A DNA stretch of 64,000 nt, taken from the NCBI GenBank assembly GCA_963575745.1, contig CAUYUJ010017837.1, positions 1,663,613 through 1,727,612 on the forward strand, in the 5' to 3' direction. Source of the DNA: Prorocentrum cordatum (lineage: Eukaryota; Sar; Dinophyceae; Prorocentrales; Prorocentraceae). Below the pieces are notes generated by a model, which did not search any database, had not been told where the DNA came from, and saw nothing but the letters and a program-made list of their open reading frames with translations. A program made the position numbers and the translations under genes. Positions 1 through 64,000 of this stretch are shown in pieces; the first letter of the stretch is position 1; every line of letters begins with the position of its first letter.

Positions 1-960
1 ACTCTTGATCTCGACGGGTTGGAGCGGGCCTGCACTCAGCCGTCGACTGGGCATGGCCAGCGCCGACCTTGAAACGGCGTGCAAAGTGCAGAGGCACGCG
101 CGGCTACCCCTCGACAGGAAACTCGCAGTTGTCGTTGACACATTGTTTGTTTTAGCAAAGCAGAACGCAACAGGATCGATGTTTTGTCAAGTGCGTTGCC
201 TGCGCCGGATTTCGGGCATCACTCACTCGTGCATGAGCCGCATTAGTGATGAAATTGTTGTACTGCGATGTTGTGCTCAGAAGCTGAGCGACATACTTGC
301 GAATTTGCGGCTGGCGCTCATAGGACACATTGCCCTGATGCTGGAGGCCAGCCCCGTTCGCAGGTGCATTTTCCACTCCACAAAATTTCGAGCTCGCGCA
401 CGCTTGGGTTTCCGTAGGGATCGGCCCTGCAACGCATTGAAATTTCAAATGTACGACCTTGATTGCCAGACTGCCAGCGGAGAGGAAGCCTTGCACGCGT
501 TGTGGAATCAAGGGCTGAAAGTTTAACTTTGGATGTGCGAGTTAATGTTTCTGGTTTTGATGCATGCTGGGATGGTTCTGAGTTTATGATTCTGATTGGG
601 GAGGAAATGCGAAACATCGCCCCCGGCAGCCTGCCTTCCAGGTGGTGTCGTCGTTCCCTCTTCCGCCGTCGTCCCTCGGGCTGTCGCTCAGGTTTCGCCC
701 TCCTCCCCCTTCCGCTTGTTGTCCCCTGTCGCGTGCCCTCCTCCTCCCCCCGGCCCCGGGCTCGTCCTGGACCCCGGGTGTCGTTCCCTCCTCTGCCTCC
801 CTGCGGCGGTTGCTCCCCCGGGTCGTCCACCTTGCGGGTCACTTTGGCGAGTGGGGTATGCATCATGAGATGTGTAAGCCTTCCATGTGCATGGAGCCGG
901 CGACGCCAGAAGTTTCGCATCGCCGGTCGTTGTTTCCCACCCCCTTATGCCAATGCACTC
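1..960. other. No supportable gene
   Basis: Open frames exist on both strands, but none has a recognisable motif or a composition I would call coding. The right half (about 640-840) is a pyrimidine-rich CCTCC/CGTCC tract, which by itself keeps frames open. Nothing else is seen. Confidence 0.5.
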
Positions 961-972
961 TGACGTGCGCGG

Positions 973-973
<1 letters not shown>

Positions 974-1005
<32 letters not shown>

Positions 1006-1011
1006 TTCTCT
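974..1011. repeat. CT microsatellite
   Basis: Nearly uninterrupted dinucleotide tract of CT with a few TTT interruptions. Similar CT tracts recur at 27.76-27.84 kb and 28.91-28.95 kb. Confidence 0.9.
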
Positions 1012-1343
1012 TGGGTGCCTCTCGGGTCCTCACGGCATGTTTCTCATGGGTTTCGTGAAACCCTGGCATGGACCGTGAGTTGGGGGCCTCTTGAAGCCTC
1101 CCAAGGAACGGCGTGCGGGATGCAGACGCGAGACGTCACATACGATTCTGGGGATTGGGAGGCCTCCTAGGATCCTCTTGGAAGCTTCCAAGGATCCTTC
1201 TGGCGCCTTTTAGGGCTGTCGATGGGAATCCGGTCGCGTTTTCGGAATCCCTCGGGAACCTCTGAGGGCCTTTTCGAAGCGTCCACAGGCCCCCCACGGC
1301 ATTTACAGCTGTCTGGGAACTCCCTGAGCCCCGACGGCCAGCC

Positions 1344-1490
1344 GCAGCATCAGCAGCAGCAGCAACACCAGCCCCAGCAGCAGCATCACCAGCACCAGCA
1401 AAAGCAGCAGCAACAGCAGCAGTACCAGCAGCACTACCAGCAGCAGCACCAGCATTACCACCAACAGCATCACCAACACCAACACCACTC
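1344..1490. repeat. CAG/CAC trinucleotide microsatellite
   Basis: About 49 trinucleotides, mostly CAG, CAC and CAA. In frame it would read as a Gln/His tract, but the open frame has no non-repetitive coding flank, so I treat it as a microsatellite rather than an exon. Confidence 0.85.
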
Positions 1491-1628
1491 TCGTGAGACA
1501 GCTTGAGCCTGTTTCTTATTTTCCGGGATACCGGCCGTCATCGGCCCCGCCGCCCCCATATGACGTCACGTTCCGCGCCAAGGGCGTCCGGGAGTGCCCA
1601 GGGATGACTGAGGCCAAGTGGGAGCAGC

Positions 1629-1932
1629 ATGTAGGCGGCGATGTGCACCACAGCGACTATGTACACCACAGTGCTCGCGTGCACCACAGCACGCGTGTAC
1701 ACCAAAGCGACTGCATACACCGCAACAGCCGTGTGCAATGCAGCGCCTGTGTACACCACGGTGCTTGTGTGCACCACAACGCCTGTGTACACCACATCGA
1801 ATGTGCACACCGCAACAACAATTTGCAACACAGCGCCTGTGCACACCACAACGCCTGCGTACTCCACAACATCCGCGTGCAACGCAGTGCTGGTGTACAC
1901 CACAACGCCTGTGTGCACCAGCGCACGTAGAA
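1629..1932 (+). repeat. 18-bp minisatellite, forward array
   Basis: About 16 degenerate copies of an 18-bp unit close to GTGTACACCACAGCGCCT. Because the period is a multiple of three, several frames stay open across it; these are artefacts of the repeat. The same unit occurs in reverse orientation at 2438-2618, so the two arrays form an inverted pair about 0.5 kb apart. Confidence 0.85.
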
Positions 1933-2010
1933 GGAGCATGTCGGTGAGGATCTGCTGCGGACAGCTAAACACCACGCCAAGGAAACGGATATAATAAAAT
2001 GCGATGCGTT

Positions 2011-2119
2011 TCCCTCCTCCCGCCTCGTCGTCGTCGTCGTCCTCCTCCTCCTCCTCCTCGTCTTCCTCCTCCTCCTCCTCCACCACCTCCTCTTCCTCCT
2101 CCTGCTCCTACTCGTCCTC
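2011..2119. repeat. TCG/TCC trinucleotide microsatellite
   Basis: Trinucleotide tract of TCG then TCC units lying between the two inverted 18-bp minisatellite arrays. Confidence 0.85.
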
Positions 2120-2437
2120 CCTAACCTTGCCCCCCGTCGTGCGGGTCGGCGCTGCAGAGGACGTGCGAATTTCATCGTGCACCGCAGAATGGTCTACTGA
2201 ATCAGCCCACTTGCATCTCGGACGGCCAACTCTGCGGGAGCCTTCTGGACGCAGATGGGAGGAGTTAGGATGATGCAGGAGGACTCGGGAGGACTCGTAG
2301 ATTCCAGCGGTGCTCCTTCTTCAATTCGGATGAATTTCCAAATCATATATAAAACAAAAGTGTGGTATACAAAGGCGCTTCATTGTGTCATGAGGGTTGC
2401 TTCCAAACTTACATATTTTATTTGCGAGAAGGGTGTT

Positions 2438-2618
2438 TAGTTGCGCACGGTTGCCGTGGCGCACACAAGCGCCGTGGTGTACACAGGCGGTGTGGTACAC
2501 GCAGGCACTTTGGTGTACACAAGCGCTGTGGTCCATACAGGCACTGTGGCAGACACTGACGCTGTGTTGCACGTACACAGTCACTGCGGTAGTGTACACA
2601 GGCGCTGTGGTGCAGATC
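2438..2618 (-). repeat. 18-bp minisatellite, inverted array
   Basis: About ten degenerate copies of the unit seen at 1629-1932, here as the reverse complement (plus-strand unit close to GTGTACACAGGCGCTGTG). The arrays are long enough to fold into a large imperfect hairpin. Confidence 0.85.
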
Positions 2619-2749
2619 GCCACCTAACTACATGCTGCTGCTACCCGTCCTCGGTCAATCCTCAGCTTTCCCAGACGCCGCTGGCGCGAAATGTGACGTC
2701 ATCGGCCACTCCTCCCCAGATGACGGCCGTCATCGGCCCAGGGTCCTTG

Positions 2750-3321
2750 CGTGACCGCTCTTGGGGTCCTCGTGGAACCCACCTGGAGCCACATTGGGGC
2801 CCTCCGGGAGCGTTCAGGTTTCTCGAAGGCGGCTGGGGGAGGCCCCAAGAAGGCCGCAGGGGCGTCCAAGGGGCCCCAAGAGCAGTCAGTCATCGTTCAC
2901 GCGAGCGATCTTTCGCGTAACCGCTCTTGCGGTCCTCGTGGAACCCTCTTGTGGCCTTCTTGGAGCGCTCTGGTGCCCTCTTGGGGCTGCTGTAGGGCCG
3001 CATACATGATTTGTTCAACCGTCTTTGTTCGTGCGAGTGTCCTCCTGGGGCCGCTGTTGGGCCGCCTTGGAGGCCTTTGGGGCTCTCTTGGGGGACTCTC
3101 GAGGTGGGTTGGGGCGGTCTCGGGGGCCTCTTGGGTATTGTTGGTGCGATTTTTGAAGCCTCTTGGTCCGCCCTGGAGCGTCGGAAAACTGTAAAGGCGA
3201 GAACAAGAGAATCTCTCAAACCTATGAACAATCTTTGAACTTTGCTCTTTTGGGGGCCTCGTGGAGGCCTCGTGGGGGCCTTCTGGAGGCTTCGTGGGGG
3301 CCTCGTGTAGGCCTCTTCGGG

Positions 3322-3327
<6 letters not shown>
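2750..3327. repeat. Degenerate GGCCTCTTGGGG repeat, LINE target
   Basis: Loosely repeated motifs of the type GGCCTC(T/G)TGGGG, most regular at 3240-3325. The same motif family continues at 8735-8830 on the far side of the LINE, so the LINE was inserted inside this repeat block. Related motifs occur at 1080-1215 and 24131-24293. Confidence 0.7.
3309..3327. repeat. LINE target-site duplication, 3' copy
   Basis: The 19-bp sequence AGGCCTCTTCGGGCCTCTT directly abuts the poly(T) tract. It is repeated without mismatch at 8735-8753, directly abutting the other end of the element. The surrounding DNA contains similar motifs, but an exact 19-bp match placed at both element ends is best explained as a target-site duplication. 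Confidence 0.9.

Positions 3328-3395
<68 letters not shown>
3328..3395 (-). other. LINE poly(A) tail (poly-T on plus strand)
   Basis: Uninterrupted T run on the plus strand; two further Ts (3326-3327) belong to the target duplication or tail. It lies 49 nt downstream of the ORF2 stop codon. Frames reading poly-Lys or poly-Phe through it are artefacts. Confidence 0.92.
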
Positions 3396-3399
<4 letters not shown>

Positions 3400-3444
3400 C
3401 TATCAGCCCCTGAACTTCTTTGCGATGCTTGAGGGCACTGTGCC

Positions 3445-6400
3445 TCAAGACCCCACTTCGGGCACTTCAAGCCACCTTCCGCGGCCTGTAGTGGCCCGCC
3501 CAGGCTGAGATCCCTCAGCAGCAGCAGCGGTGACACGCACACGGGGAGAGGAGGAGGAGGAACTAGAGAACTGCACAGCGGCCTGCTGACTCCACGCTCG
3601 TGAAAGGAAAGGGTGGCGGCGAGCAGTAACTCGCAGCCGAGCTTCGAAGTGTTCAGCTGGGGTTCCTGGGGTGCTCTTACGCCTGGCGGAATGGGCAGCG
3701 AGGAACGCATCGATACAGGCGGCAAAGAGAACATTAGACGAACGTGGTGAGGGTGAAAGAAGGAGTGCGGGGAAGAGCCAGGGATACCCCTCAGGAATCG
3801 ACGACGACGGTGGAAGAATGTGTCCAAGCCAACAATGAAATAGATGAAAGAGACGGGGGCAGCGAGCATAGTGAGCAACTGAGTCAAGGTCACGACCTTG
3901 CGCGTGTGGGCACCCCAGGAGGCAGCCTTTCGCCGCCGAATGAAATCGGGTCGAAGTACAGACTGATCTCGAGAGGAATCTGAGGAGCGACACTATCATA
4001 TACGGCTGTGTTTTCTGAATCACGTAGTGGGCATTGATGAAAAACCTGTCAACCATCTCACGCTGTACTAGGGGAAACCATTTTTGAATACGACGCTGTA
4101 GAATACTGTGTGGGTGTTCTCGACGCGACGTGTTGGCCCAGAGCATACCATAAAGTAAATGTTGAAGCTTTTTGTGTTCAGATGGGATGCGTGCTAAGAT
4201 AGTAGGGGGAGATGGACTCGACGGAGTGCGAGGCAGACTGAAATACCACTCATACAGCCGGCGCATATATGCAAGGAAAGATGAATTCCACCATCCACTG
4301 CAAAACCGAACGAAGATACTTTCACGTTCATCTCGCAGGGCCTCCAGCCTCGACAACGTGATACTGAAAGTGCTGCTGCGAATAACATAGCGAAGGCACG
4401 TTGCACGGGCAAGAGTCTGAAGGTCCTGAAATTCCACAGGAAGATGGAAGCTAGATAACTGCGTACATAAGTCGTATGAGAGTGAGTTTCGTGGCCCCGC
4501 AGTGAGGTACATGACCGCCTCCTTATACATGTGAAGAAGAGCAGGGGATACAGGATGTAGTTGTAGAGTGAAGGACAAGATGGAGACACACATGACTTTG
4601 AAGGCCAGCGCCGAACGTGTGAGACCGAGGCCCAGCTGTCTGGTGATCCCGACACGGCGACGAAACTTTGGGGCGGCCTCGCACCACGCAACCATCTCGG
4701 CACCACGGCCGATATAGATACCTAAGTATTTGACAACCTCTAAGACCTGGATCTTTTTGAACTCACCCACAAGCAACCGAACCGAGTCCCTCAGGAGGTT
4801 CACATCAAGGGAGCCCACGACCAGGATCTGACACTTTTTGAAGTTAAGCCTGAGTCCCGCAATCTTTTCGAGCCGAGTCAGCAGGGCGAGGAGGGGGCCC
4901 AGGGAGCGGAAAACGTCTCTGAGACCAAAGCAGAAATCGTCGGCGTAGGCGAAAGTCCTGTCGATGTGCGCCGACGCCTTGAAACGAACCCAACGAAGCA
5001 GAGGGTCTGCAGCAAGTACAAAAAGAAGCATACTACTCGGGCAGCCCTGTTTGACCCCACTCGACATGATGAACTCTCCATGGATCCTTCCACCCAGGCA
5101 GATGATGGCTATATTAGACATGTAGAGAAGGCTGAAAAACTTGCAAACATAAGGGCATACCTTCATAGTGACTAGCACGTGCAGCATCCACGGGATCGCC
5201 AGCGAAGGGAACGCGGCGCAAAAGTCTGTGAGGAAGAGGCAAGAGTTCTTTCTGTCGAGGACGTGTTGTTCCAACCCCCAACCCTCCGCCTCCACAACAT
5301 TAGTGAGCATATCCCTGCCAGCAACGCACTTCTGTTCGGGCGAGATCAAGCTGCTGGTGTTGGCGGCTAACGAACAAGACATGGCACCAGCTAAGATCTT
5401 CACATCTGTATTTGACATGCTGAGCGGGCGCGTGCAGCTAGGGTGTCGAAGAACATCATCATGCTTATCCCGAGGTTCTGTGCCCTTCGGTAGGAAGACC
5501 ATGAGGCTCCGCCTCATTTGGGTCGGCAGCTCGTGAACGTCATCTGTAAAGAGGGTAAGATAGACATCGTATAACAGACGGGACGCATCAGGAATCTTCC
5601 AGACCCCGTATGGCAACCCATCTTCACCCGGCATACTGTGGACCCGCGACCTCACATAGTCATACCATTCCCCGTATGAAAGCTTCCAGGCTCGAGGAAG
5701 GGGTTCAGGGATAGGTTGGATGAAAGCATCAATCTCAGCCCATTCATCGACGTTCAGAGGAGGAGCGGAGAACTCAGCAGACCAATAAGACTTAAGGACC
5801 TCGGCGGAGTGGTCGACAGACCTGCAGGGTACACCATTCTCATCGTATATGCCAGTCAGACAGGTGCGACTCTTAAAGCGTCGCCACAGCTCCTGCATTC
5901 GATTGACTCGGTTTTTCTTGGAGGCTTTGACTTCAGGGGAGAGGTCTGCAAGTTCAAGTTCCCGTGCTTCCTCATCAATCAACTGCATCTGGATACTGCG
6001 AATGAGACTGCAGAGGCCCTCCAGGCGGATACACTGAAACGTGGTGAGGCAAAAATGCGACTGTAACGTAGGGTAGCATTTAAGTGCACGGTGGATTAGC
6101 CAATCTTTGCCCAGTCGCCATCCTCGAAGAGCCTGCAAGGCCCAATACTGCTTAAGCTCGAGTGCGTTGGCAACCTCGTGCTTGACAAACTCGCGCACGT
6201 GCGCGGCCGCGGCGAACATCAATTCCTTGAGCTGCTCAAGGCGCTCCCAGGGACCTAGCTCCGTGGACATATCTGCAATGGCGGCCTCCAGGAACCGTTG
6301 GAATTCCGGGTGCTTCGAGATCCACTTCGGGATGTTTTTGGGGCCATCTTGGGGCCTGAAGGGCTCGATATTGATGAAAATCGGGATGTGATCGCTAGCC

Positions 6401-7497
6401 ATTTTTGCTTTGAGCTTGCCCAGGACGCCACAGCGTATGTCCAGGTCACGTATGATGGCTTGAGGAAGGGAGGTGTACGCCCGATCCAAACGTGCCGAAA
6501 GAGTAATGACCCCATCCCTGACCTCCCGCCTAGTGTCCTGCTCTTGGTAAAATTCAGTGAGGTGAGGAAAGTGTCGTTGAAAAAGCCTGGCCTGAGCGCG
6601 ATCACCTGCTCTCCATCCCGACCCGTCATACAGCATACGTCCCTCCTCCTCAGGCACAAAGTTAAAGTCCCCAATCAAGATCCTATGATCGTTCGGGTAC
6701 TTCTGGAATTCAGACCGAAGCAATGACAGCGCGCGGGAGAACGTGGCAACAGAGTCACTCGTGTTAGGGAGGTGGAGGTTGAATATACTGATGGACCCAT
6801 TCAGACCAGAGAGACGACTATGGAGAATACGACCAGTAATAATCGGATTATGTGTAATAGTGTCGAACAGCTGACTAAACTCGCTACTGATGATCGTGAC
6901 GACCCCTCCTTCACGCTGAGAGTCGGGGAAGAACGAGGATCCAATCGACCAGCCCGAGGAAGCCGAGCCCAGCTCGCGATGGAGCTCTCCGATATCTCCT
7001 ATGTGTCCGTGTGTTTCCTGGCAGCACGTGATAGCGAATCTGCGAGGGAGCGAGAGGAGGAGTGAGTAGCGTGCGCTGGCACGCCATCCTGAACGTTTGA
7101 CAGAGCTGAACAAACCGTGTGTATTCCACGAACAGATGGTAAGCGGAGCCTTCGGGACAAAGGGAAGACTATTGGGAGAGGGGGAAAAGGGAGGACTATT
7201 AGACAAGGCCTCACCACGTTCGTGCGAAGAAAAAGATGGAGGTGTGCGTGTCACTGTGTTCCATCCAGCCAGAGGCAGAGTTGAACTCTCCGCGCCGTGC
7301 GCGGGGCCGGGGAGCAACGGTGCGAGGGTCACTAACGGCGCACCGCCGGGCAGTCCCCACTCGCACCGCGCCCCCCGTGTGCGTGTCACTGTGGCCTCCT
7401 GGCCACCCGAAGTGCAGTCAGAATCAGCGTCGAAAGGGGCGCCTGATGGGCACAAGCGCAGCAGCGCGGATGGCGGCAGCCTGGGTCTCCAACCCAA
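3445..7497 (-). CDS. LINE ORF2: endonuclease and reverse transcriptase
   Basis: Open frame of 1350 codons. Numbering from 7497, an apurinic-endonuclease-like domain covers about residues 118-375 with CSWNTHG, CCQETHG, LIGDFNF, LDRAYT and ASDHIP. The reverse transcriptase covers about 650-930 with motif A DFCAAFPSL (Asp758), motif B GVKQGCPSSML, and motif C FAYADD (851-854). A C-terminal Cys/His cluster (C1192, C1196, H1209, C1213) resembles the zinc knuckle found at the end of many LINE ORF2 proteins. The endonuclease nicks target DNA and the RT copies the element RNA from the nick. The first codon is TTG, and no in-frame ATG occurs before about residue 288, inside the endonuclease. Translation therefore probably depends on ORF1: ORF2 overlaps ORF1 by 74 nt in the +1 frame. 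The true start is unknown. Confidence 0.92.
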   Translation of the reverse strand: MGWRPRLPPSALLRLCPSGAPFDADSDCTSGGQEATVTRTRGARCEWGLPGGAPLVTLAPLLPGPAHGAESSTLPLAGWNTVTRTPPSFSSHERGEALSNSPPFSPSPNSLPFVPKAPLTICSWNTHGLFSSVKRSGWRASARYSLLLSLPRRFAITCCQETHGHIGDIGELHRELGSASSGWSIGSSFFPDSQREGGVVTIISSEFSQLFDTITHNPIITGRILHSRLSGLNGSISIFNLHLPNTSDSVATFSRALSLLRSEFQKYPNDHRILIGDFNFVPEEEGRMLYDGSGWRAGDRAQARLFQRHFPHLTEFYQEQDTRREVRDGVITLSARLDRAYTSLPQAIIRDLDIRCGVLGKLKAKMASDHIPIFINIEPFRPQDGPKNIPKWISKHPEFQRFLEAAIADMSTELGPWERLEQLKELMFAAAAHVREFVKHEVANALELKQYWALQALRGWRLGKDWLIHRALKCYPTLQSHFCLTTFQCIRLEGLCSLIRSIQMQLIDEEARELELADLSPEVKASKKNRVNRMQELWRRFKSRTCLTGIYDENGVPCRSVDHSAEVLKSYWSAEFSAPPLNVDEWAEIDAFIQPIPEPLPRAWKLSYGEWYDYVRSRVHSMPGEDGLPYGVWKIPDASRLLYDVYLTLFTDDVHELPTQMRRSLMVFLPKGTEPRDKHDDVLRHPSCTRPLSMSNTDVKILAGAMSCSLAANTSSLISPEQKCVAGRDMLTNVVEAEGWGLEQHVLDRKNSCLFLTDFCAAFPSLAIPWMLHVLVTMKVCPYVCKFFSLLYMSNIAIICLGGRIHGEFIMSSGVKQGCPSSMLLFVLAADPLLRWVRFKASAHIDRTFAYADDFCFGLRDVFRSLGPLLALLTRLEKIAGLRLNFKKCQILVVGSLDVNLLRDSVRLLVGEFKKIQVLEVVKYLGIYIGRGAEMVAWCEAAPKFRRRVGITRQLGLGLTRSALAFKVMCVSILSFTLQLHPVSPALLHMYKEAVMYLTAGPRNSLSYDLCTQLSSFHLPVEFQDLQTLARATCLRYVIRSSTFSITLSRLEALRDERESIFVRFCSGWWNSSFLAYMRRLYEWYFSLPRTPSSPSPPTILARIPSEHKKLQHLLYGMLWANTSRREHPHSILQRRIQKWFPLVQREMVDRFFINAHYVIQKTQPYMIVSLLRFLSRSVCTSTRFHSAAKGCLLGCPHAQGRDLDSVAHYARCPRLFHLFHCWLGHILPPSSSIPEGYPWLFPALLLSPSPRSSNVLFAACIDAFLAAHSARRKSTPGTPAEHFEARLRVTARRHPFLSRAWSQQAAVQFSSSSSSSPRVRVTAAAAEGSQPGRATTGRGRWLEVPEVGS

Positions 7498-8578
7498 ACT
7501 CTCTCAGGCCAGCGGCGTCGAGCTCGACGGAAATCGCGAGGTCGTCACCCGAGACCTGGATCTGGGCAATCTCGATGGGTTCATTCTCTGACTTCAAGGC
7601 GTATACGAGCCCTCCCAACCCATTGCTGCCAACTTCGATGCCCCTGGGAGCCAACAGGTTGGATACGAGCGCGCGCACTTTGCCCATGGAGAGGAACAGC
7701 TGGCGGCCTTTGATGTCCTGGTCTCTCTTGAGCTTGACATTGAGCATGTTCTGCGGGGCGAGGGGGTCAGGATGGCGAAAGACCCCGTCGCGACTGTAGT
7801 TCGTCAGGAAGTTCGTGGCGTCTGAGGCGCTCTCGAAGTGGAAGGTGATCTTCTTGGCCATGTCAAAACATTTGGCGGTGATCCGAGCCTGGACATCCTG
7901 CGGGGCGTACTGCGACTTGATGGCGTCGGCAATCGTCTTCAGGGAGCGGGCGAGCATCTTGCGAGGGAAGCCGATCGCGACCAGCGTGCAAGTGTTGTCC
8001 TGCTGCGCCTCGACCGAGCTGGAGACCGAGGGGGCTGTCGAAATAGTGCGTAACTGTGCCTTGATCTCGGCAATCTGTTGTTGAATTTTGGCGTGAACCT
8101 CAGCACCCTGTTCGTCGTCTATGTCGAAGATAGGCACGGCTGTACGGGCTTCCTGGGCGCGGAGCTCATTCGTGATCTGCGTGTGGACCTCACCCTTGAG
8201 CGTGGTGAAGCGGTCGTTCAGGTCGGTGAACATGGCGGACTGTTGGCCTTCGAGTTGAGCGACTTTCGATTGAATGTCATTGGTGAGGGTGGTCATATTC
8301 ACCGTGAGCTGATCACACCTAACAGTCTGTGCAGCGACCTGGTTCTTGATGAGGCCAATGTCGTAGGACTGCGTGGAGAGTTGCGAGCCGAAACCTCGGA
8401 GCGCGCGTAGCACTTCGTCGAGCTTCTCGCCGTCGGAGGCCTTCGGGCGCTTGCTCTTGGTGCCAACGGAGCGGCCAGGATCCGAGCGGCCAGAGCGGCT
8501 GCGGGACGAGGAGTCCCTGCGTCTGGATTCACTGCTTCCCGTCGAGTCCGATGATCGGGACCTGTCGGCGGCAGGCAT
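7424..8578 (-). CDS. LINE ORF1: coiled-coil RNA-binding protein
   Basis: 384 residues from the first ATG (8578-8576); the frame is open further upstream but only through TTG within the spliced leader. Residues 1-45 are Ser/Arg/Asp-rich and basic. Residues about 50-165 have the heptad-like hydrophobic spacing of a coiled coil. A compact domain follows from about 195 (CTLVAIGFPRKM) with the alternation expected of an RRM-like fold, then a C-terminal domain. This matches the plan of LINE ORF1 proteins, which trimerise and coat element RNA. The domain assignment is by pattern, not by search. Its stop lies inside the beginning of ORF2. Confidence 0.8.
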   Translation of the reverse strand: MPAADRSRSSDSTGSSESRRRDSSSRSRSGRSDPGRSVGTKSKRPKASDGEKLDEVLRALRGFGSQLSTQSYDIGLIKNQVAAQTVRCDQLTVNMTTLTNDIQSKVAQLEGQQSAMFTDLNDRFTTLKGEVHTQITNELRAQEARTAVPIFDIDDEQGAEVHAKIQQQIAEIKAQLRTISTAPSVSSSVEAQQDNTCTLVAIGFPRKMLARSLKTIADAIKSQYAPQDVQARITAKCFDMAKKITFHFESASDATNFLTNYSRDGVFRHPDPLAPQNMLNVKLKRDQDIKGRQLFLSMGKVRALVSNLLAPRGIEVGSNGLGGLVYALKSENEPIEIAQIQVSGDDLAISVELDAAGLREFGLETQAAAIRAAALVPIRRPFRR

Positions 8579-8712
8579 GGCGGCCGCTGTGCAGTGGGAG
8601 GGAGGAAAGGAATAGAGAAAAGCGTGCAAGCTGCTGAGTCCTGGCCTGGGCAGACCACCTCTGGACCAGCTGAAGAAGCTGCTCCTGCCCAGCTGGCTTG
8701 ATAGATGTCGTA

Positions 8713-8734
8713 CTTGAGCCAAAATGGCTACGGA
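8713..8734 (-). other. Dinoflagellate spliced leader at LINE 5' end
   Basis: Read on the minus strand this is the 22-nt dinoflagellate SL (conserved part CCGTAGCCATTTTGGCTCAA, preceded here by T and ending in G). SL is the short exon trans-spliced onto nuclear mRNAs. Its first nucleotide (8734) directly abuts the target-site duplication (8735), so the inserted cDNA began exactly at the SL. No second, partial SL follows it, unlike repeatedly recycled SL-bearing genes described in dinoflagellates. Confidence 0.97.
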
Positions 8735-8753
8735 AGGCCTCTTCGGGCCTCTT
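8735..8753. repeat. LINE target-site duplication, 5' copy
   Basis: Exact second copy of the 19-bp sequence at 3309-3327, abutting the first base of the spliced leader. Confidence 0.9.
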
Positions 8754-8906
8754 GGGGGGTTCTTTGGGGCCCCTAGGAGCTTCCTGGGGGCCTCTCGGGG
8801 CCGAGGGCTCGAATATCCTTTCGTGGCCCCCGTCTAGACCTTCTCTGAAGTCGTCTTGGATGCCCGCATCCGAAAGAGCGTGTTCTACCGCTGCTGGCGG
8901 AAAACC

Positions 8907-9064
8907 GGGGGGGGTCACTACCGGTTCGAACCCCTCCCCCCCCCTTCCCAGTTCATCATGAAAAGGGGGGGGGGGGTCACTACCGGTTCGAACCCGGTTC
9001 GACGCCCCCCCCCCTCGAAAACGGGGGGGGTCACTACCGGCTCGAACCCCCCCCCCCTCGAAAA
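8907..9064 (+). repeat. GGTCACTACCGGTTCGAACC motif, three copies
   Basis: Three direct copies of a roughly 30-bp G-run + TCACTACCGGTTCGAACC + C-run unit, separated by homopolymers. Two copies in the opposite orientation lie at 9717-9790. The GGTTCGAAC core recalls a tRNA T-arm, but the bases either side do not pair into a stem, so this is not a tRNA. Confidence 0.8.
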
Positions 9065-9067
9065 CCG

Positions 9068-9690
9068 AGGGGGGTGCGGACAGTGGTGGGGACGGTGGTG
9101 GTGGGGACAGTGGTGAGGGGACAGCGGGACAGTGGTGGGGACAGTGGGACAGTGGTGGGGACTGTAGTGGTGGGGACTAGTGGTGGGGACAGTGGTGAGG
9201 ACAATGGTGGGAACAGTGGGGACAGTGGACAGCGGTGGGGACGGTGGTGGTGGGGACAGTGGTGTGGGGACAGTGGGAGGTGGAAACAGCGGGACAGTGG
9301 AGGGTACAGTGGTGGTGGGGACAGTGGTGAAGGCGGTGGCGAGGACGGCGGTGGGACAATGGAACAGAGGTACAGTGGGGACAGTGGTGGGAACAGTGGG
9401 GACAGTGGTGGGAACAGTGGGACAGCTCAGTGGGACAGCGGAGGAGTCAGTGGGACACTGGGGACAGTGGGGATAGTCGGGCAGTGGTTGGGGCTGTGGA
9501 GAAAGTGGGGAGAGTGGAACCGTGGTGGGAACAGTGGTGGGGACAGTGGGGACAGTGCGACAGTGGTGGGAGCACTGGTGGGAACAGTAGGGACGTTGGT
9601 GGAACCAGTGGGGACAGTGGTGGTGAGGACAGTGGCGCTGGGAACAACAGTGGGGGATGTGGCGCGGACGGTGGTAGGGACCGGGAGTCG
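9068..9690 (+). repeat. GGGACAGTGGTG minisatellite
   Basis: About 0.6 kb of variable-length tandem units built from GGGACAGTGG with GTGG insertions; strongly strand-asymmetric (G on plus, C on minus). Open frames here (Gly/Ser/Asp/Val-rich) are artefacts. It is enclosed by inverted copies of the TCACTACCGGTTCGAA motif. Confidence 0.88.
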
Positions 9691-9716
9691 TTTGCTGGCG
9701 GTGAGTGGGGGGGGTG

Positions 9717-9790
9717 GGGAGGGGTTCGAACCGGTAGTGACCTCCGGTTTTCGAGGGGGGGGTGGGGGTTCGAACCGGTAGTAACCCCTC
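9717..9790 (-). repeat. Inverted copies of TTCGAACCGGTAGTGACC motif
   Basis: Two copies in reverse orientation to those at 8907-9064; the match extends into CTCGAAAACCG/CGGTTTTCGAG. Together the two sets bracket the minisatellite. Confidence 0.8.
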
Positions 9791-9799
9791 CCTTTTTGG

Positions 9800-12530
9800 A
9801 GGGGGAGGGGGGGGGGATGGATTAGGGGAGGGGGGGAATTTTGCCGGGGGAATGGAAGGGGGGGGGAGTCCAGCAGGGGTGAGGGGGGGATTTTCGGAGG
9901 GGGGGGGGACCCCCGGGTTCCGGAGGAAGAGGGGGGCAATTTTCCATAGTAAAGCGGAGGTGGATCACGCTCTCTCCTACATCCACACCAACCGCCTCCA
10001 GGAAGATCGGTTCCCCAGGCGGAGGCCGGGCTAAAATCAGCGAGGAGTCCGCTTCAACAGTAGAGGCGCAACGCGGAGAAGCAGCAACACAGACGCAGAA
10101 TATCTAGTTGGCTACGACTGGTGGGACTCCGACTTGCGCGCGAGGGTGGCGCGAGGCGGAGCCTTCTAAGATGGCTGCTGAGGAGGCCGGGACGGCTTCC
10201 GAAAAGCCTCCTGCTTCCTGAGAAGCACCCCTGGACCTCTCAGAAGGCCGCCCCCCCTCGGGGCACCCAGGCATGCGCGCCGCCGATAGGCCCCGAGATC
10301 CGACGACGAGAAAAATTTACAGCACTGGGAAAAAATCGCGACCCGAACATTAGACCCCCCAAGCTCCTGCGGCATCTCTCCAGCCTGATCGATCCGTGAG
10401 GGCCCCCGGGCCCGAGACTCGGGTGTTGACAGAGGCATCCCGGGCGCAAGGTGCACTGGAGCACCCCTCGGCATCCAAAGCATCCCTCACGAGGCCCAGA
10501 AGGCTCCAGGGTCTTGAAAACGGCACGAAAAGCTGGGCACACTTTGGGTCGAAAACACCTCTTGGCAACCCCCGAGAGACCGGGCGATAGCGCCTGGTGT
10601 CCCAGATCTCAGGTGGTAGGGCAGAAAGCCGGCATCGCACCAAGGAATACAAATCTTTCGTCACTTTGTAACGCTCTTCTGGAGGCCTCCCGGATAGGAT
10701 CCGAGTAGATGTGGTTGGAGGATCGCGCCGCATCTCTGATGCATCGCCAATGAATCTCCGATGCATCGGCGACGTCGGCGATGCATCGTCGCCGCCAGCG
10801 TGGAGAATATATGGCTCCACATCGAGCCGTTTCGTCGATGCATCGGAAGTGCGGCACGATCCTTCGACACCATCTGCAACAGCCCCACGTGGGAGGCCTG
10901 GACCCATGCTTGGGCAACGGGACTTTCATCGATACCGCTGCTCCACGGTCCTCTCCAGGGGTACATGCTGACAAGGATTCCGAGGATCCGGCCGTGGCGA
11001 CGAGGGCTCTCCAGGACGAACAGCGGTATCGGTACATTCCCAGAGATCCGACGCATGTTTTTCCAGACGGGTCACAGGAAAACCCGACCCGCTCCGCAGG
11101 GCCAAGCTTGCATCCTTGGCAATTGTTTGCGCTCCCGGGACCCGGCGAGGGCCCCCTAAGGCCGAGAACGACGAAAAACCTCCGCATTGAGTTTGTCAAT
11201 GTATTGCAGACCTGGGTTTTCCCCCTCTGGACCACCCTTCCCCGACCTGCTCCACGTACGCCGAGCCCGCCGCGCCTGGCACCGCGCCCAGCCTCAGCAA
11301 GCATGGCCGCGCCTCGTCCGGCCGCCGCCCGCCAGGGCGCTGGCCGCCGCCGAGGGCGCCACCGCCGCGGCTCCCGCCTCGGGCGGCGGACGGCGGCGGT
11401 GGCGACAGCACCGTCTGGCGGCGGCAGCGGTGGCGGCGGCGGCGACGCCTGGCCGCCGCCCAGCGGCAACAGCGATGAAAGACAACAGCGACGGCGGCCT
11501 CCGTCGGCGGCAGCGGGCCACGGCGGGCCGCCGCCCGACGGCAGAGCGACATCGAAAGGCGGCTGCCTCCAGCCGCGGCGGCGGCAGGCGCGCCGCTGGC
11601 GGGCTGCGGCGGCGGACGGTGAGAGGCGGCGGCCTCCAGCGGCGGCCGCCGCCGGCGACGGACGACAACGTCGCCGCCGACGGCACCGCGAGGGCGTGTC
11701 CCCGCCGCCGAATAGGAGATGCTTGCTCACAATGTCCTGTAACGAGCGTTACCCCAGGGGCTGGACGGGGCACGTCGAGGCGGGGGCGCGCTGAGATCGC
11801 CAAAGTATGCGCGCGAGCACCAGCAAGAATGGGGGTTCAGCCCCCCCTCGTACGATCGTTGCCGTCACCCACTGGGGGGGGGACGGCCTGGGTAATGTAA
11901 GACTTTTGCGCGCCAGAGGATAGAAAACAACATCTGATACTAATCGACTCCACGTGGGCGTCGTTGGCGGCGATGGGAACGGAGGGGGCAGTAGCGACCT
12001 GCGTGCTTGGATGATCTCTGGCCCCCCCCCGCGCCAACCAGAAGCCGCGCACCAAAGGTCACTCCGGCAAACAATCACTCGGCTTTCGAGCCACAACTTG
12101 GGTCTGAAACGGCCGCTCGGGACGACACGGGTACCCCTGGAACGCTCTCGACGATGCGCCACTGCTGGAATACATCTCGAATTTGACGAACCGTCGACAT
12201 ACCATCGGAGGAATCTCTTGGGAGGCCTTCGCCAGGACTACTAAGAGTTATTAAGCCTGATCAACTAAGCTTAACTGACCGCGATGGAAAACAGCGCCTC
12301 CGCAAATTCACATAATAATCCAGGACGGGCGGGACTCCAAATTTATTGAACAGCGTTTCCCCTCGTGCATTGCGCGCAGTGCAAGCGACTACGCGCGCCC
12401 ATGTTGCCAAAGCAGACTCAAGCCAAGCACCCTGATGACAACAAAGGTGGCTGACCTGTGGCACTGGCGGGGCATTCGAAGCATGCGAAAACCTTGAGAC
12501 CCGTGGGACCTGTGGGAGCTGTGGGATGTC
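9800..12530. other. Gene-free GC-rich DNA
   Basis: G-homopolymer runs fill 9800-9940. At 10740-10840 the palindrome CGATGCATCG recurs three times. At 11290-11700 GCC/GGC trinucleotides keep long arginine/alanine/proline frames open on both strands at once, a sign of low complexity rather than coding. No family motif is recognised on either strand. Confidence 0.55.
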
Positions 12531-12531
12531 A

Positions 12532-12618
12532 CACACACACACACCCCACGGATGAGACTTTAAACAAGAGCCGTGGCAAAACTGGCGGCGCCATGGTGTC
12601 AACACACACACACACCAA
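12532..12618. repeat. Two CA microsatellites
   Basis: Two short (CA)n tracts, about 12532-12546 and 12604-12618, each preceded by GTC or GTCAA, separated by about 60 bp of unique sequence. Confidence 0.85.
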
Positions 12619-12639
12619 AACAAACGATTCGTGAAACGG

Positions 12640-13300
12640 AGTCCGCATACAGGGCGAGTTCGCGCTTGCAACGCGAATCGGGCATGGCCACTGACGAATG
12701 GCCCCCACCGCCGAGCAAACCGCCAACTGGATAAAACGACTTGCCCAAATCTTTGACGAACATACTCAGGTAATAAATGTCTCCGCCAGTACGGCCTCGT
12801 AGGATCTTCAATGAATGCTGCGGAAACTCAACCAACCCGTTCCTTTGCTGTGGGCCTGCGGCTGCTTGGTCGTGCAACGACGGCCGCCATCGCGCAAGCC
12901 GTCCGCCCACTTGCGGTTAGCATTAAGGGACAGAAGCGTCCCACCAGGCGTCGCCAAAACGCTGTGCCACGGCCGCGACGGCCAGGAGCGTCGCGCTCTC
13001 CGCTGCAAGCAAAAGGGACCTCGACCAGCAAGTGTCTGCCGACCTTGAAGAAATCGAAACGCTACCCGTGCATGTTTACCAGGTGGGGATCCCCGACTGC
13101 AACAGCAGTCGCTGCAGGCGTACGGGCTGGCGTAAGGGCCGGCGCCGGCGCCGATGTTGGCGCCGAGATCGGTGCCGACGTCGGCGCGGGCGTGTGTGCT
13201 GGCGCTGGCGAGACCGATGGTGCGGGCGTCGGCGCTGGCGAAGGCACCAGCATCGGCGCCAGGGTCGGTGCCGCCGCTGCCACGTAGAACTCGATTTCAT
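12640..13300 (-). pseudogene. Dinoflagellate GDPH-motif protein, broken
   Basis: Minus-strand remnant of a protein type I know from many dinoflagellate genomes. An Ala/Pro-rich linker (PAPT-like, 13280-13110) is followed by AVGDPHLVNMHG. A TAG at 13062-13064 then takes the place of the usual Gln or Glu, and the same frame resumes as RFDFFKVGRHLLVEVPF. After frame changes near 12.9 kb the end of the domain is clear: RTGGDIYYLSMFVKDLG, then AVGGLLG-like VGGLLG and a Cys/Leu tail (CKRELAL) near 12.66 kb. The GDPH domain resembles the start of von Willebrand type D domains; its function is not known to me. The nonsense codon and shifted frames make it a pseudogene unless unrecognised introns explain the shifts, which cannot explain the in-frame TAG. 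Confidence 0.65.
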
Positions 13301-13438
13301 TCACGACAACCCCGCTGGCGCTGGGAAAGCCTCCAGAATACTCCCGGAAAGCGCCAATTGCGTACCACCAACCATAGAAAACCACGGGAACCTGGGGCCC
13401 GGGTCTTCGTGAAGCGCGGCATAGCGAACCTTGTCCCA

Positions 13439-13676
13439 TCAAGTAAGCACGCGGAAGGTCGGCGCCAAGACCCGCATCCTGAGCCCGAGGCGCAAACGCA
13501 CGATTTTGTTTTCGCCACAATACTTCGACTGCCTGCGGTTCTCCTTTGCCAGGTACGCGAAAACAACCTCGAGCGCCACCGTCGCGACGTTGCGCCAGAG
13601 GTTGTCCGTGGCCTCTTGAACCCACCAATCAGCAAGCATAGCACGCTGGTCGGTGGACATGTGCGGAAGTAGCAGT
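13439..13676 (-). pseudogene. Unidentified coding fragment
   Basis: Minus-strand frame beginning MSTDQRAMLADWWVQEA has balanced, non-repetitive composition and looks translated. A second frame that looks equally coding (AKLRDDHANCYFRT) runs into it at about 13665 with a +2 offset, so this is either an exon boundary or a frameshift. It lies between the GDPH remnant and the coding stretch at 13802-14527 and could belong to either. No family recognised. Confidence 0.35.
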
Positions 13677-13801
13677 TGGCATGGTCATCCCGCAATTTGG
13701 CGGTCACGATGGCAGAGAACTCCTTCTTCATTGCTATGCTTTCGGGAAGCTGCCATTCATGGTCCGACCAGGGATTCGAGGCACATGCTCCGATGCCACC
13801 T

Positions 13802-14527
13802 TTACTTAAGGAAGGCCCTCCGCCCTTCGTCGGGGAGCATCGCTCCACCCCCATGCACCGTAAAATTGGGCTTGTGCACGACATCCGCGAGGAGGCCAGA
13901 AAACGCCCGATTGAATGCGTCGTAATCTGGGTCGGTGAACTTGGGCAATCGAAATTGGCGCATCATTTTCCCAATCGATTCCTCAACTTCTGCTGGGGCG
14001 TAGGCGGAGGACCTGAGATGAGCAGGGCGCCTGATGCCGCGGGGCGACACGGGGCGCCACTCGCCTCCTGTCTTCTCCTCGTGCACTTTCCCATCGTCGG
14101 CGGTCTGCACGTCGCCCCCTTTCGTCGGCATCCACGCGTGCAGCCTCTCGCCCGCGAAGTCGCCAAGGTTGATCGGATCGTAATGCTCCCTCTTGCCTGG
14201 CTTGAAACGGATGCGAATCCCGGCCTGGAAGCGCTTCTCGGTCTCCGGTTCGTATAGGGCGCTCTCTGCCAAGTCGACCAGATCGTGCATCTCCATCACG
14301 TATGCGATGCATTTCGTCTCCCAAGGTATGGCGGGGCCATCGATTACCTCTGCAGTGGGCAGACGCCCGAAAACATTCGGGGCGTCGAACTCACGGGCGA
14401 CCACTGTTCCCCAGACGCCGCGAAGGTGGCCGCGCGAGACGCACGCCGGCATCTCGTCGACGGGAAGCCTTGGCTTCCTCACTGGGGGCGCTCGGTGCGC
14501 AGCACCGACGCGCGCCGCGTCCCCCAC
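13802..14527 (-). CDS. Unidentified open frame, probably exon remnant
   Basis: 241-codon minus-strand frame whose middle part has the look of real protein: FDAPNVFGRLPTAEVIDGPA, then MEMHDLVDLAESALYEPETE and RIRFKPGKREHYDPINLGDF. The residues are mixed hydrophobic and charged, in contrast to the Arg/Ala/Pro-rich shadow frames. The first 45 codons are low-complexity and probably not part of it. I recognise no domain. It stands upstream (in transcription order) of the GDPH pseudogene, so it might be part of the same gene, or host sequence caught among retroelement debris. Confidence 0.4.
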   Translation of the reverse strand: MGDAARVGAAHRAPPVRKPRLPVDEMPACVSRGHLRGVWGTVVAREFDAPNVFGRLPTAEVIDGPAIPWETKCIAYVMEMHDLVDLAESALYEPETEKRFQAGIRIRFKPGKREHYDPINLGDFAGERLHAWMPTKGGDVQTADDGKVHEEKTGGEWRPVSPRGIRRPAHLRSSAYAPAEVEESIGKMMRQFRLPKFTDPDYDAFNRAFSGLLADVVHKPNFTVHGGGAMLPDEGRRAFLK

Positions 14528-14789
14528 TGCGTCTTGCGAGCCTGGCTGGCCAACGCGCGCCGGGCATTTTGGAAGCCGTTGGCCCAGGCGCGGGCGGCCG
14601 CGGAGCTCGCGGCGAACTTGTCAAGGGAGGGGCCGCGCAATCGCGAGGGCTAACTGGAGGCTCGCGGGCAGCGCTGGCGCCGATGCCCGAGCGGCATCGA
14701 GCCGCGAGCCGACGCGACAGGGGGCGCGCGCGAGCGAGGAGATTCTGAGATGCTAGGAGAACGGCGGCGACGGCGGCAGTCCAAGGAGC

Positions 14790-15293
14790 AGCACTTGCAA
14801 CTGGCACATGCACGCGTCTGGCAAACTCGCCCGCGTAACCCTCAGCAGTCTTGCAATCCCGCCCGCGCGCTTCGACGCGTCGATGCGCCCTATCAGATGT
14901 CCGAGCAATCCCCTCTGCAATACTACCATAACTGCAGCATTGCTCCACCGATTTGTCATACTTTGCCACTTCGTAGTTGGTCAGGCAATAGGCGCGCCAA
15001 TGCAACTTTAACCTGGTCGCACTATACTGAACCAAGCACTCACGCACATGAAGATCACGCCAATACAGACAGGAGGCCGGCCATTCTAAACATACGGTGC
15101 TCTTATGCTTTAGTGCTCTATCCGCAAGCTTCTGAACTGCCCATGACAATTTTCGGACCGTCGTCCTGTGACACCTTAGCCTCTTCCATGCCTTCTCGTC
15201 GCCGCCCCTATGCACCGGGAGTGGACCCCCGCAGCGTGCGGCGGGAATCGCGGTGGTCGTCTGCAATTTCCAAAGTGCATGCTTGTCCTGCAT
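14790..15293 (-). pseudogene. Retroelement-associated fragment (EWP...AEGY)
   Basis: Minus-strand frame containing VCLEWPASCLYWRDLHV, a GCA-like middle part, then RAHRRVEARGRDCKTAEGYA and FARRVH. This reproduces a pattern I associate with pol polyproteins of dinoflagellate copia-like elements (conserved EWP, a His-x3-x-Gly cluster and a Thr/Ala-Glu-x-Tyr motif before a helical tail). The part below 14.79 kb in the same frame is Arg/Ala/Pro-rich and probably not coding. Function unknown; the similarity is remembered, not searched. Confidence 0.4.
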
Positions 15294-15924
15294 CCGTAGT
15301 CATGCCCTGCTCTTCTGTCAATCGCACAACGCTGCAATTACCATATTTTCTGGCCTGTCCAACTTGCTACTCGGACCAGAACAGGATCCCAAACATAGCC
15401 TCATGGGGACCTCTCGAGGTTCCCGCGGCCCGCATCGCCTGGGCGCCGCCTGCGACAGGGCCCCCGACATAGCCGAGGTAAACCTCGGCGGCGGCACGCT
15501 CCGACCCTTTAGCGCTGGTCATGTTCACGGGAGGCTTAGTCTCAATCGTGGATTGAGCATTGTTTGGACGCTCGGGCTCCTTCGTTGCCTTCTTGCCAGC
15601 GGTTCCCACGCCAGTGGCGCAAGATGATTTAAATCCGAGCCTCGGCTTGAAGACCCTCCCGGACTTGACGCGCAGGGCATTCTCACCGTCAAATCAGCGC
15701 TCCACAAAACTGTCATAGCTACTCGCCGTCGAAAAAATCACTTGAATCAGGTAGATCGCCTTGGCCCAGGAGGTAGGCTGCTTAAACTCTCAGTTTCAAC
15801 GTCAGCGGCTTGGTCTGGCATCTGACGGCACGCCCAGTCGATGATACCACGCGCAAGCTGTTCCACCACGGCTGTTGCATCAATCCGACGCGCCCGCGGC
15901 AAATGAATGGGCTTCTGCGACCCT

Positions 15925-16420
15925 CTGACCTTGAAGACCTATACTTCTACTTGGTTGTCCTCCATAAACTCAGCCTTTGGAGGTTCTCTACGCGCTGCCT
16001 CCTCTGCCGACGCAATCTCTGCCTCGAGAGCGCCGCGAGGTGCAGCGGTCTGTCTTGAATCGCAGCTCTGCGCAGCCCGGGCGCTGGGCCCCCACTACTT
16101 CAGCGCGGTGGCGCTCGTGCTCCGACGTGTTCTGACATCGCTGGCCAGGTCCGCATAAGCGCTTGGCTCGAACCAAACTTCCGCGGGCTCGCCTCCACCC
16201 CAAGACACCGCGCGGCAACGCAGTGTCGCCAGATGTAACATATGAAACGGGAAACTCCTAGATCCTGCTGTTCAGTCCACCTGGCAACGCATGGCGCCAA
16301 CGCGCGCGCTGCTCGGAGCAAGTCGTACCTTTCATCCGCACCTTCGCTGCAATTTGCTGCAGCACTCCCGGCGGAGCCGGCGGCGGAGGGCTCGGGGGGC
16401 CGTCATCCACCATCGGGTGC
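15925..16420 (-). pseudogene. Copia-type RNase H region, broken
   Basis: Reading the minus strand from 16.42 kb: LQQIAAKVRMKG, then LRAARALAPCVARWT and a RFICYIWRH strand, then after a frame change YADLASDVRTRRSTS, and finally EAEIASAEEA and AEFMEDNQ. These correspond in order to the RT-RNase H connection and RNase H of Ty1/copia pol (the DAD-x-A...TRRSTSG box, the EAE active-site segment and the EDN-Q box). Stops fall between the segments, and the first Asp of the DAD box reads Tyr-Ala-Asp. The order is right for an element transcribed on the minus strand, with the RT piece upstream at 17.3-17.9 kb. Confidence 0.6.
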
Positions 16421-16585
16421 CCACCCACAGCTGGCACAAAATCGTCAGGACCCACATTTGCGCAAACCCTGAAGCGCCCCGCAATTGCATCCTCGGCCGG
16501 GTGAACCCCTTCTCCACGGGAGCCGCCCTGCCCGTCCAAGCTCGTCGAATCAGGGCCGTGAGGAGTGCCAGCCAGCGGGTGCGTC

Positions 16586-17250
16586 TCAGGGTGTGTATCT
16601 GTCAACTCTGCGTGGGGCTTGACGCATGAAGTGAAGATCTTGCATGTCAGATTCCATCACCTGCACCTTTCTTGTCGGCCCTGGCATATAGGGCGCTTTG
16701 GGCACTTCTCCCTCGGCGTCGCTGGCATGGTCGTCGGTCATCTCGGCCAGGCCAGCGGGCGTGGAAAAGCAGCTGAGGTTCTCGTTCGCCGGGGGCTGCT
16801 CTTCGCGATTCTCTCGCCGCCGCCCGGGCAGCATGCATCGCCGCCCGCGGTCTGGAACGGCAGCGTCACAATGTTCCCAAGGCCCATCGTGCCCCCCTGA
16901 AGCTCGGCATGCACCCTCGCAGCGGCGGTCTGAAGTGCTCGCATCGGCGTCATATCGCACCCAGACTTGCTGCTCTGGTGGCGCGGGGTACGACCTGTCG
17001 TTATAAACCGGAATCGTTCCTGCGGCCACGGCCAAGCTGGGGTCATAAAAACCACCGGTGGCCGCCGCGACGCCCTGCGCCTTCTCTGCCTTCAGGGGCG
17101 GAGGATCTAACGCAGTCGGATCCACCTTTCAGTGATTCTATGTTCGCCCCCCAAGTATCGCCCATCGGCGTCGGTGGATCCATATCAATGCCTTTGGGCG
17201 CAGTCTCCGATGGGCTCAGGATGAGGTCCCAACCTGTCTGTTTCCCGCGG
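16586..17250 (-). pseudogene. Copia-like pol, connecting region
   Basis: A frame reading GWDLILSPSETAPKGIDMDP then PTPMG at about 17.23-17.16 kb matches the region just after the YVDD box of dinoflagellate copia-like RTs (W-x-LI...DPPTP-x-G). The YVDD box itself is missing. Below it, to 16.6 kb, a 179-codon frame ending MESDMQDLHFMRQAP looks partly coding but I cannot place it. Confidence 0.5.
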
Positions 17251-17253
17251 CAA

Positions 17254-17351
17254 TGACAACAGCGCCATGACGGGCCTGGTTCAAAGCCCTCAGGTATCAC
17301 ATTGACAACAGCGCCATGACGGGCCTGGTTCAAAGCCCTCAGGTATTACAT
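17254..17351. repeat. 49-bp tandem duplication in copia RT
   Basis: Two direct copies, 17254-17302 and 17303-17351, differing at one position in the body (C/T). The unit encodes, on the minus strand, IPEGFEPGPSWRCC, the conserved GF...W segment of copia RT. The length is not a multiple of three, so the duplication itself shifts the frame. Confidence 0.9.
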
Positions 17352-17920
17352 GTGGTTCGCGGCGTTTCTCCCAATGCCCCCAGGCGCAAGGATGGCCGGA
17401 TAACGCCATTCGCACGGGGCATGCTGGGTCGCACATGCCCGCCCAGCTCTCGGGCCATGCTGCCTTCGGTAGTCTAACCCACGCGGGCGCCCCTCCCAAC
17501 AATAACTGAGTGCGCACCTGACGTGGGTCAGCCAGTGGCATCATGCCCTGGGGAGAGTCCGAAGGCATCGCGGCAGCTCTGCTAGCCTGCATCGTGGCGG
17601 GGTGTCTTGATCGATGACGTCGAGCCCGTCGAAAACGACGCGCCGCTTGCCCCCCCCCCCCCCCCCCTATGCCCCACCGGTAACTAGGCGTTCTTTTCGA
17701 CGAGGACGGCGAAGAGCCGGTCAGCGTGGAAGGCGCCGCGCCCCATCATTTTCCGCACCTGACTCAACTCCATTACTTTGCCCTCGCCCCGCGAGTGAAT
17801 CTCGCGCAGTCTGCCCCATTCCATCTTCAAGGAGGCGCCGGCCCTTTCGCCGTTCGCCGCCCCGGCCTTACTAGCCAGTCTGGCGACGCAAGCAGCGCTG
17901 GGCATGTCTTGCAAGGCAGC
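17290..17920 (-). pseudogene. Ty1/copia-like reverse transcriptase, broken
   Basis: Three minus-strand pieces in the correct order. At 17.85-17.68 kb: MEWGRLREIHSRGEGKVMEL...HADRLFAVLVEKNA, ending at a TAG. At about 17.65-17.59 kb, past an 18-nt poly-C: KRRVVFDGLDVIDQD. At 17.59-17.33 kb, in a new frame: APAWVRLPKAAWPESWAGM, then VRMALSGHP (normally ALYGHP), WEKR and GFEPGPSW. This is the standard order EW-x-L...GRVV-x-G...WV-x-LP...ALYG-P...GF of copia RT fingers and palm. The stop, the poly-C expansion, the 49-bp duplication and loss of YVDD leave it inactive. Confidence 0.68.
17650..17668. repeat. Poly-C run inside copia RT remnant
   Basis: About 18 consecutive C on plus strand separating two RT segments that are adjacent in functional relatives. 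Confidence 0.85.
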
Positions 17921-18539
17921 TGCTCATGGACAGCCTGCGAATCCAAGAAAACACTGAATTGCGTGAAACATTTAAACAACATAATGCTGCGAAATGAAAA
18001 ATGCCCCCGCTTCGCAATTGCGCAGAAACCGCTCGCTGGATTAGCGCAGTGGCAAGCGGCGCGCGCGAAACGCAAGTGCGCGCGCTCGCCCAGGGGCGAT
18101 CCACCCCGGACAACTCGAACGCCGCGCTTGCGAGTCGACGACGCAGCCCCGCGGAATCTGCACCGCTGACAGGAGCGACGGCGCCGGGAAAACGACGACG
18201 GGGCCGATGAAACCCGCGCGAAAAAGGGCGCATAAGGGGGCAAGCGCGCGACGTCGCCTGGAGAGAAACGCCGGGCGAAGAGGGGGCGCAGAGGACGGAA
18301 GAGGGGGGGACTAGGACTTGCACGGGGGCGGCTGCTAGAACGGCCTCGATGGGGCCGCTGGGCACGGGCCCTCGGGGCGAGGGGGGCCAGGCGATCAGGC
18401 GGGGGGCAGTCGGTCGAGGCGGGCCCGGGCCGCGCGAAGCTACGGGCCGACTCGCCGCTGCAAAGGGCCACGGGCCACCCGGAATTCCTGCGATCCAAAC
18501 TCCCACATGGCCACCCTGAGATCCAAACTCTTGAGAGTC

Positions 18540-18576
18540 TCCGGAGTATACAACATATATGTATATATATATGTAG
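18540..18576. repeat. TA/TG microsatellite
   Basis: Short alternating ATATATGTATATATATATG tract; marks the end of the GC-rich region to its left. Confidence 0.75.
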
Positions 18577-18689
18577 AGAGAGCTCTCGATTTCCACGGCT
18601 AGGTGATTAGCACGCGCGCAGCGCGAGTATGCTTTGCGTTGACATGCGCCAAGGCTTTAGATAGATGCATATATGATCCTGAAGAAATA

Positions 18690-19660
18690 GCTTGTTCTCT
18701 TTCTTACAATTAAAAAGCCATCCTTCCACTCATGTTCAGTCTTCCGTCCTCACTTCTATATGGTTGTTTGCGCTCATATCTTCTCCTCCCCTCTCCCCCC
18801 CATCCCCTTCCTCTTCCTTCTCCTCCTTTCCGTTCTCCCTTCTTCCTCTCCTTTTCCCAATCCTTTCCTCTCCTCTCCTCTCCTCTCCTCTTCTCTCCTC
18901 CCTCTTGTTTTCCTTGGCTGTCTTCTGCCTTCTGCATCTCTCTGCGGCCCTGGCGGCTGCGCGCGCGGGGCCCGCGTTCGCGGCCGCGGCGCCGCGGCCG
19001 AATGTCTCGGGCAGCGCCCGCCCACCGCCGCGGGCAGCGCCGAGGGGGCGGGCCAGGGGGAGGGAGGAGGAGGACGGGCAGGAAAATGAGGAGGGGAAGG
19101 GCGACGACGACGACGACGGGGACGAGGGGAAAAGAAGGGAGAGGGGGAACTTGGGGAGAAGATGGGAGGGAAGGAACATGAGAACGAGGAGGCGTCGAAA
19201 GATCTGGAGAACGGAAAAGGGATATAGAGGGAACGTTGCCCTCGCTTGTAGTCGCGTTGGCTCCTTGCCCTCCTCCTCATCCCCCTCCCCCTGCTCCTTG
19301 TCGCCCTCCTTCTCCTCGTCTCCTCCGCCTCTCCCGCCAATCTCTTTTCGCGCGCTTCTCTCTTGCTCCCCTTCTGATCCTACGCCTCTCCTCTGAATTC
19401 GTCGGCCCCCTCTTCCTCCGCCCCCCCCCCCCCCCTGTCGTCGCCCTCCTCGATCGCGCTTGTCCTTGCCCTCCTCCTCCTGATCGTCATCGCCCTCCTC
19501 CTCCTACTCCTGCCCCTCCTCCTCCTCCCCCTCCTCCTGCCCCTCTCCCTCTTCGTGTTCCTCCTCCGCCTCGCCCTCCTCCTCCTCCTCCTCCTCCTCT
19601 TCCCCGTCCTCATCCTGAGGCGCGCCATCGCTCCGTCACCCCTCTCCGCCAAGTCCACCC
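18690..19660. repeat. Alternating polypyrimidine and polypurine tracts
   Basis: Pyrimidine-rich CTCCTC at 18780-18930, purine-rich GAGGAGG/GACGACG at 19030-19220, and pyrimidine-rich again at 19260-19620. Very long open frames on both strands come from the skewed composition. The switch in strand bias could allow intramolecular pairing or triplex formation. No gene supported. Confidence 0.7.
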
Positions 19661-19951
19661 GTTGGCGCGGCCGGGCGGTGAGTCGGCGACGCGTCTCATT
19701 ATCCGCTGCCTCGACCGTCGAGGCAAGGGCGGATCCGGGCGGATGACGAGTCTAGACGAGAACGCGTTGTTGTCAGCAATCAAACTTCCTAAAAACGTTG
19801 CTTGTGGGCGACGGCGACGGCGACGAAGTCGACGATGGGGGGGGCAGCGAGGGGGCGCGACACGTGCACTAGCAGGGCCAGCCCTGCAGCATATGCATAT
19901 CAGACGAAGAAGCCGTCGCGGCAGCCTTCGCGGTGGAGGGGTGAGAGTTCG

Positions 19952-19983
19952 CGCGCAATTTCACGCGCGTGTGAAATTGCGCG
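19952..19983. other. Perfect hairpin, 13-bp arms
   Basis: Inverted repeat CGCGCAATTTCAC / GTGAAATTGCGCG with a 6-nt GCGCGT spacer. It lies in a gene-free stretch between CT-rich tracts; no adjacent coding sequence suggests a terminator or operator role. Confidence 0.85.
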
Positions 19984-20463
19984 TGCAATTGCTTCACCCC
20001 CTCCTCCTCAGCCTTCCTCCACAGGAATTTGCCCTTTTCCCCCTTCCTGCCCCCCCCTCGCCCTCTCTCTCCCTTGCCTCCTCCCTGCCTCCGTCCCTCC
20101 ACCCTTCAGTCGCGCTTTACTCTCCTTCCTCCCCTCCCTTCCTCCTTCCTCCCCGTCGCCCGCCTATTCGCCCCTCCCCCTCGTCCTTCTTCTGGTTATA
20201 ACATATAACACTGCGATGCGATGGGGGCGCGCCTCGATGGCCAACGGGACCCATCTCCAAGGAATGTCGATCTTGCACCGCATTGCAATACCTGGGAAGT
20301 CCGCGCGGGAGCAATCAAACAGGATGGGCGGGGCCGGCCGCCAACTCGGGGCCTGGAATTGCACGGTCGCCCTGGCGGGGGCCTCCGCAAATATGAGCGT
20401 GCTGATGTGCCCCCGCCAGGCTTGCGCCATGCCCGCCAGGACCGTGGCCCTGGTGGGGCCGTC

Positions 20464-20583
20464 ACCATCATCATCAGCATCATCATCAGCATCATCGTCA
20501 TCCACATCATCATAATCATCATCACCACCATCATCATCACCGTCATCATCATCATCGTCGTCATCCTCATCATCATCACCAGC
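20464..20583. repeat. CAT trinucleotide microsatellite
   Basis: About 40 units of CAT with CAG/CGT/CAC variants. It sits immediately before the poly(A) run at 20609. Confidence 0.88.
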
Positions 20584-20608
20584 GTGATTTATTCAATTAC
20601 ACTTCCAG

Positions 20609-20632
20609 AAAAAAAAAAAAAAAAAAAAAAAA
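20609..20632 (+). other. Poly(A) run, possible retroposition scar
   Basis: 24 consecutive A, preceded by unique sequence ending TTACACTTCCAG. The shape suits the 3' end of a retroposed cDNA on the plus strand, but no 5' boundary or duplication was found. Confidence 0.5.
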
Positions 20633-20639
20633 GCCCCCG

Positions 20640-21070
20640 ATTGGGATGGGATCCCGCGCACTTCCTCCACATTCAGGCCTGAGGAACCCGACGTTGACGA
20701 AAGTGGCGGCATTCCGTTGGTCCGCTCGGATTAATTCCCCAATCAGTGCTTGCACCGAAAGGGCCCCAGCGGAAATTGAAGGAAGGTTCCCCGGTGCTTG
20801 GCGAAAATTCCCCGCCGATTTTGGAAGGTCGAGCTCGCGACCCATGAGCAGAAGTGCGATGATGAGACGCCCCGAATGGCTGCGTCCCCAGGCAGTGCTT
20901 GCAACGACTGAAGGATCTCGAGGCCCACCTCCAGGGGCCCACGTTCATCCTCGCACCGTTCGCAGACGCTGGGATCAACAGGGCGGCTCGAAACAACTGC
21001 AGGCGACGACAACTGCTGACGAACGACGGCTAGGTCGACGCGGAGGACGACTACGTCGCGCCATCTGAAC
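20640..21070. other. Unassigned segment between two poly(A) runs
   Basis: 430 bp of non-repetitive sequence bounded by poly(A) runs at 20609 and 21144. Frames are open on both strands but give no motif I recognise. It could be the body of a retroposed transcript. Confidence 0.35.
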
Positions 21071-21143
21071 GTTCCGACACCCGTTTTTTTCTTCATATAT
21101 ATACATATTGAACTTTAATTATATATTTTTTGTTTAATATTTC

Positions 21144-21171
21144 AAAAAAAAAAAAAAAAAAAAAAAAAAAA
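21144..21171 (+). other. Poly(A) run after AT-rich segment
   Basis: 28 consecutive A at the end of a 60-bp AT-rich stretch (TTTAATTATATATTTTTTG). Reminiscent of a 3' UTR plus tail of a retroposed transcript; no partner duplication identified. Confidence 0.5.
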
Positions 21172-21199
21172 CCCAAACATATGTGCTCTAATCGCCCTG

Positions 21200-22160
21200 A
21201 ACTCCAAAACGCGCCCGCGGAACATGTTTTTTTTTCCCCCCGATGGTCCAGCTCTCAATCGATCTCCTGCACCTCTGATTCGGCCTCGGTCACCTCGTCC
21301 GCCTCCTGGTGACCATCCTTGCCGGTCTCCTGCTCCTCCTCGCCCTTGCTCCTCGCCCTCCCCTTCCGCCTCCTCCTCGCCCCCCCCTCGTCGTGCGCCT
21401 TGCAATCTTTGCTGGAGTGCGGCAGGTGAGAGAAATGATTGAGGTCTGGGCCGTCGGGAGCGGAGCGATCAGCATTGGCGACGACAGCGACGACGACGAC
21501 GAACGCGGCCACGACGACTGTGGAGATTAGGGCGACGACGGAGATGGCGACGGCGGCGACGCGATGATGACGACGACCACGACGCGACACTTGCAACGAC
21601 AATGGCGACGACGCTTCGACGACGAGGGCAACGTCAACGACAACGGCGCTGATGCTGCAGAGCCGACGGCATCGACCTCTCGGCGAAGACGACAGTCGCT
21701 GAATTTCGGCCCAGAATCTCGGCAGCCAAAGCCGCGCGCCCCTCGGATGGGAAAGTGCAGCCGCGACGATGACAAAGCGACGACGACGACGACCGCGGCG
21801 ACGTCGGCTCGACGGCGACGATGCCGCCGTCTCGTTTCAACCCCAACTCTTTCAGAGGCCCCGTGCGCAAGGATTGCCTGCCAGCGGCGGCCGCCGAAAA
21901 TCCAAATGACCAAGACGTCAGAACCAGCCAGATACCAGCGGGCGCCGCGGGCCCGCTGCTGCCAAATGCACCAGAAAAACTGCCTTTGAGATCCATTAGG
22001 CTGAACACCCTGCGGTCGAAGGTAAGCCGATGGCAGAACTGAGCCACATCGCGAAGAGACGCGTTTAAATATTCACCTGCACAGCAGCGGTGCAATTTGG
22101 CCGCTCCTTGGAACCGCATCCGGATGGCAAGGATTCGGGGTCGACGGCTGAAGTGCGTGC
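21200..22160. other. No supportable gene; GAC/CGA-rich
   Basis: GACGACGAC-type low-complexity (about 21480-21620 and 21760-21830) opens overlapping frames on both strands. Nothing recognisable. Confidence 0.5.
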
Positions 22161-22335
22161 GTGTGCGTGTGTGTGTGGGGGGGGGAGTAGGGGGGGGGGG
22201 GGGAAGGGGGGGGGGGGGGGGGGGCGTAAGGGAAGAGAAGTCGGAAGAGGGTGGAAGGACGCGGGCGCCAATGTCTCCGCCGTCTGCGCCGACCAGCCGC
22301 AGTTTTCAACCGCCAGGGGGGGGGGGGGGTCAAGG
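22160..22335. repeat. GT microsatellite and G homopolymers
   Basis: (GT)n around 22162-22178 followed by several G runs up to 22224 and another at 22317-22329. Confidence 0.85.
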
Positions 22336-22506
22336 CCGGGCACCGCGCTCCTCGAAGGAGCGCATTGTGAACGCGTTTGCTGCATCTCCAGGATTTCCCC
22401 CGCGCGGTGTCGCTGTTTTCTCGGCCCCCCCTGGCCGCCGTCGCCTGGGCACCCCCCGAACGCCATGAGCTCGCCAGCTCATTTTGGTTTTCGCTCTCCC
22501 TTGGGC

Positions 22507-22734
22507 GCCCGAGTTATCCGGGGCAATTCGGGCCCGGGGTAACTCGGGTTTGGGTTCCCGAAAAAACAAACCCGAGTTATCCCTGACCCGAGTTACCCCT
22601 GATGATTCGGGGCTCTGGACGCCCGAGTTATCCGGGGTAACTCGGGCCCGGGGTAACTCGGGTTTGGATTCCCGAAAAACGAACCCGAGTTATCCCTGAC
22701 CCGAGTTACCCCTGATGATTCGGGGCTCTGGCTC
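22507..22734. repeat. 114-bp tandem duplication with internal hairpins
   Basis: Two near-identical 114-bp units, 22507-22620 and 22621-22734. Each unit contains both GGGTAACTCGGGT and its complement ACCCGAGTTACCC, plus several partial CCCGAGTTATCC copies, so each can fold into a stable stem and the pair into alternative cruciforms. Not coding. Confidence 0.88.
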
Positions 22735-22739
22735 CCCGT

Positions 22740-22930
22740 CCTCCCCCCTTCTCTCCTCCCCCCCCCTTTCCCATCGTCTCCTATCCTCTCACCTCTTCCC
22801 CCCCTCCCCCCCCGCCCCTCGCCCCCCCCCCCCCTCTCCGCCCCCCCCCCCCCCCCCCCCCCTTCATCCCTCGCCTTCCCGCGTGGCTCTCCCTTTAATT
22901 CCCCAGGCCCTCCGTGGCGGGGCTGGGCTC
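22740..22930. repeat. C-homopolymer and CT-rich tract
   Basis: Runs of C up to about 20 nt separated by CTC/CGC; the run lengths here are likely assembly-sensitive. Confidence 0.8.
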
Positions 22931-23119
22931 GCATGCTTATCAGGGGGGGCGGGGGGGGGGGGGGCGCTGCTCTGCGCGTGTCGTGCGGAACGGCCGACGC
23001 CAACGCTATCCGCTTGACCCCCATTCCTTCGGCGGACCCCCTTTCCCCCTTTACGTTTCCCGCTTCGCCCTTGGTCCTGCATGCGAGATGCCCAATCCGA
23101 TGACTTTTGGGGGTTGGCT

Positions 23120-23420
23120 TCACCCCCGTAGCTCTGCAGCCGAGTTGAAGGGCGTCAGATGTGATATCACACGCCGGTGCCCATCATATGGAACGGCAGC
23201 CTTGTGACTGCGCATCTCATCGACAAATCGTGTCAAGTGCCATCCCGCGCCGATCATTGGACCCCCATGTACTTCGCGGCCGCCGAACTTGACAAGCATA
23301 TCATGCGCGGGCTCCGGAATAACCGCGCACCCGCCAGCTTTCAAGCTCATGTTGCCCCCAGGGCGCAGCGGGTTCTGGAGCGGATGTTCCGATCGGTTCT
23401 GGGGGGTGGGTGGGGGGGGC
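23120..23420 (-). CDS. Unidentified minus-strand coding fragment
   Basis: The C-terminal ~95 codons of a minus-strand frame (KAGGCAVIPEPAHDMLVKFG...PMIGAGWHLTRFVDEMRSH, ending ELRG at the stop) have balanced composition unlike the flanking low-complexity frames. The N-terminal part of the open frame (23420-23551) is doubtful because it crosses a G run. No family recognised and no neighbour to give context; could be an exon or a retroposed fragment. Confidence 0.35.
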
Positions 23421-23429
23421 GCGGGGCGG

Positions 23430-24000
23430 CGAGCGAGCGCGATCTGAAGCAGCTCGCAATTTTCACCCGGAGAATCCAGGGGAACCCCATCGTGCAACGA
23501 TTTCTCGCGAGAGCAGCCCCCTCGTGAAGACTGCGAGCTGCAAAAAATCACGCCCGCGCGAGTGGCGCAGAAGCAGACGCGGGACTCTTAAATCTCAAGT
23601 GCCTCCGCGCGGGCCAACTGGCGACTGGGCCGAGCGAGAGCGCCGGCGTCGCAGACTGACGAGGCCGCCCGACGCCTCGCTGCTTCGACTTGCACCCTGG
23701 CCTGCAAGCCCCCCCTGTCTTAGCTCTCCTCCTCTACCGTCCTTAGCCGCCTCCTATGTCCCTCCTCTTCGTGTTCATCTCCTCGCCCCCGTCGCCTTCC
23801 GATCCTCCCGCGTTGCCCCCGTGCTTCCCCGAGGCTATCCTCGCCGGCCTCGCGCGGCCCCTGGAGGCATTTTGGACGATCGCCCCACCTCCCATCTTAG
23901 CGCCGTCCGTGCTTCTCCTGTCTCGTTCCCCCTCCCCTTCTTTAACCTGACCCCCATCCCCCTCTCGCCCCCCCTAGACCCCCCCCCCCCCCGAGATAAG
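23430..24000. other. No supportable gene
   Basis: Arg/Pro-rich shadow frames only; CCT-rich from 23690 onward, ending in a C run at 23978-23992. Confidence 0.5.
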
Positions 24001-24002
24001 GT

Positions 24003-24055
24003 GTTACCGCGGCCCGTTGGTTGTTACTGCGGCCCGGTGGGTGTTAGTATGGCCA
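24003..24055 (-). repeat. GTTACTGCGGCCCGTTGG motif, left set
   Basis: Two to three copies of a 20-bp unit (plus strand close to GCGGCCCGTTGGTTGTTACT). Reverse-complement copies lie at 25488-25566, bracketing 1.4 kb of satellite-like DNA. Confidence 0.75.
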
Positions 24056-24130
24056 GGGGTCCTCCGGAGTGTATTAATTATCGAGTACGGTGAAGGGGGG
24101 GGAGGTCCAAAAAGGCTCCGCCCCCCCCCC

Positions 24131-24293
24131 CCTTCACCGAAGAGCCTCTCGGAAGAGCTGCTGAAGACCTTTTTGCAGCCGCCTAAGAGCCTCTTGGGTT
24201 CTCCGAAGAGCCCCGTGGGGCCTCCGAAGAGCCTCTTGGGGCATCCGAAGCGCTTCTTGGGCTCTCGGAAGAGCCTCTTGGGCTCTCCGAACT
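24131..24293 (-). repeat. 21-bp GAAGAGCCTCTTGGG tandem repeat
   Basis: About seven to eight copies of a 21-bp unit close to CCGAAGAGCCTCTTGGGCTC. On the minus strand it would encode a QEALRRP heptapeptide, but the frame leaves the repeat straight into a trinucleotide tract and has no other support as a gene. Confidence 0.8.
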
Positions 24294-24298
24294 ACGTT

Positions 24299-24581
24299 TG
24301 CTACTACTACTACTACTACTACTACTAGTAGTAGTAGTAGTAGTAGTAATAGTAATAGTTGTAGTAGTAGTCGTCGTAGTAGTAGTAGTAGTAGTCGTAG
24401 TAGTCGTAGTAGTAGTAGTAGTAGTAGTAGTGTATAGTAAAGTAGTAGTAGTAGTAGTAGTAGTAGTACTACTACTACTACTACTACTATTACTACTACT
24501 ACTACTACTACTACTACTAGTACTACTTGTACTACTAGTACTACTAGTACTACGACCACTACCACTACCACTACCACTACC

Positions 24582-24630
<49 letters not shown>

Positions 24631-24635
24631 GTCCT
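24299..24635. repeat. CTA/GTA microsatellite that reverses orientation
   Basis: Blocks of CTA (24299-24325), then GTA (about 24326-24465), then ACT/CTA (about 24466-24635). The GTA block is complementary to both neighbours, so the whole can fold as two alternative long hairpins. Long Leu/Val/Thr/Ser frames here are artefacts. Confidence 0.88.
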
Positions 24636-24656
24636 CGTCCTCGTCGTCGTCGTCGC

Positions 24657-24940
24657 CCCTAGCGCCCTAGGGCTAGCACTCCCTAGCGCCGAGAACTTCC
24701 TAGGGCTAGCACTCCTTAGCGCCACTACTTCCTAGCACTCCCTCGGACTAGCACTCCCTAGGACTAGTATTCCCTAGGGCTGGTACTCCGTTGTGCGAGT
24801 ACCCCCTAGGACGAATACTCCCTTGGACGAATACGTCCTTGGGGTAGTAATTCCTAGGACTGGTACTCCCTGGGGCTAGCAGGGCTAGCACTCCCTGCGG
24901 CTAGTACTCCGTAGGACTAGCACTCCCTATGAATGATAGT
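24657..24940. repeat. Degenerate CTAGGGCTAGCACTCC repeat
   Basis: About 15 degenerate copies of an 18-bp unit centred on (A/G)CTAGCACTCCCTAGG, with frequent CCTAGG and CTAG palindromes. Confidence 0.8.
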
Positions 24941-24944
24941 ACCT

Positions 24945-25355
24945 GACACCAACACTACAGCACCATAGTACTACCACACTACAGAACTACTACCACAATA
25001 CCAGTACCACAACACCACAACACCGCTACCACAACACCACAACACCGCTACCACAATACCACAACCACAACACCACAACAGCGCTACCACAACACCACTA
25101 CCACAGCACCACTGCCACTACCACAACACTACTACCTACTAACAACTCAACCTTGCCAACACCACACCACTAACACAACGCTACCACCACCGCACCACTA
25201 ACACAGCACACCACTACCAACACCCCACCACTAACACAGCATAAAGCACAACCCGCCACTACCAACACCATACCGCCAACACAACATTACCAACACCACA
25301 CCACACCACTAACACAGCACAACGACCACCACACCACTAACACAGCACTACTACC
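24945..25355. repeat. ACCAC/AACAC-rich satellite
   Basis: Tandem A/C-only sequence with units such as CACAACACCGCTACCACAAC and CACCACTAACACAGC; almost free of G. Confidence 0.82.
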
Positions 25356-25367
25356 ACGTTGGTTCCA

Positions 25368-25507
25368 GATGGGAGTCACTGTGGCCACTTCTGCCTGCGC
25401 GGGGATGCATTCCCTTAAGGGTTGCGAATCTCTCCAGATCTAACATGAGATATCTTTACATATTACTTTTCATTGAGCGGCCTGCGCGGGCCACAGTAAC
25501 TCCCATC
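25368..25507. mobile_element. Small MITE-like element with 19-bp TIRs
   Basis: GATGGGAGTCACTGTGGCC at 25368-25386 is matched in inverted orientation by 25489-25507 at 18 of 19 positions. The 140-bp interval is non-coding and partly AT-rich. It has the size and shape of a miniature inverted-repeat element. No clear target duplication is visible because both flanks are repetitive. Confidence 0.5.
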
Positions 25508-25523
25508 CCGCCGAGCGACGGGC

Positions 25524-25566
25524 GGCGCTAACACCCAACGGGCCACGCTAACACCCAACGGGCCAC
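25524..25566 (+). repeat. CTAACACCCAACGGGCCAC motif, right set
   Basis: Two perfect direct copies of a 20-bp unit, GCTAACACCCAACGGGCCAC, inverted relative to the set at 24003-24055. Confidence 0.85.
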
Positions 25567-25574
25567 AATAGCAA

Positions 25575-25950
25575 ACGGTCGCCCGCCCCCCCCCCCACCC
25601 CCCCCCCCCCGCGCAACGCGCGCGCGCATGCAACGACAAAACGCGCTCCTACAATGCGCGCCCAAGTCGCTTCCCCAACACGCCAACTGTCAACGAACCT
25701 TGGTAGCTGGTTTTGATAGGGATGCCTTTGTCCACCTGCCATGTGTCGAGCTCGGCCGGATAGACGGGCATGCTAGATACGACAACGATTTCCACGTCGC
25801 CTAACGCGTGACTGGTCCATAGGAAACACTGTGGAACGCATCTATTGCAAACTTGCCTACTGGCGTTGAATGCAACGTGTCGCAGCGCAACGGGCAGCGA
25901 TGGTTAACAGCGCCCATGCATTTGGCCCCATCATATCTTCCTCGCCACAA
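25575..25950. other. No recognised gene
   Basis: C-runs at 25578-25609, then unique sequence. A minus-strand stretch reading VVSSMPVYPAELDTWQVDKG looks faintly coding and could be a downstream exon of the pseudogene at 25955-27075, but is not recognised. Confidence 0.35.
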
Positions 25951-25954
25951 GCGC

Positions 25955-27075
25955 ACAACTGTCAGGCGGGAATCTTCTCAAGCGCAGCGACGTCCCACAA
26001 TTCATCTGACGGCTCCAACCTATCACCGCGAACAACAAGCACACCGTTTACACGCGTGTCTCGGTGTACCTTGCGACCGCCTATTCTAGTTTTGTCGCTG
26101 GTCCAGCGCAGCGCATCGCAGACCACTTTACGGTCTAGATTATTTCGGAGGTGCACGACGACCTCACACCTAAGACAGTCTCGAGCGCAATCCGGCAACT
26201 CACCAAAATCTTCGCCCAGGTCACAATCATGGTTAAACAGCTCAGCTTTCCCAGGGGCGCAAAATTGGCATGGCGAGTTTGATTCTGCCCAGCTCCCGAG
26301 GCCGAGGGAATGGCACTGCTCGGCCAGTCGCCCTGCAAGTAGATCAGCACACAAGAGAAACCTAATGGGCCTTGGTTCTTGACTGGACTGTGCGCGGGCC
26401 AAGCGTCGCCAGTGTGGGTTCGTGGCGGCGGGGCCCCGTGCGCCGGGGGCTCCAGTTGCCACTGCAATGTTTTGTGAATGGGCCACAAACTACACCACCC
26501 CCTGCGCCCACAAGGACACATGTCGGCACTTTTAAGCGCCGTGAAAAAATGCCTGCGCTGCGTGGTAAGGTTCACAGCCCATGCGCCCAAGACCGGCTCG
26601 GAACGGCCAGCAGCCTGAATGATAAATCGGACTCCGTCCAGGTAAACTGCTATTGGCACTGGCAACGTTAACCCAAGCTGTTGCGCCTCCAGGGCACGCG
26701 GATGATTTTTATATACAGGTACGTCTAGGATGCACTCGTCGGTTCTATATTCTGCAGCTGTTCCAAGGGTTCGCACAATTGTCGTGTCCGAGGCGATCCC
26801 CTGAGCAAACGAGCCCCGCAACGCACGTGCAGGCACATCATATACTGCGCGATGCGCATGCGTGTTTTGTTCATCGGAACCTTTCAATTATGAGGCAGGC
26901 CTGGGTCAGGTAGCGCGCGATCTAGGTGCCCCTGGAATTTGCCTGTATTCTGCGTACTAGGGTCATAAGCGTACGTCGAGAAAGAACCACCTTGCACCCC
27001 CGCTCGGTCAGCAAACCAACAGACCGAACACAAGTCTTTTGCGGTGAAGCGGCACTTTGCATAGATCCAACGCAT
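25955..27075 (-). pseudogene. Transposase-like family, broken copy
   Basis: Degenerate copy of the family found complete-looking at 47.4-50.4 kb. In transcription order: CRFTAKDLCSVCWFADRAG...TGKFQGHLDRALP (27.05-26.9 kb), an interrupted stretch, then LPVPIAVYLDGVRFI, LTTQRRHFFTALKSADMCPC, GRRGWCSLWPIHKT and GFSCVLIYLQGDW. After a frameshift near 26.33 kb come AEQCHSLGLGSWAESNSPCQ, FCAPGKAEL, DCLRCEVVVHL and GDRLEPSDELWDVAALEKIP. The shared pattern (D-G-V...R-H-F...C-x-C-x2-W-C...GDW-x-E...PC-x2-C...C-x2-CE) is typical of a multicopy dinoflagellate family that I take to be transposon-encoded. The frame changes mark it as dead. The C-terminal part is missing. Confidence 0.6.
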
Positions 27076-27079
27076 ATTT

Positions 27080-27797
27080 CAATAAATCAGCGCCAGCTTC
27101 CCGCTCCACGGATGCGCGGGGGGGGCCCATCTGGGCGGTGGCGACGCAGCAGTTGCCATCGCGTTGCAGTGAAGGGTAGCTCTTCATAGGGCACACCGTC
27201 GAGCCAACATGCGCGTCGCATACGTGCGCCGTGATACGCGCGCGCCATGCCACGTCGCAGCTGTTCCACGCAGCGCACGCAGCACGCGTGCTTTGGTGGG
27301 GGCGGGTCTCGAGCGAAGCTCTAGAATAGTCCCGGGCCTGCGGCGGTGCTCGGTGAAAGAGAAGCCGCCTCAAGGAAAAGGGTGGGGGTGGGGAGTTGGG
27401 ATTCTCCAGGATGCCTCGCCGAGCTGGCTGCCTTCTCACGATGCATCGCCGATCTGACATGCCTATCACCCCCTAGCTGCCCCCATCCGCATTACCCCTT
27501 CTCGTTGGTGTGGGTTACCCCTTGGTGTGATGTTCCTCATGCTTCTCATCAAGTTTGCGCTGCTCGCAGTGCCCCTTCAATGCCTGCCCCGACGCCTCAG
27601 GGTCGTTCATGGGGGCGCCTTGTAATAGATGTATCGGCCGCTGCGAGTTCTGCAGCTTGCCCGCAAGCACGAATGTATACAATTCTGGGCGTTCCTTCCG
27701 ACTTCCGACTGCCGAGGAACCATTCGGTTTGCCGCGTGGTCCATCGTTTTTTTGTTTCTCTCTCTCTCTCTCTCTCTCTTTTTTATATCTCTCTCTC

Positions 27798-27830
<33 letters not shown>

Positions 27831-28902
27831 GTTTTTTCTTTTTTTTGTTTTCAGCCACTCGACCCTGCGCTGCTCCTGCTCATCGTTGGCACTCACCGCG
27901 GGTGGCCCCGATCGGAATGGCAACTCCCGGGCGGAATGTCTCATCGCCGTCGCAATTTCAATCGTTGGGGGAGCCTGAACAGGCGTGGCGCCGTGGTTTC
28001 GAGGGCCAGCGAAGAAGTGCGAACGAAGACGACGTCCTCGATCGACGGCAACAGCGATCGACGACTGCGATCCACGAAGACGGTGGTCGACGACGACGCG
28101 CGCCAAGCCAGCGGCCCAGGTTCTCGACGAGGAGGTGCCAGGATATCGGCCGACGCCACTCCGCCGACCCTGGCGGCCAAAGCGGATGGTCCGTCTTCGG
28201 CCTTTGTGCCCTCCCTATACTTAGGTATTCGGCCCAGTTCTCTTCGCCGCCGTTGTCGTCGCCGCCGCCGTCGCTGCCGCCGTCGTTTCGCCAGCGCCGT
28301 CACCGTCGCGGCCCTAATCCCCGCTCCGCCCTTCCCCTCGCCATCGCCATGCCGATATTGGCCATCTAGGATCAACGACGCGCCGCCGCGCTGACCCAGC
28401 GACGACAGTGGAGCACGAATGCGCTAGGCGCGAGCCTCGAACACACGAGCGCGGCGTTATCTGTGAGGACTGTCGCGCGTCCACTGTTGTTTTCGCACCA
28501 GCAGAGAGTGAGACGCTGCACTTGAACCCCGCCGCGCCCCCACCGCCGTCAAAGAGCAGGCCTTGCGGGCGCGTCGCCACGGGAGAGGTACGCGCCCCCT
28601 CTCATGCGCACTGATGGAGAGGATAGTGCCCGCCTCCTCGTAGACATAAAGAAACGAGGAGTTGCACCTGACTCACCTTGCGGTCTCATGGCCGCCTTTA
28701 TCATTCTTCAAGAACATACACGGTCGCTGTTGCTGCGTGCTCTCACTGTCCTACTGCCCTATTGGGTTCCTGCGGCTTATGCATCGTGCGCTCTCTCTGC
28801 GTTCGTTGTTGTTGTAACTATTTCTCTCTCATTGATCCCTCTATTGTGCTCTGTCCCTGGCATTCAGATTGCATTGATTTTCTTTTATCTCTTCGCTATC
28901 CC

Positions 28903-28953
<51 letters not shown>

Positions 28954-29500
28954 CCCTTTCTCTGTTGTCCCCTCTCTCTCCCGCTCTTGTTATCCCTGCC
29001 ACCCTTGCTCTTGCAGCCCACCTCTCCCTCTCTCACTGTATCTCGAGTCGTTTGCCTTTTCCCGTCGCGGTCTCGTCGCTGTCTCTCTCCTCTACGTCTC
29101 TTCTCCTATCTCGCTGCGTCCCTCCCCGTCAATCTCGCTGTCGCATGTTCCCTCATGCAACCTGCTCGATCGAGCAGACGGCCGAGCCCCAGAGACACGC
29201 AACATAACAGGCATGCCCCGAGCGCAGACAATCTCAATATCTAATTGGCAGCTGTAGGCCAGAGCATATCCTGATATATGCGTTGTGTTTCTCGGTTCCG
29301 AAAATGACAATCGCAATCTGGATCTCGCATGCCAAATCATCCGGGAGTGAATTTGCATGTGAAAATAAACGCGCCTATCGATTTTACGAGGGTGTCTCGG
29401 GCGAAAGCCACGTGAAATACATGTTCGCTCGGGTGTTGTGGGCATATGAAATCGTAGTTTTCACATGGGTGACTTTCGGGCCCCAGGGGCTGGCAAATCG
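27080..29500. other. No supportable gene; CT microsatellites
   Basis: Contains (CT)n at 27758-27832 and 28906-28946 and GCC/GTC trinucleotides at 28240-28310. Ser/Leu frames on plus and Arg/Glu frames on minus arise from these tracts. The remaining sequence shows no motif I recognise. Confidence 0.5.
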
Positions 29501-29907
29501 GCACTGCGCAATAGCTCGTCTAGATCTCAGAGATCTGCGAGCCCCCACCTACTGCTTGGGCTTTGGACTTGGCCTTGCCCTTGTCTTTCGGCTTGGGCTT
29601 GGCCTCGCCCGACAAGCCCAAGCGCCCCCTCGCCTTCAGGGCGCGCGTGTCCTCGGGCGCATCCAAGAGGCTCTCCGCTGACCTCAGGGACGAGGACAAG
29701 CCAGACAGCGTGACGAGCAAGTCCGTCGGCGGCCCCCAACTCCTCCTTCACTTTCGCGATGTCCTGCAGGCGCGTCGCGAGGGCCAGGGTCTTGCTGAGC
29801 TTCTTCTCGTTGAGCACGTTGACCTGCTTCTAGAGTTCCTTGAAGTCGCCGCCCTCAGCAGCCCATCCCCAGCGGTCGAGGTTGTCCTTCGCAATCTGCT
29901 CTGTGGT

Positions 29908-29930
29908 ATCAGCCCCCCCCCCCCCCCCCC
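29908..29930. repeat. Poly-C run
   Basis: About 20 consecutive C, splitting the coiled-coil coding sequence. Confidence 0.85.
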
Positions 29931-30175
29931 TGTAAGCTTCATCAGCTTGTCAAAATTCTCTTTCGCTGACTTCATTAGGACCTGGTCTGCAGACCTGGGC
30001 TGCCTCGGCTGCCTCGGCGCCTTCTCTGGAGGCGCCTTCTCCTCTGGGCAAGCCCCAGCGCATGCCGCCGCGCCTGCGCCTGGAGGGGCCTGCCCCTGCG
30101 CCGCTGCTGGACGAGCCTGCTGCCCCTGCGAGATCGCCGCAGCTGGCGCCGTAGCGCCCTTAGAAACGCAATCGT

Positions 30176-30262
30176 CATCATCAGCATCATCATCAGCAGC
30201 ATCAACATCATCATCACCATCACCATCACCATCACCATCATCATCATCATCATCATCTTCAA
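30176..30262. repeat. CAT trinucleotide microsatellite
   Basis: CATCAT units with CAC/CAG variants. On the minus strand it could be an expanded Asp codon tract within the broken coiled-coil gene, but its boundaries with real coding sequence are unclear. Confidence 0.8.
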
Positions 30263-30679
30263 CACTACCATCATGGATCCCTCCTCCTTCGCCCTCCTCC
30301 TACGTCTCCCTTTTACCTCCCCCTACTTCTCCTCGTCGCACCTCCTCGACCTGGCGCCCTCCTCCGCCTACTCCAACGGAAAACGAGGATGGTCCGCCCC
30401 CCCCCCCCCCCCCCCCCCCCCTCATCTTCGCTCTTCCTCCCGCCATCCTCCTCCGCGAGCCCTGGCCCGACGGCTGCCCCTCATGCGCTGCTCGACGTTC
30501 GACCACTCGGTGAAGGTGGACCAGGCCTCGACGAAGTGCTTGTTGTAGCCCCCGGCCCGAGAGGACTCTCTCGCGCCGCCGTTCACTGCCCGCTGCCCCG
30601 ATCGCCATCGCCGGGGAAATTGTGATGCTACTCGGGATGTCACCGCCCTCGGGGTACTTGTGATACTACTCAAAATCGT

Positions 30680-31400
30680 CGTCGGTCGCGGGGTCGATCA
30701 GCCGCAGGATCGATATTCGTTTCGGTTCGGCTGCTGAGAACACGGCGCGGGCCAGGCATAGGCATCGCAACGCCTCCGTCATGCTGTCACAATATATCCA
30801 AGGAGGTCCAAGAAGCAGGCATTTTGCAAAATAATTTGATGCCTGGCGGGGCTGTCTGCCCCACCCCCCCCCTCCTCTCTCCCCATCTTTCTTCTCGCTG
30901 GCTGTCCGCGAGTATCCTCGCGGCCGCCTCTTGCCAACGCCCCTCGCCAGCTCGGCCCATTCTCCGCTCGCGCCCCGGAAAACCGCGGGCACCGACCGGG
31001 TTTCTCACGCGGCTTCGAGCTCGGAGGCCCTGGCGATTTCGACTGCGTTTCTCGTTGATTCCGAGGGTGGTGCAAGCATTGCCTTGGCCCGCTGCGCCTG
31101 TATGAAGCCTAGCTCCCCCCCTCCCTCTTTCCACGCCGCTCTCCCGATAGGCATGCGTGTTCCGCTAGTAAACTCGGTGGCCGGGTACTGCGCGGACCCT
31201 TTGTCTCCTCTAGGAACGGCCAGGCGGACAACCCGTTTGCACGTCCCTTCTTATTGCTTCCTCACCTTCCTCCTACTCCTTTTCCTCTCCTCCTTCTCCT
31301 TATTCCTCTTCCCCTCCTCGCGCCCCCCCCGCCCCCCGCCCGCTCCGCGCACCCCCCCCCCCCGTCTCGCGAGGGGGTGGGGCGGGGGGGGGGGGGGGGG
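30680..31400. other. No supportable gene
   Basis: Mixed sequence ending in CTCCTC and C/G homopolymers against the assembly gap. No recognisable motif. Confidence 0.5.
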
Positions 31401-31500
31401 NNNNNNNNNNNNNNNNNNNNNNNNNNNNNNNNNNNNNNNNNNNNNNNNNNNNNNNNNNNNNNNNNNNNNNNNNNNNNNNNNNNNNNNNNNNNNNNNNNNN
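31401..31500. other. Assembly gap (100 N)
   Basis: Exactly 100 N, flanked on the left by a G run of more than 15 nt; the true size is unknown. Confidence 0.99.
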
Positions 31501-31559
31501 TTTTTCTCCCCCCTCATTTCTTTCTCTCTCTCATTTCCCCGCGCTTTTTATCCTCTCTG

Positions 31560-32310
31560 ATTTGTTCTCTGGTGTTTTCCTCCTCCCCCTCCTCCTGCTC
31601 CTCCTGCTCCCCCCCCCATCCTCCCGCCCCTCCTCCTTCCTCCTCCTGCCCCTGCTCCTCCTCCTCCTCCGCCTGCTCCTCTTCCCCCCCCCCTCCTCCC
31701 CCACCTCCTCCTCCTGCCCCCCCCCGGCCCTCCTGCTGGGGGATCTGGTGGGTTCTCGTGGGAGGACCAACCGCTGTGCTTCGAACTTTTGCGAGCGGCG
31801 TCGCCCCCGCGTTCCTCCTCCTCCTCCTCCTCCTGCCCCTCCTCCTCCACCTCCTCATCCTCCTCCTCAGCGGGCCAACCGCTTTGCTTTGTAGTTGTCA
31901 AACGTAGCTCCTCCTCAGCAGACCATCCGCATTGATTTGCTCCTCCTCCTCCCCCCCCTCATCCTCCTTCGCCTCCTCCTCGCCCAAGCGCTTCAGCGGC
32001 GCGACCGCTGCGTGCAATGCCCTCTCGGCTCAGCGGCGCCGCCGCTTTGCATTGTGATTGATGCGCGGGGCGCGCGACTCTCCATGCGCTGCCGCTTGAC
32101 TCTCCGCGCTGCTTTCCGCGCCCCCGCTTCGTCGGGTGCCCGCCCGCGCGCGCGCCATGGGCAAGGGGCGCTTCGTCGGAAAGCGGCCTGCAGCGGCCTC
32201 GGTGGAGGCTTTGGAAGCTGGCGGTGACCCGCCTCCCTCATGCCCAATCTTCGGGCCCTGTCATCGCTCCATTCACGCGCCGCGGCATGGCCGCTTTGCA
32301 ACGCCCCCCC
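31560..32310. repeat. CCT-rich tract with AGCGG-N5-CCGCTTTGC motifs
   Basis: CTCCTCCTC tracts up to about 31.99 kb. Embedded in and after these are five to six degenerate copies of a motif close to AGCGG(N5)CCGCTTTGC, for example near 31868, 31992, 32030 and 32285. The same motif in clearer form flanks the transposase-like pseudogene at 35.3-37.2 kb. Confidence 0.65.
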
Positions 32311-32329
32311 CCCACCCCCCCCCCACCGC

Positions 32330-32795
32330 CCACACACGCTACGCACCACACGCACGCACACACACACGCGCACGCACGCACACGCAACCGCGCAAACACG
32401 CACACGCCACACGCACACGCACAGCACACGCACTCGCACGCCTCTCACACGCACACACGCACACACACACACGCACTCCCTCACACACTCACCACACTCC
32501 ACACTCACACACTCACACTCTCAAACACTCAAACTCAAACACTCACATCACCTCACACACAACAAACGCAAGCACGCACTCACGCACGCACGCACGCAGC
32601 ACGCTCGCAAGCACGCACGCACGCACGCACGCAACGCACGACGCACGCACGCACGCACGCACGCACGCAGCACGCGCAGCACACCACCACCACCACCACA
32701 CCACCACCACCACCCACCCACCCACCCACACACACACCACCCACCACCCCACCCACCCCCACCCACCCACCCACCACCACCACCGCCCGCGCGCG
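32330..32795. repeat. CA / CACG microsatellite
   Basis: Long (CA)n and (CACG)n tract, then CCACCA units. His/Thr and Val/Cys frames of 60-300 codons here are artefacts of a dinucleotide-like repeat. Confidence 0.9.
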
Positions 32796-32834
32796 CACCC
32801 TCACCCCACCTTCAGCCCCGCCGCCGCACCGCCC

Positions 32835-34392
32835 CCGAGGCGACTCTACTGATCCAGGAGACGCAGCAGTTGCCATCGCCAACGCGATGATGACGACCTT
32901 GCCCTCCGCGGGCGACACCCCGCCCAGCGCGCAACCAGCTGCAGCGCAGAACGTGCTCCATGCGCTTTTCAACCAGCAGTGGCAGAAGCAGAACAGGCAG
33001 AACCACAAGAACCAGCAGGGGCCGACGCGGGCGGCAGGCAGCCTGCAGCCAGGAGGAGGCGCCAGCGCAGAGAGCCAGCAACCAGCAGAGGGGGCCCACG
33101 GGACCAACTCCGTCGGCCAGGCCGCGGGCGAGCCCGACGGTCGCCCCGACGCCCCAGCGCCAGCCCAGCCCAGCTGGCCCAGCCGAGGCCGAAGACACCC
33201 AAGTTGAAGAAGAGGTGCCAGCTGAGAAGGCAGATATGGAGCAGCCAGCTGAGGAGCAGCCACCTGAGATGCGGCCAGCTGAGAAGGAGAAGCCACCTGA
33301 GGAGGGGCCATCTGAGGAGCGGCCACCTGCAGACCTTGAAGATGTGCCGACGCACGGTGAGATTGCGGAGCTGCTCGCATCGCAAGAGCCGCCGATATGC
33401 ATTTCATGCACGAAGGAATGCGATCCGCTTGAAAAGGGCTGTGGGGTCACCCGCAGCGGCACGCAGATCACGCGTGCCAAGTGCAGGGTGCGCGACCAGA
33501 CGCTGCGGAGGATATTCGGCGGGTGGCCGATTGCGGAGTTCGACGAGCTCAGCACAGAGGAGCTGGATGGGTCCTATAGGGAATGCGGCCCCACCGCTGC
33601 CGCCTGCCGCGGCGCAATGAAGCACGTGCTCGAGCAGGTGCGCATGAAACGTATCACGGAAACCCAGAGTGGGCGATGCTCGCCCCTGTCCGTGCACGAG
33701 AAGCTGGGTTACAGCACGGAAGACATCGAACATAAAACGCCAGCGGCAGACATCGAGGAGCACCCCGTTCTCGGGAAGAAGTACCGAGTTGCGATCCACT
33801 CGAACTCTGAGGCCAGGATCAAGGGGGCCATCTTGCAGGAGGTGGCAAAGACAGTGGGCCACAGTCGCAAGCGCATAGCGGCAGCCTTCCTCGACGGAGA
33901 CTCAAAACCTGAGGAGGGCGCAGAAGCTGCAGGCGACGGGCCGCCCGAGCAGAAGCCAGAGCAGAAGCGCGGCTCAAAGAAGCGCAAGAGTAGCGGCAGC
34001 AGCAGCAGCAGCAGCTCCAGCGATTCGAGCTCCGACAAGAAGAAAAAGAAGAAGGGCAAACAGTCCAAGAAGGGCAAGCGGCCCCAGAAGAGCAAAACGT
34101 CCAAGAAGGGCAAACGTCGAAGAAGGAGGCCGATGAGTTATCGGGGTCGGACGCGGGCCCCTCGCCAAAGGAGCTGCTAGCCAAGCGCAGGGCCATGGTC
34201 GCAGCTGAGAAAAAGGCGGCCCGCGAAGCTGAGATGCATCAGAGGTTGCTTGACAGAGAGCTGGCCAATGAGCAGGCAGCCCAGAAGAGGAGGGAGCAGA
34301 AGAAGCGCGCCAAGGGCCTGCAGGTCGTTCACAAGGCGCTGGCGGCGGCGAAGCCGCTGGCGAAAAAAGACGGCAACGCTGCCGGCAGATGA
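32835..34392 (+). pseudogene. C-x2-C / Ser-Lys-rich dinoflagellate protein, frameshifted
   Basis: The best-supported part is the frame from about 33200 to 34110. An acidic Pro/Glu region is followed by a Cys-rich module PPICISCTKECDPLEKGCGV with TRSGTQITRAKCRVRDQTLR. A folded-looking segment follows (RIFGGWPIAEFDELSTEELD, then VHEKLGYSTEDIEHKTPA), then a Ser tract and Lys-rich KGKQSKKGKRPQKSKTSKKG. At about 34108 one A appears to be missing: AGCAAAACGTCCAAGAAGG just upstream is repeated as GGCAAACGTCGAAGAAGG. The sense continues in another frame as TSKKEADELSGSDAGPSPKE, AEKKAAREAEMHQRLLDREL and KALAAAKPLAKKDGN to the stop at 34392. Upstream, 32.84-33.2 kb contains a coding-like Gln/Asn stretch (QQWQKQNRQNHKNQQGPTRA) in a different frame. 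I know this C-x2-C module as a recurrent dinoflagellate family; its function is unknown. Confidence 0.6.
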
Positions 34393-34499
34393 TCGCTTGA
34401 AGAAGGCGTCAGCGAGGAGGAGGGGGGGGGGGGAGGAGGTGGGAAGGGCGGGGTGAGAAGGAGGAAGAGGATGGGGGAGGAGGAGCACCCCCGCCCTCG

Positions 34500-34704
34500 C
34501 CAGGCGCCGAAGACGCGCACCGAAATGCCCAACAAGAAGCAGGGGCTCCCGAACGAAATTGCGAAGTACTGCAATAGCTGCCTGGGGGACGAGAATATGA
34601 TCCCACATATCAAGGAGGACGAGGTTGAGACGGCCGTCAGCTACATGACGACGTGGACGAAGACCACGGCCGCTGCTTTCGAGGCCAGCACGTGGGCAAC
34701 GTGA
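34500..34704 (+). CDS. Likely 3' exon of the C-x2-C protein gene
   Basis: Frame reading MPNKKQGLPNEIAKYCNSCL, GDENMIPHIKEDEVETAVSY, MTTWTKTTAAAFEASTWAT then stop has strong coding character and follows the Lys-rich segment ending at 34392, from which it is separated by a G-rich stretch. A short intron or another frame break could join them. Contains C-x2-C (CNSC). No function known. Confidence 0.5.
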
Positions 34705-34719
34705 TCCAGCGAGGGGCTG

Positions 34720-35340
34720 GGCAGCGGGGGCTCGGGGGCGCTGGCCAGCGCACTTCGGAGTAAGTCTCCACATTCGACGTCTGAGCGAGCCTGCCTGTGC
34801 ACGCAGCGGGTGCAACCGCTCTCACGTAGGATAAGGAGCTCATTGCTCCTCTCAGCATCGGATGTACAAGGGGCGCGTTGCTCCAGTAGCCTAACAATCG
34901 GCATCGCGGATGGAAGCCGATGCAGTTCCATAGAAAAAGCGCACCTCTCCTCCTCCCTCCCCCCCCCTCCCCCCGCCCCTAGACCTTGCTGACCCCCCCC
35001 CCAACCGCGACAGAGTCACTTCCTCCCCCCCCCCTCGCCCCCCCTCCTTCGCTTCGTCGTCGTTGTGCGCCGTATAGCGGTCTGACCGCGTTGTGTGCTT
35101 GCGTAGCAATATTACTTGTTCGGTTATTGCTTTCTCTACGTGCGCAGCGGTCTGACCGCTTTGCTACGCTTGCATGCTTATACATACGCATGCTTATATA
35201 TAGCCATGCTTATCTGTATATATATATATATATACGGAAGCATTGATATACCAATGCTTCCGCTCATTGCCGCTTCGCGCGCAGACAGCCTTGGCCCAAA
35301 CCGCATTGTTTGCACCAGTTCTAGCCCCAATGGGACGACC
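34720..35340. other. Intergenic, with C runs and AT microsatellite
   Basis: C runs at 34955-35042, (TA)n at 35217-35235, and the repeat copies at 35075-35180 described separately. No coding sequence recognised. Confidence 0.55.
35075..35180 (+). repeat. AGCGGTCTGACCGCTTTGC repeat, left copies
   Basis: Two copies: a partial one at 35075-35100 and a full one at 35145-35180 that continues ACGCTTGCATGCTTAT. The first 15 bases, AGCGGTCTGACCGCT, form a near-perfect palindrome. Three copies in the same orientation lie at 38232-38358, on the other side of the transposase-like pseudogene. Confidence 0.85.
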
Positions 35341-35348
35341 AAACACCG

Positions 35349-37210
35349 ATGGTAGCGAGCGCGTTTCGAAGGTCACGCAAGTTGGCCCCGCTGGTGGCTT
35401 CATTTCGCGCGTCGGATTCTGTAATCTATGACGCGGCGCGAAAGCTGAAGGAGCAGCCCGGGTTGATGGGCGACCTTGCGAAGTCGAAACTACAGCGCGC
35501 ACACGAGGAGTTCGCTGCAGCGTTTCTCGATGCGCCAACAGAGCTGAAGCTGAGCGACGGCGACTTCAATATGCCAGTCACCGACATTGCCAGTCTGCTT
35601 CAGCACTGCGTTTCCAAATCGGAAAGCTTCAAACGCTTGATGTCAACAACTTTCAGCAAGAGCCCGTGCTCCCCTTTCACACCTTGGGATGTTGTTTTAT
35701 GTTTCGACGGGTTTGCGCCAGGGAATGTATTGAGGCAAGAGAACAAGCGCAAGACATTGGCGTTTTATGCAAGCTTCCGCACGTTCGGCCCCGCTGCGTT
35801 GACATCTGAGGATGTGTGGTTTCCATTCGCATTTATACGGCATACGATGGTCGATAAGGTACGTGGTAAGATGTCTGCAGTTGTTCGCCAACTATTGCGG
35901 CGACTATTCATTGGCCCAGGCAGCGCGTCGCAGAGGGGCGCCCTCATTGATGGCATTGGGCCTGGCGGTGCCCCTGCGCTGATCTTTTTCAAATTGTCGA
36001 ACGTACTTTATGACGAAGATGGCGCTAAAAATGCATTGTGTTTAAAGGGTGCGGCTGGCGTTGTTCCATGCGCGTTGTGCAAGAATGTCCACGGTATATA
36101 CGATTCAACGGAGACCCTGCTCTCAGCGTTCGACACGACGGGAACATTGGTACCCATTTCTTGCGCTGACCCGAAGCGGTTCGACGCGCGCAGCGCAGAC
36201 GATTTGCGGTTCAGCGCTGATCTACTGCACCGTTTGAAGGAAACTTTACCCACGGGCCAAGTCGATGAGAAATGCAAGATGCACGGCATTAATCACGCGC
36301 CAGATGGTCTGCTATTGGACACTGAACTTCGCCAGCAAGTGTCGCTGGACATGCACGCGCACGATCCAGCACACTGCGTGATCATAAGTGGGATCGCGCA
36401 GATTGAACTGAGCGAGTTGCTGCGCCGCCTTGCTGCCGTCGGCCTGACTTTGGACAGATCCAGGGACGTCGCCAACGCGCAGTGGAAGACCTGCTCGGCA
36501 TGTGGGCTGCTTGGCGCAATCAGACTGTTCAGCGATGAGCGACATAATCATTTGCACAAGAGCAAAAAAATACACCGCTAAGGCGAGTGATATAATACCG
36601 GTCCTGCTGCTAATTCGATACGCTCTGGATGTACTTACCGATGGAAGCGCGCAGTCCAAGGCAAATTTTGCACAGGAGATGGCGTCTTTTACAGCGCTGG
36701 CCAAATGCGTTTCGTTATATTTAGAAGCAAAGAGAGGCCCTGCTCAGGCAGATGATTGGGCTGTGGCTTTGCGCGACCACGCCCGGGGATTGCGGCATGC
36801 ACATCCCCGAATTCCATTTCTGCCGACACTTGCCGCGGCAGGTTGTGAGGGATGGCTTCGCCCTGGGCACGCTGGTAACCGAGCGATGCCGCAAAAAATC
36901 ACTGGCTGTCGCTGATAACATCGACAACGCCCGCACCTTTGAGAAATCACTTTTGATGCGATCTGTTGCTCTTCGCTGCTACAATGCAAAGGATAAGCAG
37001 TTGTCATTTGGAAATGGCTTGGTGAATAGCGTCCGGTACAACGAAGTTAAGAGCATTTCGACGATGGTCGATATTGGAGGATCTCGCGTCAAAGCTGGAG
37101 ATATAATTCACTTTGGTGGTGGGTGTCATTGTATCATCGGTGGGGCTGAAGAAGGCGTCGCCGTGGTGTTGATTGCCCACACTTCGCAGTTTGTTTGTCA
37201 GGTACCCCCC
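35349..37210 (+). pseudogene. Second transposase-like family, two frameshifts
   Basis: Plus-strand coding sequence in three frames. Frame 1 runs 35349-36560: PWDVVLCFDGFAPGNVL, TSEDVWFPFAFIRHTMVDKV, FFKLSNVLYDEDGAKNALCL, PCALCKNVHGIYD, KCKMHGINHAPDGLLLD, then SLDMHAHDPAHCVIISGIAQ. Frame 2, about 36560-36785, reads ASDIIPVLLLIRYALDVLTD...QADDWAVALRDHARGL. Frame 3, from about 36785, reads HIPEFHFCRHLPRQVVRDGF, TLVTERCRKKSLAVADNIDN, GGSRVKAGDIIHFGGGCHCI. The pattern (D-V-x2-C-x-D-x3-PGN, C-x2-C-KN, D-x-H-DP-HC, and TE(R)-C/H-RK) matches a high-copy dinoflagellate family that I take to be a transposase because of its copy number and DD/E-like acidic motifs; no search was done. Each join needs a one-base indel, so this copy is inactive. 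It shares no obvious similarity with the family at 25.9 and 47.4 kb. Confidence 0.62.
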
Positions 37211-37489
37211 AGCGCCTCACGCCGGCGAAAGGACGGCGCCCCTCGGCCCCTGCGTTGCGAAAGTTACAAGCCACAGGCGCTGTGGACAGGAGGGTCCTGG
37301 AGCGTTCCTACTTGTTGATATGGCATAGGTACCGATTGCGACGTGTCTTCCGAACTGCTGGTTTCGAGCGCTGATGTCATTGCAGGGCCAGCGCGAAGCT
37401 GGAAAAACAACGACATCGCCACCGCGATCACCATCGTCGCTATCGCTGTCGGAAGCGGCGCGACCGCTTTGCCAAGCTATCTCCTCCTC

Positions 37490-37580
37490 TTGCTTCGTCT
37501 CCTCGTTCTCCTCTTCTCTCTTCTCGCCCCCTCTTTCTCATTCTCATTATCCTCGTCCTCTTCCATTGGAAACAAAGTTC
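37490..37580. repeat. CT-rich tract
   Basis: Pyrimidine tract TCTCCTCGTTCTCCTC following a GACCGCTTTGCCA motif at 37458; part of the 37.2-38.1 kb stretch, in which no gene is recognised. Confidence 0.6.
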
Positions 37581-37659
37581 TGGGCGCGATTCAAAACAGC
37601 ATTTAAAGCGGTAGGCCGCCGCTGTGCATACGGAAACAACAAACAGGAACAACCATAAT

Positions 37660-37681
37660 CCGCATCGCTTTTGGGCTCAAG
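37660..37681 (+). other. Possible decayed spliced-leader relict
   Basis: CCGCATCGCTTTTGGGCTCA(AG) resembles the SL CCGTAGCCATTTTGGCTCAA(G): 17 of 21 positions match if one inserted G is allowed. The 3' half (TTTTGG and CTCAAG) is the well-preserved part. It follows no recognisable gene start, and a chance match is possible. Confidence 0.3.
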
Positions 37682-38231
37682 TTTGATTTTCGGGGCCGCC
37701 TCAACAGCTCATCCGCCTGCCGCGCCGCCTTTGGGCCATGGCGCTTGCCAACGGGAAGTGCTCGCTCTGCCAGGCCCTCAGCGCTGATGCAGGGGCAGCG
37801 CGGGCGAAGCAGCGCTAGGGATCGCGGCGGTTTCCAGCGTGCCCAGCGCGCCGGGGCGCCGCCGAATCGACGATTCCTCCTCGAGTTCGCGAGCATTACA
37901 CTGGGCAGCGCGAGTGGAAGCTCCGAGCAGCTGTTGAAGATCGACTCGCGCTCGCGGTTGAATTAAGACTCTCTTTCGGCAGTGTGCCTCCCTCTCTGCA
38001 GGCGCAGGACCGCGTCCAGAGGCGCCGACTGAATTAGGATTCTGTTTCATTTGTTCAAGGCCCCTGCGCGCGATGCACGTCTGGAATAAACTTCCCTATA
38101 ATAGGCGGCTTCGCTCCGCTCTCTGCGAAGTTGGCGCGCGCCGTTGGCGCCGCAGGCCTGAGAAAAAAGCTTGCCGCGCGCGCGCGAGCGTCAGCGGAAT
38201 GACCGTTTTGCTTGTATCTGTTCATGTCTGC

Positions 38232-38358
38232 AACGGTCTGACCGCTTTGCTACGCTTGCATGCTTATTCATGTTTCAGCGGTCTGTCCGCTTTGCCACGC
38301 TGGCATGCTTATTCTCGTTTTCAGCGGTCTGTCCGCTCTGCTACGCTTGCATGCTTAT
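38232..38358 (+). repeat. AGCGGTCTGACCGCTTTGC repeat, right copies
   Basis: Three tandem copies (starting near 38232, 38276 and 38322; period 44-46 bp) of CGGTCTG(A/T)CCGCTTTGC-(T/C)ACGCTTGCATGCTTATT, in the same orientation as those at 35075-35180. Confidence 0.88.
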
Positions 38359-38379
38359 TTGTTATCGTCACTATTGTTC

Positions 38380-38560
38380 AATATGTTCAATGTGTTTTTT
38401 CCATATTTTCAATAGTTTCACTATTCTTCATTATTTTTCACGTATTTTCCACAACTTTTCATTGCTTTCCACTATTTTCCATGTCTTTCATTATTTTCAT
38501 TCGTTTTGAATATGTTTCCATCTTTTCACAAGTTTCACTACTTTTCCTCTATATGTTGAT
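38380..38560. repeat. AT-rich TTTTCCA(C/T)TATT repeats
   Basis: Degenerate 10-14 bp units such as TTTCACTATTC and TTTTCCACTATTTTCC; clearly more AT-rich than the flanks. Confidence 0.7.
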
Positions 38561-38611
38561 ACGATCCTATAGAAATCTATAGGACGATATGGCTTTCTAT
38601 AGTCTTCGCGT

Positions 38612-39010
38612 TCACCAAAGTGCTGCCATCTGCATCTGCTCGCCTTCGTCGAGCTTCGGGGCCATCCTCCTCATCGTCATCTGGCGCAGCGCGTCGTCGT
38701 CGTCGTCGGACTTCCTCGTCTCGGGGCTGTGCGCCTCCGAAGCCCTGCGCTCCATCCTCTCCAGGCTGTCCATGGGCGGCGGCGGCAAGGCGCCTGGATA
38801 CATGTCGGGGTCGCTTGGGCTGGGCTGCGTCGGGCTCGGCCGCGCCTGCTGGGGCGCTGGGCTCTGATGCGTCTGCTGGGGCGCTGGGCTCGGCTGCTGC
38901 GGGCTCGGTTGCGTCTGCTGGGGCGCTGGGCTCGGCTGCGTCCGCTGGGGAGCTGGGCTCGACTGGGCCCGCGGCGGGGTGGGGGTCGAGAATCTCGAGT
39001 CGGTGGGCGG
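38612..39010 (-). CDS. Unidentified exon-like frame with PSPAPQQT repeats
   Basis: Minus-strand frame with five degenerate 27-bp units encoding (Q/R)PSPAPQQT, followed by DPDMYPGALPPPPMDSLERM, ERRASEAHSPETRKSDDDDD and ALRQMTMRRMAPKLDEGEQM before the stop. The non-repetitive acidic/basic C-terminus argues that this is the real frame rather than the overlapping Glu/Pro/Ser frame. No domain recognised; start not determinable. Confidence 0.4.
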   Translation of the reverse strand, partial: PPTDSRFSTPTPPRAQSSPAPQRTQPSPAPQQTQPSPQQPSPAPQQTHQSPAPQQARPSPTQPSPSDPDMYPGALPPPPMDSLERMERRASEAHSPETRKSDDDDDALRQMTMRRMAPKLDEGEQMQMAALW

Positions 39011-39199
39011 CGGGCTGTTGCACGACTCCGGCGGGTGCTGCTGCCTCCTCGCGCGCGCTGGAGTGCGCGAGCGCGCCCTCGGCGCCCTCGGCGCCGCTGC
39101 TCTCCGCGCTGGCGCCGCCATCCTGGACGCCAGCAGCGCGAGCCTGATGGGCGTGCGCCAGGCCTCGCGAGGAATGGGGGGCCCTCGAGCTCCCCTGAA

Positions 39200-40790
39200 A
39201 CTCGAGCCTAACAGCTCGGGGGGGGGGGGGAAAAGCGCAGCGAACGCAGCTGAAGCACGGTCGACGGCGGCAAACAGCGGGGGTCACAAGGATATCCCAG
39301 GGGCCAAAAACAGACGGAAGGGGGCAAGAAAAACACGGGACCAAAGGGGGGAGGGACGAAAAAGAAGGGGGCAGGGAAAGATAAATGACAAAAACAAGAG
39401 AGAGGCGTGAGAGAAGGAGAAGGAGAAGGCAGTGGGAGGGAGGTGGGAGGTATTCTATATTCAGATAACGTTGCCTCTCGAGCTCACGCGCGCGGTGTTC
39501 GCGCGCATATGCGAACGTAGGGGCGCGAAGTTGCATGGTGTACTTCACAGCGCACAGCATGCCATAGCATATGTATAGCATGTCATAGCATGTCTAGCTC
39601 TCGACAATCGTGCTAGATGATCTTCCAACACTACTCTCGAGATTTTCAAGAGATTGGATCGAATGCCGACGGCGCAGCGCCCCGCGCGCCCCCGCGCGCC
39701 GACGACGTCAAGAGCGCGCCGCCGCGGCGGGCGCGGCTGCCGCCGCTGCGACTTGCGAGTGAGCCAGCAAGAACGCCCCCCCAGACTGCCGACCACGACG
39801 CGGACCTCCCTGCCCCTCGCCCCTTCTTCCCCCCCCCCCCTCCCAAACCCCCGCCCCCCCTCCGATCGCCCCCCCCCCTTCCCCCTCGCGCGCCCTTCAT
39901 CCTGCCAGCCGCCCTCTCGAATTAACCCCCTTGTTCCCCCTGGCCGTCTGCGCCGCGACCCCCCGCGGCGACCCCGACCCGCGGCGCCGCTCGCGCCCGG
40001 CCCAGCCCGCGCCGATCGCGCCAGCGCCTCGGGTAGCTAATTCGAAGGCCCCCAGGATTGCTGCCACATGGCACGTGGCCACCGCGACCCAGGTCGGCGA
40101 AGGATGCCCCCCAGGCTCTGCGCCAGACGCCGGCGCAATCGCCGCGGGGCCTCGGTCGGCGCGGCCCCCGGGCGGCCGCGATGTCTGCAGGCGCGTTCGA
40201 GGCGCCTCAATCGAAATACACGAAACATACAACAAAAACAACATAGGCCCCGCATTTGCATTCCTCGGGGGAACGCGGCGCGCCCATGTAGGCGGCCGAA
40301 CTAAGCGAGACGCCCACCGACTCCGCGCGCGCATTTGTCCGACATGTTTCGTCCGTTCGTCTGCATTTTTTTGTGCATAAAATACGTAAACAATGCGTTA
40401 AACATATGCGGCCGGGGGGGCGCCTATGTTTTTTCTCGGAAAAATATACAATGCATGCGCGAGAAAAAAGCCCGCCCCGATCTGTGAAAACGCATAGGAA
40501 ATAAGCGCGAAATGATTCGCTCGGGGGGGCGGCCGGCGGGGGCGAGGTCAAATGGCGCGACGCCCCCGGGAGGCCCGCGACGGAATGCGGCTGTCCCGCG
40601 GGGCCATGCCCCCCCCTGCCCCATGCACCTTTGGGGCGAGAGCCCGGCCGCCTCCCGGCGCTAGGCGGGCGGGGGGGCGGGCGGGGGCACAGCGCCGGGC
40701 GATGGGCGCGGCCGCGCGGCTCAGCAGCTGACGTCGGCGCCGCGCCACTCCCCGCGGCAATGCGCCCAAGGAAATTTCGCGGGCATGGGG
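39200..40790. other. No supportable gene
   Basis: Purine-rich 39300-39460, short GCATAGCATA repeats at 39550-39595, C runs at 39829-39890, otherwise GC-rich sequence with Arg/Pro/Ala shadow frames on both strands. Confidence 0.5.
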
Positions 40791-40794
40791 CGGT

Positions 40795-41415
40795 GCCTCA
40801 AGGGCAATGACCCTGCGAACAAATGCCGCGGCCCCGAAGGGGGCCCCAGCCGTCGCCCCTTAAGGGGGGGCCACCGAAGCCACCAGCGGCGGAGGCCGCG
40901 CGCGGTGCTCGCAGGCCCCTCAAGCACTTGCCCGACCCAAAGCCGCAGTGGCAGAGGCTGCGCGCCCTACTTGCACACGCCATCGCGCGCTTCGTGGCCC
41001 CACAGGCGACTCCGTCGAGGCCGCGGTAGCAGCGGCTGCGAGAGGCACTTGCACTCCCCGGGCCCCGTCAAAGGCCCCGCCGGCAATGGCCGTTTGCGGC
41101 GCTTGCGCACCCCTCGCGCGTTCGATGGCCCGAATAAGGACACCCGCCAAAGGTCCCAGCGTCAGCGGCCGCGCGCGTACCTGGGCACCGCTCGCGCGCG
41201 TCGTGGCCCCATGGGGGCCTACGCCAAAGGCGCCAGAGGCGGCGGCCGCGCGCGGCGCCTGCAGAACCCTCGCGCAGTTCTCGGCTCGACGGGGGACCCC
41301 GCCGAAGGCCCTAGCGGCAGCGGCTGGGCGCGGCACATCTGCGAAACTGTCGCGCGTGTCGTGGCCCCGCGGGAAGCTCGGCTGAAAGCCCCGACCCCGC
41401 TGGCGCCGCTCGCGC
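40795..41415. repeat. ~60-80-bp degenerate tandem repeat
   Basis: About seven to eight degenerate units recognisable by a recurrent core close to CCGAAGGCC(C)NAGCGGCAGCGGC followed by CGCGCG and CTCGCGCG...GTGGCCCC. Successive cores start near 40873, 40934, 41008, 41071, 41147, 41222, 41305 and 41382. Frames stay open on both strands. Confidence 0.65.
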
Positions 41416-41419
41416 GGCG

Positions 41420-41950
41420 GCCCTGGCCCACGTCGACGCGCCGGTCGCGCCCCCCCCCCCCCCCCCCTCTGGCCCCCAAAGAAAGTCCGCCAGAAACTGC
41501 GATCAGAACTGCAGATGCGCGGGCCCTTCGCCAATGATTTGTTGGACGCGCACGGGCCACGCCAGACCCCGCGCCGCGCCAATTCATGGCGTGCCCCCGC
41601 GGCGAGATACCTCACAATCGAATCGTGGAAGCCGATCCCGCGCGCCGCTGCAGGGCGCGGGATCGCCCCCTGAGCTGCCGCGACAACCGGCTTTCCCAAC
41701 AAGGCACTCGCTGCGCGCCGCAAGCGCCCCTTGCGCTTGAGCGCTTACCCATTAGGTTGCATAATGTCATGTAACTTACACATACCGAATATATGTGTGG
41801 TTGTTCACCTTCTTCCGTGACCTACTGCACGGATAAGTTGACATTATTCAACATGCCAGCACCTCTCCACCACTTAGATGGCGTGGCAGACGGACTTGAT
41901 TCGTCGCGTCGATCGCAGTTGCCCATGAGGGAGCTTGTAGCACGGCCTCA
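41420..41950. other. Flank left of the 19-kb element
   Basis: C run at 41449-41467 and GC-rich sequence to about 41745. Then 200 bp of noticeably AT-richer DNA (41750-41950) with no gene. The AT-rich part may mean the element boundary is further left than the TIR I identify. Confidence 0.45.
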
Positions 41951-41952
41951 AA

Positions 41953-41985
41953 CCCAGAGGATCCGGGGTTCTATCCGTTAGAACC
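41953..41985 (+). repeat. Left terminal inverted repeat
   Basis: Begins CCCAGAGGATCCGGGGTTCT and continues to GTTAGAACC; pairs with 61021-61053 in inverted orientation at 26 of 33 positions. Itself contains an internal GGTTCTA/TAGAACC palindrome. Confidence 0.6.
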
Positions 41986-41997
41986 GTGGACCGTGGA

Positions 41998-42083
41998 TCT
42001 AACCATGTGGTGTTGTTTTTGATGGATAGAACCATATGATGATGGATAGAACCATATGATGATGGATATAACCGTATGATGAA
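41998..42083 (+). repeat. Subterminal GATAGAACC motifs, left end
   Basis: Three copies of a 21-bp unit close to TGATGGATAGAACCATATGA (starting near 42020, 42041 and 42062) plus a degenerate TCTAACC copy at 41998. The motif GATAGAACC recurs at 60954-61030. Clustered subterminal motifs of this kind are often transposase binding sites. Confidence 0.7.
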
Positions 42084-42106
42084 GTTTTGAATATTTTACT
42101 ACAAAT

Positions 42107-42123
42107 CATGTGGATCGTTTGTG
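42107..42123 (+). repeat. Inner inverted motif, left copy
   Basis: CATGTGGATCGTTTGTG; inverted copy at 60874-60890 differs at one base. Confidence 0.7.
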
Positions 42124-42369
42124 CAAGCATGCTGGCGTCAAGCAGCAGAACCTTCTCTGTTCCGTCAGCTTCATCGCCGACAGTGGAACGAGCCGACCGA
42201 CATGTTACAAATCATTGTAACTATAATGATGTGCCATGTGGTCGTAAAACATGGGCCGATGATGCAATACATTGGGTCGCAGCAGGGGCGCAATGCAACA
42301 TAAACATGCGATCTCCTGATTGGTTAAAACGCTGCCTCAACACAGCCACGTAGTCAATATATTCTCAAA

Positions 42370-42560
42370 TGCGGTCCGCCTCCTCCGCCTCCTCCTTATC
42401 ATCCTCCCCCTCCTTCTCCTCATCCTTTCCCTCTATTCCTCCTTCTCCTCCTGTTCCGTCTTCCCTTCTTCCTCCACATCCTTCCCCCTCCTCCATCCTC
42501 CCTCGCCCAGCCATCCCTCCTCATCCTCCCCTCCTCCATCCCTCGCATATCATCCTTCCC
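42370..42560. repeat. CCT-rich tract
   Basis: CTCCTCCTC/CATCC low complexity, no gene. One of several such tracts inside the 19-kb block (others near 45.2, 52.1-52.3, 54.05-54.15 and 58.5 kb), which mostly fall in introns or between genes. Confidence 0.7.
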
Positions 42561-42849
42561 TGCGGGCACCGTCGACCTCAGACTTGGGGTATGTCGATCG
42601 AAGGTCGAGCAGGGACGGGATAACAGAGAGCAAGCAGGCGAAGGATCGAGGAGGAGGAATCATGCAGAATGTTAATCTGCCAACGGCGGGCTGCGATTCG
42701 AAGCGAAAACGTGCTGCCGATGCCGTTCGGGGCACCTCGGCAGCGGCAGGCGTGGTCCCCGATCTCGCTTCGGAGCGGGAGGGTGCCTAAGCGGGTCTGG
42801 TGGGAATCTCCTGTTCCCAGGTGGACATGATTGTCATTGTTATCTATCT

Positions 42850-43542
42850 GATGAGCGTATGCTGAATCCCCCCCCCCGCAGAACGACACTCATGGATACC
42901 TGGCCACAGGAATCGTTCCCCTCGCACTGAAACGTTAATCATCGCAGCCTGGTTCTGCGCCCAACATCGCTGAGCATCCTCCTCCGCGGCTAATGCGGCT
43001 GCCCGTGCATTGGCATCGCGTTGCCGTTTGGTCTGGGGCCCAGGATCGGCGGCGGAACTACATCTCCCGTTCGCGCCCAAGTTCACGGGCCAGAGCTTGG
43101 GCCCATCGGGCCCGACACTTAGTTTTGAACACAGAGTTGGGATATGTATTTCCGCACCGCACCTTCGCCTCCAGCATTGTCAGATAAACCACGGCCCCTT
43201 CACTGCACTGCGCGCGAAGACCACATCTCCTGACAATGGGGTCCTCGCGCGCAGTGCAGTCCTATCCTCCTCGCTGTCCTCGCGATATTCCTCCGCCTCT
43301 GCTGCCATCATATCGCTAAACACGCCATCCAGGGTCGGGTCGACATTGGTCCCATCGGAGAGGGCGGCTTCCTCGCTCATTTCCTCGTGGCTCTCTGCGG
43401 GGTCGTTCTGAGTCCTCGCCCCCGCTGCCTCCGCCGTGCGGGTCTCCGCCAGAGCATGGCCGTCTGCGACGGTGTCCGTCGCCACAACTGTCACCGCGCC
43501 ATCTGCCGCCGACATCCGCTCATGGTTTCGCGCAGCACTCAA
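42850..43542 (-). CDS. Unidentified exon-like segments, minus strand
   Basis: Three coding-like stretches in different frames. AETRTAEAAGARTQNDPAES...LDGVFSDMMAAEAEEYREDS (43.45-43.24 kb), acidic, with MSAADGAVTVV upstream; EGAVVYLTMLEAKVRCGNTY, PNSVFKTKCRARWAQALARE (43.2-43.09 kb); and QTKRQRDANARAAALAAEED, AQRCWAQNQAAMINVSVRGE (43.05-42.9 kb). They could be exons of a fifth gene at the 3' end of the proposed element, or a decayed one. No domain recognised. Confidence 0.35.
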
Positions 43543-44043
43543 TGGATAAATCTAATTGGCCTTGGTAGCCGAGAACGAGACGGGGAATGGGATGCGCCGT
43601 TTTGTTTGGGACACCGGTTGCGGACAGAACAGAACGTGGGGCAACCCCCATGCACCGTGTCAGCATCCATGTTTCACCCGCTCATCGTTGTGTACCGCTA
43701 CTCAATCTTACACACATTTGTTCATAGTATCCTTCCATTGGTGACTCATAGGTCCTAGCTCATGTTTCACATCGACCCCCTTATGAGGAATGCGCGTTTC
43801 TGGTTTGGGGATGTTCGGGCCTGGTCGTATTCGGGGCGCAGTCACGGCTTATCATGGCAATTTCATGTTGATGGTCCGTCGTTGTTGTTGCGTCAGCAAT
43901 CACAGGGGCGATTATCACACATCTGGCATTATCACGTATACGTTTGTTCTCATTACGGGGAGAGTGGATGAGGAGTGTGACGGGCGTTGTGCAATATGGT
44001 TGCGGTGGTGCGCTGGAATGAGTATGAACCAGGGTAGGACATG

Positions 44044-44045
<2 letters not shown>

Positions 44046-44106
<61 letters not shown>
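44046..44106. repeat. GA microsatellite
   Basis: Uninterrupted (GA)n of about 30 units. Confidence 0.95.
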
Positions 44107-44109
<3 letters not shown>

Positions 44110-46100
44110 GAGCGAGAACGTACAATTGACGATATGGTGAATACCGCGACGAACGGTCAATGCCATTGTTATGCATTGCGAATTCCTCCAAACAGTGCTT
44201 GCTCGATAATTCGCATGGGCAAGGAGTCGACGAAAGTTCCACACCCCGTGCTCCATCGAAACGCGATTGTCTCAACACCATGCACGACCCGACCGCGCAA
44301 AGGGTCCACGCTGCTCCACATGGGCAATGCCGAGACGGCGTCCGATAGCGCGGGTCCACTAGGAACACAGAACATATTGACGACGACACATCGACGACGA
44401 TGGCGACGATTGCGGCGACGGCGACAAGCGGAGCTCGCCGCCACCCCCCGTGTACCAGGCCATACCAGCCGCTTCCAAGTCGCCTCTAAATCGCTTCCAG
44501 ATCGCATCCAAGTGGCCACACCAAGTCCAGACGCTCTAGTCGCCTCCACGCCAGGGAACGACGGACGGGAAGAGGACGACGAGGGAACAGGAGAGGAAGC
44601 GGATAAGGACACGGAGGGGGGGGCGAGGAGAGTGAAGTGAGGAGAAGAAGGAGACGAAGGTGAGATGGAGGATTTCCGAGACTGCGTCATGTTCCTCATC
44701 TTCATCATCATCTTCCTCCTCATATACGCCCGTCGTCGCATTATTCATCCCCCCCTCCTCTGCCGCCTCCACCCCTCCCCCCTCGCCCACATCATCCCAC
44801 GCCATTCTCTTCGTATAGTTCAGTCGATTCCTCATAGTTGTTCTTATCCTCTGTCATCTGTGCGTCGTCCCCTAGGCCTCCTCACACGTCCCCGCCCCCT
44901 CGTATGTCTCATGTTATCATCCCTCATCCGCCGCCTGCGCCTCCTCAGCAACATCATCATGGGGTCATCCTCGTTACATGCCCATCGCATCCGCCTCATG
45001 CGCTCACACGTGCTCAGCCTCGGTTACGTGCGACTGAGCAATTGCCGTCGACGGCGGCAGTGGCGAGAATGACGGAATGCCGACTTGTCAGGGGAGGCCA
45101 TCGCACACAGCAACGAGCCAGCAGTGACACGCATTCACAAATGATGCAGACGTGCGCACAGTGCGCGCACTTGGCGAGCACAGGATTATAGACATCGGCA
45201 GGTGGGTTCGTCGAGGAGGAGGGGGGGTGAAGAGGAGGAAGATGAGGATGGGGAGGATGATGGGGCGCGGTGGTGGAGGATGAGGAGGGGGAGGAGGAGG
45301 GTGGAGGAAGAGGAGGAGGAGGAGGAGGAGGAGGAGGAGGAGGAGGCGGACGAGGCGGATGGGGCGGACACGATGGATGAGGAGGGGAATCTAGAAGACG
45401 AGGGGGAACCGTCTCAAACATCGCACACCCAAATCACCATCTTGCCCGTCCTCCTCATCGTATTCATGCTCCTCATCATGGTCATCCTCCGTAGCATCCG
45501 CATCGTCATCATCTGTGTCCTCATCGTGTTCCTCTGTGTCAGCATCCTCATATTATCTGCATGTTCGTGATCAGTCTTTCATGTAGTCTCACGTGGCCGT
45601 ACGCCTTGCCCTTCTCATCTGCATCGTTACGTTCGCCGTCCTCGTGACATATGTCACCGCCTCGACTATAGTCATTACCAGTCTCATATTCCATTATACC
45701 CTCATCCTGGATAGCTCACCGAATCCCCAAGCTTACACTCTCGTACACGTATTGTGCCTCCCACCACTGCCTGGGCACGCGCGCCAATGGTCGAAGCAAA
45801 AAACAGCGCCTCGCTACGCGACGGCACCATGCAAATATTGAAAGGCAGCATTGGCACATGCTGAGCGTGCGAGCGCCGCGCGCCAGCAACTGATATTGGA
45901 GCTGAGAGATGCCTATCCAGCATGCTCGTCACGTGGCAGGTGTCATGTATGGTTATGGAGCTAGTCTTAACTGTCTATCATGTCAGACGCAACTCATTTC
46001 AGACTCGACTCAGGCCATATTCGGGCTCAATCAGCCTCGATCATCTTCAGACGCGCGCGATTTACCGTGACGCTAAACTGTGATCAGACTCGACCCAAAC
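44110..46100. other. No supportable gene
   Basis: Includes a GGA-rich tract (45210-45360) and CATCATCC/CGTCATCC low complexity (44690-45000 and 45430-45560). Frames open there are compositional. No recognisable coding sequence on either strand. Confidence 0.5.
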
Positions 46101-46112
46101 TCAACAAACACT

Positions 46113-46191
46113 CAATTCAGACTAAATTCAGACTAAATTCAGACTAAACTCAGACTAAATTCAGACTAAAGTCAGACTAAATTCAGACTCA
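46113..46191. repeat. 11-bp ATTCAGACTAA minisatellite
   Basis: About seven copies of an 11-bp unit, flanked on the left by degenerate TTCAGACTCGACTCA versions from 45985. Shares its period and TTCAGAC core with arrays at 51430-51556 and 57965-58117. Confidence 0.9.
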
Positions 46192-46336
46192 CAGTGTCAT
46201 GTCTATGGTGCCATGTCACCTGTTCGTATCACATTCTATGTTAGAGACATATGCTCAGTCTTCTAAACGGTGTGTTCGAGCTGATCGAGTTCTCTTCAAT
46301 TACTGGGGCATGTCTGGCTACTAAGTCAGTGAGCTC

Positions 46337-47690
46337 CTAGTCCGTTAACGCGTCTTGCCCGCGCTGCCGGCATGCGACCGACATCAAAACGAGAGTACAC
46401 ACAGCTTCACAGAACTCCTTAGGATAAACTGCAGAGGCATGCTGGTTCCGCCCGCAAACCCACACGTCTGGCCTCCAGCCAGTTGTAGAAGATCTCGCGC
46501 TCACGCGCCTGCCTCTCGCCTTGGGGCGAGGAGTGTCCTCGAACAAACGTCGAGGGCGTCGAAACGTGTCCTGCAGCCTGCGTTTTGCTACTTTGCACTC
46601 CACCTTGAGCATGCCGTTCACCACTTCGGGGTTGTGGGTGGTGGATAAAAACAATGGCTTCAATGTCGGAGCGCCAAACCCCCCTAGATATGTGACAACT
46701 CTATGCGCACCGATTGCTGACGAGGCGACCTCAATACACGGCATTTTTGGTAGGCTTGAATTCACAGGGTTTTCCAAGATACTGTACACGCTGCGAGCAC
46801 AGGCCAGCGTCATCAGCCATGACCTTGGTCGCACACATTGGTCAACATCTCACAATTTTTGACCCCCAGATCGATCGTCAAACTACCGACCTGTACATAA
46901 TCATCGTTGTCACATGTCGTCTCCCTTTCATCGTCCCATCGATCGTCGTCGACATCTCTAACAATCCACATCACCATCCTTGTCCTCCGCTTCCTCATCG
47001 CCGTCGGCCGATAGATCAGATCGCAATGCGCCCATCCATCTCTGGCGCATGTAGGGCTCGCGCGTCACCATAGCACACATGTTTGCTTCCAGCACCGGTC
47101 GTACGCGAGCATCCCCAAATATATTGTGATCCCGCCGCCCCGTCGTCGCACGTGTCATGTTAACCCAGGTGCTGCATTCGTTTTCGAACATGACCGTTGC
47201 ACCGTGGCGCAGTTGAAGTACTGAGTAACCTGCCCAGATGACCCCTTCCAAAGTGCAGGCGCCCTCAGATATGTGACCCTTCCTGAAGGATTCAGAAACG
47301 ACTCGACAGGGTCCAACAGGTGGCTATCCCCAGGGCACGTACTCACCCTGGGGGCAGCACCGAGTCGGAACCTGTTGATGCGTATCTCCCCTTTCGGATC
47401 CTGTCGAATTTACGGCTGGCGCCGCCTGCGTTTTGCACGAGGTCGCTCGCCATCCCCTCCCCGCAGAACATCTCGAACAAGTCGAGTACGCGAGGTGGGT
47501 CTCGACTCATCATTCCCTCCACCTCTGTCTGGGCCATCCGAATGATCTCCATCATGTTCGATTGGTTTAGCCTCCTCTGGCGCCTCGACGGCGCGAGCTC
47601 CTTCGACCTCTCCCTCACCCATCGGGGAATCCCTCTCGCCTGGGCTACCATCATGGCGCGAGAAGCATGGTAGATCGGCACTAGGAGCAA
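46337..47690 (-). CDS. DNA-methyltransferase-like protein, three exon segments
   Basis: Minus-strand gene in three pieces. Exon A (47690-about 47360): IPRWVRERSKELAPSRRQRR, SNMMEIIRMAQTEVEGMMSR, then the SAM-site-like VLDLFEMFCGEGMASDLVQN and KFDRI. Exon B (about 47236-47080): GVIWAGYSVLQLRHGATVMF, ENECSTWVNMTRATTGRRDH, NIFGD, ANMCAM. Exon C (about 46829-46337): ACARSVYSILENPVNSSLPK, HRVVTYLGGFGAPTLKPLFL, and a C-terminal YPKEFCEAVCTLV before the stop. Motif order (DLF-x4-G-x-G, CST, ENP, FGAPTLKP, AYP-x2-F) matches a multicopy dinoflagellate family resembling cytosine-5 methyltransferases (motifs I, IV, VI). The usual Pro-Cys reads Glu-Cys here (NECSTW), so catalysis is doubtful. Joining B to C cleanly needs a GA donor (ATGGT|GACGCG) and AAG|G acceptor; the start and the A-B junction are not resolved. 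It may be read as a continuation of the transposase-like gene upstream. Confidence 0.62.
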
Positions 47691-50390
47691 AAATGTAAGT
47701 GTTGCCGCCGACTTGGCCCAAAATATCGAAACAGTAGAACACGGATGTTTCCATTGTGCGTTTGTGTGCGGCCTGGGCGCACAACCTGAGTGCCAGGTTA
47801 AGATGCTCGTCAGTGAAAGTCGCTGTCACCTTTGGGTTGCCAAGATCGAAACTCCTCGAATGGTTCAGAAATGCGGGCGCGCTCTGTGGCCACGCGATAG
47901 GAATGCGAGGAGTGCCAGATGGAGAGGAGGGGCAGGGGCAGAAGCACAAGCAAGAGGAGGGCATGCATGCAAAGACGGAGGTGAGGGATGCAGAGGGTGA
48001 GAAAGACGAGGAGGCGGAGGAGGGGGGGAGGGAGTGGGGAGTGGAGGAGCTGATCTTGCTCCCCCCTCCCCACATCCTCCCAGTCAGCTGTGCCACAATC
48101 CCCGCCCCGTTGTTCACCGCCCAGGGCTCCTGATGGTAGGTGACCGAAGCTGTGGTGTTTTGGCAACTGGTGAATCCCGGCCTTGTCCCCCTCAAAGATA
48201 TGCACCGCGCACGTATCCAGGGGCTTCTGATATTCAGGAATCGTGAGCTGCGTTCGAGCTGACCGACATGTGTTGCACCACTCCTCTAACGCTAGCCCCG
48301 CACGGAGAAGATGCACACCCTTTTGGACCATGTGCAAGTGTTTCTGGAGCATGTAGATTGAGAAATTTAGCAATACGTGACATTCGGCTGCCTTTACCCG
48401 CATCATGCCGCCAGGGTGTGGGTCGGGACGATCTGACGGCAGAATCTTATCTGTGATTGTGCCAAGCCTCATGTCCGCGGGAACATCGGCGTAGTCGTAC
48501 CAAGACTCTAGATCGTGCACAAGGCGTCGAAGTCGGTTGGGGGCGTTTGTTTTCCAGGGGTTCGCATGCAAGACGCGCATGAATGCGCACGATGCGACCA
48601 TCATCATATTCCCAAGATATACAGTGTGCAGTGAATCGATCGCTAACGTTCTCACTGGGTTCGTCCCGGGGGCCCGAGAGAAAATCTGTGAACGATGTAT
48701 GACCCAATCGGTCTTTTTCTTCCCCGATATATCGTAATGCGTCCTCCAAAATACAGCTTCAAAGGGTAGATCGTACTGCTCGAACAAGTTGGGGTTAATC
48801 ATGGATGGGCTGGGGTCCAACCTATCAAGCCGTTCAAGGCCAAGTTCTGGAAAACCTGGAATCGAACTCATGAGCACTCAGCCCTTCGCCGATCTCCCAC
48901 TTATCTCATATGTTAGACATCCTAGAATGGCAGACCGAAGCTTCTCCGAATTAACATTGATGCGGATCTCGCACCGCTCACATGCTCTCTCGTATTCATC
49001 TTCGTCCCTGTCTGGGTACAACATGCCATCACTGGTAATAAAACCAGGCCCCGTGATGTGCATACAATCTTTAGGGCAATCGCATATAGGGCATGGATTG
49101 TACGCGTGTGCCCACGACGACAGGCCGAAACTTTTTTGGTACTCTGCCCAGTCCCCCTTCAGGTGTAAAATCATACAACGAAATCCCCCCAAGGATTCTC
49201 CAGGAATGTTCAGCTCATCGAAAGGGTCCCAGGGCGACCCGTCGTGTCGGCACGGAGGAACAGTCCCGTTGACGAGGGCCTCAAGCATCCACGCAGCGAC
49301 GTGAAACATCGCATGCACACTGCAATGGCCACCGCAACCGCATTCACAGTACTCCGATGTTCGAAGGAAGCCGAGGAGATGTCTCTTTTTCGTTATGAGG
49401 TTAATGATGCTCACACCCAACAGTGAGTCCGCCGACCCAGAAGGGTCCATGGCATATGACCACATCTCGGAAACACCAGCGTTTGGGGAGTTGGTGGTCA
49501 GTACAAGCCACGGTGAAACTGTTCCAACCACGTATGTGGTATTCGAGCGACCAACTCTGACCATGCACATGAGCTTCAATAACTTTGTTCATGTTACACT
49601 GCACCCCCAGGTGGAATAAACACGCACGCACGCACTCGTACAGCATGCGCGTTGAGTATGCGCTTGTATAAAACCACCCACAGCAACAGTGCGATTACAT
49701 GTGGCAGCTGTGGTTGCATTCGTGCGTGCGTGCGCGTGCGCGCGTGCGTATATCGATATGCACCATGGCGTATGTAGCTGTGCATGGGCGTCGGGTAAGG
49801 CGACAGCCCACGCGCTCGATTCTACCTGCTGACACGGGCGTGTATCGCACACCATCTGCATAGATACCAAGTGGTAGAGGGAACGATCCTGTCTCGGCAA
49901 GGGAGCGGATGGTCATCGGATTTGAAGCGTATGCTGGTAGAGACATCACACTATCGGGATTAGTCACGTCCCCCCGCCTGAGCATATCACGAAGGCCTGG
50001 TGTCGCATTTACCTCATTGGCAATCGTGTGCATCACTGATTTGAACACGACGCTGCGTGACTTCTGGGTTGGGTCACTCTTTGAGAATATCGGAATATCA
50101 GCTCTGTAATATGGCCCACCCCGTGGCATCCGACGTTTGATATGTTTCGAATAGCGGCCACTTGGCAGCCCTGGGGGGAGCGCTAGTTGTTTGAAGTTTG
50201 AACCAGGGACCCCACTCATAACTGCGTAATGTGATATGATGCACATGTCCTTTGAAGTAATACGCTTGCAGCTGCCATGTATCGCAAGCAGTGTATCGAA
50301 CAGTTTTGCAGAATTGAGTCGGGCCGCGGGTGTACAGTAGCGGTTGAATTTCCCATAACGCCGCGACATCTTGGGTTTGGGCAACAAACG
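47410..50390 (-). CDS. Transposase-like gene with introns
   Basis: Coding pieces, transcription order. Exon 1, about 50370-49830: MSRRYGKFNRYCTPAARLNS, SGVPGSNFKQLALPPGLPSG, VFKSVMHTIANEVNATPGLR, LPLGIYADGVRYTP. Exon 2, about 49480-48160, in two frames that overlap at 48878 (a further small intron or frame shift there): GVSIINLITKKRHLLGFLRT, SEYCECGCGGHCSVHA, CRHDGSPWDPFDE, CMILHLKGDWAEYQKSFGLS, PCPICDCPKDC, CERCEIRINV, IPGFPELGLERLDRLDPSPS, EAVFWRTHYDISGKK, TLAIDSLHTVYLGN, HQLPKHHSF. Exon 3, from about 47860: SFDLGNPKVTATFTDEHLNL, ALRLCAQAAHKRTMETSVFY. The conserved set (C-x-C-x2-C, GDWAE, PC-x2-C, D-x-LH-x3-LG, PKHH, TF-DE-LN) defines a high-copy dinoflagellate family. Its copy number and Asp/Asp/Glu-bearing motifs suggest a transposase; not verified. 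A broken relative lies at 25.9-27.1 kb. Exact splice sites and the C-terminal end are unresolved; the last frame stops at 47410. Confidence 0.62.
47865..48155 (-). other. Probable intron of the transposase-like gene
   Basis: Separates PKHHSF from SFDLGNPKVTATF, which are joined by about ten residues in relatives. The interval is pyrimidine/purine-skewed (CTCCTC on the sense strand), as are other introns in this block. A GT donor follows the AGCTTCG codons; the acceptor is near TTCGAG|GAG. Confidence 0.5.
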
Positions 50391-50753
50391 AGCTACCGTG
50401 AAGGAAGGGGGGGACAGACCACGAGCCGACAGTGTGATGTTTGGGTTAGGACCTCGGGAGTGTACAGACAGAGATCGGAACAAAGAATGCGAATGCGCAC
50501 CTGGGCGACATGAGGCGTTTACAGGCAGTGTCGCGAAATCATCGCGACTTGGGCAGTAGACAGTCCTCCAGTCATGCGCATCCACTCGTTCATCATTCGC
50601 GCCGCTGTGATCAGTTGTGGTGGTCGCACATGCTATAGTGTACCCTATCATTTACACGCATGTGTCATAGAGCGGCGTGGCACATGGCGTGTCTGCATTG
50701 CGCAATGTGGGCGTGGTGAGCGATGCGTGACGGAGGGGATGAGACTGGAACAG

Positions 50754-50940
50754 TCATTCACAAACGGAGCGCAGCACGAACATTGAAATTGCCCGTGTCG
50801 AGACGTTACGGTCAACAGAACGATGGCACAGCTTACATCTGCCAGGCTCGCACCCTACGGGCGCATGCGTCAAATACCAAGTGCTCACACCTGGCAAAGC
50901 ATGCGTCGCGCGAGCCTTCTCAGCGCCCTCGCGTGTGCTC
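50754..50940 (-). CDS. Possible 5' exon with Cys cluster
   Basis: Minus-strand frame EGAEKARATHALPGVSTWYL, THAPVGCEPGRCKLCHRSVD then RNVSTRAISMF has coding character and a C-x4-C-x2-C-H cluster. It lies about 0.4 kb upstream of the first recognised exon of the transposase-like gene; many transposases carry an N-terminal zinc cluster. Splice sites not identified. Confidence 0.35.
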
Positions 50941-51429
50941 GGGTCTACGCATGGAGCGACCGTCATCGTCCCTGATATCATGATCACCCACCTGTGTCGT
51001 CGTCATGGGGTACAATAGACCACCGTCATCGTGTTTAACATACATGCCATCGTCACCGTCGTCGTCGCTGGCTTCGTTGTGCGCTGCCTCAGCTGCTCTG
51101 CTGCATGCGCTACCATCTAAACCACATTCTAGCATATCATGATGACCATCAAATCGTCATCGCATCTGTCCGTGTATGCCCCATCCTCTGCCCACAACCC
51201 CCTCATCATATATATCATCTCGTTGCGCGCCTCACAGACCCTTCAGCGCCTGTGAGCGAGCATAGCAATAGACCCAGCACTGTTAAATTGTGCAGACTTG
51301 TGCACGCGGGACAGCAGGCAACGATCTATCCCAAGAACACGGCAACTTTCTGCCGAACAGAACGGCCAGCAGCATACCAGATACCAGAATTCTGCGGTGA
51401 ACCAAGGAAATCATCGGCCCCCAAATTCA

Positions 51430-51556
51430 GACAAATTCAAACGGTTTTCAAACGGTTTTCAGACGGTTTTCAGACAGTGAGTTTTATATGTGTTTTTACG
51501 CTTATTCTGAATTTCAGACGGTTTTCAGACGGTTTTCAGACGGTTTTCAGACACGG
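51430..51556. repeat. 11-bp ACGGTTTTCAG minisatellite
   Basis: Two clusters, 51430-51477 and 51517-51556, of an 11-bp unit ACGGTTTTCAG (core TTCAGAC across the junction), separated by about 40 bp. Located downstream of the coiled-coil gene. Confidence 0.88.
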
Positions 51557-51814
51557 TGTGTTTTCAGTGTGGTTTGGGCCGGCGACCGGTCCGCGGGGAG
51601 GTCCAACTGGGTATCTGTCGTATTATGCTGCCAGTGTTGCTGCCATGCCATCCGATTGAGCAAAACAACCATTCACGTGCAAGTGCGAACTCGGATTTGA
51701 ACAGACAGCATACACGAATTGCAGTTCGTTGGTCCCGACCCCGACCAGGATGCATCCAGGGGGGCCTTCTGTTCGATCCAAGCTAACAATTGCTACACAA
51801 TGGTTCGAGTACAT

Positions 51815-54800
51815 CTACTTAGCAGGCGAATCCTCGAACTCCATGCGGGACGCGTGCTGCCTGAGCAACTTCTTGGTCTCCAGCTGCAGCTTCCCCAGCG
51901 GCATCGTCATGCTGTTGTTCGCGCGCACCACGGCGGTCTCGAAGTCAGCATCGGACGAGCACCCCTTCTTGAACTCTGCGATCTGCTCCACGGTGAACAG
52001 GCTCGCAACCTGCTGGTCCTTCTTGAGAAGATCATTCACCTGCTGAGGAATACACCGCCAACTGCAGTCACCGCGTCATCCCTCAAGTTGTTCCATCTCA
52101 GCCGCCTCAATCATCCCTTCTATCATCCTGATCATCATCCTCATCCTCATTTCCACCCACACCATCCTCCCGATCCTCATCTTCATCCTCCTCCATATCA
52201 TCCTCATCCGCCTTCCTATCATCATCCTCATCTTCCGCATCCCTCATCCTCCTCCTCATCCTCATCATGAGTTAACCTCAATATCATCATTATCATCAGC
52301 TTCCGAATCATCCTCATCCATACATTTTATGATTCCAAATGACCTCGGTCAGAGCGTCATTCATGTGCTTGTTAAGCGACATGGGCTCGCCATCGGGGTC
52401 ATTGGGGTCGGAAACCTTGGCCATGGCCCACGCCCACTTCTTGTCGTTCTTGATGCTCTCCGAGACCGTGCGCGCCTGCGAGGTGACTATGTTGTAAACG
52501 TTCTTCACCTTGGAAAGAAAGCGGGGTCCAACGAATGCAGCTGCGTCCTCCTCATCCCCCTCTCATCACGGAGAGGGGGTGGGGGTGGTGGGATGAAGAT
52601 CGTCAATAGCAATGTATGTTAAGATGAGGGTAAGGGTGTGTAAGCGTGATGGTAGACTAGGAGGGGAGATGGTGCAATGTTAGGTAGCATGAGAGGCTGC
52701 GTATGATAGTATGCTGGTTAGTGCCATGACGGAATGAGGTGGCACATTCCACATGTCTGACCTTTCGGAACTCCACGAGCCAAGCAGGCGATTTGGTGGG
52801 CACCTTCTTGCCGTGGCCACCAGTGGGCTCGCCGTCGTTGCCGTCACCAGTGGACTTGCCAGCGTCGCCTGTGTCATCGCCCTGGTTGCACTTCCGCTTC
52901 TTGCCTGCTGGCGCCGCCTCCTCACCAGCAGCAGCTCCAGTCTTCTTCTTGCTCGCCCTGGACTTGGGCTGGGCCGCTGACGGCGCGGGCTCCTGGGCGG
53001 GCTCTCCGCTGGCGGCCTCGGGCGCAGGCAGCGCGGCAGGCGCGCCCCCAGCTGGCGCCGTCGGCGCTGGCAGGGCTGGGTCATCCATATGCGTCCATGT
53101 AGTCCACTTCGCATTGATATTCTTGTAGGTGTCCGTGAGCCTGTGGACGATGTGCAAATATTTCATCTGCATGGTGCCGTCGCAATACTCGAGCATCTCG
53201 CCGCCCAAGAGGATGCGGTAGTGAGCCCAGTTGATGGCCGCTCGAAGGCCCGCCCTACCTCCACCTTCCTCGACTGCGATCTTGGCCAGCGAGATGTACT
53301 GGCCATCCTTTGACTCAGCCTTCTCGTTGATCCCGCCAGCCTTGTACTGCACCCGCTGCGCCCACTTATCGAACTCCCGTTTCAACCAGTCCTGGCGGTA
53401 CGCGGCCTTGTCGCTGAACCCTTTCTTCTTCTTGTATTCATCTGCAAGTCCGTGGTTGGCGGCCTTCGCCCTCCTCCAATTCGCAGCCGCTGGATTTGGC
53501 GTGTTCTCGTCCAGGTCGAAGTAGAAGTTCTTCTTCTCCATGGCCAACCAGAACTCCCTGAACTCGTCGTCCATCTCCTCGTCGGTCTGCCCTGTGGCCT
53601 TGCGCTGCTCGTCGGCCCAGAACGGGTCCAACTTCCGAAGGGTTTGGATCCGCCCCAAAGATTCGGAATGGTAGATCTTAGCAAGGCGGTTGCTCGCGAA
53701 CTCGGCCGACGCGTCGTCGATGTTGCTGCCAGCGCATATGTCGTTCGTGATGAGCTGCACTTCCTTATCGATGTCCAGCAGGAGCTCCTTCTTCGACTTG
53801 TTGCCCATGAGCGTCGGATCTGCGCTTGACCCACTCGAATCAGAGGACGCAGTCGCAGCAGATGACGGCGGCTCCCTCTCGGAGCTGCGATTGCGAATGA
53901 GCTGCCCGACGATTGGCTTGCACCCCGCGCTCGCATCTGGTGACCCCACACCCGCAGCTGGCGCAGCAGGCTCGACTGAGGCATCAGCTGATGCGGAAGC
54001 TTGGCTGCCCTGGCATAGGTTCCAAAAAAGAAACAGAGGATGCGGGGGGGGAGGAGGAGGAGGAGGAGGGGGAGGAGAAGGACGATGAGGAGGAGGAGGA
54101 GGAGACGGAGAAGGAGGGAGAGCATGAGAAGGAGAGGGGGTGGACGGCGACGGCAGTGGCGCATCATCGTGACGGGGGCAGCACAGCAGCAACACAAACG
54201 CCATCTCCACCCCCAACAACAACACACCGTTTGCCACCATTGTCACGGATGATATCGCGACGTGGGGTCGCATGTCACGATCATATCCGTCATTTGAGAT
54301 GGTAGCCCCTCTCAATGCGGATGCGTTCGATGTGGCGGGCGCGGGTCGGACACAATTGATCAGAGCAGCAGCATGAGGACGAGAGAAGCACGATGTGAGG
54401 AACTGCTGGTGGGGGGATGTTAAGTGCATCCCGAGAGGTCCTCCCCACCAGGATAGTCACCGAGCGCAGGTTCTGCCGACCGAAGCAGCTTCTGACTCGT
54501 CTCGATCGAACGCTGCACCTCATCCATGCGAGCCTTCGCGAGCTTCTCTCTCTCCTCTGCCTGCTTCATCCCCTCACTCAGCAGCTCGTCTTGCCTGTGC
54601 GCCTCAGCGGTCGCCTTCTTGAGCTCTTCGATGCGCTGCCTCTGTGCGATCCTCTTCTCTTTCTTCTCCTGCCTTCTCCTCGCCTCTTCCTCAGCTGCCT
54701 CCTTCCTCTTGGCCTCTTCTTCGTCTGCCTCCTGCGCAGCAGCCCTCGCTTTCTTTGCAGCCTCATTGCGCGCCTCGCGATCTTCCATCCAGCGCTTCTG

Positions 54801-55685
54801 CTCGCGCCTCAGCCACTCGGCCCCCTCCTGTTCCTTCCTGGCTGCCTCGTCCTCCTTCGCCTTGCGCTCAGCCTCCTGGCGCTCAGCATTCTCCTCTGCC
54901 TCACGCGCAGCCGCCTCCTGCGCGATGACTGCTCTCCTCGCTTCCTCAGCCTCTCGCAGAACGCGTTCCTCCTCTGCCTTTAGGTCCTCGCTGTCGCTGT
55001 CGCTGTCCTTCGGCGCACTGTCCGTCGGCGCGCCGTCCTTCGGCGCCAGCTCCGCGAGCTCTGCCACGCCAGGGAGCTCGGCACCGCGAGGATCGCGATC
55101 TGGAAGCGGCGAACCACCAGCCTGCCAGGACTCACCAAGGCCCGCTGCACGACTCACCGCGTCTGCCGCGGGAGCAGTCGCAGGCAGACCGCCGTCCGTG
55201 CTGCCCGAGGCCCCCGAGGCGTCCTTTTCCTTCCGATCCTGCTCCTCCTCCTCGCAGAGCTCCTGCGCCAGCTTCTCCGAATCGATAAACTGGCGCACCT
55301 GGCACAGCGCATCCTCGTCAGAGTCAACCCCCTTCGCCGCGTTCGCCGTGAAGGTGCGCTGCAGCGGCCCGTTATCAGATGCATCCTCGGGAATGTCCAA
55401 GCAATGCGCAATCAATATGGGGGGGGGTGCCCGAATTATCGAGGGCCTTGTATGGGCGTTCTTCGCCACTCCTCACGGTTTCGGTCCATACTCCTCTTCA
55501 TCATGCCGCCTCATCCTCTTCCTGATCCTCCTGCTCCTCCTATTCTCCATTACCTCCACACCCTCCTCCTCTCTGCTCATCCTCCTCCTGATGTAGAGGG
55601 TACGCTCCCTATGGGGGTCCTCATGCAGGGTCTGCCCCGCTGGGGCGCCCTCGCTGGATGACACGTCCACGACGGCATCGCTCAT
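51815..55685 (-). CDS. Five-exon coiled-coil protein gene
   Basis: Consistent exon model on the minus strand. Exon 4 (52762-53999): MGNKSKKELLLDIDKEVQLI, LGRIQTLRKLDPFWADEQRK, EFREFWLAMEKKNFYFDLDE, WAHYRILLGGEMLEYCDGTM and a Pro/Ala/Lys tail. Preceding exon (54449-55385): acidic start, then a long Glu/Arg/Ala-rich helix (EEARRAVIAQEAAAREAEEN and on) predicted as coiled coil. Two short 3' exons, 52344-52508 (VKNVYNIVTSQARTVSESIK) and 51815-52039 (VNDLLKKDQQVASLFTVEQI), end ASRMEFEDSPAK-stop. Introns 54000-54448, 52509-52761 and 52040-52343 are all GT-AG and keep frame. The first exon probably starts at ATG 55685-55683 (MSDAVVDVSSSEGAPAGQTL); its donor is unclear. Roughly 880 residues in total. 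The exon-4 pattern recurs in a dinoflagellate family known to me only as hypothetical proteins; a structural or DNA-packaging role within the element is only conjecture. Confidence 0.65.
52115..52275. repeat. CATCCTCATCC low complexity in intron
   Basis: Repeats of ATCATCCTC/CATCCTC occupying most of the 52040-52343 intron of the coiled-coil gene. Confidence 0.75.
54040..54150. repeat. GGA/GAA-rich tract in intron
   Basis: Purine-rich GGAGGAGGA tract inside the 54000-54448 intron. On the minus strand it opens a long Ser/Pro frame that runs into the real exon, which wrongly extends the exon upstream. Confidence 0.75.
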
Positions 55686-55749
55686 GGTTGTGACTGGTAC
55701 GCGGTGGATCCACAATCTGATATCGTGGTATCGGTGCTGCTGCTTCATA

Positions 55750-56790
55750 TACTTGACCAGAAGCGGCTATCGCATCGTGAACGTGATCGGACCCCCTCCG
55801 CCACACATGCCCTATCATCGCACTACCTCCACTCATCCTCATCCTCCTCCTCCTGATCAGATCCCCCCTGATCCTCCTCCGCCTCCATTCCCACTCACCG
55901 GCCTCATGCTCTGAACCCGTTTTACCCCACCACTCCACTTAGGGTATGCGAGGGTGGAATTTCGGTGCGATTTGGGGATCGAGTCTTAATCGGCCAGACC
56001 AGACGCGTGAGACCCGCGAAAGAACGAGGACGATGACGATGCTCGTGGCGAGGTTAAGCGAGGTGGGAAATATGATGAGGACGTGATTGAGAGAGTTAGG
56101 GGGTCAGCCGAGCTGGACGTACCCATATGCAAAACCACAACCAGTTCTCGGCTCGTATTGGGGGAACCACAACTTAAACCCGATTGCATTTCAGGGGCCG
56201 ATTCGTTGCCACAAGTATGTGTGCAATGCTCTCTGACGCAGGTCGAACTTTTTCGTTGTTTTGCCTCGGTCGATCGTCGGGGGCAGTCCACGCCCTGGAG
56301 ACCTCATGACGAGATGCACGTCCATGGTCCCGTCCAAGACGACGGCCACGTTGTGCCCGAGCGGGTCCTGGGAATCCAAACACATGGAGGGCGCGTGCTG
56401 AAGGTGCGGACGGAGGGTCGAGGAGTAGGACGAAACAGACGAGGCTTAAGTTGATGAGGAAGACAAGGAGCACTACAGAGGATGAGTACGACCATCGAGG
56501 AAGATGAAGACGACGGGGAGCGAGAGGAGATGGGTGATGCGGGGGTGGAGCGACGACTACCCATGTACTCGACATCCTGATCCTAATCCCACCTCCACTC
56601 CCCTCTCAGTAGTCCCCCCCAGCCTGTAAATTACCCCTATGGGTCTCATCTGCCTTATGGGCATCTTCCCTATCTTTATATCTGAAGGTCAGTACCTACC
56701 TGGACCTCCTCCTCCTCAAATCCCTCCTCAGCCTTAACCATCGCGCCATTGTTATGCCCAGCCCCCGCTCCTCGTCAACGGTCTGCCGCA
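55750..56790 (-). other. Intergenic stretch with one exon-like frame
   Basis: Mostly CTCCTC/CATCC low complexity (55830-55900 and 56440-56540). One minus-strand stretch at about 56190-56390 reads MCLDSQDPLGHNVAVVLDGT, MDVHLVMRSPGRGLPPTIDR, GKTTKKFDLRQRALHTYLWQ and looks translated; it may be an extra exon or a small gene. Not recognised. Confidence 0.4.
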
Positions 56791-56791
56791 G

Positions 56792-59700
56792 CTAGAAGAA
56801 ACCAATGCCGATGATCGTGTCGGGCGCTGGCTGCGGCGGTGGTGCTGGAGGCGATGGTGCTGGCGTAGCCGTTGACATCGGGGTCGGGGAAGCTGCTGCC
56901 GTCGGCGAAGGTGGTGGCGGCGAAGCTGCTGGCAGCGCCCCCGAACCTGATGCCATCCCTGATGCCGTCGGTGAGCTCGGTGGCTTCATTGTAGACGGCC
57001 TCTTCATCACTGGCGGGGAGCTGCCATCGTCCTTTGCCGACGGCCTCTTCTTTGCTACCAGCGGCGCCTCATCATCTTCCTCGGCGTCGTCATGTTCACA
57101 TTGACTGTCCTCGTCATCTGCTGCTGGGGATTGGGGCCTCATTTCGCTGTCATCTTCCGATCCGTCATGATCTGAACCACCAGCATCATCATCATGATCA
57201 TCATCATGCGATGCAGTCTTCTTAATAACAGCTGCTTCACATGACGCGGACGGCCTCTTCTTTACAGTCATTTTCGTGCTCTTCTCATTGACTTTCTCAG
57301 CCTTGTCACGCTCCTGCATCCACTGCGCCTTCTGGTCGTCCAGCGCCTGCTTGTCTTTCTCGTTCGAAGCATATGCCGTACCCATTGACTGGAACAATTT
57401 GACACCATCCTCGTACTTGTAATGGGGCTTCATCATCATCTGGATCACCATCTGCAACCGTTTCCCGTCTAATCTCTGCCGCAACGCCAGAAATTGTTGT
57501 CCTTTCCGATTGTATGGCGATGCCCATATTCTGGTAGTCTTATCTTTCTTACCCTCGTAGAAAATGTGGTTCTTGATCTCCTTGTGCTTCATCTCAGCGT
57601 ACTCTTTCACAATCAATCCAGCCACCGTGTGGGTCGTGCCGTCCTCGAACACCGCCTTCACAGGGTCGTCGTCATCGCAGCCCGTGGTGTCGATCGGATT
57701 CGCCCACTCGATCGTGGGCTTCGTGCTCTTGCTCTTCAGCTTCTTGCGGCACGCAGCCTCGCTGGAGGGGTGGGGCGGGTCGTTAGTACGTCTCTGCTCC
57801 CGCCTGTAATAATGCCCATCCTCCTCATACCCCCAAGTATCCGGATCTGCCTCACACTATCTCGAGACAACTCGGCACTCGATATATGTGGCAGGTGCCG
57901 CGCGCACGATGATTTCAACCGTCACCAGACTGGCCCACACCAAACTGACCCAGACACCCAACTTGAATTCAGACTGAATTCAGACTGAATTCAGACTGGA
58001 TTCAGACTGAATTCAGACTGAATTCAGACTGAATTCAGACTGAAGTCAGACTGAATTCAGACGGAATTCAGACGGAATTCAAACTGAATTCAGACTGAAT
58101 TCAGACTGAATTCAGACGTCAAACCTGATACCCTACGATAATCAGTGGCCTCATCGCATTACTTCTCAGGTATCACTCCTCCGCCCCTCATCTTCGCCCT
58201 CGTCATCCTCATCCTCGCCCTCCTCATCCTTTCATCCGTTCCATCCTTTCCCCCTCCTCATCCCCCTCATCATCCTCTCGGTCTGGCCCAAGTCCCGACG
58301 AACCCACTACTTCGATTCTCCCGCAGCCATCTCCAGGCGGTCGAACTCGCACACCCACTCGTTGCACTGCACGCGGCCGCCCTTGTCCTGAGCTGGAACA
58401 TTCAAAGCTCAGCTCGTGATCGTCCGCCGTCCGATGCCATCCAGCCACCGACATCACCCACCAGCTTTTATCCTATCACGCCGTTCCTGGCCCCCACGGC
58501 CTCAAAATCAACCGCCTCAGCCTTTCCTCCTCCTCCTCCTCCTCCTCCTCCTCCTCCTCCTTGGGCTGAATGGCGCGGAAACCTGACGCCGTCAGACTGG
58601 CGGGTGATGGGGGGAGGATGGCGGGGAGACGGATCCAAGACACACAGAATGAGGGTGATATCTACGACTCCCCAGCTGTCCTCGGGCTCGTCGTAGAATG
58701 GCTTCAGCCACTCTGGCGCTGGTCGCCCGTCAGTCCTGGGAGCATATGTTTTTGCCCATGCTTCGCCTCCCCCTTCCCCATCCACCACATCCTCCTCCTC
58801 CTCATCCTCCTCCTGCGCCTCCTCCTCCTCATTCGCATACCCTCCATACCCTGCTCATCGGCCATGCCATCCATCATTCGCATTCCTCATCATCATTCGC
58901 ACTCCTCATCTTTCCTCCTCCTGCTCTTAACCTCGGCCCCCCTCATCATGCCACCATTGGGTTGCAAGTGGGCCATCGTCATCTGCATTTGCTATCGTGG
59001 GGTCCTGCACTTAGATACACCCTGTGCTACATGTCGCAGCATCGCTCGAATCCGACGTTCCCCAACAATGGGAGAAGTTGTAGCATAATGGCTGCACTAT
59101 TGCCCTCCCCCTCTCTATCGTCCATATCGTTCGCCATCTCCCCCCGTGTTTTCTTCCCTTCCCCCTATGCCACCTAATTCATTTCATCTCATTCCCCTCC
59201 TCTCCCTTCCTCTCCGCCCCTCCTACCAATCCCTTCCATTCCGCCATCTTCCAGCTTCCCCTCCGCTCTGTCATCCTCCCTTCGTATCATGTCCCTATCG
59301 TACCCTCCTCCCCCTGCATACCTCCTTCCCGTCCTCTCTACCTCTTTCCCGTCCGACGTCCGGCTTCGTCTTGCTCTTCGCGTCTCGCCGCGCCGTCGTC
59401 TAGCGTGGTCGCACCCTCCCTCGTCGTCATCGTCACCCATCCTCATCGTCATCCTCTGGCGGTGGCATGGCAAAGCCTATTGTGTTTTGTAAGCGTGCTC
59501 ACGAGCCCAACCAGCTGCTTCGTCTCCGAGGGCCCAGTCCCGCTTGGTGGCGAACGCCTTCAGCGGCACTTGGAGCGCTGCGACGGTGAGCTGCTCTGCT
59601 GGCGCGATCACCTGCTAAGGTGGACTACATCCTCTCCATCCTCCTTCGCATCGTCCTCACCATCTTTCTCCCCCCCATCCTGCTCATCGGCACTTCCACG

Positions 59701-60245
59701 CTTCGCACGTGCCTCCTCATCCTCCTCCTCTTCCTCCTCCTCCTCCTCCTTGCCAGCCTCATCCACATCCTCGTCCTCATCCTCATCCCCGCTCGCACTC
59801 CGCATCATCTTCATCCTCGTCCTCCTGCCCTCCCCCCAGAATCGTTCCATCCACCGTGGGGCTGCAATGGAATGTGAACGGGGTGAGGGTGGTGGCCATC
59901 GGAACTGCATATGATGGATGGGACAGGGCCCACGTGGGGCCTACGAAATGCGGGGCATCGTCAGAAGTTTTGGGCCCCGAATGGGGCCCGTCTAACTTTC
60001 CAGGCTAGCGCCCACCCTCCTTTTCATTCCTATCATCGCTCCTCCATTGCGGTTCACCCAGTCGCCTCGCGGAGCGCTGCGACGAGGCCAGCGTTCTTGC
60101 CGATCTTGTCGGCATCCAGCGGGTCCTCGAGGTCGGTGGAGTAGTCGACGGCGTCCGCCGCCGTGATCCACCTCTTGAAGATCCTCTTGAAGGCCTTCTC
60201 CATTCCCTCCCCGTCGCACGCGGGCTGCCGCCCTTTCTTCCCCAT
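56792..60245 (-). CDS. Multi-exon Lys/Arg-Pro-Ser-rich protein gene
   Basis: First exon (60245 to about 60067) starts MGKKGRQPACDGEGMEKAFK and runs to LVAALRE; the ATG is preceded by a stop-free stretch but is the natural start. Further exons: 59611-59503 (VIAPAEQLTVAALQVPLKAF, ATKRDWALGDEAAGWA, between CAG acceptor and GT donor), about 58737-58660 (TDGRPAPEWLKPFYDEPEDS), about 58387-58310 (DKGGRVQCNEWVCEFDRLEM) and the large last exon 57757-56792. The last reads AACRKKLKSKSTKPTIEWAN, KAVFEDGTTHTVAGLIVKEY, KEIKNHIFYEGKKDKTTRIW, ASPYNRKGQQFLALRQ, then KKRPSA repeats, an Asp/Glu block and a Pro/Ala tail ending IIGIGFF. The EIKN-x3-YE...RKG block with KRP(S/A)A repeats is a recurrent dinoflagellate family of unknown function. 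Exon 1 may use a GC donor (GAG|GCGACT). Phases of exons 2-4 do not all join, so at least one exon is missing from this model. Confidence 0.55.
57965..58117. repeat. 11-bp ATTCAGACTGA minisatellite
   Basis: About 14 copies of an 11-bp unit inside an intron of the 60.2-56.8 kb gene. Same period and TTCAGAC core as the arrays at 46.1 and 51.4 kb. Confidence 0.92.
58510..58562. repeat. CCT microsatellite
   Basis: (CCT)n of about 15 units in an intron; opens a Ser/Pro frame on plus and Gly frame on minus. Confidence 0.85.
58740..59500. other. Intronic, pyrimidine-rich
   Basis: CATCCTCCTC and CCCTTCC tracts between exons of the minus-strand gene. No further exon recognised, although the phase mismatch suggests one may be present. 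Confidence 0.45.
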
Positions 60246-60354
60246 CTTGGGGAAAATATGCTCGGGCCGAATGCGATCGATGTCGCCCCCGCCACCGCCG
60301 TGTCTCACCCCCTTCCTGTCATTGCCACCGTCGTCGCCATTGCGACCGATCCTC

Positions 60355-60490
60355 CTGCCTCCTCCTTCTCCTCCTCCTTATCCTCGTCCTCCTGATCGTC
60401 GCATCGTTTTCCTCCTCCTCCTTCTCCCTCTCCTCCTCCCTCTCCTCCTCCTCCTCCTCCTCCTCCTCCTCCTCCTCCTCCTCTTCGTGC
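60355..60490. repeat. CTC microsatellite upstream of first exon
   Basis: CTCCTC tract about 0.1 kb 5' of the first exon of the 60.2-56.8 kb gene; followed at 60590-60660 by a GGTGGTGAT tract. No promoter element recognised. Confidence 0.8.
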
Positions 60491-60873
60491 TTCTGCTCCT
60501 CCCCCTCCTTCTCGTCCTCGTCCTTGTCCGTTCCCGCCCACTCCTTGGCATCTCAACCCTCTTCACCTTCGCGCTCCCTGCCTCCATCCTGGTGGCGATG
60601 GTGGCGGTGATGATGGTGGTGATGGTGGTGGTGGTGATGGTGGTGATGATGCTGTTGGTGAGGATATAAGGGGCACAGGGTGATGAAAGAGAGGTGCTTT
60701 CAAGACCAGGGGGTCAGTGCAACTCTTGTGTGCGGCGATCGCAAACGCGTTCACGATGTACTCCTCACGATGCCAGACCCTGGCGCCCAGGACGGGAACA
60801 TAACACGAAAAGTGCAATCTATGCACAGGATGGTTCGCTAGCAAGCAGCGCACGCCATCAGCAACTCAACGAT

Positions 60874-60890
60874 CACATACGATCCACATG
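60874..60890 (-). repeat. Inner inverted motif, right copy
   Basis: Minus-strand CATGTGGATCGTATGTG, 16 of 17 identical to 42107-42123; located 163 nt from the right terminus (154 nt on the left). Confidence 0.7.
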
Positions 60891-60949
60891 TCCAGCCTTG
60901 TTTGCTATGTATGATGATATGATGTTGAAAAATAGTGTATTTACATAAC

Positions 60950-61045
60950 ATGGATAGAACCATGACAGTGGTGGTTAGAACCGTGCGAAAGGGGTCTATC
61001 GTGATAGAACCACAACATAAGGTTCTATCTGTTGGAACCGTGGAA
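60950..61045 (-). repeat. Subterminal GATAGAACC motifs, right end
   Basis: Motifs GATAGAACC (60954 and 61003), GTTAGAACC (60974), GGTTCTATC (61021) and TTGGAACC (61032), in both orientations, mirroring the cluster at 41967-42070. Confidence 0.7.
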
Positions 61046-61053
61046 CCTCTGGG
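61021..61053 (-). repeat. Right terminal inverted repeat
   Basis: Read on the minus strand it begins CCCAGAGGTTCCACGGTTCC and ends GATAGAACC; see 41953-41985. GC-rich flanking DNA resumes immediately to the right. Confidence 0.6.
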
Positions 61054-61374
61054 AACCAGGCTCTTCCTCCCGGCGCTGAAAACTGCTCGCGTCTTGCAGT
61101 CTCAAGGGCTCGCGAGGAACGCAACGCCTGCCGGCCGCCGCCGCGCGCGTCAACCCGCGGAGCCGATCGCAGTCTGACTTCTGGGCTAGGGCCCGGGGCC
61201 AAGATCGTCGCCCGCCCCACTCACGCCATCACGGGCAATCTCCTCATCGTTTGCCGCAGCGTCACGGGCTTCTGGCCCACGGCCGACATGAGCTTCTGGC
61301 CCACGGCCGACGTGGCGCATGTGACCGGGGGGGCGTCGGCGCCAGCGACGCAGTCGCCGAACGCCGGCCGGTCT

Positions 61375-61760
61375 GGTCACGGATGTCCAGAGGCATTGGC
61401 CCTGCCCCAATAATCCTTCCCGAATGGGCAGGTCTGGCCGACCAGGTGCCTCCAGCGCTGTAGTTTCTCCATTCTCTTGCTGCTTCCCTTCGGCTCGTCC
61501 TTGTCGTTGCCCTGCGCAGGCGCTGGATTCTTCTCGACGTTCTGTGATGCGGCAGACATATGCTCCTTGCTGCGCTAGGGCAGAGCTTCGCCGACCTTGC
61601 AGATGCGCGCCTCGCCCCGGTCACGAGAGAGCGTCTCTCCTTCGCGGCCTGCCTGTGCTCGCGAGGGCATTTCTTGGAAAACAGAGGACAAGCGCTACGG
61701 CTAAATGCGTAGCATGGCCCATTCTTCTTGGAGTCGACGCTGGAACCGCGGCCCTGCAAT
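61375..61760 (-). pseudogene. Gag-like fragment with CCCH-type Cys/His cluster
   Basis: Minus-strand frame GPCYAFSRSACPLFSKKCPREH has the C-x7-C-x6-C-x3-H spacing of CCCH zinc fingers and is followed by a basic stretch. In another frame come MSAASQNVEKNPAPAQGNDK and KRMEKLQRWRHLVGQTCPFG. CCCH fingers occur in the gag part of dinoflagellate copia-like elements, which fits the gag-like segment upstream at 62.3-62.6 kb. Frame changes indicate decay. Confidence 0.4.
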
Positions 61761-62336
61761 CGGCCCCGGCCCTTGCCGCCGCCTCTGGTTCGGTCAGCGG
61801 GATGCGCCTGGCCCCCGCCGCGCCCTCGCCCCCCCTTCCGACGCCTCGCTCTTTACTATTCTTTTTCTCCCCGCTGATCCCGCCGCCGCCCTTGCCAGCC
61901 CGAGCAGGCGCGGCCTGTGCGTGAGCGGCGGGGCCACCACCTCCTTTCGGGCGCAGGCGTTGACGCCGCGCTCGAGCGCGCGGACGCCACCCCCGGAGGA
62001 ACCCGTTGAAAGGAACCGACTTCTTGAGGCGGCCGTCCTTCACATCGAGACTCTGCCCGCCCTCGCCGCCACTTCGCCCCCCCCCCCCCGCCCCCGGCGC
62101 CCCCGGCAAGGAGACCGCGGGTGTTCGACATTATTCGCTGCTTCTCGCGGTTAATCTGCCCTCGCCCCTCGCACGTGAAATCGCCGGCCCACGATGGCAA
62201 CCACTCCTAATCTTCGTCCCGACGCCGCCCTCGTCGCTGCAATGATCATAGATCACCAGTGCGCATCGAATGCATGGACAGCGCTGCACTCGGCCATAGC
62301 AGCGTTACTGTATAGCGGGGCGGAAAGAGTCATTCA

Positions 62337-62640
62337 TGTCCTCCATCTCATTGAGCGCCCCCACCCGCTCATCATAGACATGGAATAGGTCGCCATCCGT
62401 TTCCTTGCCATCACCGCGGATCTTGATCCCCATGAGGTCCGCCTGCGCGCGAGCCTGGCCACGGCCCTGGCGGGTGGCCACGCGGGCGGCGACGATGCGC
62501 AGAAGCTCACAACCCTTTCATCATATCCTTGGCGGTTTGCGAGGATATGTCTAACCTTCTGCATTTCGCTCGCAAGATGACGGAGCTCAGATGCGGATTG
62601 CATGTCCCCGACTATCTCGCCAGCGTTTGCCGCGAAGTCC
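62337..62640 (-). pseudogene. Gag-like coding fragment, one frameshift
   Basis: Two coding-like frames meet near 62510. The upstream frame reads ANAGEIVGDMQSASELRHLA, SEMQKVRHILANRQGYDE. The downstream frame reads KGCELLRIVAARVATRQGRG, QADLMGIKIRGDGKETDGDL, FHVYDERVGALNEMEDMNDS, FRPAIQ-stop. The D-L-F...YDERV...L-N-x-M-E-x-M-x-DS-FRPA pattern resembles the gag N-terminal region of dinoflagellate copia-like elements as I remember it. A one-base indel separates the frames. Confidence 0.45.
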
Positions 62641-62659
62641 GCCGCAATATTAAGTCAAT

Positions 62660-63230
62660 CCGGACGAATTGACCGGAGTCTTTCAGCTTGTTTTCTTCAA
62701 CGCTCTCGGGACCGAGCGCGCCCGCCACCTAACTGAAGGCGCCCTCGCAATTTGGCGAGGCCGGCGCGGCAGCCCTGGCCGCGCTGCGCTGCCACCGCCA
62801 ACAATTAGCGGCGTTGGGGGTCGCACCCAAGACTATTGCCTGAGCCCGGCCGTCGTCGCTCCAACGCTGCGCAGCGGCGAGAACCGCGTCCACCCACGGA
62901 AAAGGGGCGCCGCCGTCGCCCCCCCCCGCCCATCGAACGCCGGGCAAACTTCGTCGCAAAGATAGCGACCCTCATCGCCCGCATCATCGCCGCCGCCATC
63001 TCCGCCGCCATCGTCTGGAAAACCTGGGCCTGGATGTTCTGGCGCTGGTGCCTTCTTCGGGGGGGGTGCATCGCCCCCCCCCCCCCCTGTCTGCCCGCGC
63101 GCAGATGCTCGGTGAACCCCCCTGGCCCTGGCAGCGCGCATCCCGGGAACGAGGTTCCACTGCTGGCTCGGACTGGCTCCGGGCCGGGCTTTCGTGCCCC
63201 CCTGTCCTCGAGCGCAGCGTTCAACCCTGC
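62660..63230. other. Degenerate coding-like DNA, unassigned
   Basis: Minus-strand pieces such as FQTMAAEMAAAMMRAMRVAI look helical but are low-complexity; C runs at 62919-62926 and 63075-63088. No confident gene. Confidence 0.35.
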
Positions 63231-63237
63231 TCTCTAA

Positions 63238-63972
63238 TTCCTAGGTCTGTCGCACAAAGGCGGCGGCCGCTTCGATTCGTTTCTCGCGCATCTCCTGGGC
63301 CTTCGCCTTGCGCCCGGCGCGCGTCCTGGCGCGATCCCCTTCGCGCTGCTTGGCCCCTTCGAACGTGCCCTTGAATCTCTCGCGTTGAGCCCTCGCGGCC
63401 TCTTCGATCTCCAGCGGCCGCTTCGACCCTGCGCTGTCCGCCCGACGCCCGCCCAGCCCCGAGGCGCAGCCGCGGGTAGGCATGGGCCGTGATAAGCAGT
63501 GAAGAAAGCCCGCCCCTGGCACAGAAGCAGCGGCATGATGTTCCTCGAGCTGCAGTCTTCTCTCAGCTGCGCTGCCCCTCGACGTCGCGCCCCCGGCGCA
63601 GCGGCGCGCGCATCTCATCGCCCGGGGCGAAGCGACCATCGCGGGCGCCGCTGCCGCGCGAGGCGGCGTCGCGAGAAACCGCCTTGGGGCGCAAGAAGGA
63701 CCGCAACGCCCCCGCATGAGGGCCACGCGCCGCGTTCCTCTGCGAAGCGGGCCCCCAAACTGCGAGCGGGGCCGGCGGCGGGGGAGCCTGCGCAACGACG
63801 GCGTTTCGATCCGCTGTTGACCCGGCCCCCGATGGCGCTGCAGAGGGCGCCCCAGCCGGGATCTACTGTGCCCGATGATCAGCGTCCGACACAGCCTGTC
63901 CCGCTCGGCCCCCCGGCCCCTCATCGCCCGGGCGGCCTTCTGCACCACGTCGCGAGCGCTGGCAATGACCAT
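63238..63972 (-). CDS. Unidentified basic helical protein fragment
   Basis: The two ends of this minus-strand frame look coding: EMVIASARDVVQKAARAMRG, AERDRLCRTLIIGHSRS at 63.97-63.87 kb and SKRPLEIEEAARAQRERFKG, TFEGAKQREGDRARTRAGRK, AQEMREKRIEAAAAFVRQT-stop at 63.43-63.24 kb. The Arg/Pro/Gly-rich middle is probably not coding in this frame (an intron or decay). The frame runs toward the window edge, so the 5' end may be missing. It precedes the gag-like fragments in transcription order and may be part of the same retroelement. Confidence 0.4.
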
Positions 63973-64000
63973 CTCCGCGGCGCGCGCTTCGACGACTTGC

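Follow-up and report, generated by a model that had tools for sequence, protein, structure and literature searches.

The closest described systems belong to the CMCT clade of DNA transposons, which comprises EnSpm/CACTA, Mirage, Chapaev, Transib, Plavaka, ESTA and Lanisha. In passages of PMC12730594, the transposase motifs of this clade are given in the order D, D, C(2)C, H(3-4)H, E, with the cysteines and histidines located between the second D and the last E, and fungal EnSpm and Plavaka elements are reported there to carry a TET/JBP dioxygenase. For dinoflagellates, few descriptions of DNA transposons exist: a ten-year review of dinoflagellate genomes (PMC11453091) mentions "DNA transposon" once and "transposase" never in its main text. 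The dinoflagellate mobile elements with a methyltransferase, SymbioLINE-Dnmt and SymbioDIRS-Dnmt3, are retrotransposons with a recognized DNMT domain according to passages of PMC5890265, and the dinoflagellate introners, as presented in parts of PMC7789003, PMC10666404 and PMC11453091, have inverted repeats at their ends but are short, intronic and noncoding.

The locus analyzed here lies in a 64,000-nucleotide stretch of Prorocentrum cordatum DNA (the window) and represents a new lineage of large CMCT-like DNA transposons with multiple genes. It resembles the introners in having inverted repeats at its ends and the Symbio elements in having a methyltransferase-like component, and no reverse transcriptase was found in its scanned ORFs. 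The original prediction had stated that no such composite element was known in dinoflagellates, and in the titles, abstract starts and passages of the open-access literature no large multigene dinoflagellate DNA transposon was described. Having a conserved gene plan and possibly a DNA-modifying enzyme, a multigene transposon of this kind would be a testable agent for giant-genome growth and silencing.

Ends, copies and target duplications of the 19-kb unit

The boundaries of the unit were defined by the following features.

41953..61053, minus strand (strand of the genes): whole transposon copy, 19,101 bp, target duplication AA
41953..41985, plus strand: left TIR, starting with CCCAGAGG
61021..61053, minus strand: right TIR
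41967..42053, unstranded: left subterminal TAGAACC cluster, 4 motifs
60955..61027, unstranded: right subterminal TAGAACC cluster, 4 motifs
42107..42123, plus strand: left 17-bp subterminal motif
60874..60890, minus strand: right 17-bp subterminal motif, 16/17

The 33-bp imperfect TIR, the TAGAACC clusters and the inverted 17-bp motif had all been predicted, and all were recovered. The TIRs pair at 26/33 and were the only inverted pair in the window with at least 26/33 matches, more than 2 kb apart and not of low complexity, at a complexity cutoff of 19 distinct 3-mers (lowered from 22, which had excluded this pair). Since the window held one pair of this quality and one of four block shuffles also yielded such a pair, the TIR alone is weak and near chance in a 64-kb scan. 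TAGAACC occurred nine times in the window against a shuffle mean of 3.53, with eight of the nine within 101 bp of the termini, and the 17-bp motif had no further match in the window at three or fewer mismatches. Each terminal repeat also holds a near-palindrome, and it was the TIR, the TAGAACC clusters, the near-palindromes and the 17-bp motif together that made the case for the ends within the window. The base composition differed from the flanks as predicted, with a GC of 0.562 inside the element compared to 0.677 and 0.674 in the flanks and 0.606 in the window remainder; both boundary steps were jointly equalled by 0.06% of position pairs at the same spacing.

The assembly searched comprised 4,128,499,153 bases (4.13 Gb) in 21,875 contigs. 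The left 201 bp of the element gave at least ten genomic matches (96 to 100% identity), while the right 201 bp retrieved the identical 10 loci (98 to 100%) together with at least eight additional ends, here called siblings, at 74 to 80% over the last 82 to 105 bp. The 19-kb unit is thus present in at least ten copies by end-sequence search. In the preset refutation test, a search for both ends elsewhere at matching spacing, the two ends were found together in all ten copies, 19.04 to 19.24 kb apart. Copy lengths ranged from 19,038 to 19,241 bp and pairwise identities without gaps from 98.3 to 99.9%. By BLAST, the nine copies outside the window aligned over their full length in one or two pieces (97.3 to 98.7%), and the homology ended at the element termini. 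The target duplication was exactly 2 bp in every copy (AT, AA, AA, TA, TC, AG, GT, AA, AA, AA) and the termini were CCC..GGG in every copy. The TIR identity of 26/33 was found in eight of the ten, the other two having 16 and 13 matches with altered left tips. The left 110 bp of each copy had 3 or 4 TAGAACC motifs and the right 110 bp had 4, with none elsewhere inside.

The ten full-length copies with 2-bp duplications refute the interpretation of the locus as a block of host genes whose terminal repeats arose by chance, which drew on the shuffle result for the TIR and retains a practically negligible probability. The claim of a 19-kb DNA transposon was upheld by the same copies, and with high confidence the interval is deduced to be a copy of a multigene DNA transposon that is 19 kb long and moves as a unit. 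An origin of the ten copies by segmental duplication is contradicted by the 2-bp duplications and the differing flanks. The copies fall into two groups (window, c2 and c3 versus c4 to c10). Copies c4 and c10 are 99.9% identical and have a common right flank (60/60 bp shown) but a different left flank, and may not be independent insertions; because of this common flank, the data support nine or more independent insertions.

Empty sites, another trace proposed for a mobile unit, were found for c2, c4, c8 and c10, which sit within tandem repeats. Their joined flanks plus one copy of the duplication matched uninterrupted neighboring repeat units across the junction (82% over 167, 89% over 99, 97.5% over 122 and 84% over 137, respectively). 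For the other six copies, no empty neighboring unit was found within the DNA fetched around them. Solo ends and short nonautonomous derivatives of this family, also proposed as traces, did not occur among the 10 matches to the left end and the 18 to the right end. A smaller element around the transposase was not found among the longest 25 of 129 inverted repeats, 24 of which were runs of purines or pyrimidines and the remaining one a local hairpin, and neither Rfam families nor tRNA were found.

Transposase and classification

The predicted transposase-like gene was borne out by its relatives, its motifs and its multicopy matches. It was assigned to three exons.

49827..50369, minus strand: exon 1, first catalytic D candidate (YADG), predicted splice ends
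48137..49440, minus strand: exon 2, second D (KGDW), C(2)C and H(3)H, predicted splice ends
47729..47869, minus strand: exon 3, candidate last E (TDEH)

The motifs occur in the order YADG, KGDW, CPIC, HSFGH and, in exon 3, TDEH, and the sequence around TDEH is identical in a sibling (FTDEHLNLALRLCAQAAHKRTMETSVFY). The transposase of the window copy is broken in exon 2, by an in-frame stop at 48878-48880 and by a frame lesion close to the exon's 3' end; both lesions are missing from the other nine copies, and nine of ten copies are stop-free there. Among the copies, 24 synonymous and 22 nonsynonymous substitutions were counted over 656 codons. A ratio of about 1:3 is expected without constraint, and if this expectation holds, the counts suggest that the transposase is under constraint. 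A search of its own genome gave 5002 first-look candidates; the 88 of these that were scored all had E values of 1.1e-99 or better and identities of 39 to 100%. A second, decayed transposase was observed at 27129-25804 of the window, with pieces at 24 to 39% identity. A separate 34-aa match at 23162-23061 (41%, E 0.003) carries H(3)H and probably belongs to this decayed copy.

The transposase had no Pfam match up to E 10 and no PDB match, and the element ORFs scanned (a set without gene A) had no Pfam, NCBIfam or PDB match above cutoff. Subthreshold profile matches to DUF5753 (a plus-strand ORF), SASA, Cwf15, BUD22, DUF6906, RNase E and a sigma factor were dismissed. The AlphaFold model of the transposase core (mean pLDDT 36.9) was too poor for use. 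Six of seven relatives in EukProt were labeled Pyramimonas_sp. A green-alga host was considered from these labels and rejected, as the transposase of P0002 is 100% identical (rounded) to five of the ten copies and an exact 21-base dinoflagellate spliced leader (DinoSL) lies at 8713-8733 of the window. From these two observations, the Pyramimonas_sp data set probably includes Prorocentrum sequence.

The order D, D, C(2)C, H(3)H, E agrees with that of the CMCT clade, as do the presence of TIRs and the 2-bp target duplication, which falls inside the 2- to 5-bp range given for the clade in passages of PMC12730594. Clade members mostly have 5'-CA..TG-3' termini in the same passages, whereas those of the element are CCC..GGG. 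The element further differs in the lack of profile-level similarity of its transposase to known members and in its 19-kb size with conserved genes A, B and C/D and methyltransferase-like exons. EnSpm/CACTA proper has CAC..GTG termini and a 3-bp duplication, and the element differs in both; Plavaka differs in its termini (TGT..ACA or CATCA..TGATG) and Zisupton (KDZ) in its 8-bp duplication. En/Spm has subterminal repeats, to which those of the element are comparable. Judged from sequence, the termini and the transposase fit no named lineage.

The size, the terminal repeats and a conserved gene set without assigned function would also suit a virus-derived or Polinton-like element in which A, B and C/D would be structural genes. 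This origin is considered very improbable, as the transposase is of the CMCT type and the ORFs scanned, excluding A, had no Pfam match to Polinton or polinton-like virus genes (capsid, ATPase, polymerase, integrase) and no protease match. No relatives of the transposase were found in the viral contigs or in the genome contigs searched, and none in the viral contigs with C/D or LINE queries. Two exact matches of the end palindrome and two of the TTCAGAC array (described below) in the viral contigs were taken as chance.

Accessory genes, methyltransferase-like exons and conserved gene order

The CMCT-like transposon carries the following further features.

60057..60254, minus strand: accessory gene A, exon; 39% and 42% identity in two sibling loci
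58677..58822, minus strand: gene A, second conserved exon stretch (short match); 54% over 28 aa and 60% over 25 aa
57968..58117, plus strand: TTCAGAC array of 11-bp period, some 0.1 kb before B; in one of two siblings
56792..57829, minus strand: accessory gene B; 36% and 38% in two siblings
54420..55472, minus strand: accessory gene C/D, first, charged part; P0009 holds both parts
52728..53808, minus strand: accessory gene C/D, main exon
52344..52517, minus strand: accessory gene C/D, next exon
51426..51552, plus strand: TTCAGAC array of 11-bp period, some 1 kb before transposase exon 1; in both siblings
46337..47660, minus strand: three methyltransferase-like exons directly behind the transposase; 55%, 70% and 53% in a sibling
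45998..46188, plus strand: TTCAGAC 11-bp array behind the methyltransferase-like exons

All eight sibling right ends had a transposase 9.6 to 10.0 kb inside, on the expected strand and in the same relative orientation; the corresponding distance is 11.5 kb in the window's family. Five of these transposases were at 74 to 75% identity and three at 67 to 68%, and two of the latter three (L046 and L048) have a common flank and may be one insertion. The gene order was examined from the transposase to the right end in one locus per sibling family. In both loci, the order from the right end was A, the second A stretch, B, C/D, a TTCAGAC array and transposase exon 1, with protein identities of 36 to 80% (53 to 59% for the D part and 60 to 64% for transposase exon 1) and with nine TTCAGAC motifs in the array between C/D and the transposase. 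B and C/D recur in the sibling families, and as the same genes occur in the same order, the accessory genes are conserved components rather than chance cargo. The co-orientation of the genes, also put forward as evidence, is weak by itself, as most P. cordatum genes are unidirectional according to passages of PMC10666404.

Genes C and D were deduced to be a single gene from P0009, which contains both parts. P0009 corresponds nearly exactly to the C/D gene in the first sibling locus (99.7% over 337 aa and 96% over 244 aa), and the charged C part of the window matched its N-terminal part (E 6e-9) with a score of 232, above all 300 local shuffles (maximum 184). The "coiled-coil" label given to C reflects a reading of composition only, and the AlphaFold model of C/D (pLDDT 40.8) was too poor for use. 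A stop at 57829, the start of ORF B, is present in eight of ten copies, and the part of B conserved in the siblings lies downstream of it.

The methyltransferase-like exons were named from LDLFEMFCGEG (LDVFEMFCGKG in the sibling), which we take to resemble motif I of methyltransferases. In the one 4-kb piece read from the second sibling, transposase exons 2 and 3 were followed by three methyltransferase-like exons. The predicted methyltransferase-like gene thus held up as a conserved feature but not at the profile level, as no family in Pfam or NCBIfam, those of C5 DNA methyltransferases included, and no PDB entry was matched by a query of guessed splicing. The sibling conservation shows that the exons belong to the element; it bears on membership rather than on the predicted activity. 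A CMCT-type transposon with an enzyme potentially acting on DNA modification would resemble the fungal EnSpm and Plavaka elements, with a putative methyltransferase-like domain in place of the dioxygenase described in passages of PMC12730594. A superfamily-level lineage of this kind, if true, would mirror those demethylating-enzyme transposons with the opposite chemistry and would constitute a multigene transposon whose genome plan is stable.

Synonymous and nonsynonymous substitutions among the copies numbered 11:25 for D, 8:15 for C, 5:21 for B, 4:3 for the A exon and 7:11 for the methyltransferase-like exons. These counts point to weak or no constraint on B, C, D and the methyltransferase-like exons among these young copies, many of which may be dying; only the transposase, and perhaps A, appear to stand out against the 1:3 expectation. 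The near-unconstrained ratios of B, C and D are consistent with a mobile unit that acquired its accessory genes and methyltransferase-like exons through nesting, as passive passengers. A hint of two GC3 classes, weak because a LINE ORF1 also has 0.75 and the comparison was made without a host gene, had likewise suggested A, B and C/D as passengers of host-like GC3, a version that was dropped for this LINE value and for the conservation in siblings. Passive acquisition is considered improbable overall, given that two sibling families have these genes in identical order and orientation, at 36 to 60% protein identity, and that a sibling carries the methyltransferase-like exons.

We instead favor, with some reserve, a superfamily-level new CMCT-like giant lineage that is greatly expanded in dinoflagellates and has A, B, C/D and a methyltransferase-like partner as fixed components, with TTCAGAC arrays between genes. 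The element bounded by the CCCAGAGG terminal repeats moves as a unit and duplicates 2 bp of the target, probably by cut-and-paste rather than by a copying route, and its ends may contain binding sites. TnpA of En/Spm is a model for a DNA-binding or assembly partner, and A, B and C/D could perhaps act in such a role by analogy. The methyltransferase-like exons may modify element DNA and thereby affect silencing.

TTCAGAC occurred 31 times in the window, with 26 of these within the three same-strand arrays of 11-bp period inside the element, and 26 to 33 times per copy among the ten. A regulatory role of the arrays would be a guess. One copy, c8, has a 178-bp insertion within D.

A spliced-leader LINE

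Outside the 19-kb element, the window also contains a LINE:

3309-8752, minus strand: LINE with a dinoflagellate spliced leader (DinoSL) start, two long frames, an A tail and a flanking direct repeat

The DinoSL at the start was an exact match (21/21, 8713-8733). Two long open frames were found, at 7424-8833 and 3445-7503, the latter encoding an endonuclease and a reverse transcriptase, and the 3' end consists of 70 uninterrupted A (read as T70 at 3326-3395). The LINE is bounded by an 18-bp direct repeat (3309-3326 / 8735-8752). It appears to stem from a trans-spliced LINE transcript that inserted recently, with the caution that the left repeat copy (3309-3326) adjoins short tandem repeats of similar sequence.

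Transposase relatives

Two EukProt proteins labelled Pyramimonas_sp, a green alga (P0002 and P0005), were 98-99% identical to the transposase exons of the window's element copy (48137-50369). Since P0002 matched five copies in the P. cordatum genome at 100% (rounded) identity, the Pyramimonas_sp dataset probably contains Prorocentrum sequence.

Within the window, a further transposase was recognized:

23061-27129, minus strand: decayed second transposase, same superfamily as that of the element

It is interrupted by microsatellites at 24-25.5 kb. Separately, a 113-bp tandem duplication (22502-22731, 94% matches) was abundant in CCCGAGTTAC palindromes.

Copies c4 and c10

The full-length element copies c4 and c10 were 99.9% identical. 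They lie in a tandem-repeat region and have a common right flank and differing left flanks; the left tip of c10 is altered. Segmental duplication or end conversion possibly gave rise to this pair.
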